Source of the DNA: Acidithiobacillus sp. | GTDB lineage: Bacteria > Pseudomonadota > Gammaproteobacteria > Acidithiobacillales > Acidithiobacillaceae | Direction of reading: 5' to 3' | Length of the DNA: 33,283 nucleotides | Assembly: GCF_027322205.1 (NCBI RefSeq) | Contig: NZ_DAHVHY010000019.1 | Location: 1-33,283, forward strand | Shown here: piece by piece, positions 1-33,283 of the stretch | How positions within the stretch are numbered: position 1 is the stretch's first letter | Layout: each line of letters opens with the position of its first letter | Position numbers and translations under genes: made by a program | Notes under the pieces: generated by a model | Told to the model about the DNA's origin: nothing | Databases searched by the model: none | Seen by the model: the letters and a program-made list of their open reading frames with translations, nothing else

Positions 1-1287
1 CCGGCTCTCGGCAAAAAGGACCCGCAGCCGGGCATAACCATCTCCCTCCTGCTCTACCGGGATGTCCATGGGCAGTGTCTGGTAGTTGCCGTACGGCAGG
101 GTACGACGCAGGTCGATGACCCGTCCCGAAGCACGGGCGATGGGACCGACCACGCCATAGGTGTGGGCGAGCTCCGGGCTCAGGGCGCCCATTTCCTCAA
201 TACGGTCGAGAAAACTGGAGCTGTTTTCCAGCAGACGCTCCAGTTCTCGCATGCGCCCATTCAGCGTCGGCAGGGTCTCGGCCAATAGGGTGAGCTGCGC
301 AGGGTCCAGATCAAAGTTCAAGCCACCAAGCGTCAGCAAACCGAAGAAATAACGATGTCCGCAAAGCCGCGCGCTGAGCCGCAACAGGTCTTCGACAATT
401 TCCTGGGCCATGGCCTTGGCCACGGACAGTGCCGTGGAGCCGGCGATTTCCGCAATATTGGCTGCGTGATGACGGATGCGTTCCAGTTCCGCGATGATCA
501 GGCGCAGGCTCTGGGCGCGGGCGGGCACCGTGCAATCGCCTATTCGCTCTGCTGCCTGACAATAGGCCCAGGCGTGAGCGAAAGCGGAAGCCCCGGCAAA
601 GCGTTCGGCCAGCAGCAAGGCGCGATCCGCCGTCTGCCCTTCGGCAATCTTCTCGACGCCCCGGTATTTGTAAAAGAGGCGAGTATGCAGATAGCGAATC
701 TGCTCGCCCGGGGTCTCCAGCAGCCACAGGCCGGATTCGTTGAAATCCCCCCAGACCGGACCGATGGGGAAGATGATGGAGCCCTCCTCCTGGAGAATTT
801 TCGGCGGCACCCAGTTTGCTCCGGAGCCATGCACGTCGGGCCGTCGACGACCATCGAAACGGTGTCGCATGGGGTCGAGGCCCTCCGGCCAGTCGTCGTC
901 ATGCAGTACAAAGTCGCCGAGGAAGGGATGCCCGCTGAAACGCAGGCCGTATAAATCCCAGGCCTCGCGCTCGTGCCAGTCAGCAGCGTGGACGGTGTCA
1001 CTGATGGCGGGCAATTCCTCCCCCGGACGTACCAGAATTTTCAGTTCGATCAGGCAACCGTCTTCCGGCAGATAGAAAAGATAATGCACGGCGAGGGGGG
1101 CTTCCGCTGAGGTCTCTTCCACCAGCAGGGTGGCAAACTCCGCCCGCCAGTGGTTGACCAGTGCAGTGGTCAGGGTGACGAGTTGATCGGCCTTACAGCC
1201 GAGTTGCAGCCAGCCCGCATAAATCTCGCGTACCGTGACGTCCGTCTGCTGCTGCAACCAGTCACTGATTTTCGCACCGGCCGTCAT
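1..1287 (-). CDS. NuoCD/HyfG-like large subunit of Ehr complex, set B (3' end outside window)
   Basis: The first 429 codons are present; the C-terminus lies beyond the left edge. Residues ~1-150 form the NuoC/30-kDa domain, seen in WHEREAWDLYG (104-114) followed by GLRFSGHP. From ~170 on it is NuoD/HycE-like, with RLFYKYRGVEKIAEG around 203-217. In true NiFe hydrogenases the next segment reads RxCGxC; here it is RFAGAS (229-234), so both metal cysteines are replaced (Ala231, Ser234). The GPxH loop histidine is also missing (GPVWG, 176-180). The protein should sit on the peripheral arm beside the NuoB-like subunit and cannot bind NiFe. The ATG at 1287 overlaps the stop of the upstream HyfF-like gene (ATGA), indicating translational coupling. 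What it reduces or oxidises is unknown. Confidence 0.85.
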   Translation of the reverse strand, partial: MTAGAKISDWLQQQTDVTVREIYAGWLQLGCKADQLVTLTTALVNHWRAEFATLLVEETSAEAPLAVHYLFYLPEDGCLIELKILVRPGEELPAISDTVHAADWHEREAWDLYGLRFSGHPFLGDFVLHDDDWPEGLDPMRHRFDGRRRPDVHGSGANWVPPKILQEEGSIIFPIGPVWGDFNESGLWLLETPGEQIRYLHTRLFYKYRGVEKIAEGQTADRALLLAERFAGASAFAHAWAYCQAAERIGDCTVPARAQSLRLIIAELERIRHHAANIAEIAGSTALSVAKAMAQEIVEDLLRLSARLCGHRYFFGLLTLGGLNFDLDPAQLTLLAETLPTLNGRMRELERLLENSSSFLDRIEEMGALSPELAHTYGVVGPIARASGRVIDLRRTLPYGNYQTLPMDIPVEQEGDGYARLRVLFAESR

Positions 1288-2765
1288 CCGTGGACCTCCA
1301 GCAGGTATGCCGCCTGGTGTACCAGATGGGCGAGGGGCGGTGGCAGATAAAAGCCGAAAATAAAGACCGGAATAATGGCCATGGCCATGGCCGCCAGGCT
1401 AGTACGCGGCAGGCGCACCTTAGGCAGCGGTCGGCCATCGGCTGCGGTGGCGGGCTCCCCGAAGGCGATGCGCGAGGCTTGGTAGGCCAGGGCGATGAAG
1501 GCCAGCACGATGAAGGCGGTGAGCAAACCGGTGGGCAGATACTGGCCGGTGCGGAAACCCGTGTAGAGAATCTCGAACTCCGACAGAAAGAGCGCGAAGG
1601 GTGGCGCCCCGGCAATGGCCAGGGTACCGATCACCAGAGCCCAGCCCACTGCGGGTGCGCGACTGATGAGGCCGCGCACCTTGGCGATTTCCTGCGTGCC
1701 GAAGACGATCCCCGCCAGTCCCGCCGCATAAAAGCACAGCGACTTGGTAAAGCCGTGGGCGAAGAGCTGATAGACCGTGCCCTGCTCGTGGACGGCGGCG
1801 CCGATGCCACAGGCGGTCAGAATGATCCCCATGTGCTCGATGGTGGAGTAGGCAAACATCCGCTTGAAATCATGGACCTGCAAAAGCATGAAGGCGGCGC
1901 TGCCGACGGTGATGAGTCCTGCCGCCATATACCAGGCCGCCGGATCATGAACGCCGGAGTTGGATGCCAGCACCGGATAGATGCGCAAGAGCATGTAGAG
2001 GGCAGCACTGGTCTCGACGCCGGAGAGCACGGCACAGACCGAAGCCGGAGCCTGGCTGTGGGCATCGGGCAGCCAGGTATGCATGGGCACCAGCCCGGTT
2101 TTGGCGCCGAAGCCGATCAGCCAGAGGACAAAAGCGAGGAGCAACAGGGGCGCGGGTATTTGCGGAGCCGCCTTCAGCAGTCCGTCCCAGGTAGGCGGTT
2201 GGTCGACGGCGTGGGTGCCGTAATAGAGCATCAGCACGCCGAGCAACGCGATCATCGCCCCCATACTGGTCAAGACCACGTATTTCCATGCCGCTTCCAG
2301 CGCTTCGGCACGGTCCTCATAAGCCACCAGAAAGGCCGAGAATACCGTGGTCAGCTCAATGGCAATCCACATCAGAGCAAGGTTGGCGACCAGCGGCACG
2401 GCTAAAATCACCAGCGCGAAGATGTTCATCAGGGGGAAATATTCCCGGTAACGAGGCGGCGTTCCTGCGGGATGTTCCTGACGGCGTGCCCGGAGATAAC
2501 CAATGGCATAGAGGGATGAGGTAAAATAAACGAAGCTCACCGGCAGCAAATAGAGCGCCCCGAGGGCATCCAGCGCAAAGAGACCATCCGTTCCGGTCAG
2601 CAGGCCGTGGCTTTCCACTTGTAGCGCCGCCAGTATGGCGAGTATCAGAGTGATTGCCGCCGCCAGCAGGGTCATATAGGGTGCGGCCCGCCGATTCAAT
2701 AGGGCGAGCAGCGCCCCGACGAAGGGCATGAGCAGGATGAGTGCCGGTAGCCAGCTAGCGTTCAT
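1284..2765 (-). CDS. HyfF-like antiporter-type proton channel subunit, set B
   Basis: A 493-residue polytopic membrane protein of the NuoL/M/N, MrpA/D and HyfF family, expected to carry ion translocation in the membrane arm. Family hallmarks are intact: the transmembrane lysine segment GFGAKTGLVPMHTWLPDAH followed by a 'SVCAVLSG' turn, a Glu/Lys segment AEALEAAWKYV, and the later YQLFAHGFTKSLCFY helix with His and Lys. It is close in length and layout to the set A homologue at 10869-12332. The start overlaps the preceding HyfE-like gene by 11 bases and the stop overlaps the next ATG. Paralogues in this family are hard to tell apart; HyfF is chosen because the order C-E-F-G matches hyf operons. 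Confidence 0.88.
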   Translation of the reverse strand: MNASWLPALILLMPFVGALLALLNRRAAPYMTLLAAAITLILAILAALQVESHGLLTGTDGLFALDALGALYLLPVSFVYFTSSLYAIGYLRARRQEHPAGTPPRYREYFPLMNIFALVILAVPLVANLALMWIAIELTTVFSAFLVAYEDRAEALEAAWKYVVLTSMGAMIALLGVLMLYYGTHAVDQPPTWDGLLKAAPQIPAPLLLLAFVLWLIGFGAKTGLVPMHTWLPDAHSQAPASVCAVLSGVETSAALYMLLRIYPVLASNSGVHDPAAWYMAAGLITVGSAAFMLLQVHDFKRMFAYSTIEHMGIILTACGIGAAVHEQGTVYQLFAHGFTKSLCFYAAGLAGIVFGTQEIAKVRGLISRAPAVGWALVIGTLAIAGAPPFALFLSEFEILYTGFRTGQYLPTGLLTAFIVLAFIALAYQASRIAFGEPATAADGRPLPKVRLPRTSLAAMAMAIIPVFIFGFYLPPPLAHLVHQAAYLLEVHG

Positions 2766-3435
2766 GGAGTGTATCCATGCCGCCCACCCGCGTGGTGCCG
2801 GTCACCCGGCGGATACTGCGAATCAGCAGGCCGATGACCAGCGCGACAATCGGTACGTCCACCGCCGCAGCAATCTCGGCAATGACCGTCAGATTGTGGA
2901 CGATGGCGATGGAGCCGAAGAAAGCCCCGTTTTCCATGATCAGGAGACCCATCAACTGGGCGACACTTTCCCGGCGCAGGGCGACGGTAAAGGCGCCCCA
3001 GAGCACCATGATCAGGCCGGTGGGCAAATTTAGCAGCGCAAACGGTGTGCCATGGAGGATTGGCAGTACCGGCGCCACCGCGAACCAGCCCACCAGCGCG
3101 AGTATCGCCGCCACCAGTACCGAGGCCGAAATGCTCAGAGCCTGATCCACTTCGCGCCGCCCATAGATTTCCTCTCCGGCAGCCCAGCGCAGTACCAGCG
3201 GCACCGCGATGACCTTGGTGCTGAAGGTGATCAGCGCCACCCAGAGCAGATTGATGGCCTGCAAAGCATCGGCCAGCACCAGTGCCGAGGCCGTCAGCGC
3301 GACGGATTGCCACATGAAAAAGCGCAGGGACCCCAGCATCTGCCGGGATACCATTACCCCGAGACCGAGCACGACGAAGAGGGCGGCGATGGAGCCGTCC
3401 AGGCTGAAGGCGAGGGGGCTCACGGTGGTATTCAT
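2755..3435 (-). CDS. HyfE-like membrane subunit, set B
   Basis: A 226-residue hydrophobic protein of the HyfE/hydrogenase-4 component E family; it is exactly as long as the set A copy. The C-terminal half resembles NuoK, with the buried glutamate in LMGLLIMENGAFFGS. It would form part of the ion-conducting membrane arm next to HyfC and HyfF. The frame is open farther upstream, but the start MNTTVSPLA is chosen because its ATG shares one base with the stop of the HyfC-like gene (TGATG). Its own 3' end overlaps the next gene by 11 bases. The product binds no cofactor that can be recognised from sequence. Confidence 0.85.
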   Translation of the reverse strand: MNTTVSPLAFSLDGSIAALFVVLGLGVMVSRQMLGSLRFFMWQSVALTASALVLADALQAINLLWVALITFSTKVIAVPLVLRWAAGEEIYGRREVDQALSISASVLVAAILALVGWFAVAPVLPILHGTPFALLNLPTGLIMVLWGAFTVALRRESVAQLMGLLIMENGAFFGSIAIVHNLTVIAEIAAAVDVPIVALVIGLLIRSIRRVTGTTRVGGMDTLHER

Positions 3436-4397
3436 CAGCCAAGCCCCACCAGCCGCACGCTGACCGCGAAGAGGCAAATCACAAAGGCCACTGCGAGAAA
3501 CTCGGAGATCCGGAAGAGCCGTAGTTTAGCGAGGGTGGTTTCGATGAGGGCGAGGACCATCACAAAAACCAGCAGTTTGAGGAGTACCAGACCCACTGCC
3601 GCGAGAATGGCCGTCCACTGTGTGTGTTGCGCAAGGCCCCACGGCGTCACCAGCACATTGACTAAGACCAGGGCCAGCACCATCAGTTTGGTTGTCCCGC
3701 CCCATTTCATCAGCGCCGCGCTGGTACCCGAATATTCTAGCCCTTTGGAGTGGCCGATCATGGCGATTTCCACCTTGCCTGCGGCGCTATCCACCGGAAT
3801 GCGGCCCTCATCCGCGAGAATGAGCAGGAAAAAGGCGAGAATCACCAGCAAATGCGAGGGTTGCAGCATGCTGCCCCACGATGCCCCCCAAGTGGCATTC
3901 ACGAAATAGGGGATGGTGCTGTTCGCCACATAGGACACGCTGAAAAACACCATGATGAACACCGGTTCGGCCAGAAAACCGACCATGTGGGTGCGGCTGG
4001 CGCCCACTGCGGCGTAGACATTGCCCGTGTCCATGCCTGCCAGCGCGACAAAAAACCCGGAAACAGCCATCAGAAAGCCCACCGCGACCATATCCCCCAT
4101 GAAGGCAAAAAAGAGGGGGTAGGCAGTCAGCGCCGGAATCAGCAGCACCACAAACATCGGCATGACAAAAGCGACAATCGGCGCGAAACGGAATACCCAG
4201 GTGGACTCCTCGGAGATGACTTCATCTTTGCCGAATAGCTTCCAGATATCCCGGTAGGTCTGCCAGATGCTGGGTCCGCGTTTGCCCTGAATGATTTCTT
4301 CCAGGCGATGCAAAACGCCTTCGACCAAGGGCGCGAAAATCAGCAAAAAAGCGACCTGCGCGAGGTTTAATGCGAAATGTGTCCACAGGGCTGTCAT
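3435..4397 (-). CDS. HyfC/NuoH-like membrane subunit, set B
   Basis: A 320-residue NuoH/HyfC/EchB-type protein, the membrane anchor that connects the peripheral arm to the antiporter-like subunits. Visible landmarks are LEEIIQGKRGPSIWQTYRD near the N-terminus, GASRTHMVGFLAEPVF in the middle, and the acidic loop ADEGRIPVDSAAGKVEIAM, equivalent to the EDRxPFDxxE loop of NuoH. The chosen start, MTALWTHF, lies 16 bases after the stop of the VIT-like gene; upstream in-frame codons do not look like protein. It opens the second Ehr gene set in this operon and has the same partner order as set A. Confidence 0.88.
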   Translation of the reverse strand: MTALWTHFALNLAQVAFLLIFAPLVEGVLHRLEEIIQGKRGPSIWQTYRDIWKLFGKDEVISEESTWVFRFAPIVAFVMPMFVVLLIPALTAYPLFFAFMGDMVAVGFLMAVSGFFVALAGMDTGNVYAAVGASRTHMVGFLAEPVFIMVFFSVSYVANSTIPYFVNATWGASWGSMLQPSHLLVILAFFLLILADEGRIPVDSAAGKVEIAMIGHSKGLEYSGTSAALMKWGGTTKLMVLALVLVNVLVTPWGLAQHTQWTAILAAVGLVLLKLLVFVMVLALIETTLAKLRLFRISEFLAVAFVICLFAVSVRLVGLG

Positions 4398-4413
4398 GGG
4401 TGCCGCCTGCAGA

Positions 4414-4938
4414 TCATGAGAAACCCACCTTGTAGCCCAGCACCGCCAGCACATCGCCAATGCCCATCAGTCCCAGCGCCCATTTCCAGCGTGCGCCTTG
4501 TACCCAGTAACCGAGCACCAGACCCACCGTCATCAGGGTGAGATTGGCAGCAAAAAGTGGCAGATAAATCCACCGCGGAAAGAGTACGGCCAGCGTCAGT
4601 GGTATCGCCGCGCCGCCGAAACTGCTGGTGGTGGCGAGGCTCGCCATAAACCAGGAATTACGCAGGGTTTGCAGGCCCAGGTCGCTTTTTTGCAGCGCAT
4701 GGGCAGAAGCCATATTCAGCTGCTTCGCCATCCTGACCAGATCGCTGCGTAGTCCCGCATATTCCGCCATCCATAAGGGCAAAAAGCCCGATGCCGAGGT
4801 GATGATGCCAATGCGAAAGGCCTGCCAGACATCGATGCCGCCCGTCATCATCTTCTGGCTGGCCAGCACCAGCGCCGTGCAGGTTCCGTCGGCGAGACCG
4901 AGTACTATGGGGAATATCTCCCGGCGCGATATTTTCAT
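4414..4938 (-). CDS. VIT1/CCC1-like membrane protein
   Basis: A 174-residue membrane protein with roughly four or five hydrophobic segments. The N-terminal stretch FPIVLGLADGTCTALVL resembles the first helix of VIT1/CCC1 iron-manganese transporters (VLGANDGIVSTxxLV), and the C-terminal part ends in a glycine-rich hydrophobic segment as in that family. The middle region (about 55-95) is amphipathic, like the cytosolic metal-binding helices, but lacks the glutamate density of plant VIT. Its ATG overlaps the DUF211 stop (ATGA), and it lies just before the set B Ehr genes. Transport of a divalent metal is a family-based guess; it may be only a distant relative. Confidence 0.6.
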   Translation of the reverse strand: MKISRREIFPIVLGLADGTCTALVLASQKMMTGGIDVWQAFRIGIITSASGFLPLWMAEYAGLRSDLVRMAKQLNMASAHALQKSDLGLQTLRNSWFMASLATTSSFGGAAIPLTLAVLFPRWIYLPLFAANLTLMTVGLVLGYWVQGARWKWALGLMGIGDVLAVLGYKVGFS

Positions 4939-5222
4939 TTGCTGGCCCGTCGCCGGTAATCGACCATGCGATCACCGACGACAATTTCCTCGACACCATG
5001 CACGGCAGCACCACTTTTTTCGATGGCCGCAAGCAATCCGATATAATCGATATTGTCACCTTCCACATTGATCAGTGTGCCGACCGTTTCCTGATCGACT
5101 TCTTCCACCGAAATATTAAAACCCTCCACACCGCTGACTTTTTCGATGGCCGCGGCAATATCGAACAAACTGGGCTGAGCAAAAGCCTTATCGACATCCA
5201 GTACAAGCCTTCTGATACGCAT
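4935..5222 (-). CDS. DUF211 family protein
   Basis: A 95-residue soluble protein that fits DUF211, a small family seen mostly in archaea and some bacteria and predicted to have a ferredoxin-like alpha-beta fold. It begins MRIRRLVLDVDKAF; the alternating pattern (VEGFNISVEEVDQETVG, then GDNIDYIGLLAAIEKSG) matches the beta-alpha-beta pattern of the family. Start chosen at MRIRR because the upstream in-frame sequence is non-coding in character. It overlaps the VIT-like gene by four bases, suggesting the two act together. Function is unknown; small-molecule or metal sensing is an inference from fold and company. Confidence 0.75.
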   Translation of the reverse strand: MRIRRLVLDVDKAFAQPSLFDIAAAIEKVSGVEGFNISVEEVDQETVGTLINVEGDNIDYIGLLAAIEKSGAAVHGVEEIVVGDRMVDYRRRASK

Positions 5223-5245
5223 TTTATAAAGTGCTCCCTGTGATT

Positions 5246-5515
5246 CTAATGTAGCTGTCCCATGCGGACGGCACGTACCACCCACTCAATATCTTCGACA
5301 ATATTTTCAGGTTCACAAGGTGCCCGATAATGACCAATCAACAGGCAGGGTCCAGCAGGGCCTGGGCCGGACAGCACGGAATCCTTCAAAGGCACAACAT
5401 GGGCTGATCCGTTGTGGCATATCCACAGCGCTACGCCGATACGCGGGTATTCACCGGTTTTACGGACGACGCGCTCTGCCAGTGCATCCACTGACTGTTT
5501 AAGTCGAATGACCAT
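5246..5515 (-). CDS. 89-residue hypothetical protein
   Basis: No family is recognised. The product is soluble, begins MVIRLKQSVDALAERVVRK (a likely amphipathic helix) and continues with a probable beta strand, IGVALWICHNGSAHVVPLKD. It has two cysteines (in WICHNG and APCEPEN) and ends in an aromatic-acidic helix. The frame extends upstream, but the start is set at 5515 because the zinc-ribbon gene ends at 5499, giving a normal 17-base overlap. It sits in the middle of the six-gene cassette between the two Ehr gene sets, so it is probably co-expressed with them. A role as an accessory or assembly factor is possible, without direct support. Confidence 0.65.
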   Translation of the reverse strand: MVIRLKQSVDALAERVVRKTGEYPRIGVALWICHNGSAHVVPLKDSVLSGPGPAGPCLLIGHYRAPCEPENIVEDIEWVVRAVRMGQLH

Positions 5516-5909
5516 AGTGATCTGTTTCCTTCTTTGCCAGCAGTTCTCCTGCAGCAACGCGTATTGCATGGGCTTCATGTTGCTGTAATTGCCGTAAGGC
5601 AGCGGTTTTCTCGGCGCCGTCCGGTAATTTTGCGATGGCCTCGACAACGGCCATTCCCTGCACCACATCAATAGGCCAGTTCATGGCGCATTCCGCCAAC
5701 GACCCTGCGGCAGCTTCCCGGCCATGATTCTGTAGGCTGAGAATAGCCCCCATCCGTACTTCGGAATGGGGGTTTTTCAGCGCCCGGATCAAGCGGTCGT
5801 AATATGGCGTGTGGCGTTCCCAGTCCTCAATATTCCGCCCGCAGGCCGGACAAATGATCGCACCAATGGAAATCTCCGCATAACAGAGTGGGCAGTAATG
5901 ATGGTTCAT
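5499..5909 (-). CDS. Zinc-ribbon protein with HEAT-like helical repeats
   Basis: A 136-residue soluble protein. The first ~30 residues hold two CxxC pairs, CPLCYAE and CPACGRN, spaced as in a zinc ribbon. Residues ~45-125 are helical and read like HEAT/PBS-lyase-type repeats (PHSEVRMGAILSLQNHG, then VVQGMAVVEAIAKLPDG, then HEAHAIRVAAGELLAKK). Such repeats usually hold protein partners. The start MNHHYC is chosen because its ATG overlaps the DUF190 stop (ATGA); a slightly longer form beginning four residues earlier is possible. Context points to an accessory or assembly protein of the Ehr operon; no catalytic residues are evident. Confidence 0.7.
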   Translation of the reverse strand: MNHHYCPLCYAEISIGAIICPACGRNIEDWERHTPYYDRLIRALKNPHSEVRMGAILSLQNHGREAAAGSLAECAMNWPIDVVQGMAVVEAIAKLPDGAEKTAALRQLQQHEAHAIRVAAGELLAKKETDHYGHST

Positions 5910-6223
5910 TCGCAACCGCAATCGGCTTGCCAGCGCAGAATATGGCCCGGTGGCACCATTTCCTGCAGGTGCGGCATCACGGCATCCACTGTCTCTGGCT
6001 CATCAAAAAACTCCAGTACCAGCGGCAAATGCACATTGAGGCGCAGAACATCGTCGGCATGCACTACCCCTTTGCTGCCAAAGCCCGCGATACCGCGAAA
6101 GGCGGTAACGCCATGCACCTTGTACTGATCGTGGAGCATGCGGAAGATTTCCTCCATGAGATTATGCCCGTCATGTTTATCGCCTTCTTTAATATAAATA
6201 CGCACTACAGATACCGTAGTCAT
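5906..6223 (-). CDS. DUF190 family PII-like protein
   Basis: A 105-residue protein of the DUF190 family, which has a PII-like ferredoxin fold. The pattern VVRIYIKEGDKHDG, then HGVTAFRGIAGFGSKGVVHADD, then PLVLEFFDEPETVDAV is characteristic. DUF190 genes are commonly found beside crcB, as here (10-base gap), and PII-like proteins typically bind a small ligand and regulate a membrane partner. A good Shine-Dalgarno stretch (GAGAGGTG) precedes the ATG at 6223. The C-terminus ends in an unusual Cys-Gly-Cys-Glu tail that could bind metal. Regulation of CrcB or of the Ehr complex is inference from context. Confidence 0.85.
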   Translation of the reverse strand: MTTVSVVRIYIKEGDKHDGHNLMEEIFRMLHDQYKVHGVTAFRGIAGFGSKGVVHADDVLRLNVHLPLVLEFFDEPETVDAVMPHLQEMVPPGHILRWQADCGCE

Positions 6224-6233
6224 GCTTCACCTC

Positions 6234-6611
6234 TCAGATGCTGCGGGAAACCCAGGCCCCGACAAAAGCGGCACCGACGCACAGAAACAGCGATGTAAAC
6301 ATATAGAGCAGGCCCTTGATGGCCTCGCCATTCTCAAAAAGCACCAGCGTTTCGAGGGAGAATGTCGAAAAGGTGGTGTAAGCACCCAGTCCGCCGGTGA
6401 GTATTCCGGTGCGTAATTCAGGGCTTACCGAAATACGTTCCAAGGTCTCAAAAAACAGGAAGCCCATGATAAAACAGCCCAGCACATTAATGCTCAGGGT
6501 TGCCCAGGGAAAACCGCGGCCGAACACCGTCTGCACCAGCAAGGTCTGTCCATAACGCGCCCAGGCGCCGAGTACGGCGAACAGGGCAATGAAGCCGAAA
6601 GTGGCGAACAT
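6234..6611 (-). CDS. crcB: CrcB/Fluc fluoride channel
   Basis: A 125-residue, four-helix membrane protein of the CrcB/Fluc family, which exports fluoride as an antiparallel dimer. Diagnostic pieces are GAWARYG in the first helix, WATLSINVLGCFIMGF with the conserved Asn, and GGLGAYTTFSTFS around the central sodium and fluoride pathway. Length is normal for a single-gene Fluc. A clear ribosome site (GAAGGAG) precedes the ATG at 6611, just 15 bases after the HyfB-like stop. Being inside an energy-complex operon rather than under a fluoride riboswitch is a little unusual. Fluoride toxicity is high at low pH, because HF crosses membranes, which would suit an acidophile. Confidence 0.93.
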   Translation of the reverse strand: MFATFGFIALFAVLGAWARYGQTLLVQTVFGRGFPWATLSINVLGCFIMGFLFFETLERISVSPELRTGILTGGLGAYTTFSTFSLETLVLFENGEAIKGLLYMFTSLFLCVGAAFVGAWVSRSI

Positions 6612-6626
6612 CTTTACTCCTTCACA

Positions 6627-8588
6627 CTACAAATAAAAGACGCTGGCAAAAACAACGATCAACAATATCCCGATATAAGCGAGATAGGCATTGAGCGAAC
6701 CATTCTGTAAAACTAGACCGATCCGGTCGCTGAGCTGCTGTACCAGGCGTACCATCGGGCGGAATAACCAGGGTCCAAAGACGGGGGCCTGACTGTAATT
6801 AAAGTGCACCTCATGAACGAAATAATGGCGGTCCGTATGGCTTTTTTCGGTATGGGTGCTGGGCCGGTACACAAAGCTGTAAAATTCCCGCAGTGCATTG
6901 GAAAAAGCCAGCGCGGTCACCGCATTTTCCGCCGGTATCCGGCGCAGGCCGTGACCCCATACGGGTACCCGGCGGCGGCCGTGACTGCGCTGGCTCCAGC
7001 CCAGCAAACCCAGGGGAATCAGCGCCAGTACAAGCCCCATGAGCAGTAGCAAAGGTGGCGAAATAAAGGCGAAATGAGGGGTCAATGGCACCAGTATCGG
7101 GCCGCGCACCATGGCGGCCACGGCGGTGGGAACGGCGGGCCAGCCGTCCCGGACCAGCGCCGCTAATGTCCATGGCAGCGCCACGGCATAGGCCAGCACC
7201 AAAAGACCCAGACCCAGAAGCGGCCAGCGGCCCGTGACTTCGGCTGGATTTTCCTCCCGTCCGAGCAGACCGATGCCGAAGACTTTGACCATCGTCGCCA
7301 GGGCAATGGCGGCGGTCAGGGCCAGACCGGCACCGCCCAGCGCCAGGATCACCCGCGCGGCAGAGGAAGTCAGATGGAAATCCTGAAACACGGTTTGAAA
7401 GAGATACCATTCACTGGCAAAGCCCGCCATGGGTGGCATGGCGGCGAGACTCATGGCCCCGAACAGCGCGCCGATGCCCAAGGTCCAAGGGGCGAGGGCC
7501 AGTACCCGACTTTGCGCGATCTGATAATTGCCGCGCACCGCCGCCACCCGGTCGGCGCTCAGCATCATCGCGCCTTTGGCCAGACTATGGCCGCCGAGAT
7601 GAATCAGGCCTACCGTCCAGGCCAGAGTCGTCAGCATGGACAGGCCGTCGGCCCGAAAGAGGGAGGCGGCACCCAGCGCGACCACCGCCAGCCCCGCATT
7701 TTCCGCTGTGGAAAAGGCCAGCAGGCGCCGCCAGTCTTCCTGTTGAAAGGCGTAGAGAATAGCGAGGATGGCGGATACCGTCCCCAGGGACACCAGCAAA
7801 ATGCCCACCCCGGTGGCGGCACCGACCGGCAACCAGTCGAGCATGGCCCGTCCCAGGGCAAAATACGCGACGTTCAGCACAATGCCGGAAAGCAGCGCCC
7901 CCGAAGCACCGCTGCCACTCCCGTAAGCACCCGGATACCATTCATAAAAGGGCAGAATACCGAGTTTGGCGCCGAAGCCGATAATGAACAGGACCGCCAC
8001 CCCGAAGGCCGCCGTGCCATAAGTGGACCAGCTCGCCGCCCAGCCGACAAACTGCGTATCGCTCGCGCCGAGCAGCGCCAGACAGAGCAACAGCGCCACC
8101 GCGCCAATTTCCAGCAGGGCCAGCATATAGAGACTGGCCTGCCCGCCGCGTTGAGTTTCCTGCAGGCCGTCGGCGAGGAGCATGACCGCCCCGCCGAAAC
8201 TCAAAAACTCCCAGGCAATCAGAAAAGAGACACCCTCCTGCAAACCGGCAACGCCGAGACTGCCGAGTAAGGCAACGGCTGCGCCGGCCATCCAGATGGT
8301 GGGGTTTTTGGCGCGACTGGGGGAGAGAAAGGCCGCCAGCGCTGCCAGTCCACCCCAGAACAGCAGCCAGGCCGCAGCGGGCTGGAGTTGCCAGGTCACG
8401 GCAATATCGCCCAGCGACCACAGCGCACCGGTCGCCGAACCGTCCGGCAAGCAGGAGGCGCTGCCAATCAGTGTCGCCAGTGTACCCACAATCAGGGTGA
8501 TCCGCGCCAGCCAGCCCTGCCGCAGCACACCGAGGGCAATGGTCAGAACCAGGAGCAGAGCAGCGATGCAAAAACTATCCAGCACCAT
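6627..8588 (-). CDS. HyfB-like antiporter-type membrane subunit, set A
   Basis: A 653-residue polytopic protein of the HyfB/HycC/NuoL superfamily, last gene of the complete Ehr set. The C-terminal tail after ~570 (FVYRPSTHTEKSHTDRHYF and a final hydrophobic helix) is typical of HyfB/HycC, not NuoM. The TM5-type glutamate (Glu127 in AWEFLSFGG) and the TM7-type lysine (Lys208 in GFGAKLG) are kept. The usual PLHxWLPxAH segment reads PFYEWYPGAY (213-222), so its histidines are lost. The start at 8588 is chosen by homology; it overlaps the preceding gene by 14 bases, and earlier in-frame codons are the shadow of that gene. It may conduct ions by a modified route. Confidence 0.87.
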   Translation of the reverse strand: MVLDSFCIAALLLVLTIALGVLRQGWLARITLIVGTLATLIGSASCLPDGSATGALWSLGDIAVTWQLQPAAAWLLFWGGLAALAAFLSPSRAKNPTIWMAGAAVALLGSLGVAGLQEGVSFLIAWEFLSFGGAVMLLADGLQETQRGGQASLYMLALLEIGAVALLLCLALLGASDTQFVGWAASWSTYGTAAFGVAVLFIIGFGAKLGILPFYEWYPGAYGSGSGASGALLSGIVLNVAYFALGRAMLDWLPVGAATGVGILLVSLGTVSAILAILYAFQQEDWRRLLAFSTAENAGLAVVALGAASLFRADGLSMLTTLAWTVGLIHLGGHSLAKGAMMLSADRVAAVRGNYQIAQSRVLALAPWTLGIGALFGAMSLAAMPPMAGFASEWYLFQTVFQDFHLTSSAARVILALGGAGLALTAAIALATMVKVFGIGLLGREENPAEVTGRWPLLGLGLLVLAYAVALPWTLAALVRDGWPAVPTAVAAMVRGPILVPLTPHFAFISPPLLLLMGLVLALIPLGLLGWSQRSHGRRRVPVWGHGLRRIPAENAVTALAFSNALREFYSFVYRPSTHTEKSHTDRHYFVHEVHFNYSQAPVFGPWLFRPMVRLVQQLSDRIGLVLQNGSLNAYLAYIGILLIVVFASVFYL

Positions 8589-9369
8589 AATGGCCTCCCT
8601 GAACCTGTTGCGGCATCCGTTCCAGCAGCAGGAGCAGCGCATGGATGAGGGCTGCGGGATTGGGCGGGCAGCCCGGCAGCCAGACATCCACCGGCAAAAG
8701 TTCATTCAGTCCATGGCCACCCGCGTAGCCACCGTCCATGGGCGCACCAGAGACCGCGCAGGTGCCCGTCGCGAGCACCAGGCGCGGTTCCGGCATCGCC
8801 TCCCAGGTGGCCAGCAGCGGTTCGCGCATGGGCGCCGTTACCGGACCCGTCACCATGAGTAAATCCGCAAAGCGCGGCGATGGGGTAAAAAATATGCCCA
8901 ACCGATGGAGGTTGTAGAACGGATTGTCGAGGGCGCTGATTTCGGACTCGCAGCCATTGCAGGAGCCCGCATCCACATGACGAATGTGCAGGCTGCGGCG
9001 CAGGCTCCGTGCCACCCGCTTGCCCACTTGCTGTCCTTCGGGGCCATCCAGTGCCGCAGTCCAGATCAGGTCTTCGCGCCGCCGCACGCCGAAGGCCCAG
9101 TCATAAGAGCTGGTCATCGCCCCTTCTGGACAATCCTCCACGCAACGCTGACAGACGATGCAGCGCCCGTAATCGACCACCGCTGTGCCGTTGGCGACGG
9201 TGATAGCGCCCGTGGGGCAGGCGGCGGCGCAAGTATTGCAGTCGCTGCGACAGGCAGCCGGGTCCCAGCGCGGCATGCCCAGCACGCCCTCCTGCCCGTC
9301 GGGACCGCGCTGCGGCCAGCGGGTCGCGGCTTTACCCGCTTTTAATCCTGTCCAGGTCCATACCGGCAT
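8575..9369 (-). CDS. Fused ferredoxin (HyfH/NuoI-like) + NuoB/HyfI-like electron-transfer subunit
   Basis: A 264-residue fusion of two proteins that are normally separate. Residues ~35-85 hold two 4Fe-4S motifs: Cys40/44/47/51 (spacing CxxxCxxCxxxCP, one residue longer than usual at the first step) and Cys70/73/76/80 (classic). Residues ~130-245 are NuoB/HyfI/small-subunit-like with all four ligands of the terminal N2-type cluster: Cys137 and Cys140 (SCNGCESE), Cys204 (TGTCAVSG) and Cys234 (PGCPPNP). It should carry electrons through three 4Fe-4S clusters to the NuoCD-like subunit. Only this set A copy is in the window; set B may have its own beyond the left edge. The start follows the NuoCD-like stop by 9 bases. 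Confidence 0.9.
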   Translation of the reverse strand: MPVWTWTGLKAGKAATRWPQRGPDGQEGVLGMPRWDPAACRSDCNTCAAACPTGAITVANGTAVVDYGRCIVCQRCVEDCPEGAMTSSYDWAFGVRRREDLIWTAALDGPEGQQVGKRVARSLRRSLHIRHVDAGSCNGCESEISALDNPFYNLHRLGIFFTPSPRFADLLMVTGPVTAPMREPLLATWEAMPEPRLVLATGTCAVSGAPMDGGYAGGHGLNELLPVDVWLPGCPPNPAALIHALLLLLERMPQQVQGGHYGAG

Positions 9370-9378
9370 TTTGTCCTC

Positions 9379-10872
9379 CTAACGGTCGCAACCGGCGATG
9401 GTGAGGCCGAAACTGGCCTCATTGATGGCGTAGTCCATCATGTTGGTGCCATGCACCGTGAGCGGGAACACCCGCCAGTTGGAAAATGAGGGTGATTTGA
9501 TCTTCACTCGTTCGAGACGGCCATCGCGGATCCGCACGCTGTAATACAGCGAGCCGCGCGGCGTTTCCGTCCAGCCCAGGCCTTCCTGCTGTCCCTGTGG
9601 CACGGTGTATTCAGCGCGCACCGGACCCGCCTTGAGGCGTCCGGAGGCCTGCATCAGCAGGGCGATAGCCTCGCGCAGGGAATCCGCGCGAACCTCGCTG
9701 CGGGCCATGGCGTCGCCCTTTTCGCGCACCGGCACATTAAAGCGCAGGTGACTGTAGGCGGCGTAGGGATGGTCGCGGCGCAGGTCCCGGTCGAGGCCGG
9801 AGGCACGGGCCACCGGCCCGGTAGCCCCCTGATCAAAGGCGGCTTCCTTCGATAAAATTCCGGTGCCCATCAGGCGGTCGAGATGGCTGGCGGTTTGGTG
9901 CAAGCGGGTCAGATAGGCTTCACCTTCGTCGATGATATTTTCCAGCACACTCGCCAGGTGCTCCGCCTGGAGGTCGCGGCGCAGCCCGCCCACAGTCAGC
10001 AGGCTGCGCAGGAATCGCGACCCGGTCAATTGCGCGGCCACCTGCTTCACCCGTTCTTCCAGCAGAAAACCCGTCGCCGAGCCTACTTTCAGCGTCGTCG
10101 TCTTCGCCAGCAGGCCAAAATAGTGGAAGTGATTGTAGAGGCGCTCCAACTCCGCAAGAATCACCCGCAGCAGTTGTGCCCGCGCGGGTACTTCGATACT
10201 CCAGGCGGACTCCACGGCCTGACAATAGGCCAGGGCATGGCCGACGCTGCCGACGCCCGACACCCGCTCCGCCAGAAAAACGGCCGCCTCGGCACGCTGA
10301 CCGGCAAAGCGTGCTTCCATCCCGCGATGTTTGAAAAACAGCCGGGGATGGTAGTGGAGAATCGCTTCGCCGATGTAAGAGAAGTGAAACTCCCCGGTCT
10401 CTACCACGTCGGCCCGTATTGGCCCCCAATAGAGGTCTTGTACCTGGTCTCCCCGCACTTCCGGCATGGTGGGTGGTGCATACGCACCGCTCAGATGGCC
10501 TTCCGGTCCCTCCCGCCCCAGCGCTGGGCGGGGCAGCGAAAATCCTTCGTGAATCACCAGGGGATAGGGCTCTGGATGCCCCGTAAAGTGCAGACCACCG
10601 AGATCCTGCATCTCCCGCTCATACCAGCCGAGCAGGGGGACGACGGCGGCCAGGGACGGCAAGGTTTCGTCCGTACGCAACTCCAACAGCAGAAAAGGTA
10701 CCCGGTTGCCTTGGCTGATCAGATAGCGCACGACACAGACACCCTCCTCCCAGTCATGCCAGGCCATCTGAAAGCGCATCCCGGCGGCTATGCAGTCGGT
10801 GGCGACCGCCGTGAGCTCCGCTGCCGATATCTGGCGCCGTTCGCAATCGTTATAGGTCATGGCCGCACTCAT
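9379..10872 (-). CDS. NuoCD/HyfG-like large subunit of Ehr complex, set A
   Basis: A 497-residue fusion of a NuoC-type domain (WYEREMQDLGGLHFTGHP at 83-100) with a NuoD/HycE-type large-subunit domain. In hydrogenases the N-terminal NiFe motif is RxCGxC after HRGxE; here HRGME (182-186) is followed by RVSGVGS (203-209), with Ser205 and Gly208 in the cysteine positions. The C-terminal motif DPCxxCxxR reads GLTIAGCDR; its only cysteine (495) is one residue off register. NiFe binding is therefore excluded. The NuoD quinone-loop histidines are not obvious either (GPIRADVVETGEFHF). The start MSAAMTYND overlaps the HyfF stop (ATGA). The reaction is unknown; the architecture fits Ehr complexes. Confidence 0.9.
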   Translation of the reverse strand: MSAAMTYNDCERRQISAAELTAVATDCIAAGMRFQMAWHDWEEGVCVVRYLISQGNRVPFLLLELRTDETLPSLAAVVPLLGWYEREMQDLGGLHFTGHPEPYPLVIHEGFSLPRPALGREGPEGHLSGAYAPPTMPEVRGDQVQDLYWGPIRADVVETGEFHFSYIGEAILHYHPRLFFKHRGMEARFAGQRAEAAVFLAERVSGVGSVGHALAYCQAVESAWSIEVPARAQLLRVILAELERLYNHFHYFGLLAKTTTLKVGSATGFLLEERVKQVAAQLTGSRFLRSLLTVGGLRRDLQAEHLASVLENIIDEGEAYLTRLHQTASHLDRLMGTGILSKEAAFDQGATGPVARASGLDRDLRRDHPYAAYSHLRFNVPVREKGDAMARSEVRADSLREAIALLMQASGRLKAGPVRAEYTVPQGQQEGLGWTETPRGSLYYSVRIRDGRLERVKIKSPSFSNWRVFPLTVHGTNMMDYAINEASFGLTIAGCDR

Positions 10873-12332
10873 GGTTGCACCCGAAAAGCCTGCTGAAAGA
10901 AATGCCACAGTCCTTCCGGCCACCACAGTCCAAGCACCAGAATCGGTACAAAGGCCAGCCACATGGGCAGGGTATTCCAGACGGACAGCCTGAGGGTTGG
11001 GACCGCGCCGGGCTCCGGTTCCGGCCCCCAGATCATGCGCCGGAAGTGGTTCATGAAGGCAATAAAAATAAGGATCAGCAGAGTCGCCATCACCCACACG
11101 GCCCACGGATTGGCGCTCAGGATACCGCCGCGCAGAATCGTGATTTCCGAGAGGAAGAGCCCGAAAGGCGGTGCTCCAGTAATCGCCACAGCCCCCAGCA
11201 GCCAGAGCGCGCCACTGACCGGGTAATAACGCAATACCCGTCGCATCTGGCTCATGGACTTGGTGCCATAGGCGCGCATCATGTTGCCAGCGCCGAAAAA
11301 CATCATGGATTTGGTCAGGGAATGGTTGATCATGTGATACATAGCCCCGGCGAAGGCCAGGGGACCGCCGAAACCGAAGCCGATGGCCAGCACCCCCATG
11401 TGTTCCAGGGAGGAATAGGCGAGCATGCGCTTGGCGCCATCCTGCCGGACGATGAACATTCCGGCGATGAAGAGTGAAATGACGCCCAGCACCAGCAGTG
11501 CCGTATGCCCCATTACGCTATAACCACCGCTATCGACGATGGACAGAAACCGGTAAATGCCGAGCAGGGCGATATTCAGCAATGACCCGGAAAGCATGGC
11601 GGAAACCGGCGCCGGGCCTTCGCTGTGGGCATCGGGCAGCCAGGTGTGCATGGGTGCCAGACCCACCTTGGTGCCGAAGCCCACCAGGGTGAGCAGAAAG
11701 GCGAGAAAGAGCAGCGTCTCCGGCACATGCGGCGCCACTTCCCGCAGATTAGCCCAGGTCAGGGCATAGGTCGGTCCTAAGGTAAAGGTGCCACCCCAGT
11801 AGAAGAGAATGATGCCGAGCAGCGCCAACGCCAGACCCGCGGAAACGATGATCAGATATTTCCACGCCGCCTCGATACATTCTGCCTCGCGCTCGAAGCC
11901 CACCAGAAAGGCACTGACGATGGTGGTGAAGTCGATGGCAATCCAGAAAATGCCGGGGTTATTCATCAGCGGCGCGATCAGCATGGTCAGGGCAAAACTC
12001 GCCTGCAAGGCATAATACTTATGGAGCCGGGGTTTTTCTTCCGGCAGCAGGCGCATGTAGCCAATGGCATAAATGGATGCCAGCAGATAGACCAGACCTA
12101 CGCAAAACAGTACCCAGGCCCCCAGCGGGGTGAGCAGGATCAACTGGGCGCCGGTCACCAGCGTCTTGTCGGGCACCGCCACCAGCATCGTCAGGGTGAG
12201 TCCGAAAACTACGATGGAGTTGCCGAAGTTGATGTACTCCGCCCAGTGTGGACGGCGGATCGCCAGCATCAGCAGGATGGCCACTGCGGGTATGATCCAC
12301 AGTGCTGCGATGAGTGCGTCGAAATTCACCAT
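10869..12332 (-). CDS. HyfF-like antiporter-type proton channel subunit, set A
   Basis: A 487-residue polytopic membrane protein of the HyfF/NuoM/MrpD family. The conserved ion path is present: EREAECIEAAWKYLI (Glu and Lys of the TM5 region), GFGTKVGLAPMHTWLPDAH (TM7 lysine and following histidines), and MYHMINHSLTKSMMFFGAG (His and Lys of the later helices). The start MVNFDALIAALW is chosen because it lies one base after the HyfE stop; upstream codons belong to HyfE in another frame. Set B has a counterpart of nearly equal length at 1284-2765. It is expected to pump or admit protons (or Na+) coupled to electron flow in the peripheral arm. Confidence 0.9.
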   Translation of the reverse strand: MVNFDALIAALWIIPAVAILLMLAIRRPHWAEYINFGNSIVVFGLTLTMLVAVPDKTLVTGAQLILLTPLGAWVLFCVGLVYLLASIYAIGYMRLLPEEKPRLHKYYALQASFALTMLIAPLMNNPGIFWIAIDFTTIVSAFLVGFEREAECIEAAWKYLIIVSAGLALALLGIILFYWGGTFTLGPTYALTWANLREVAPHVPETLLFLAFLLTLVGFGTKVGLAPMHTWLPDAHSEGPAPVSAMLSGSLLNIALLGIYRFLSIVDSGGYSVMGHTALLVLGVISLFIAGMFIVRQDGAKRMLAYSSLEHMGVLAIGFGFGGPLAFAGAMYHMINHSLTKSMMFFGAGNMMRAYGTKSMSQMRRVLRYYPVSGALWLLGAVAITGAPPFGLFLSEITILRGGILSANPWAVWVMATLLILIFIAFMNHFRRMIWGPEPEPGAVPTLRLSVWNTLPMWLAFVPILVLGLWWPEGLWHFFQQAFRVQP

Positions 12333-12333
12333 C

Positions 12334-13014
12334 TCAGCCCACCAGCTTTTGCAGGCCGCGACTGCTGGTGGTTCCGGCGTGTACTTTGAGGAGGCGCACC
12401 AGCATGCCGAAGGCAAAGACAATGATCAGCAGATCGAAGATGATCACCAGCTCCAGGAGGTCCGGCATGCCAGGTACCAGAATCTGCGAGCCGAGAAAAA
12501 TGCCATTCTCAATCACCAGCAGCCCCAGAATATGGCTGATGGCCTCGGAGCGCAGGATCATCATCAAAAAGCCGATGAGCTTGAGGCTGAACATGCAGGT
12601 CAGGGCCAGCACCGCGATATTGTCGGTCAGGTGTAGCGCCACTCCCAGTTGCCTTGCGACTTCATAGGAAAAAATCACCAGCGCCGCGCCGAGGACCATG
12701 CTGGAGGAAGGCTTGAGCAGCGGGGTGAACTCGCGTTGGATATCCAGCCGGTTGACCAGCCGCAGCACCAGATAAGGGAGCATGGTCCCGCGAAAAATCG
12801 CCGTCAGAACAGCGATGAGGTAGAGTTCCGGATAATGCCCGTAATAGCCGATGGAGGCGGAAATGGCCGCGATGGTCCAGGATTCCGCCGCAAAAGCATA
12901 AACATGATTCTTCAGCCAATGGGATGCCAGCATCACGAAGGACAGCACCAGCGCCAGAATCGCCAGCAGACTGAACAGGGAAGCGGCCAGGGGACCCAGA
13001 TGAAAGATCAGCAT
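12334..13014 (-). CDS. HyfE-like membrane subunit, set A
   Basis: A 226-residue, strongly hydrophobic HyfE/hydrogenase-4 component E homologue. The second half is NuoK-like, with the membrane glutamate in ILGLLVIENGIFLGS, and the N-terminal half adds helices not found in NuoK. The ribosome site AGGAGGG overlaps the TAG stop of the HyfC-like gene (TTTAGGAGGGTGCG, then ATG), a compact coupling signal that fixes the start at 13014. It belongs to the membrane arm of the complete Ehr complex. Residues 70-110 hold a basic loop (FRGTMLPYLVLRLVNRLDI) likely facing the cytoplasm. Confidence 0.88.
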   Translation of the reverse strand: MLIFHLGPLAASLFSLLAILALVLSFVMLASHWLKNHVYAFAAESWTIAAISASIGYYGHYPELYLIAVLTAIFRGTMLPYLVLRLVNRLDIQREFTPLLKPSSSMVLGAALVIFSYEVARQLGVALHLTDNIAVLALTCMFSLKLIGFLMMILRSEAISHILGLLVIENGIFLGSQILVPGMPDLLELVIIFDLLIIVFAFGMLVRLLKVHAGTTSSRGLQKLVG

Positions 13015-13023
13015 CGCACCCTC

Positions 13024-13965
13024 CTAAAGCTGGTCAGCCACGATGGCCAGCACGGCAAAGAGAAAGGACAGCGCCAGCGGCTCCTGATAACGGTAGAAGC
13101 GTAGTCGCGACTGCAGCGTGTCCACGGCCACCATCACCAGCCCCACCGCGCCATATTTGGCCAGTATGATAAGCAAGGCGAGCAGCACCGAACCCAGGCT
13201 GCCCGTCGTGGACAATCCCCACGGAAAGAAAAAGACGTTGAGAAAAATGGTGTAGAGCAAAAACTGCTTCATCCAGCTTGCCCACTTCAGCAGGGCCAGC
13301 AATGGCCCGGAATACTCCAGAATCCGCGCCTCGTCGATCATGTAAATCTCGTAAGGGATGGTGGAGTGGATGGGCAGGCGGTCCGTTTCCACCGTCAGCA
13401 GGATGAAAAAAGCGAAGATCAGAAAGATATGCGCCGGGCTCCAGTAGGCTACCGGATGCTGCGCCAGCAGGTGATTGGCGACGAAGGGCAGCATGGAGTG
13501 ATCGAGAAAAGTGATACCCACGAAGACCAGGATCAGGGTCGGTTCGGCGAGGATGGCGAGCATCACCGCGCGGCTGGAACCCAGTCCACCGAAGGGCTGA
13601 CCCGTATCCAGCCCGGCCAGCAGGATGAAAAAGCCACCAAGGGTCAGGATGAGTCCGCCACCGAGGATATCCCCCATATCGGACAGGGGCAGGGGGAAAT
13701 TGGTCAGCACCGGAATCAGCATCGGCACGATGAGCATGGTGGTAAAAGCCACCACCGGCGCCCAGAAAAACACCCAGGACGCAGATTCCGGTATCAGCAG
13801 AGTTTTGTGGAAAAGTTTCCAGAGATCCCGATAGGGCTGGAAAATGGAAGGACCCTGTCCGCGCTGAACGCGCTCTTCCATGGTGACCATGAAGCCGTGC
13901 AAGAGCGGTGATAACAAAAGCACCGTCAAGACTTGTCCACTCTGCAAGACGATATCGCCGAGCAT
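13024..13965 (-). CDS. HyfC/NuoH-like membrane subunit, set A (first gene of operon)
   Basis: A 313-residue NuoH/HyfC homologue and the first gene of the >14-kb operon. Landmarks: MEERVQRGQGPSIFQPYRD near the N-terminus, GLGSSRAVMLAILAEPTLI in the middle, and the charged loop VETDRLPIHS followed by YEIYMIDEARILEYSG, corresponding to the NuoH loop that meets the peripheral arm. It should anchor the electron-transfer module and form the start of the proton path. A strong purine-rich ribosome site (GGGGAAGG) lies directly before the ATG at 13965, and the leader can fold to cover it (see the leader entry). Similar to, but clearly diverged from, the set B copy at 3435-4397. Confidence 0.9.
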   Translation of the reverse strand: MLGDIVLQSGQVLTVLLLSPLLHGFMVTMEERVQRGQGPSIFQPYRDLWKLFHKTLLIPESASWVFFWAPVVAFTTMLIVPMLIPVLTNFPLPLSDMGDILGGGLILTLGGFFILLAGLDTGQPFGGLGSSRAVMLAILAEPTLILVFVGITFLDHSMLPFVANHLLAQHPVAYWSPAHIFLIFAFFILLTVETDRLPIHSTIPYEIYMIDEARILEYSGPLLALLKWASWMKQFLLYTIFLNVFFFPWGLSTTGSLGSVLLALLIILAKYGAVGLVMVAVDTLQSRLRFYRYQEPLALSFLFAVLAIVADQL

Positions 13966-14080
13966 GCCTTCCCCTTTATATGGTTTCTACAACTCTCTAC
14001 CGCCCGACCTTGCGATCAGGATCAGTAGCAGTCATTAGCCTATAAAGGCGGTTATTGGGTGGACTTCATCACCGCTATGG
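13966..14080 (-). promoter_or_regulatory. Structured 5' leader of the Ehr operon with competing inverted repeats
   Basis: About 115 nt lie between the predicted transcription start and the first ATG. In the plus strand, cctttata (13973-13980) is complementary to tataaagg (14041-14048), and accgcc (13999-14004) to ggcggt (14047-14052). The distal arms share two bases, so the two pairings compete. The 13973-13980 arm touches the ribosome-binding site of the HyfC-like gene. A small local hairpin, gcctATAAaggc (14038-14049), is a third option. The arrangement is like a translational switch, but no known riboswitch class is recognised, and short arms can arise by chance. Confidence 0.4.
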
Positions 14081-14087
14081 TCAGTTC

Positions 14088-14116
14088 ATGGTAGTAAGGT
14101 GCGATGATGAGGTCAA
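14088..14116 (-). promoter_or_regulatory. Sigma70-like promoter of the Ehr operon
   Basis: Read on the minus strand: TTGACC (14116-14111), a 17-base spacer, then TACCAT (14093-14088). The -35 box matches five of six consensus bases, the -10 four of six, and spacing is ideal. The -35 overlaps the TGA stop of the upstream glycosyltransferase gene. No other promoter of comparable quality is seen before the first Ehr gene. No sigma54-type GG-N10-GC element, common for group 4 hydrogenase operons, was noticed. Confidence 0.5.
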
Positions 14117-15783
14117 GACCTTTCCGCCAGTTTTTTGCGCGCGGCGATCCGCAGCAGGGCGATCTTTTCGTGATTGTAGACTTCGTATCGTATCATGATG
14201 GTCTGCTGCCGATAGGCGGCGGGCACAGCGGCGCGAACGGCATGAACAGCGCTGGCCGGACAAACCAGATAAAGCGGCTCCGGGCCGAGGACTGCGGGTA
14301 ATTTCGTCAACGCCTGCAGATGACGGATGGGCATGTTGCCGCGTCCGGCATAGAACAGAAAATTCGGCTGAAACCACCGCCAGGAGGCGAGACGGTAGGG
14401 CTGTGGGCCTTGCAGAGCAGCAATCTGTTGCCCCATCGCCCGTGCGGGTTTCACGGTGTTAAAGGGCGGGGTGATAACGAAAACCAGCAGCGCCGCCAGC
14501 ACGACGCTGCCGGTGCCCAGCGTTACCCAGGCAAGGACCCAGCGCTGGCGCCAGAGCAGGGCCAGGGCGATACCCGCCGTCAGCATATAAGGCACACCGA
14601 TCTCCACCATGTCGGGCAAGTGCGGCACGCGCAAAGGCACCACCCAGGCGGCGAAGACGCTCAGCGCCAATCCAATGAGGAACAGCACCCCGAGGGAGAC
14701 CGCCATTCCCCAGCGCGCGGGCTGCGTGGCATTCACCCGGACTTTCTCAAAATAAGCGGCCAGCAGAATGAAGAGCGGCGGATAGGCTTCCCAGACATAA
14801 TTGGGAAGCTTGGTTGCGGACAGGGTAAAAAAGCCGATCCACGTCGCCGCCCAGACCAGCAGAAAAAGCGTCTTCGGCTGACTGCGTAAAAAGCGCTGGC
14901 GGGAAAGCCAGAGATTCCGAAAAGCCTGCGGCAAAAAAATCGACCAGGGCAGCATTCCGAGAAAGGTGCTGATCGGATAATACACCCAGGGGCCGCGGTG
15001 CCCCTGCATGCTGTCATCAAAGCGACCGATGTTCTGCTTGAAGATGAAGGCGCGATCCCAGGCCCAGTGGGTTTCGACGCCCACGGCCAGATACCAGGGC
15101 AGCATGATGACCAGAAAAAGCGGTATTCCCCAGTCCAGCCGACCTTCCCGCCAGAGAAAGGACAGCTCCCGGCGCAGCAGCAAAAACAGCACGATAATCA
15201 GGCCTGGCAGCAGGAATCCGATGGGGCCTTTATCCAGGGTGGCGAAGGCCATGGCGGCATAGGCGATGAGCAGTTCGCGGCTGCGGATATCCGGGAACAG
15301 GTATCCGCGCAGATAACTCAGCAGGGCAATGGTGACCGTCAGAATGAGGAGGGGGTCCGGTGTGGCGCCGCGGAAAATCACCGTGCTGTGCAGCGCCGTG
15401 GCCGTCAGCAGGCCGCCGATTAACGCAATATTTTCACCATACAGACGCCGCAAGGCCATAATCAGATAAAGGATCAGCAAGGCCCCGACGACGGCGGAAC
15501 CCATCCGTAAACCCCAGGAGTTCAAGCCCAGCACCTTGACGCCGGTCCACATGAGCCAGTAATTGAGTGCGGGTTTGTCGGGCATCAGCCGCGCATTGAA
15601 CGTCGGGACCACCAAATTGTGCTGGGCAATCTGGTCCTTCAGCGACTGGGCATAGATGGGCTCGTCAATGTTCCAAAGACTGGTATTGCCAACACCACAG
15701 CCGAAGAACAGCAGTGCCAGCAGAAAAACCGCGAATACCTTCAGTCCAAAGAATCGGCTGGCAGCACTATTCCGGGAGAACAT
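14113..15783 (-). CDS. GT39/ArnT-like membrane glycosyltransferase
   Basis: A 556-residue inner-membrane protein of the PMT/ArnT (GT39, PMT_2) class, which moves a sugar from a polyprenyl-phosphate carrier onto lipid A, protein or another acceptor in the periplasm. After a first helix comes the acidic catalytic loop NIDEPIYAQSLKDQI (about 38-52), equivalent to the DExxYA motif of ArnT, followed by a long series of hydrophobic helices and a soluble C-terminal domain from ~430. Length matches ArnT (~550). A good ribosome site (AGGAG, 7-base spacing) fixes the ATG at 15783. No arn aminoarabinose genes are nearby, so the sugar and the acceptor are open. Its stop codon overlaps the -35 box of the next operon. 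Confidence 0.85.
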   Translation of the reverse strand: MFSRNSAASRFFGLKVFAVFLLALLFFGCGVGNTSLWNIDEPIYAQSLKDQIAQHNLVVPTFNARLMPDKPALNYWLMWTGVKVLGLNSWGLRMGSAVVGALLILYLIMALRRLYGENIALIGGLLTATALHSTVIFRGATPDPLLILTVTIALLSYLRGYLFPDIRSRELLIAYAAMAFATLDKGPIGFLLPGLIIVLFLLLRRELSFLWREGRLDWGIPLFLVIMLPWYLAVGVETHWAWDRAFIFKQNIGRFDDSMQGHRGPWVYYPISTFLGMLPWSIFLPQAFRNLWLSRQRFLRSQPKTLFLLVWAATWIGFFTLSATKLPNYVWEAYPPLFILLAAYFEKVRVNATQPARWGMAVSLGVLFLIGLALSVFAAWVVPLRVPHLPDMVEIGVPYMLTAGIALALLWRQRWVLAWVTLGTGSVVLAALLVFVITPPFNTVKPARAMGQQIAALQGPQPYRLASWRWFQPNFLFYAGRGNMPIRHLQALTKLPAVLGPEPLYLVCPASAVHAVRAAVPAAYRQQTIMIRYEVYNHEKIALLRIAARKKLAERS

Positions 15784-15801
15784 GGTCAGCTCCTGGTGAG
15801 G

Positions 15802-16089
15802 TTACACTGGCTTCGTATAAATCGCTAAGCATCGCGATGCTTCATATTGTCGCGCTTCCCACAAGTCGTAGCCCACCTGCATGCGCAACCAGAACCCGGC
15901 ATCTATCCCCAGCGCTGTTTCAAGACGCAATGCCATATCAGCGCTTACACCAGAGCGCCCGTTCAAGGGCGCCGATAGTGTTTGCCTGGTTACGTTCAAG
16001 GCGTTAGCGGCATCCGTGACGCTCATACCTTCCGGCAGATACTCGCGTAGTACTTTGCCGGGATGCGCGGGATTGTGCATTTCGCTCAT
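15802..16089 (-). CDS. higA: HigA-family antitoxin (Xre-type HTH)
   Basis: A 95-residue HigA/VapI-type antitoxin. The N-terminal MHNPAHPGKVLREYL is the hallmark opening of HigA, followed by a helix-turn-helix (VTDAANALNVTRQTLSAPLN, about 24-43) and the family signature SADMALRLETALGIDAGFW. It would bind operator DNA and neutralise a RelE-like HigB ribonuclease. However, no intact higB precedes it: only the last codons of a toxin-like frame survive 10 bases upstream (16100-16132). The antitoxin reading frame itself looks intact, so it may persist as an orphan regulator or as protection against related toxins. Start at 16089 fits the family N-terminus. Confidence 0.9.
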   Translation of the reverse strand: MSEMHNPAHPGKVLREYLPEGMSVTDAANALNVTRQTLSAPLNGRSGVSADMALRLETALGIDAGFWLRMQVGYDLWEARQYEASRCLAIYTKPV

Positions 16090-16099
16090 GATATCATTC

Positions 16100-16135
16100 C
16101 TAGTGGTAATCCAGATAATCGACCAGCTCCGCCCT
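16100..16135 (-). pseudogene. higB: higB toxin remnant (3' end only)
   Basis: Read on the minus strand, the codons before the TAG at 16102-16100 give RAELVDYLDYH. The ending VDYLDYH-stop, about 10 bases before higA, is how HigB toxins of this family normally end. Farther upstream the same frame (PVQRSLN, then CYP and onward) shows no resemblance to the HigB core, and no start codon gives a ~90-residue toxin. The break coincides with the palindrome at 16132-16157, suggesting a deletion or rearrangement. Eleven codons is little evidence, so confidence is moderate. Confidence 0.5.
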
Positions 16136-16157
16136 GTTCAGCGACCGCTGAACAGGG
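16132..16157. repeat. 26-bp near-perfect palindrome
   Basis: The arm ccctgttcagcg (16132-16143) is followed by AC and the exact inverse cgctgaacaggg (16146-16157): 12 paired bases around a 2-base centre. There is no T-run on either side, so it is not a normal terminator. It lies exactly where higB homology ends. It could be a protein-binding site, a cruciform-forming sequence or the scar of a mobile element. Confidence 0.7.
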
Positions 16158-16214
16158 TAGCACACGAAGGCGGGGCTGTGTTGCGGCGATGTGCATGGAT
16201 CTTTACTTATGAAT

Positions 16215-16231
16215 TCAATTTCAGAAATTGA
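16215..16231. promoter_or_regulatory. Inverted repeat, candidate operator of the truncated antitoxin
   Basis: TCAATTT (16215-16221), spacer CAG, AAATTGA (16225-16231): seven paired bases, ending nine bases before the ATG of the DUF1778-type fragment. Ribbon-helix-helix antitoxins bind short palindromes in their own promoters, so this may be the former autoregulatory operator. Confidence 0.4.
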
Positions 16232-16239
16232 GGGTTACC

Positions 16240-16332
16240 ATGAGCAACCTGAACCCCTCGAAAACCGAACGAATTGATGTCCGCGCCAGCAGTTCCGCAG
16301 CGCCATATTCGGCTGGTTTACGGCAGACTTGA
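16240..16332 (+). pseudogene. Truncated DUF1778 (TacA-like) antitoxin fragment
   Basis: A 30-codon frame starting MSNLNPSKTERIDVRASSSA, which matches the N-terminal ribbon of DUF1778 antitoxins (KTERIDxRxS). After residue ~20 the similarity ends abruptly (APYSAGLRQT, then stop), where a full protein would continue for ~70 more residues. The GNAT toxin that normally follows is absent. The sequence is therefore read as the 5' stump of an antitoxin gene cut by a deletion. If translated, the peptide could still bind DNA weakly, but it lacks the helices that complete the ribbon-helix-helix. Confidence 0.5.
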
Positions 16333-16421
16333 CGCGCAAGCGCTTTCCAGAGTCCAATTCCAGCCTCATGGTACTGAAGCGACGGGGTGGCGGCGTATGG
16401 GCGGTTCTGATGGGTGACATC

Positions 16422-17888
16422 ATGAAATCTGCAGCGTCACCACAGGTGCATTTTCGCTGGCCGCAATGGGTGCCTTATACGCTCGTCTTAGGCGACATGA
16501 TGGCACTTTTGACGGCCTTTTATTTCGGCCGTCTTTCCCACGCCTTCTTTTACCATCTGAATCCCGGTTGGGTGTTGCTCCACTGGTGGGGAAACTTTGC
16601 GCAAATCAACCTGCTTGTTTTCTTTGTGCTGTCGACATTGGGCATTATGGCCTTTGCCTTTAAGGGGCATTACTCCCGGCGCAAGGCCTTCTGGGACGAG
16701 ATGGGTGAAATGCTGGGGGTGTTCATCCTCTTGCTGGCGTTGAATGCGGCCATCGCCTTTTCCGGTAAATGGCAACTGTCACGGCTATGGCTCTTTTCCA
16801 CCTGGGTGCTGGTCCTGGGACTCTTACCCGTGACGCGATGGCTGCTGCGCCGGACCTTGCAGCGCCTGGGTGCCTGGATGCGGCCGGTAGTAGTCATCGG
16901 TTGTGGGCAAAACGCCGCCGAGGCCATCCGCGCCCTGAACAGCGAGCCCATGCTGGGTTATTCCGTAGAACGGGTGCTGGTGCCGGGGGGGAGCAATCCG
17001 GCCGCCGGGCGCTTTCCCACCCATGCGTCCATAGAGCCCCTGGGAGAGGATCCTTTGGCTACCTTGGCCGCTTTGGGCAAACCCCATGTGGTGCTGGCGC
17101 TGGATATGGATCAGTGGGAGGCCCAGGAACGGCTGGTGCGCTCCCTGGGCCTCAGCTATCCCAACCTCACCATCGCTCCTCCCCTGCGCGGTCTGCCACT
17201 CTTCGGTCTGGAGGTGATGCACTTCTTCAGTCACGAGGTGCTGATGCTGCGGGTGCGGGACAACCTGGCCCAGCTTGGCCCGCGTATCACCAAGCGACTT
17301 TTCGATCTGATTGCCGCTTCGCTGCTCATCGTGTTCTTGTCGCCGCTGCTCCTTTACATCGCCTGGCGCATTCGCAGGGAGGATGGCGGGCGTGCATTGT
17401 ATGCTCAGGAACGTATCGGTCGTAACGGCAAGCTATTTGGTTGCTTCAAGTTCAGAAGCATGGTGATGGATGCGGACGATCGTCTGAAACAATATCTGCA
17501 CAGTCGCCCCGATTTGGCTGCGGAGTATGAAAGAAATTTCAAGCTCCGCAATGATCCCCGGGTGACCCGAATCGGGAAGTTTTTGCGGCGCGGCAGCCTG
17601 GATGAGTTGCCCCAGCTCTTCAATGTACTGCGTGGCGATATGAGCCTGGTGGGTCCCCGCCCTTTATTGGAGCGGGAGATTGACCGTTACGGCGCCAATA
17701 TTTGCCTTTATCATTTGGTTTATCCGGGTATTACCGGCTTATGGCAGGTCAGCGGGCGATCGGAGACCACCTTTGACGAACGCGCCTATCTCGACGCCTG
17801 GTATGTGAAGAATTGGACACTCTGGTACGACATCGTCATCCTGCTGCGCACCGTCAAGGTGGTTTTGCGGCGGGAAGGGGCTTATTGA
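16422..17888 (+). CDS. WbaP-like polyprenyl-phosphate sugar phosphotransferase
   Basis: A 488-residue enzyme of the WbaP/EpsE class that transfers a sugar-1-phosphate (often galactose or glucose) from a UDP-sugar to undecaprenyl phosphate, starting exopolysaccharide or O-antigen repeat units. It has an N-terminal group of four or five helices, a Rossmann-like middle domain (VVVIGCGQNAAEAIRAL) and the catalytic C-terminal bacterial sugar transferase domain: KRLFDLIAASLL, then KFRSMVMDADDRL, LRRGSLDELPQLFNVLRGD and SLVGPRPLL, and the final GITGLWQVSGRS. The start is uncertain: the frame is open from a TTG at 16329, with ATGs at 16368, 16410 and 16422; the last is chosen because it directly precedes the hydrophobic region. 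No other polysaccharide-assembly genes are seen beside it. Confidence 0.88.
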   Translation: MKSAASPQVHFRWPQWVPYTLVLGDMMALLTAFYFGRLSHAFFYHLNPGWVLLHWWGNFAQINLLVFFVLSTLGIMAFAFKGHYSRRKAFWDEMGEMLGVFILLLALNAAIAFSGKWQLSRLWLFSTWVLVLGLLPVTRWLLRRTLQRLGAWMRPVVVIGCGQNAAEAIRALNSEPMLGYSVERVLVPGGSNPAAGRFPTHASIEPLGEDPLATLAALGKPHVVLALDMDQWEAQERLVRSLGLSYPNLTIAPPLRGLPLFGLEVMHFFSHEVLMLRVRDNLAQLGPRITKRLFDLIAASLLIVFLSPLLLYIAWRIRREDGGRALYAQERIGRNGKLFGCFKFRSMVMDADDRLKQYLHSRPDLAAEYERNFKLRNDPRVTRIGKFLRRGSLDELPQLFNVLRGDMSLVGPRPLLEREIDRYGANICLYHLVYPGITGLWQVSGRSETTFDERAYLDAWYVKNWTLWYDIVILLRTVKVVLRREGAY

Positions 17889-17914
17889 AGACATCCCCGC
17901 TTGTGCGTACCGCA

Positions 17915-17944
17915 TTGCTATTATCTCCGGCTACAGGCTACAAT
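17915..17944 (+). promoter_or_regulatory. Candidate promoter of pal-cpoB-queE-queC
   Basis: TTGCTA (17915-17920), 18-base spacer, TACAAT (17939-17944). The -10 matches five of six consensus bases and the -35 four of six. It lies about 30 bases upstream of the pal ATG, after the end of the WbaP-like gene. Confidence 0.5.
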
Positions 17945-17972
17945 TCCGTAAATTTTTGCGGGGGTTGAAAAC

Positions 17973-18551
17973 ATGCGTGCTGATCTTCTGAAAGTGGTTG
18001 TTGCTGTAGCCGGGGCGCTGACGCTGGCGGGTTGTGCTCATAATGTGGGGAGCGGGGCACCCACTAGCGCCAGTGCGGTGGCTCCCGCTCACTCTGCGGC
18101 CACGGCCGGTTATGCCGGTGAAGGCATCAATGGCCAGAACCTTAATGCCAACGGCCCCATCGGCGGGGGCAGCAGTGGCCTGACTGCCGCTGAACTGGCC
18201 GCTTTGCCGCAGCATTTGCGGGTACATTTTGGCTTTAACAGTGACTCAATGGATGCACACGCCCAGCAGATTGCCACCCAGAATGCGCAGTTCATGGTCG
18301 CCCACTCCCATATCCGGGTCCGTCTGGAGGGGAATACCGATGATCGCGGTACCCAGGAGTACAATCTGGCCCTCGGCGAGAAGCGGGCCGAGACCGTGAA
18401 ACAGTTCCTGGAATCCCAGGGCGTCAGTGCGGCGCGGATCAGCACCGTCAGTTTTGGCAAGGACAATCCCTTGTGCACCACGAACGACTCTGCCTGCTGG
18501 GCAAAAAATCGCCGCGTGGACTTCGTTTACAGCGGTGGCTATAACGGCTGA
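17973..18551 (+). CDS. pal: Peptidoglycan-associated lipoprotein Pal
   Basis: A 192-residue outer-membrane lipoprotein of the Tol-Pal system. A lipoprotein signal peptide ends in the lipobox LAGC with the lipidated cysteine at residue 21. A flexible Ala/Gly/Ser-rich linker (22-70) leads to an OmpA-like peptidoglycan-binding domain: VHFGFNSDSMD, then VRLEGNTDDRGTQEYNLALG, EKRAETVKQFL and NRRVDFVY. The TDDRGTxEYN segment is the diaminopimelate-binding loop of Pal. It connects the outer membrane to the cell wall and is pulled by TolB/TolA during division. It heads a plus-strand operon with cpoB, while the tolQRAB genes lie on the other strand facing it. Confidence 0.95.
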   Translation: MRADLLKVVVAVAGALTLAGCAHNVGSGAPTSASAVAPAHSAATAGYAGEGINGQNLNANGPIGGGSSGLTAAELAALPQHLRVHFGFNSDSMDAHAQQIATQNAQFMVAHSHIRVRLEGNTDDRGTQEYNLALGEKRAETVKQFLESQGVSAARISTVSFGKDNPLCTTNDSACWAKNRRVDFVYSGGYNG

Positions 18552-18571
18552 ACGCCAAGGAGAGTGTGCTG

Positions 18572-19387
18572 ATGAAACGCTGGCATCTTTTTCCCGTCCT
18601 TTCCTTACTATGCCTGAGTCCTTTCGCTCAGGCCGAGTCAACCGGCGAGAAAGTGCTGCAGTTGCAACAGCAAATGGCGGTCATGCAGGGCGAGCTGAGC
18701 AGCCTGGTGGCGGTTCAGCAGGCCAACAAAGGCAGTCAGAGCGCACTGGCTGACTTGCTCGGACGCACCCAGCGTCTGGAACAGGAAGTCCGCGATCTGC
18801 GCGGCGAACTGGACACCAAAACCCATGCTCTGCAGACTCGGCAGCAGGCATTGGCCGCAAAACTGGCGGATCTGACTGCTGCTGCCACCGCCGTCACGGC
18901 CAGTGCCAGCAGCACGGCTATCACCGCCAGCAGTGCAGCGCTTATCAATCCCGCCGCAATCGTTGCCAGCGCCGCAAGCAATGCTTCGGCGCCCACAATC
19001 CAGAGCTTGGGGCAGACGGATTACCAGAAGGCTTTTGATTGGTTGCGTCAAGGCAAGTACGGCTCCGCCGTCACTGGTCTGCAAGGGTTTATTCAGAAAT
19101 ATCCGCAGAGCAGCCTGATACCCGACGCCTACTACTGGCTCGGACAAGCACAGTATGTGCTGGGCCAAAATGACGCGGCCCTGAAGAGTCTCTACACCGT
19201 GCAGACGCGTTTCTCCCAAAGCAGCAAGGCGCCGGAAGCCATGTTGCGGATGGCGGAAATCTATCAGGCCATCGGCCAGTCCGGCAAAGCCCGCGTCGTC
19301 CTCGACAGGATCATCAGGCAATATCCGAGCACGCCATCGGCACAGAAGGCCGAGGCGCAGTTGCAGGCATTGCCCGCCAAAAAGTGA
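18572..19387 (+). CDS. cpoB: Cell division coordinator CpoB (YbgF)
   Basis: A 271-residue periplasmic protein that links the Tol complex with septal peptidoglycan synthesis. A signal peptide (cleavage probably after AQA, ~22-24) is followed by a coiled coil (VLQLQQQMAVMQGELSSL onward), an Ala/Ser/Thr-rich linker (~90-145) and a C-terminal TPR domain with two to three repeats, e.g. YQKAFDWLRQGKYGSAV and PDAYYWLGQAQYVLGQN. Start chosen at the ATG at 18572, with AAGGAGA upstream; a GTG two codons earlier is less well placed. Its stop overlaps the queE start (TGATG). Confidence 0.93.
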   Translation: MKRWHLFPVLSLLCLSPFAQAESTGEKVLQLQQQMAVMQGELSSLVAVQQANKGSQSALADLLGRTQRLEQEVRDLRGELDTKTHALQTRQQALAAKLADLTAAATAVTASASSTAITASSAALINPAAIVASAASNASAPTIQSLGQTDYQKAFDWLRQGKYGSAVTGLQGFIQKYPQSSLIPDAYYWLGQAQYVLGQNDAALKSLYTVQTRFSQSSKAPEAMLRMAEIYQAIGQSGKARVVLDRIIRQYPSTPSAQKAEAQLQALPAKK

Positions 19388-20031
19388 TGGAGGGGCGGCT
19401 CCGCATCACGGAAATTTTCCACAGCCTGCAAGGGGAAACCCGCAGTGTCGGGCGCCCCGCGACTTTTGTGCGTCTCACGGGCTGCCCCTTGCGTTGCCAT
19501 TACTGCGATACGGCCTACGCGTTTCATGGCGGGGAATGGCAGCAAATTGCCGGGATTCTGGAAGCCGTTCGCGCTGGTGGTAATCGCTTGGTGGTGGTGA
19601 CGGGTGGCGAACCGCTGGCACAGGCCGATGTGCTACCGCTGCTGACGCAGCTTTGCGACGCGGGCTATGAAGTCTTTCTGGAAACCAGCGGCGCCCTTTC
19701 GCTGGCGGGGGTAGATGCCCGGGTGGTGAAGGTGCTCGACCTTAAAAGCCCAGACTCCGGGGAGTGCGAACGCAATCTCTGGCAAAATCTGCCCTTACTT
19801 AACCCGCAGGACCAGATTAAATTTGTGCTTTGCAGTCGCGCCGATTATGACTGGGCCAAAGATGTACTCGTGCGGGAAGCACTGGCGGAGCGCTGTGAAA
19901 TACTCTTTTCTCCCAGCCATGGGGCGCTTGCCTTGCGCGATCTCGCCGAATGGATACTCGCTGACCATCTGCCGGTACGCTTGCAGATTCAGTTGCACAA
20001 ACTGATCTGGGGCGACCTGCCCGGACACTGA
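19387..20031 (+). CDS. queE: 7-carboxy-7-deazaguanine synthase QueE
   Basis: A 214-residue radical SAM enzyme that converts carboxytetrahydropterin to 7-carboxy-7-deazaguanine, the ring-contraction step in queuosine synthesis. The cluster motif CxxxCxxC appears as CPLRCHYC (Cys33, 37, 40), with the substrate-loop [19 protein letters not shown] before it and the SAM-binding VVVTGGEPL after it. Length is typical for the short bacterial QueE type. The ATG overlaps the CpoB stop by one base, showing coupling. The next gene, queC, catalyses the following step. Confidence 0.95.
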
Positions 20032-20033
20032 CC

Positions 20034-20723
20034 ATGCCAATGCCTGCCATACCTGCCATCGTACTCCTCTCCGGCGGACTGGATTCTGCCACCGTGCTGG
20101 CGCTCATGCGCCGGGATGGCTTTGCGGTCCACGCCATCTCTTTTGATTATGGGCAACGCCATAAGGAAGAATTGCACTACGCGGGACTGCTGGCACAGGC
20201 CATGGGCGCCGCCAGCCATCGGGTGGTTCATATTGACCTGGCGGCCTTTGGTGGCTCCGCACTCACCGACCCGGAAATCAGCGTCCCCGAGACCGGACCG
20301 ACGCCGGGCATACCCATCACTTATGTACCGGCGCGCAACACCGTTTTTCTGGCGCTGGCGCTGGCGCTGGCAGAAGTGCTGCGAGCCAGAGATATTTTTC
20401 TGGGAGTGAACAGTCAGGATTACAGTGGTTATCCTGACTGTCGTCCTGAATTCGTACAGGCTTTTGAGGCACTGGCGCAGGTGGCCACCCGCCTCGGCGA
20501 CGAAGCCCGTGGACCGCGTATCCACGCCCCCCTGCAATTTCTCAACAAGAGCGAGATTATTCGTCTCGGCAGCAGTTTGGGTGTTGATTACGGAATGACC
20601 CGCTCCTGCTACCAGCTCGATGCCGAAGGCCGGTCCTGTGGCCGCTGTGACAGTTGCCGTCTGCGCCGGGAAGGCTTCCAAAAGGCAGGGATTGCCGATC
20701 CCACGCCTTATCAGGATTCCTGA
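20034..20723 (+). CDS. queC: 7-cyano-7-deazaguanine synthase QueC
   Basis: A 229-residue ATP-dependent enzyme that turns 7-carboxy-7-deazaguanine into preQ0. The PP-loop reads [10 protein letters not shown] near the N-terminus, followed by [11 protein letters not shown] and [17 protein letters not shown]. The C-terminal zinc site is intact with four cysteines: SCYQLD, then [15 protein letters not shown]. It begins two bases after the queE stop and ends the pal-cpoB-queE-queC operon, converging on tolB. QueD and QueF are not in the window. A run of GCTGGC hexamers around 20349-20370 encodes the Ala-Leu stretch. Confidence 0.95.
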
Positions 20724-20742
20724 GTATCGGCCCCCCGTCACC

Positions 20743-20761
20743 GGTCCCTGTTAATGGGACC
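20743..20761. terminator. Small hairpin between convergent queC and tolB
   Basis: GGTCCC (20743-20748), loop TGTTAAT, GGGACC (20756-20761). The loop contains the tolB stop codon. Neither side has a T-run, so intrinsic termination is doubtful; it may just limit read-through or protect 3' ends. Confidence 0.3.
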
Positions 20762-22022
20762 AGGCCGGTTGGCTGTCCTCTCCTGCGTTGCTGTGCAGTA
20801 TGGCCATGGTCTTGCCGTCCAGGCTGACTTCGGCAAGGACCTTGTGCCTGCCGCGGTGGGTACCGTAGAGGATCATCTGGCCATTGCCGGCGAAGCTCGG
20901 ATGGTCGCAATTGCCCTGGGCATCCAGCACGCGAACGTCGCTGCCATCCGGCTTCATTACCGCGAGGGCATAGACGCCATCGGTGCGGTGGATGAAGGCA
21001 ATGGCATTGCCGGTAGGTGAATAGACCGGGCTGGCATTGTAGCCGCCGTCATAGCTCAGGCGATGCACGCCACCACCACTCGCGTTCATCTCATAGATTT
21101 GTGGTCCACCGGCGCGGTCGGAGACAAAGATGACCTGACTGCCGTCCGGCGACCAGGTCGGGGAAGTATTGATGGCGTCATCGTTGGTGAGCCTACGGCG
21201 CTGTCCGGTGCGCAGATTCGCCACGTAGAGTTCCGTATGACCACCGGAGGAACGGGCATATGCCAATTCTTCGCCATTGGGCGAAAAAGCCGGAGCACTG
21301 ACAATTTCGCCACCGGGAGCGATGGACTGACGCTGTCCGGTAGCCAGATCCTGAATATAGATGATGGCTCGGGAATCGGCATAGGTCACGTAGGCCAGGC
21401 GGTGATTATCCGGCGACCAGACTGGTGAAAACACCGGCATAACCCCGCGCACAATGGGGTGCGGATTCCAGCCATCGGATTCAGCCACCAGCAGTTCGTA
21501 GTTTTCGCCCGTCTGCCGGACATAGGCGATGCGACTGGCAAAGGGGCCGGGTTTGCCGGTAAAGGCCTTATAGATGACATCCGCGACGTGATGCGCGGTC
21601 ATGTGCAATTCAGCGGCGGAGCAGGTGAAACGTTTGGCGGTGAGTTCCTGCCCCGTGCTGACATTGTAGACGTAGACGTTGACCACATAGCCGCCGTTCA
21701 GCGGCTCCACAGAACCCACGGCAAGACCGGTGGCGCCTACCGTTGTCCAGTCGGCCGCCTTCACGCCGCTGGGAGCGCGGGGATCACCGGGGTAGCCCGC
21801 CGGGTCAATGACCCGGAACAAACCACTGTGGCGCAGGTCATTGCGGACCACATCGGCAACGGATGGCTGTCCGGCTATGCCTGGACCAAAGGAGGGAATG
21901 GCGATAGGCAGAGCCGAGGCCACATTCTTGGTGATTTCCACCGTGAGCGCTGCCTGGGCGGGAAGAACGAAGGCCCATGCCAGCAGAAAAATGGCCAGGG
22001 TCCAGAGGCGTTTATTAGCCAT
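20751..22022 (-). CDS. tolB: Tol-Pal translocation protein TolB
   Basis: A 423-residue periplasmic protein. A signal peptide (MANKRLWTLAIFLLAWAF, cleavage probably after AQA) is followed by an N-terminal domain (~25-160) that binds TolA and a six-bladed beta-propeller that binds Pal. Propeller repeats are clear: SPVWSPDNHRLAYVTY, SAPAFSPNGEELAYAR, TSPTWSPDGSQVIFVS and ASPVYSPTGNAIAFIH. Start MANKRL overlaps the tolA end by 8 bases. It is the last gene of the minus-strand tol operon and is convergent with queC. Confidence 0.96.
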   Translation of the reverse strand: MANKRLWTLAIFLLAWAFVLPAQAALTVEITKNVASALPIAIPSFGPGIAGQPSVADVVRNDLRHSGLFRVIDPAGYPGDPRAPSGVKAADWTTVGATGLAVGSVEPLNGGYVVNVYVYNVSTGQELTAKRFTCSAAELHMTAHHVADVIYKAFTGKPGPFASRIAYVRQTGENYELLVAESDGWNPHPIVRGVMPVFSPVWSPDNHRLAYVTYADSRAIIYIQDLATGQRQSIAPGGEIVSAPAFSPNGEELAYARSSGGHTELYVANLRTGQRRRLTNDDAINTSPTWSPDGSQVIFVSDRAGGPQIYEMNASGGGVHRLSYDGGYNASPVYSPTGNAIAFIHRTDGVYALAVMKPDGSDVRVLDAQGNCDHPSFAGNGQMILYGTHRGRHKVLAEVSLDGKTMAILHSNAGEDSQPAWSH

Positions 22023-22962
22023 GATTGAGATCCTCCGCATTGAATTTGAGATCGACATTTTTGTACAGGGAATAGGAAAGACCGATAGGCGGGGCAAACG
22101 GCGCCGCCTGCTCTACAGCAGAAATCACTGCCCGATCGAAATGTGGGTTGCCACTGGACCGGACAACCACAGGTTGCCCAACAATCTGCCCTTGTGGACT
22201 CAGTTGAATCTGCACAACACAGGATAATGCCGCCGAAAAGTGGGTGTCCCATGCATTATACGCTTGGGTACGAATTTCCTGTGCAAAGAGCCCTATCAGA
22301 CGCTGATTTTCTGCTGCCTGCTGGGCATGAGCCGCCGCCATATTGGCCTCGGCCTGTAGCTTGGCCCTGGCGGCTATCTGCTGCTGCAGCGCCTTGGCCC
22401 GTGCGGCTTCAGCGGCTTTGGCCTGCTGCTCGACGAGTTGCTGCTTCAGCGCAGCCGCGCGCTGTGCGGCTGCCGCTTTTTGAGCGGCCTGTTTTTCGGC
22501 AGCGCGTTTTTCGGCCACTTTTTGTGCAGCAGCCTTTTCCGCGGCAGCTGTGGCGGCTGCCCGTTGTGCGGCTTTCTCATGCGCAGCGCGTGCCGCCAAC
22601 TTCTCGGCCCGCTTTTCGGCGGCCTGTTTGGCGGCGGTGATCTGTGCGGCTTTCTGCTTTGCCACCTTCTCTTGTGCCGCCTTTTCGGCGGCAATCCGGG
22701 TGGCGCTGGGCGGGGGTGGCGTCGCCGATTTTGGTACCGGCACGGGCTTCGGAGCGGGCGCGGGTACAGGTTTCGGCGCAGGGACTGGCTTGGCTACCGG
22801 TGCCGCAACCGGTGGCATGCCGCTACTCAGTTGTGCCTGCATCGGGGTATCCCCGGTGCTGCTAGGCACGTTCATGTGAAAACTCCAGAACAAGGCCACC
22901 AGTATCGCGCCGTTGAGCGCAATAGCCAGCACCAGCGGCCAGATCCGTTTGCGTTCTTTCAA
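22015..22962 (-). CDS. tolA: Tol-Pal protein TolA
   Basis: A 315-residue inner-membrane protein. One N-terminal helix (WPLVLAIALNGAILVALFW) contacts TolQ/TolR. A proline-rich section with PVPAPKP-type repeats (~50-85) precedes a long Ala/Lys/Gln helix (~90-215, AAEKAAQ-type repeats) that spans the periplasm. The C-terminal domain (~220-315) includes LSCVVQIQLSPQGQIVGQP, the TonB/TolA-type fold that binds Pal/TolB. The start shares ATGA with the tolR stop. The low-complexity helix is encoded by repetitive DNA (about 22320-22700) and could vary in length among strains. Confidence 0.94.
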   Translation of the reverse strand: MKERKRIWPLVLAIALNGAILVALFWSFHMNVPSSTGDTPMQAQLSSGMPPVAAPVAKPVPAPKPVPAPAPKPVPVPKSATPPPPSATRIAAEKAAQEKVAKQKAAQITAAKQAAEKRAEKLAARAAHEKAAQRAAATAAAEKAAAQKVAEKRAAEKQAAQKAAAAQRAAALKQQLVEQQAKAAEAARAKALQQQIAARAKLQAEANMAAAHAQQAAENQRLIGLFAQEIRTQAYNAWDTHFSAALSCVVQIQLSPQGQIVGQPVVVRSSGNPHFDRAVISAVEQAAPFAPPIGLSYSLYKNVDLKFNAEDLNHG

Positions 22963-23369
22963 TGTCCCTCCTGGCGGGTCAGCAGGCCGACATGGGAAAT
23001 GCCCGCCTCCTGCAAACGCGCCATGACCGCCATGACCTTGCCGTAATCCACATGCGCATCACCGCCCACCAGCACTTGCACCTGATCATGGCTAGCGGCA
23101 GCAATATGCCGCACCGTCGTTGCGAGGTCATCCAGGGCAACGGCGCGGTGGCTCTGCTTGTACTGCATCGAGATACCACCCTGCCTGGTCACCGAAATTA
23201 GTACCGGCGGTGTTTTATCCGATACCGGTTTGGTCACGCCCTTGGGCAGGTTGACATTCACCCCCTGGGTCAGCAGCGGTGCGGAAAGCATGAATATCAC
23301 CAGCAGCACGAGGGTCACGTCGATGTAGGGGACGACGTTCATCTCCGCCATAAGACGCCGTCGTTTCAT
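22959..23369 (-). CDS. tolR: Tol-Pal protein TolR
   Basis: A 136-residue ExbD/TolR protein. The single N-terminal helix holds the functional aspartate in VVPYIDVTLVLLVIFM, which is part of the proton channel formed with TolQ. The remaining periplasmic domain (QGVNVNLPKG onward) binds peptidoglycan in homologues. Overlaps of four bases with both tolQ and tolA show translational coupling. It converts the proton gradient to motion of TolA. Confidence 0.95.
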   Translation of the reverse strand: MKRRRLMAEMNVVPYIDVTLVLLVIFMLSAPLLTQGVNVNLPKGVTKPVSDKTPPVLISVTRQGGISMQYKQSHRAVALDDLATTVRHIAAASHDQVQVLVGGDAHVDYGKVMAVMARLQEAGISHVGLLTRQEGH

Positions 23370-24067
23370 GGCTTCGTCTCAGGCCCCTGCCGATGCAGGA
23401 TGTTGGTGAATTCGTCCATGAAAACCTCATACTGTGCATCGAGATTGTCCAGTTGATGGACATAGCGATTGTAGGCGGCGGTCGCCGGGATCGCCGCGAA
23501 AAGGCCTGCCGCCGTAGCGATAAGTGCCTCTGCGACAGGGGGCGCCACCGTCGCCAGAGTGGCCTGCCCCGCAACGCCGATAGCCATGAAAGCCGTCATG
23601 ATGCCCCAGACGGTGCCGAGGAGGCCGATAAAGGGGCTCACAGAGGATACGGAGGCGAGGAAAGCCAGATTGTTTTCCAGGCGTCCCACTTCGCGCATCT
23701 GGGCAACCCGCATGGCGCGCCGTGCGGCATCCAGGGCGTCACTGGGACGGATTTTATTGCGCTGGCGCTGAAATTCTTCATAACCGGCGCAGAAAATGCT
23801 GCCCGCGCCCGTCTCCAGGTTGCTGTTTCCGGAAACGTGCTGATAGATCTGGCTCATCTCACCACCGCTCCAGAAGCGCTTCTCGAAGCGTGCCAGGGCC
23901 TTGTGTGCGCTGGCAAAGACGGCGAACTTCTGGAAGATGATCGTCCAGGAAGCAACGGACGCGATGAGTAATATGACGAGAATGACCTGTACGACCCCGC
24001 TGGCGTGCATCACCAGATGGGTCATGGAGAGGGACTGGGCGGTATTGGCGATGGTATGGGGATCCAT
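23366..24067 (-). CDS. tolQ: Tol-Pal protein TolQ
   Basis: A 233-residue ExbB/TolQ/MotA-family protein with three transmembrane helices, one near residue 25-45 (VVQVILVILLIASVASW) and two in the second half. The helix-2/3 region SPFIGLLGTVWGIMTAF and ATVAPPVAEALIATAAGL holds the polar threonines lining the proton path. It forms the pentamer around TolR. The gene begins six bases after the ybgC stop and overlaps tolR by four bases. Confidence 0.95.
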   Translation of the reverse strand: MDPHTIANTAQSLSMTHLVMHASGVVQVILVILLIASVASWTIIFQKFAVFASAHKALARFEKRFWSGGEMSQIYQHVSGNSNLETGAGSIFCAGYEEFQRQRNKIRPSDALDAARRAMRVAQMREVGRLENNLAFLASVSSVSPFIGLLGTVWGIMTAFMAIGVAGQATLATVAPPVAEALIATAAGLFAAIPATAAYNRYVHQLDNLDAQYEVFMDEFTNILHRQGPETKP

Positions 24068-24073
24068 AAAATC

Positions 24074-24485
24074 TCACGGCTGAACAGAAAGAGGAATGGC
24101 CTGCAATAATGCCGCAGGGATAACGTGGGGACGAAAACCAGCGGCATCGAGGCAGACCACTTCCACCTCTCCACTACAGAGCATCCTGTCCCCAACAGAA
24201 ACGATTTGCCGAAAATCCATGCGCACGGGGCTCTTGTTCACGACCCTGGTTCCCACCCGGAGCAGGTCATTGAAGCGGGCCGGAGCGCGGAAGTCCAGGC
24301 GGGCGCGGCGTACCGCAAAAATGATTCCTGCATCCTGCTCCAGTACATCCAGTTCATAACCCCGCTCGCGCAGCATTTCGGTGCGGGCGCGCTCCATGAA
24401 GCGTAAGTAGTTGGCATGGTACACCACCCCGCCATGATCCGTATCTTCATAATAAACGCGAACGTGGAAAGTGCTGATGGGATCA

Positions 24486-24496
<11 letters not shown>
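24074..24496 (-). CDS. ybgC: Acyl-CoA thioesterase YbgC
   Basis: A 140-residue hot-dog-fold thioesterase of the tol-pal-associated YbgC family. The catalytic segment [19 protein letters not shown], with the conserved aspartate, lies at ~14-32, and the helix [14 protein letters not shown] follows. It hydrolyses short-chain acyl-CoA or acyl-ACP and may connect phospholipid synthesis with Tol function. The first codons overlap the ruvB end by 11 bases, so the ruv and tol genes are probably transcribed together. Confidence 0.94.
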
Positions 24497-25511
<1,015 letters not shown>

Positions 25512-25550
25512 TCTGGTCTGACCATTGGCGCGCTGGTGGGTTCCAAAAAA

Positions 25551-26132
25551 TCAATGACGTGACAAATTTTGCAGCGACTGCCGGATAAGGTCTTCCAAAC
25601 CCAGACCTTCCGCCAGACCGGCTATGGCCTGGCTCGCCTGCGCAGGCTTATAACCTAAAGTCAGCAGTGCTGCAATGGCTTCCTGTCGGGGGTCGCTGCC
25701 AGCGGTGCTGCCCACCGGTCCCGGCGCGATGCCACCCATCTTGTCACGCAGTTCCACCACCAGCCGTTCAGCGGTTTTCGGGCCGATACCGGGGATGGCG
25801 GTGAGTTGCGCGGTGTTGCCCTCGGCCACGGCCTGACTGAGCCGCTCCGCAGACAGACCGGAAAGGCAGGCCAGCGCCACCTTGCCGCCGATACCGTTGA
25901 CCCGGATCAGCAGGCGAAAGGTATCACGCTCCGCTATGGTCATGAAACCATAGAGTAAATGGGCATCTTCGCGAATGGTGAGGTGGGTGTAGACGGTCAG
26001 TGCTGCACCCTCGGCGGGCATCTGATAAAAGCCGGACAGGGGCATCTCCAGTTCATAGCCGACCCCTTGCACGTTGAGCCAGAGCCAGGGCGGACGCCGC
26101 TGCAAGATGGTGCCGGTAAGCGAGGTGATCAT
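25551..26132 (-). CDS. ruvA: Holliday junction recognition protein RuvA
   Basis: A 193-residue junction-binding protein. The N-terminal OB domain (MITSLTGTILQRRPPWLWL) is followed by two helix-hairpin-helix motifs (VNGIGGKVALACLSGL and IPGIGPKTAERLVVEL) and a C-terminal domain (EAIAALLTLGYKPAQASQAI) that contacts RuvB. Length is normal. It lies 30 bases after ruvC, with AAGGGA upstream of the ATG. Confidence 0.97.
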   Translation of the reverse strand: MITSLTGTILQRRPPWLWLNVQGVGYELEMPLSGFYQMPAEGAALTVYTHLTIREDAHLLYGFMTIAERDTFRLLIRVNGIGGKVALACLSGLSAERLSQAVAEGNTAQLTAIPGIGPKTAERLVVELRDKMGGIAPGPVGSTAGSDPRQEAIAALLTLGYKPAQASQAIAGLAEGLGLEDLIRQSLQNLSRH

Positions 26133-26162
26133 GACGGATGGTCCCTTCGGTCGTGACGCGGT

Positions 26163-26708
26163 TCAGCGGCTGGCAGCCAGCTGCCAGCGTTGCCGGGTGC
26201 TGGCATGGTGGGCATGACAAATGGCACAAGCCAAGGCATCGGCAGCATCGGCCTGCGGGTTTTCGCTCAGTTTGAGGAGCCAGCGGACCATGCTTTGTAC
26301 CTGCTCCTTGGCCGCATGGCCACCACCGACGGCGGCTTTTTTGATCTGCAGTGCCGTGTATTCATGTACGGGCAACCCGGCTTCCAGCAAGGCGACGAGG
26401 GCTGCACCGCGCGCCTGCCCCAGCTTGAGGGCAGAGTCGGCATTGCGCGCCATGAACACCTGCTCAATGGCCGCCACATTCGGCTGAGTGTCGCCAATGA
26501 CCTGTTTCAGTTCGTGATAGATGGCGCCAATGCGTTCCAGAAAGGGCTGCCCGGACACATTCAGACAACCATGGGTGATATGCCGGAGTTGGCCAGACGC
26601 GTCGGACTCAATAATGCCGTAGCCAGTGCGCAAAGAACCGGGATCAATACCGATGATCCGCACCGCCGCCTTGGGCAGGGATGCAGGCGATGCTCCGGCA
26701 TTCAGCAT
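26163..26708 (-). CDS. ruvC: Holliday junction resolvase RuvC
   Basis: The nuclease that cuts Holliday junctions in the RuvABC complex. RIIGIDPGSLRTGYG carries the first catalytic aspartate of the RNase-H-like fold; the second acidic site lies in VAAIEQVFMARNADSALKLG, and the last in QADAADALACAICHAHH. From the ATG at 26708 the protein is 181 residues; a GTG at 26663 (VRIIGIDPG), preceded by AAGGCGG, would give the more usual ~166 residues and may be the real start. It follows yebC closely in the same direction. Confidence 0.95.
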   Translation of the reverse strand: MLNAGASPASLPKAAVRIIGIDPGSLRTGYGIIESDASGQLRHITHGCLNVSGQPFLERIGAIYHELKQVIGDTQPNVAAIEQVFMARNADSALKLGQARGAALVALLEAGLPVHEYTALQIKKAAVGGGHAAKEQVQSMVRWLLKLSENPQADAADALACAICHAHHASTRQRWQLAASR

Positions 26709-26742
26709 GGCCGCAGCCTCTGCCAAAAGCTCCGCCGCAGGT

Positions 26743-27495
26743 TCAGGAGACCGCTTCCAGACGGGCCATTTCCTCGTCACTGATCTCGTAGTTGGCATAA
26801 ACGTTCTGCACGTCGTCATTCTCTTCGAGGAAGTCTATCAGACGTAACACTTTTTCCGCATCCTCCCCGCTCACTTCTATGGTTGTTTCGGGGATCATGG
26901 TGATTTCGGTTTCTTCTGCCTTCAATCCCGCCGCTTCCAGTGCCACGGCGACGCTATGCAACTCCGTTGCGGCGGTGTAGACGGCGATACGCTCGCCCTC
27001 GTTGACCACATCTTCAGCACCCGCCTCCAGTGCCGCTTCGAGAATCCGGTCTTCGTCGGCATTGGCGGGAAAACTGATCAGACCGCGCTTCCTGAACAAA
27101 TAGGCCACCGAGCCTGCAGTGCCCATATTGCCACCGCGTTTGGAGAAAATATGACGCACTTCGGCGACGGTGCGAACCTTGTTGTCGGTCATGGTCTCGA
27201 CCAGAATGGCGATGCCGCCGGGGCCATAGCCTTCGTAGGTTACCTCCTCGTAATCCACACCTTCCAGCTCACCGGTGCCACGCTTGATTGCCCGCTCGAT
27301 GGTGTCTTTGGTCATATTGGCCCCGTAGGCCTTGTCCAGGGCCAGACGCAAGCGGGAATTACTGGCCGGATCACCGCCGCCGGCCCGCGCCGCCACCGTA
27401 ATTTCGCGGATGAGGCGGGTGAAAATCTTGCCGCGCTTGGCGTCCTTCAGCGCTTTCTTGAATTTGATGGTGGACCATTTGCTATGCCCGGACAT
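26743..27495 (-). CDS. yebC: YebC/TACO1 family protein
   Basis: A 250-residue YebC/PmpR/TACO1-type protein. The start [20 protein letters not shown] is nearly invariant in the family, followed by [20 protein letters not shown] and [19 protein letters not shown]. Members act as transcription factors or help ribosomes translate difficult sequences such as polyproline stretches. Direct neighbourhood to ruvC is widespread in bacteria. It lies 74 bases after plsC, a slightly wider gap than elsewhere in the operon. Confidence 0.95.
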
Positions 27496-27569
27496 GACGT
27501 ACTCCCTGTTCTATCACTGGATTCTTCTGCCAAAATATCGTCCATGGTACCGCAAAGGCGGGGATGCCG

Positions 27570-28181
27570 TCATGCGAGGGTGGCGATGGCGCTCATGGTG
27601 GCACCGAGTACTTCGGCGGCATCGGCATCGCGGTGAAAATGCAGGGGCACGCCATAACGCAACAGAGGCCGTTGCCGGTGCAGCCAGGTGGCGAGGTCAG
27701 ACCGGCCTTGCCGTGCGCCACTGATATGGGCTGGCACCACCGGAGCGGCACTTTCCCGCACCAGCCAGGCCACGCCTTTCTGGGTCTGATCGCGGTTGAT
27801 CCCGCCTTCAGGGAAAATACCCAGCACCCGTCCGTCTTCCAATAACCGGCGCGCCTGCAGCAGGGCGCGCACATCATGACCGTTACGGCGTACCGGGATG
27901 CTGTAACTTTGGTCCAGCAGACGGCGCATCCAGGCCTTTTCGTAATATTCCTGAGCCACCAGAAAGGAAATCACCCGCTGGTTGCTGGCGACCAGCAGCA
28001 GGGGGTCCAGTACCGACACATGGTTGCAGGCGAGGATGGCCGGCCCGGTTTCAGGAACGCTGCTGGGCTCCCAGTGACCCCCCTGATAAAAGCGGGTATA
28101 GCTGTAAAGCAGGGTATGCAAGCCACGCTGGGTAAAGGACCATTCCGTTGCCTGATCGGCCGCCGCAGACGGTTGTCCCAT
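27570..28181 (-). CDS. plsC: 1-acyl-sn-glycerol-3-phosphate acyltransferase-like protein
   Basis: A 203-residue member of the PlsC/LPLAT family. The catalytic HX4D motif is CNHVSVLDP (His54, Asp59), motif II is in SIPVRRNGHD, motif III is GIFPEGGINRD, and motif IV is VVPAHISGA. It likely acylates lysophosphatidic acid at the membrane during phospholipid synthesis. It lacks the long N-terminal membrane helices of E. coli PlsC and is somewhat short, so another acyl acceptor is possible. It starts eight bases after nadA. Confidence 0.85.
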   Translation of the reverse strand: MGQPSAAADQATEWSFTQRGLHTLLYSYTRFYQGGHWEPSSVPETGPAILACNHVSVLDPLLLVASNQRVISFLVAQEYYEKAWMRRLLDQSYSIPVRRNGHDVRALLQARRLLEDGRVLGIFPEGGINRDQTQKGVAWLVRESAAPVVPAHISGARQGRSDLATWLHRQRPLLRYGVPLHFHRDADAAEVLGATMSAIATLA

Positions 28182-28189
28182 GGTGTCCG

Positions 28190-29287
28190 TCAGGAAACCG
28201 CCAGCATACGTTCCAACGCCAGGCGGGCCAGAGCGGCGGTCTCGGGGTCTACCTGAATGCGGTTGACCACCTGACCCGCAAGGAGGCTTTCCAGCGAGCG
28301 CGCCAGTTGCTCCGGATCAATGCGGAACATGGTGGAGCACATGCAGACCATAGGCGACATGAACTCCACCGTCTTGCCCTCCGCGCGCACCTCGTCGGCC
28401 AGGCGGGTGACCAGATTGACCTCCGTGCCTACCAGCCACGCACTGCCGGGCGGCGACGCCTTGACCGTGCGCAGGATGAAATCCGTGGAGCCGACGGCGT
28501 CGGACCTCTGGCAGACTTCAAAAGACGCTTCTGGATGGGCGATCACCTGCCCTTGCGGATGCTCGCGGCGCCAGCGTTCGATATGGGCTGGCTGAAACAT
28601 CTGGTGGACGGCGCAGTGCCCTTTCCAGAGCAGAATTTTGGCACGGCGGATTTCCTCGGGCGTGAGGCCGCCGAGGGGTTGGCTGGGGTCCCAGACCGGC
28701 ATGTCGCGCAGGGGAATACCCAGTTGATGCCCGGTCCAGCGTCCCAGATGCTGATCGGGGAAGAACAGGGCCTTGGGACGTTGCTGGAAAGACCAGTCGA
28801 GCACTTTGCGGGCATTGGAGGAGGTGCAGACGGTGCCGCCGTGGACGCCGCAAAAGGCCTTGAGCGCGGCCGAAGAGTTCACGTAGGTGACGGGTGTGAC
28901 CTCCCGCTCCACATCGATCACTGTCGCCAGCTCTTCCCAGGCACGCTGCACCTGGGGCATATCGGCCATATCGGCCATGGAACAACCGGCATTGAGGTCC
29001 GGCAGGATGCTGGCCTGTTCCGGGCGGCTGAGAATGTCGGCCACTTCCGCCATGAAGTGAACGCCGCAGAAGACGATGAACTCGGCCTCCTGCTCGGCGG
29101 CAGCACGGGAGAGCTGCAGGGAGTCGCCATGAAAGTCGGCGTGACGGTAGACTTCCTCGCGCTGATAATGGTGGCCGAGGATGACCGCGCGTTTACCCAG
29201 CGCGGCCTTGGCCCGCCGAATCCGCGCATCGAGTTCCAACCCATCGCTGCGCCGGAGTCCCTGAATCATCACCGTTTCCACACCCAT
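28190..29287 (-). CDS. nadA: Quinolinate synthase NadA
   Basis: A 365-residue 4Fe-4S enzyme that condenses iminoaspartate with dihydroxyacetone phosphate to form quinolinate for NAD. Recognisable blocks are VILGHHYQREEVYRHAD, GDSLQLSRAAAE, IVFCGVHFMAEVADIL, TYVNSSAALKAFC, VIAHPEASFEVCQRSD and FMSPMVCMCSTM; candidate cluster cysteines lie in the VCTSSNA, CQRSD and CMCSTM segments. The start at 29287 is supported by GAGAGGG upstream. NadB and NadC are not nearby. It is the first gene of the minus-strand operon continuing into plsC, yebC, ruv and tol. Confidence 0.95.
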   Translation of the reverse strand: MGVETVMIQGLRRSDGLELDARIRRAKAALGKRAVILGHHYQREEVYRHADFHGDSLQLSRAAAEQEAEFIVFCGVHFMAEVADILSRPEQASILPDLNAGCSMADMADMPQVQRAWEELATVIDVEREVTPVTYVNSSAALKAFCGVHGGTVCTSSNARKVLDWSFQQRPKALFFPDQHLGRWTGHQLGIPLRDMPVWDPSQPLGGLTPEEIRRAKILLWKGHCAVHQMFQPAHIERWRREHPQGQVIAHPEASFEVCQRSDAVGSTDFILRTVKASPPGSAWLVGTEVNLVTRLADEVRAEGKTVEFMSPMVCMCSTMFRIDPEQLARSLESLLAGQVVNRIQVDPETAALARLALERMLAVS

Positions 29288-29332
29288 AACCGACCCTCTC
29301 AGGCGCTATCGCGCGTGCAAAAATATCCGATT

Positions 29333-29361
29333 ACGTTACGAAGCCGCCTGCTGCCCGTCAA
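29333..29361 (-). promoter_or_regulatory. Candidate nadA promoter
   Basis: Minus strand: TTGACG (29361-29356), 17-base spacer, TAACGT (29338-29333). The -35 is strong and the -10 weak. It lies in the 86-base gap between aspS and nadA, about 50 bases before the nadA ATG. Confidence 0.35.
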
Positions 29362-29373
29362 GCGGTGCCCTTT

Positions 29374-31164
29374 TCAGGGATTTTGTACGTCGGCGCCGAC
29401 TCCGGGACGCAGGCGGATGCCCAATTCCTGAAGCTGCTTGTCGGCCACGGTGCCAGGGGCTTCGGTGAGCAGGCAACCGGCTTTTTGCGTCTTGGGGAAG
29501 GCGATCACATCACGGATGGTCTCGGCACCACAGAGGAGCATGACCAGCCGGTCCAGTCCGAAAGCCAGACCCCCATGGGGCGGCGCGCCATAATGCAGGG
29601 CGTCGAGGAGGAAACCGAATTTGTCCCGCGCCTCTTCCGCACCAATGCCGAGGGCGGCGAAGACCTTTTCCTGTACCACCTCCTGATGGATGCGGATACT
29701 GCCGCCGCCAATTTCGTTGCCATTGAGCACCAGATCGTAGGCCCGCGCCAGGGCGTTGCCGGGATCCTGGCTGAGGGTTTCCAAGTGTTCCGTCTGCGGC
29801 GCGGTAAAGGGGTGATGGGTGGAAGTCCAGCGGTCTTCCTTGTCGTCATAGTCGAACATCGGGAAATCGGTGATCCAGACCGGGCACCATTTGCCTTCCA
29901 GCAAACCCAGATCAGCGGCCAGACGGTTACGCAGGTTGCCGAGGGCTTCGTTGACGATTTTGGCCGTATCGGCGCCGAAAAAGAGGATGTCGCCCGCCGC
30001 CGCGCCGCTCCGCCGGAGGATTTCCCGCAGGACATTTTCCGGCAGGAACTTGACGATGGGGGATTGCAGACCCTCGTTACCCTGATCCAGGGCATTCACC
30101 TTGATCCAGGCCAAGCCCCTGGCCCCGTAGATGGCGGCGAACTGGGTGTAGACATCAATCTGCGCCCGGCTGAGCTGGGCACCGCCCGGAATACGCAGGC
30201 AGGCCACCCGCCCGCGCGGACGTTCGGCGGCTTCGCGAAAGACCTTGAAGTCCACCTCGCCCATGAGATCGGTGAGTTCGGTGAGTTCCAGCGGATTGCG
30301 CAGATCGGGGCGGTCCACACCGAAACGGTGCATGGAGTCTCCGTAGGTCATGCGCGGGAAGGGGTCGGGGAGCTGCACCCCCAGCACCTCGGCGAAAAGC
30401 CCGCGAATCATGGGCTCGGCAATCCCCATGACGGCCGCTTCATCGACAAAGGATGCCTCGATATCAATCTGGGTGAACTCCGGCTGACGATCGGCGCGCA
30501 AGTCTTCGTCACGAAAACATTTGGTGATCTGGTAGTAACGGTCCAGCCCGGCCACCATCAGGAGCTGTTTGAAGAGTTGCGGGCTCTGGGGCAGCGCGAA
30601 AAAATGTCCCGGCTGGGTGCGCGAGGGCACCAGATAGTCACGGGCGCCCTCGGGGGTGGAGCGGGTAAGGACGGGTGTTTCCACATCGATAAAGCCAGCG
30701 GCATCCAGGTAGCTGCGCACAAAACGGGTCACCTGGTGGCGCAGTCGCAAGCGATTCAGCATTTCCGGGCGGCGCAGGTCCAGATAGCGGTATTTGAGCC
30801 GCAGATTCTCGGCGATGTCTTCCTCATCCAGCGGGAAAGGGACCGGCTCGGATCGGTTGAGAATGCTGATGCGCGCTGCGGCCAGTTCCACTTTGCCACT
30901 GGGCATGTGGGGATTCTCGGTGCCCGCGGGACGGGCGCGCAGAACACCTTCCACCTGCAACACGAACTCACTGCGGCACTCGTTGGCGGCCGCGAAGGCG
31001 TCCACCTGATCCGGATCGGCGACGACCTGTACCAGGCCTTCACGGTCCCGCAGATCAATAAAAATGACGCCGCCATGATCGCGCCGCCGTTGCGCCCAGC
31101 CGCAGAGGCTGACGGTTTGGCCAAGCAAGCCTTCGTGAATGCCATTACAATAGTGTGTCCGCAT
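29374..31164 (-). CDS. aspS: Aspartyl-tRNA synthetase AspS
   Basis: A 596-residue class IIb synthetase of the bacterial type. An N-terminal OB anticodon-binding domain ([21 protein letters not shown]) is followed by motif 2 ([22 protein letters not shown]), the bacterial GAD insertion (~290-420) and motif 3 ([15 protein letters not shown]) near the C-terminus, with [16 protein letters not shown] in the active site. It attaches aspartate to tRNA-Asp; whether it also charges tRNA-Asn cannot be told here. The start MRTHYCNG matches the family; the frame is open slightly farther upstream through the leader hairpin, which is not coding. Confidence 0.97.
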
Positions 31165-31183
31165 GCTGCATCCCGTATGAGTC

Positions 31184-31215
31184 AACAAGAAAAGGGCCAC
31201 CCGACCGGGAGGCCC
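31184..31215 (-). terminator. Rho-independent terminator between fmdB-type gene and aspS
   Basis: On the minus strand GGGCC, T, CCC, loop GGTC, GGG, T, GGCCC (31215-31194) forms a stem of five plus three GC-rich pairs with a T-T mismatch, directly followed by TTTTCTTGTT (31193-31184). It ends transcription from the upstream gene, or acts in the aspS leader if the promoter at 31222-31251 is real. Confidence 0.75.
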
Positions 31216-31221
31216 GCGCAC

Positions 31222-31251
31222 AATCTAGCCTTGCCGCGCGCGCTACGTCAA
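31222..31251 (-). promoter_or_regulatory. Candidate aspS promoter overlapping the upstream stop codon
   Basis: Minus strand: TTGACG (31251-31246), 18-base spacer, TAGATT (31227-31222). Five and four of six consensus bases. The -35 contains the TGA of the zinc-ribbon gene. Transcripts would begin near 31215 and immediately include the terminator hairpin. Confidence 0.4.
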
Positions 31252-31508
31252 TGACAGGCGCAGCCCCCAGCGGGACAGGACGGCGCGGCGGCGGCTTCCG
31301 GCTTGCTCTCACTGGCTTTGTTGCTGCCCCCCTTGAAATCGGTCTGGTACCAGCCGGAACCCTTCAGGGCGAAGCCCCCGGCGCTGAGTTGCCGCTCCAG
31401 CCCCGGTTTGCCGCAGTGGGGGCAGTCGGTCAGACGGGAATCATTCATGCGCTGCTCGGCGCTCAGATGGTGTCCGCAGTCCTTGCATACATACTCGTAA
31501 GTTGGCAT
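31248..31508 (-). CDS. FmdB-type zinc ribbon protein
   Basis: An 86-residue small protein of the FmdB/CxxC_CxxC_SSSS regulatory family. It starts MPTYEYVCKDCGHH, with the second cysteine pair in DCPHCGKPG, together forming a zinc ribbon, followed by LSAGGFALKGSGWYQTDF, typical of the family. The tail is an Ala/Ser/Glu linker ending in CPAGGCACH, another possible metal site. Start at 31508 fits the invariant MPxYEY. The gene often lies beside aspS in proteobacteria, as here. A role in transcription has been suggested for the family but is not established. Confidence 0.92.
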   Translation of the reverse strand: MPTYEYVCKDCGHHLSAEQRMNDSRLTDCPHCGKPGLERQLSAGGFALKGSGWYQTDFKGGSNKASESKPEAAAAPSCPAGGCACH

Positions 31509-31552
31509 CGTATTAACTCCGTATTTAGGTTGTAACTTATAAAGATGCCTAT

Positions 31553-31581
31553 TAAATACGTCCTCACGCCGCAATTTTCAA
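31553..31581 (-). promoter_or_regulatory. Candidate promoter of the FmdB-type gene
   Basis: Minus strand: TTGAAA (31581-31576), 17-base spacer, TATTTA (31558-31553), in the 112-base gap between two divergent genes. The -35 is good, the -10 weak. The same gap must also hold the marC promoter, which was not resolved. Confidence 0.3.
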
Positions 31582-31620
31582 GAGCCTTGCAATGGAACCG
31601 ACCCGGTAAGGAGGGCGCGG

Positions 31621-32277
31621 ATGCCCATCGGCACTGAACTGCACAGTGCATTGCAGACGCTCATTGCACTGCTCGCCATTCTCAATCCCATTGGCGCCAT
31701 TCCGATTTTCATTGCCCTGACCGGCGACGAAGATGCGCAACAGCAGATCGCCACGGCCAAGCTGACATCCCGTGCCGTGGCTGTCGTGCTGCTGACGTCC
31801 GCCTTTCTCGGTGAATATATGCTGAAATTCTTCGGAATCAGCATCGCCGCTTTTCAGGTAGCTGGCGGCATGGTGCTGATGATGCTGGCTTTTAACATGT
31901 TGCAGGCCAAGTCCAGCCGCTATCGGCATACCCCGGAGGAAGCCGCCGAGGGGATGCAGAAAGAGGCGGTTGCTGTCGTACCCTTGGCCATCCCGCTGCT
32001 GGCGGGTCCGGGCACCATGATCACCGTGATCATTGCCCATCACAAAAATGCGTCGTGGTTGGCCAGCGGCCTGCTGATTGTCGATATACTGCTGATTGCC
32101 GGGGTGGCCTACGCGGCACTGCGTCTGGCGCAACCCTTGTCACGCCGGCTGGGGGTGACTGGCATCAATATTTCTACCCGCATCTTCGGGTTGGTGCTCG
32201 CCGCCATTGCTGTGACCTTTATCGCCAACGGTTTGGCGGCCTTATTCCCTGGGCTGGTACACACCGGCACTGCTTGA
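31621..32277 (+). CDS. MarC family membrane protein
   Basis: A 218-residue inner-membrane protein with six predicted helices, belonging to the MarC/UPF0056 family. Marks are LLAILNPIGAIPIFIALTG in the first helix, the QVAGGMVLMMLAFNML segment and VVPLAIPLLAGPGTMITVI with the conserved Pro-Leu-Ala-x-Pro pattern. A strong ribosome site (taaggagg, 31607-31614) precedes the ATG. The function of the family is not settled; it was once linked to multidrug resistance, without confirmation. Confidence 0.92.
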   Translation: MPIGTELHSALQTLIALLAILNPIGAIPIFIALTGDEDAQQQIATAKLTSRAVAVVLLTSAFLGEYMLKFFGISIAAFQVAGGMVLMMLAFNMLQAKSSRYRHTPEEAAEGMQKEAVAVVPLAIPLLAGPGTMITVIIAHHKNASWLASGLLIVDILLIAGVAYAALRLAQPLSRRLGVTGINISTRIFGLVLAAIAVTFIANGLAALFPGLVHTGTA

Positions 32278-32281
32278 GCGC

Positions 32282-32304
32282 GAGGCCTCCGGGTGGGAGG
32301 GCTC
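32282..32304. terminator. Hairpin between convergent marC and DUF202 genes
   Basis: GAG, G, CCTCC, loop GGGTG, GGAGG, G, CTC: eight pairs with one G-G mismatch, lying five bases past the marC stop and touching the stop of the facing gene. No T-run follows, so it may rely on Rho or only stabilise the 3' ends. Confidence 0.35.
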
Positions 32305-32632
32305 AGGGCGTGACGGCGCTGCCTTTGTCGTCGTCCAGCGCCTTGTTTTCCGCAATAATCATGGCGCGATAATGCCCCAGCATTTGCAGATAGCGCTTGA
32401 TGCCGGTCAGCCAGAGGACAGTACCCAAAATCAGGGAGATGTAGCCGATGGTGGACCAGATGTCTGGGCCAAAAAAACGGATGAAGGTCAGCCCGGCAAG
32501 GACCAGCGTCAATGATGTCCGGGTGTACGCCAGAAAAGTCCGCTCATTGGCCAATACGGTCCTGTCCAGGGCCAGCCAGTCCCGCAAAATAAATTCGCGT
32601 GGATTAAACTTGTGGTAAGGCATGGTGCTCAA
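32303..32632 (-). CDS. DUF202 family membrane protein
   Basis: A 109-residue protein of the DUF202 (YidH-like) family. The cytosolic N-terminus NPREFILRDWLALDRTVLAN is followed by the signature ERTFLAYTRTSLTLVLAGLT and two or three hydrophobic helices (TLVLAGLTFIRFFG and IGYISLILGTVLWLTG). A start three codons later (MPYHKF) is equally possible. Function of the family is unknown in bacteria; related domains occur in VTC polyphosphate polymerase membrane parts. It is convergent with marC and transcribed alone. Confidence 0.88.
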   Translation of the reverse strand: MSTMPYHKFNPREFILRDWLALDRTVLANERTFLAYTRTSLTLVLAGLTFIRFFGPDIWSTIGYISLILGTVLWLTGIKRYLQMLGHYRAMIIAENKALDDDKGSAVTP

Positions 32633-32887
32633 ATTCAGTTATCCTTCATTTTACTTTGTATATTCACCTTCTGGACATCACTCTTCCGCAGATCAGCCCA
32701 TTCCGACCGGTAAGAATACGGCAAGCGGCCATGCCAGATAAAGTGCCTGCCCACTTAATATGGACTTCATTGCATTTAATCGGGACCTAAAAAGTAATGT
32801 CACGGGGTATGCGGCTTATCCATTTGCGCTACACTAGGGCAAATCCGCCCCGGCGGTCTGAACCCCACTCTCTGGATGGAAAATGGC
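32633..32887. other. Intergenic region before ettA
   Basis: 255 bases between divergent DUF202 and ettA genes. A possible -10 box TACACT (32830-32835) has no good -35. A clear ribosome site GGATGGA (32874-32880) precedes the ettA ATG. No convincing gene, repeat or RNA was found. Confidence 0.4.
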
Positions 32888-33283
32888 ATGGCGCAATACG
32901 TTTTTACGATGAACCACCTCAGCAAGATCGTGCCGCCCAAGCGCGCCCTGCTCAAGGATATCTCCTTGTCCTTCTTCCCTGGCGCCAAGATTGGCGTACT
33001 CGGCATGAATGGTGCCGGCAAGTCCACCCTGATAAAGATCATGGCGGGTGTCGACAAGGACTTTGACGGCGAAGCGCTGCCCATGCCCGGTCTCAAAATG
33101 GGTTATCTGTCGCAGGAACCGCAGGTCGATCCGAATAAGACGGTGCGCCAGGTAGTGGAGGAGGGGCTCGGTGAAATCCTCGGCGCGCAACAGGAACTGG
33201 AAGCGGTTTATGCCGCCTACGCCGAGCCCGATGCGGACTTTGACGTTCTCGCCGCCGAGCAGGCACGTCTGGAAGCCATTGTC
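32888..33283 (+). CDS. ettA: ABC-F ATPase EttA (3' end outside window)
   Basis: The first 132 codons of an ABC-F protein that binds the ribosomal E site and gates the first peptide bond according to energy state. The opening MAQYVFTMNHLSKIVPPKR is typical of EttA and separates it from Uup and YheS. Walker A is GMNGAGKST (39-47), and the Q-loop lies in MGYLSQEPQVDP. The sequence breaks off in the arm region after the first beta sheet. Start chosen by family match and the GGATGGA site seven bases upstream; an ATG five bases earlier is out of frame. Confidence 0.95.
   Translation, partial: MAQYVFTMNHLSKIVPPKRALLKDISLSFFPGAKIGVLGMNGAGKSTLIKIMAGVDKDFDGEALPMPGLKMGYLSQEPQVDPNKTVRQVVEEGLGEILGAQQELEAVYAAYAEPDADFDVLAAEQARLEAIV

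Follow-up and report, generated by a model that had tools for sequence, protein, structure and literature searches.

The window, a stretch of 33,283 nucleotides of Acidithiobacillus sp. that makes up one whole contig, carries two sets of genes for hydrogenase-like membrane complexes, A and B, with all features given below on the minus strand. Set A starts with a fluoride riboswitch aptamer (crcB motif, 14019..14082; Rfam RF01734, 48.7 bits versus a gathering threshold of 34), located, as read along the operon (14082-14019), 53 nt upstream of the first gene. Six subunit genes follow: a NuoH/HyfC-like membrane subunit (13024..13965; PF00146, E 1e-30); a HyfE/NuoK-like membrane subunit (12334..13014; weak PF00420 match, conserved order); a HyfF/NuoN-like antiporter subunit (10869..12332; PF00361, E 1e-50); a NuoC+NuoD/HycE-like large subunit with no NiFe ligands (9379..10872; PF00346, PF00329 and PF00374, with ligand columns); a 2[4Fe-4S] ferredoxin fused to a NuoB-like subunit (8575..9369; PF01058 and Fer4 models, 12 cysteines) and a NuoL/HyfB-like antiporter subunit (6627..8588; PF00361, E 4e-22; the ATG at 8588 was taken as the start). 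The seventh and last gene, 15 nt after NuoL, is crcB for the Fluc fluoride channel (6234..6611; PF02537, E 1e-26). Both this crcB and the aptamer were the only ones found in the genome, which is 90% complete.

A promoter-like site, TTGACC-17-TACCAT, ends just before the aptamer (14088..14116; 9/12 matches in a consensus scan); its score was not above shuffled expectation and its position is only suggestive. Between the aptamer and the first gene lies a candidate expression platform (13960..14018; minimum-energy fold of -38.5 kcal/mol, z -2.4). In the ligand-free fold predicted for this one sequence, the ribosome site AAAGGGG would pair with the aptamer P3 region.

Set B, next door, is headed by a gene for a DUF211 protein (4935..5285; PF02680, E 1.5e-26) and a gene for a VIT-like membrane protein (4414..4938; PF01988, E 0.002, below the cut-off), followed by NuoH-like (3435..4397; PF00146, E 1.5e-30), HyfE-like (2755..3435; assigned by position and conserved order, with no Pfam match) and HyfF-like (1284..2765; PF00361, E 1.4e-49) subunits and by a large subunit truncated where the contig stops (1..1287; PF00346/PF00329). 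The rest of the large subunit, along with the NuoB-like and NuoL-like genes, is on contig C122, with the overlapping residues LPYGNYQTLPMD...; the join was confirmed by a contiguous set B copy in the near-identical genome G009. No fluoride switch was found directly before set B in the window, even with filters off; one is present at that place in five congeners and one Xanthobacteraceae bin. Small ORFs complete the span 1-13965. Elsewhere in the genome we saw a third NiFe-less paralogue, set C (contig C72), next to RuBisCO genes and with no fluoride switch, as well as two ordinary complex I sets, both also without a switch. NuoE/F/G, the NADH module, was absent among the window ORFs; the remark in the preliminary description that no such module is present holds for the window, but not for the genome, as one of the ordinary complex I sets (contig C107) has NuoE/F/CD.

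The large subunits of both sets were aligned to E. coli HycE (RVCGICG...DPCYSC). In set A the first motif reads AERVSGVGSVGH and the end of the protein ASFGLTIAGCDR; in set B the motif reads AERFAGASAFAH and the C-terminus, on C122, ATWGLSVAENDR. The motifs of group 4 hydrogenases and formate hydrogenlyase (FHL), RxCGxC and DPCxxC, are missing from both; the four NiFe ligand columns contained no Cys in any of 85 set A rows (85 distinct large subunits) or 10 set B rows, and the C-terminal processing extension is missing from set A. The alignment with HycE and NuoD, a check that had been proposed, thus bore out what had been read from the two proteins of the window: neither has a NiFe site, the set A C-terminus has no CxxC, and the histidines of the NuoD quinone loop are gone. 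The first of these histidines is Arg in 100% of set A rows, the second mostly Val or Leu, while the quinone-site Tyr is Gly in 97%. Residues R153, D155, E158, N484 and E485 of the large subunit are invariant charged positions specific to set A.

A metal ligand supplied elsewhere in the protein, which would have spoken against loss of the site, was also sought; the one cysteine close to the C-terminal end, Cys495, varies among homologues (Cys in 75%, Ala in 20%) and lacks the conservation of a ligand. Chance or decay into pseudogenes was excluded as well, since the 85 distinct sequences, from three phyla, hardly vary at the altered motifs. With E. coli and other controls giving a match, no PF01924 match (HypD) was found in the 90% complete genome, nor was any true NiFe hydrogenase found there.

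The remaining parts of the complex are well preserved. Four N2-type and eight ferredoxin cysteines, corresponding to three FeS clusters, were kept in 82/82 set A homologues, so the N2-type cysteines of the NuoB-like part are intact far beyond the window in which they had been noticed. Membrane charges are conserved in HyfF (K222, K341, E396), NuoL (E125, K206, K336, E391) and HyfE (E169, E188), as are those of NuoH. The structure model of the ferredoxin-NuoB subunit was poor (pLDDT 59.8) and was left unused; for the model of the set A large subunit, the nearest structure was HycE of E. coli FHL (Z 42.6, 484 residues compared), with FHL and MBH among the best PDB matches. In a tree built without reference Ehr sequences, sets A, B and C formed separate groups with 100/100 support, apart from FHL and Nuo; the fluoride-switched hydrogenase-like complex is a monophyletic group.

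The make-up of set A resembles that of the Ehr complexes, as had been suggested: hydrogenase-like large and small subunits of group 4 (here PF00346/PF00374/PF01058), antiporter-like (PF00361 twice) and NuoH-like (PF00146) subunits encoded in the operon, and no NiFe ligands. The function of Ehr complexes is reported as unknown (PMC10284858; PMC6349859). Set A differs from them in having a fluoride riboswitch and crcB in the operon, a ferredoxin fused to the NuoB-like subunit, and the gene order H-E-F-large-small-L. With formate hydrogenlyase and hydrogenase 4 of E. coli (Hyc, Hyf) it shares the subunit types HyfB, C, E, F, G and I, but it has none of the four NiFe cysteines and no C-terminal extension, and no HypD was found in the genome. 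With respiratory complex I (NuoB, CD, H, K, L, N) it shares the fold, the N2-type cluster and the pump residues; however, NuoE/F/G and NuoA/J are lacking, and at the quinone site Arg stands in place of His and Gly in place of Tyr.

The preliminary description saw here the best candidate in the window for an undescribed energy-conserving system; prior notice exists in two papers. At a time when the ligand had yet to be identified, Weinberg et al. (2010; PMC2864571) briefly mentioned that crcB motifs precede genes for 'formate hydrogen lyase', probably the same association as in set A; contrary to that label, set A has no hydrogenase site. It is also monophyletic and nearly always fluoride-switched. 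Hydrogenase-like clusters of Acidithiobacillus without L1/L2 signatures were also reported (PMC6002666), with neither a fluoride link nor a function given; the motifs SGD[TS][TS]... and NLSYSGHDL from that work match set C, while its second six-gene cluster, likewise without L1/L2, has an order matching set A or B. Judged by title and abstract, no paper joining the fluoride riboswitch or crcB with hydrogenase dealt with a complex of the set A type.

Within the taxonomic family, 16/16 set A loci had both the riboswitch and crcB, arranged alike. A wider sample comprised 80 named loci; their carriers belong to three phyla and are for the most part acidophiles or taxa of acid soils. Rfam's own model placed RF01734 upstream at 19/19 sampled loci in named genomes, and model R1 found the switch within 750 nt upstream at 67 of the 68 testable loci; at the 68th (L093) the order is switch-crcB-nuoH. 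Seven loci of related complexes, five of set C and two of complex I, were checked and showed no riboswitch. Neighbours of set A loci include enolase genes (near 15/80 loci), MutS-like genes and further fluoride switches. Among 398 genomes drawn evenly from across the phylum, set A was found only in the window's own genome; the complex is therefore rare outside its carriers.

The position of crcB is more variable than that of the switch. It directly follows NuoL in 41/67 loci; it is non-adjacent in the other 26, a count that speaks against a fluoride operon, and in 20 of these 26 crcB is located elsewhere in the genome.

The locus had been said to suggest no obvious partner or role. With a fluoride riboswitch at its start, crcB at its end and the switch kept in nearly every testable homologue, that statement is not supported: the set A complex is almost certainly a fluoride-response complex, and its likeliest role is that of an ion pump for fluoride stress. 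The sequence shows the switch and the order of the genes, and it preserves the FeS chain and the pump residues intact; a NiFe site and a canonical quinone site are absent. Reading these sequence features together, we consider set A to be a fluoride-stress operon, in which a fluoride riboswitch controls six genes for an Ehr-type membrane complex along with crcB, the complex being a redox-driven proton pump induced by fluoride (probability about 0.6). For the pumping mechanism taken on its own we would give even odds.

Strong toxicity of fluoride at low pH is reported, as is an inside-positive membrane potential in acidophiles (PMC12831704), and a fluoride channel could admit F- once the potential is lost (PMC11139923). 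At low pH HF would cross the membrane, dissociate inside and exit as F- via CrcB; as each turn of this cycle would import one proton, the proton motive force would collapse. Cytoplasmic F- would turn the operon on. Low-potential electrons would then pass along the clusters of the ferredoxin and the N2-like cluster into an acceptor pocket of altered shape while protons are pumped out; the pumping would repair the leak and shift the membrane potential towards inside-negative, thus aiding F- expulsion by CrcB. Our default guess for the acceptor is a quinone with a novel mode of binding. Set B, fluoride-switched in some relatives, probably does the same job.

Redox-driven pumping needs an acceptor, and the absence of the canonical quinone-site His and Tyr counts against a pump, as does the absence of an electron-input partner gene from the operon. 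Among the carriers, Nitrobacter sp. 62-23 and Ancylobacter are, to our knowledge, not acidophiles; HF entry would be smaller there, which counts against leak repair.

The fluoride regulon includes fluoride targets, and one could imagine that the complex is, like the switched enolase, a fluoride-resistant substitute for some component of energy metabolism that fluoride impairs, rather than a pump countering a proton leak. The enolase genes at 15 of the 80 loci fit such a role; however, the two ordinary complex I sets of the genome have no switch and the active site is unlike that of any known respiratory enzyme, so we regard it as unlikely. Still less likely, in our judgement, is that the complex itself exports fluoride, its antiporter-like subunits moving F-/HF or exchanging F- for H+ at the expense of redox energy, while CrcB would act as its partner or as a reserve channel. 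The near-obligate switch, the frequent linkage to crcB in one operon and the invariant set A-specific charges (R153, D155, E158, N484, E485) would agree with export, but the antiporter subunits retain the charges of ordinary proton pumps, CrcB already serves as an F- channel and no fluoride-site motif is recognisable. Its strictest form, a primary fluoride pump whose complex I-type subunits expel F- or HF, powered by electron flow along the FeS chain, would be a transporter of a previously unknown kind, and we consider it improbable. We think equally little of the idea that an Ehr-type complex serves acid or redox homeostasis in general and merely travels with fluoride genes: many carriers come, by name, from acid habitats, and paralogue set C sits by RuBisCO genes with no fluoride switch, but a switch placed immediately before the operon's first gene at 67/68 loci across three phyla indicates fluoride regulation rather than mere travel. 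A fluoride-controlled hydrogenase or formate hydrogenlyase, the identity given by automatic annotation and suggested by the 2010 phrase on crcB motifs, would suit the nearest solved structure (E. coli FHL) and the PF00374 matches, but is ruled out for practical purposes by the ligand columns (NiFe cysteine kept in 0/85 rows), the missing C-terminal processing extension and the failure to find HypD or a true NiFe hydrogenase in the genome.

The fluoride-switched genes examined here are thus not hydrogenases, which corrects the 'formate hydrogenlyase' label they have carried. For an orphan family of complexes, fluoride provides the first physiological context; the near-obligate fluoride switch together with the crcB channel gives one Ehr-type clade a testable physiological role. 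HF limits bioleaching, and a redox-driven proton pump induced by fluoride suggests how acidophiles might survive HF even though their membrane potential disfavours anion export.

The window is one entire contig (C61) from a draft genome of 2.28 Mb. This genome belongs to the Acidithiobacillus group, as loci that are near-identical or congeneric bear that name. Set A occupies its minus strand from 13965 to 6234 in the order NuoH-HyfE-HyfF-large-ferredoxin/NuoB-NuoL-CrcB. With the gene starts used in computation its junctions measure only -8 to +15 nt (NuoL starting at ATG 8588 would overlap the ferredoxin/NuoB gene by 14 nt), so set A is very likely one transcription unit. Its last gene, crcB, codes for a fluoride channel and is the sole copy found in the genome. 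The only fluoride riboswitch found in the genome lies at 14082-14019 (above the Rfam gathering score), 53 nt 5' of the NuoH start of set A. The preliminary description, real as its finding was, had missed both the switch before set A and the crcB at its end. In the ligand-free fold computed for this one leader the ribosome site is paired to the P3 region of the aptamer; the switch may therefore be a translational ON switch.

All 16 of 16 set A loci from the same taxonomic family carried this set of seven genes together with the switch. A scan of ~85,000 species genomes produced 198 relatives, of which the best 80 were used for loci (Pseudomonadota, 63; Acidobacteriota, 14; Actinomycetota, 3); among these best 80 the six complex genes followed a single order wherever loci were long enough to show them. 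When 398 genomes were drawn evenly from the phylum, set A was present in the window's own genome alone. Rfam's own model detected the aptamer upstream of set A in 19/19 sampled loci; we give this count separately because a second model, trained on 25 aptamers taken from the window and named loci, was tested on loci that included some of its training sequences. With this second model, 67 of the 68 loci that could be tested showed an aptamer no more than 750 nt ahead of NuoH, at a median distance of 157 nt; the 68th, locus L093, reads switch, crcB, nuoH. The crcB gene was located ≤900 nt past NuoL in 41 of 67 loci, and 20 of the 26 without a nearby crcB carried it elsewhere in the genome. No aptamer was found at the contrast loci, five of set C and two of complex I. 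Extra fluoride switches often occur within set A loci, and around set A in the best 80 of 198 relatives we named, by eye, enolase in 15 loci and MutS-like ATPases in 12; known fluoride regulons likewise contain further switches, enolase and MutS-like genes. We estimate at about 0.95 the probability that set A encodes a fluoride-response complex.

Six loci (L092, L107, L112, L125, L132 and L142) are fluoride islands with at least five fluoride aptamers within ~21 kb, some arranged as divergent pairs. A dynamin-like GTPase of ~570 aa (cluster 7, named by eye) was present near set A in 16 loci, L098, L109, L117, L118, L127 and L131 included; to our knowledge, it is not among the fluoride genes.

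The loss of the NiFe site claimed earlier for both large subunits was borne out by alignment: all four columns of the HycE NiFe cysteines are non-Cys in sets A and B. In set C these columns have no Cys either, save for a single one in one of the five sequences. Among 85 distinct set A sequences the four columns hold Ser (100%), Gly (69%) or Asp (29%), Thr (82%) or Ser (16%), and Gly (100%). In all of them Arg stands in place of the NuoD loop His, and in 97% Gly stands in place of the NuoD Tyr. Neither a true NiFe hydrogenase nor HypD was found in the draft genome. Decay of the set A large subunit was ruled out by its invariant residues R153, D155, E158, Y166, S205, N484, E485 and G494, which would rather form a remodelled pocket. 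For the AlphaFold model of this subunit (pLDDT 85.8) the closest structural match was E. coli FHL HycE (Z 42.6, 2.4 Å, 484 residues), followed by complex I.

The eight ferredoxin and four NuoB cysteines of set A, the latter already described as an intact N2-type set, were retained in 82/82 homologues; with all 12 kept, the electron path is intact by sequence. In set A homologues, those charges in HyfF, NuoL, HyfE and NuoH that have a counterpart in Hyf or Nuo were near-invariant; by sequence the pump is intact as well. Judging from sequence, the acceptor pocket at the end of the electron path would be new.

HF has a pKa of 3.2; it enters acidophiles and dissociates inside. F- would then exit via CrcB, and each cycle would bring protons in. 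Acidophiles keep an inside-positive potential (PMC12831704), and a fluoride channel could admit F- once the potential fails (PMC11139923). If fluoride induces an electrogenic proton pump whose genes lie with that of the channel, the proton import and the unfavourable potential would both be countered. The regulation element, gene content and residue conservation in this proposal were observed; its induction, electron source, acceptor, proton transport and benefit we infer.

Set B begins ~950 nt past crcB on the same minus strand and runs from 5285 to 1, continuing on contig C122; a contiguous copy in the near-identical genome G009 confirmed the join. In the tree sets A and B formed separate groups (support 100/100), joined with support 1.0 by FastTree. 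The set B NuoB-like protein has, by eye, four cysteines only in its ferredoxin part (one CP plus CxxCxxC); a single cluster would fit this part. Five congeners have a fluoride switch ahead of set B, as does one Xanthobacteraceae bin; none was found before set B in this window. Set B is headed by a DUF211 and VIT-like membrane protein pair (4414-5285, minus), also found near set A in L093 and L142. Between crcB and set B a small zinc-ribbon and HEAT-repeat protein is encoded (5499-5921, minus), with similar proteins in seven named set A loci (cluster 14). After NuoL of set B comes a gene judged from its sequence to be a cyclopropane fatty acid synthase (locus L011 on C122, 5493-6800, minus), with a homologue near set A in 11 named loci (cluster 10); a possible link is membrane tightening against acid or HF. 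Window positions 14113-31221 hold ordinary genes: a glycosyltransferase (PMT_2), sugar transferase, OmpA-like, TPR and radical SAM proteins, Tol genes, RuvABC, YebC, an acyltransferase, NadA and an aspartyl-type tRNA synthetase.

Set C, the third paralogue, is likewise NiFe-less and is arranged as NuoL-NuoH-HyfE-HyfF-large-NuoB (locus L010 on contig C72, 14022-5933, minus). Its neighbours, identified by eye, are genes for a form II RuBisCO (cbbM) and a LysR-type protein. Set C lies directly upstream of cbbM, which adjoins it in loci L033, L035 and L036 too; a part for set C in supplying CO2 or bicarbonate is possible. In addition to these three complexes lacking the NiFe site, the genome has two ordinary complex I NuoD-type large subunits (L012 on C107 and L013 on C77), one of them a fused NuoCD with NuoE/F genes.

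In listing the genes that follow the crcB motif, Weinberg et al. (2010; PMC2864571) included 'formate hydrogen lyase'. Hydrogenase-like clusters were described in A. thiooxidans in 2018 (PMC6002666); two reported motifs match set C, and the second cluster, without L1/L2 signatures, has a gene order as in set A or B. Ehr complexes were described as having no NiFe ligands and unknown function (PMC10284858, PMC6349859). In a literature search, judged by title and abstract, no paper joined the crcB-motif, Acidithiobacillus-cluster and Ehr facts. A 2026 study ranked A. thiooxidans as most fluoride-tolerant, with A. caldus less so. The finding of the preliminary description is stronger than it was put there: set A encodes an Ehr-type complex that very probably acts in the fluoride response.
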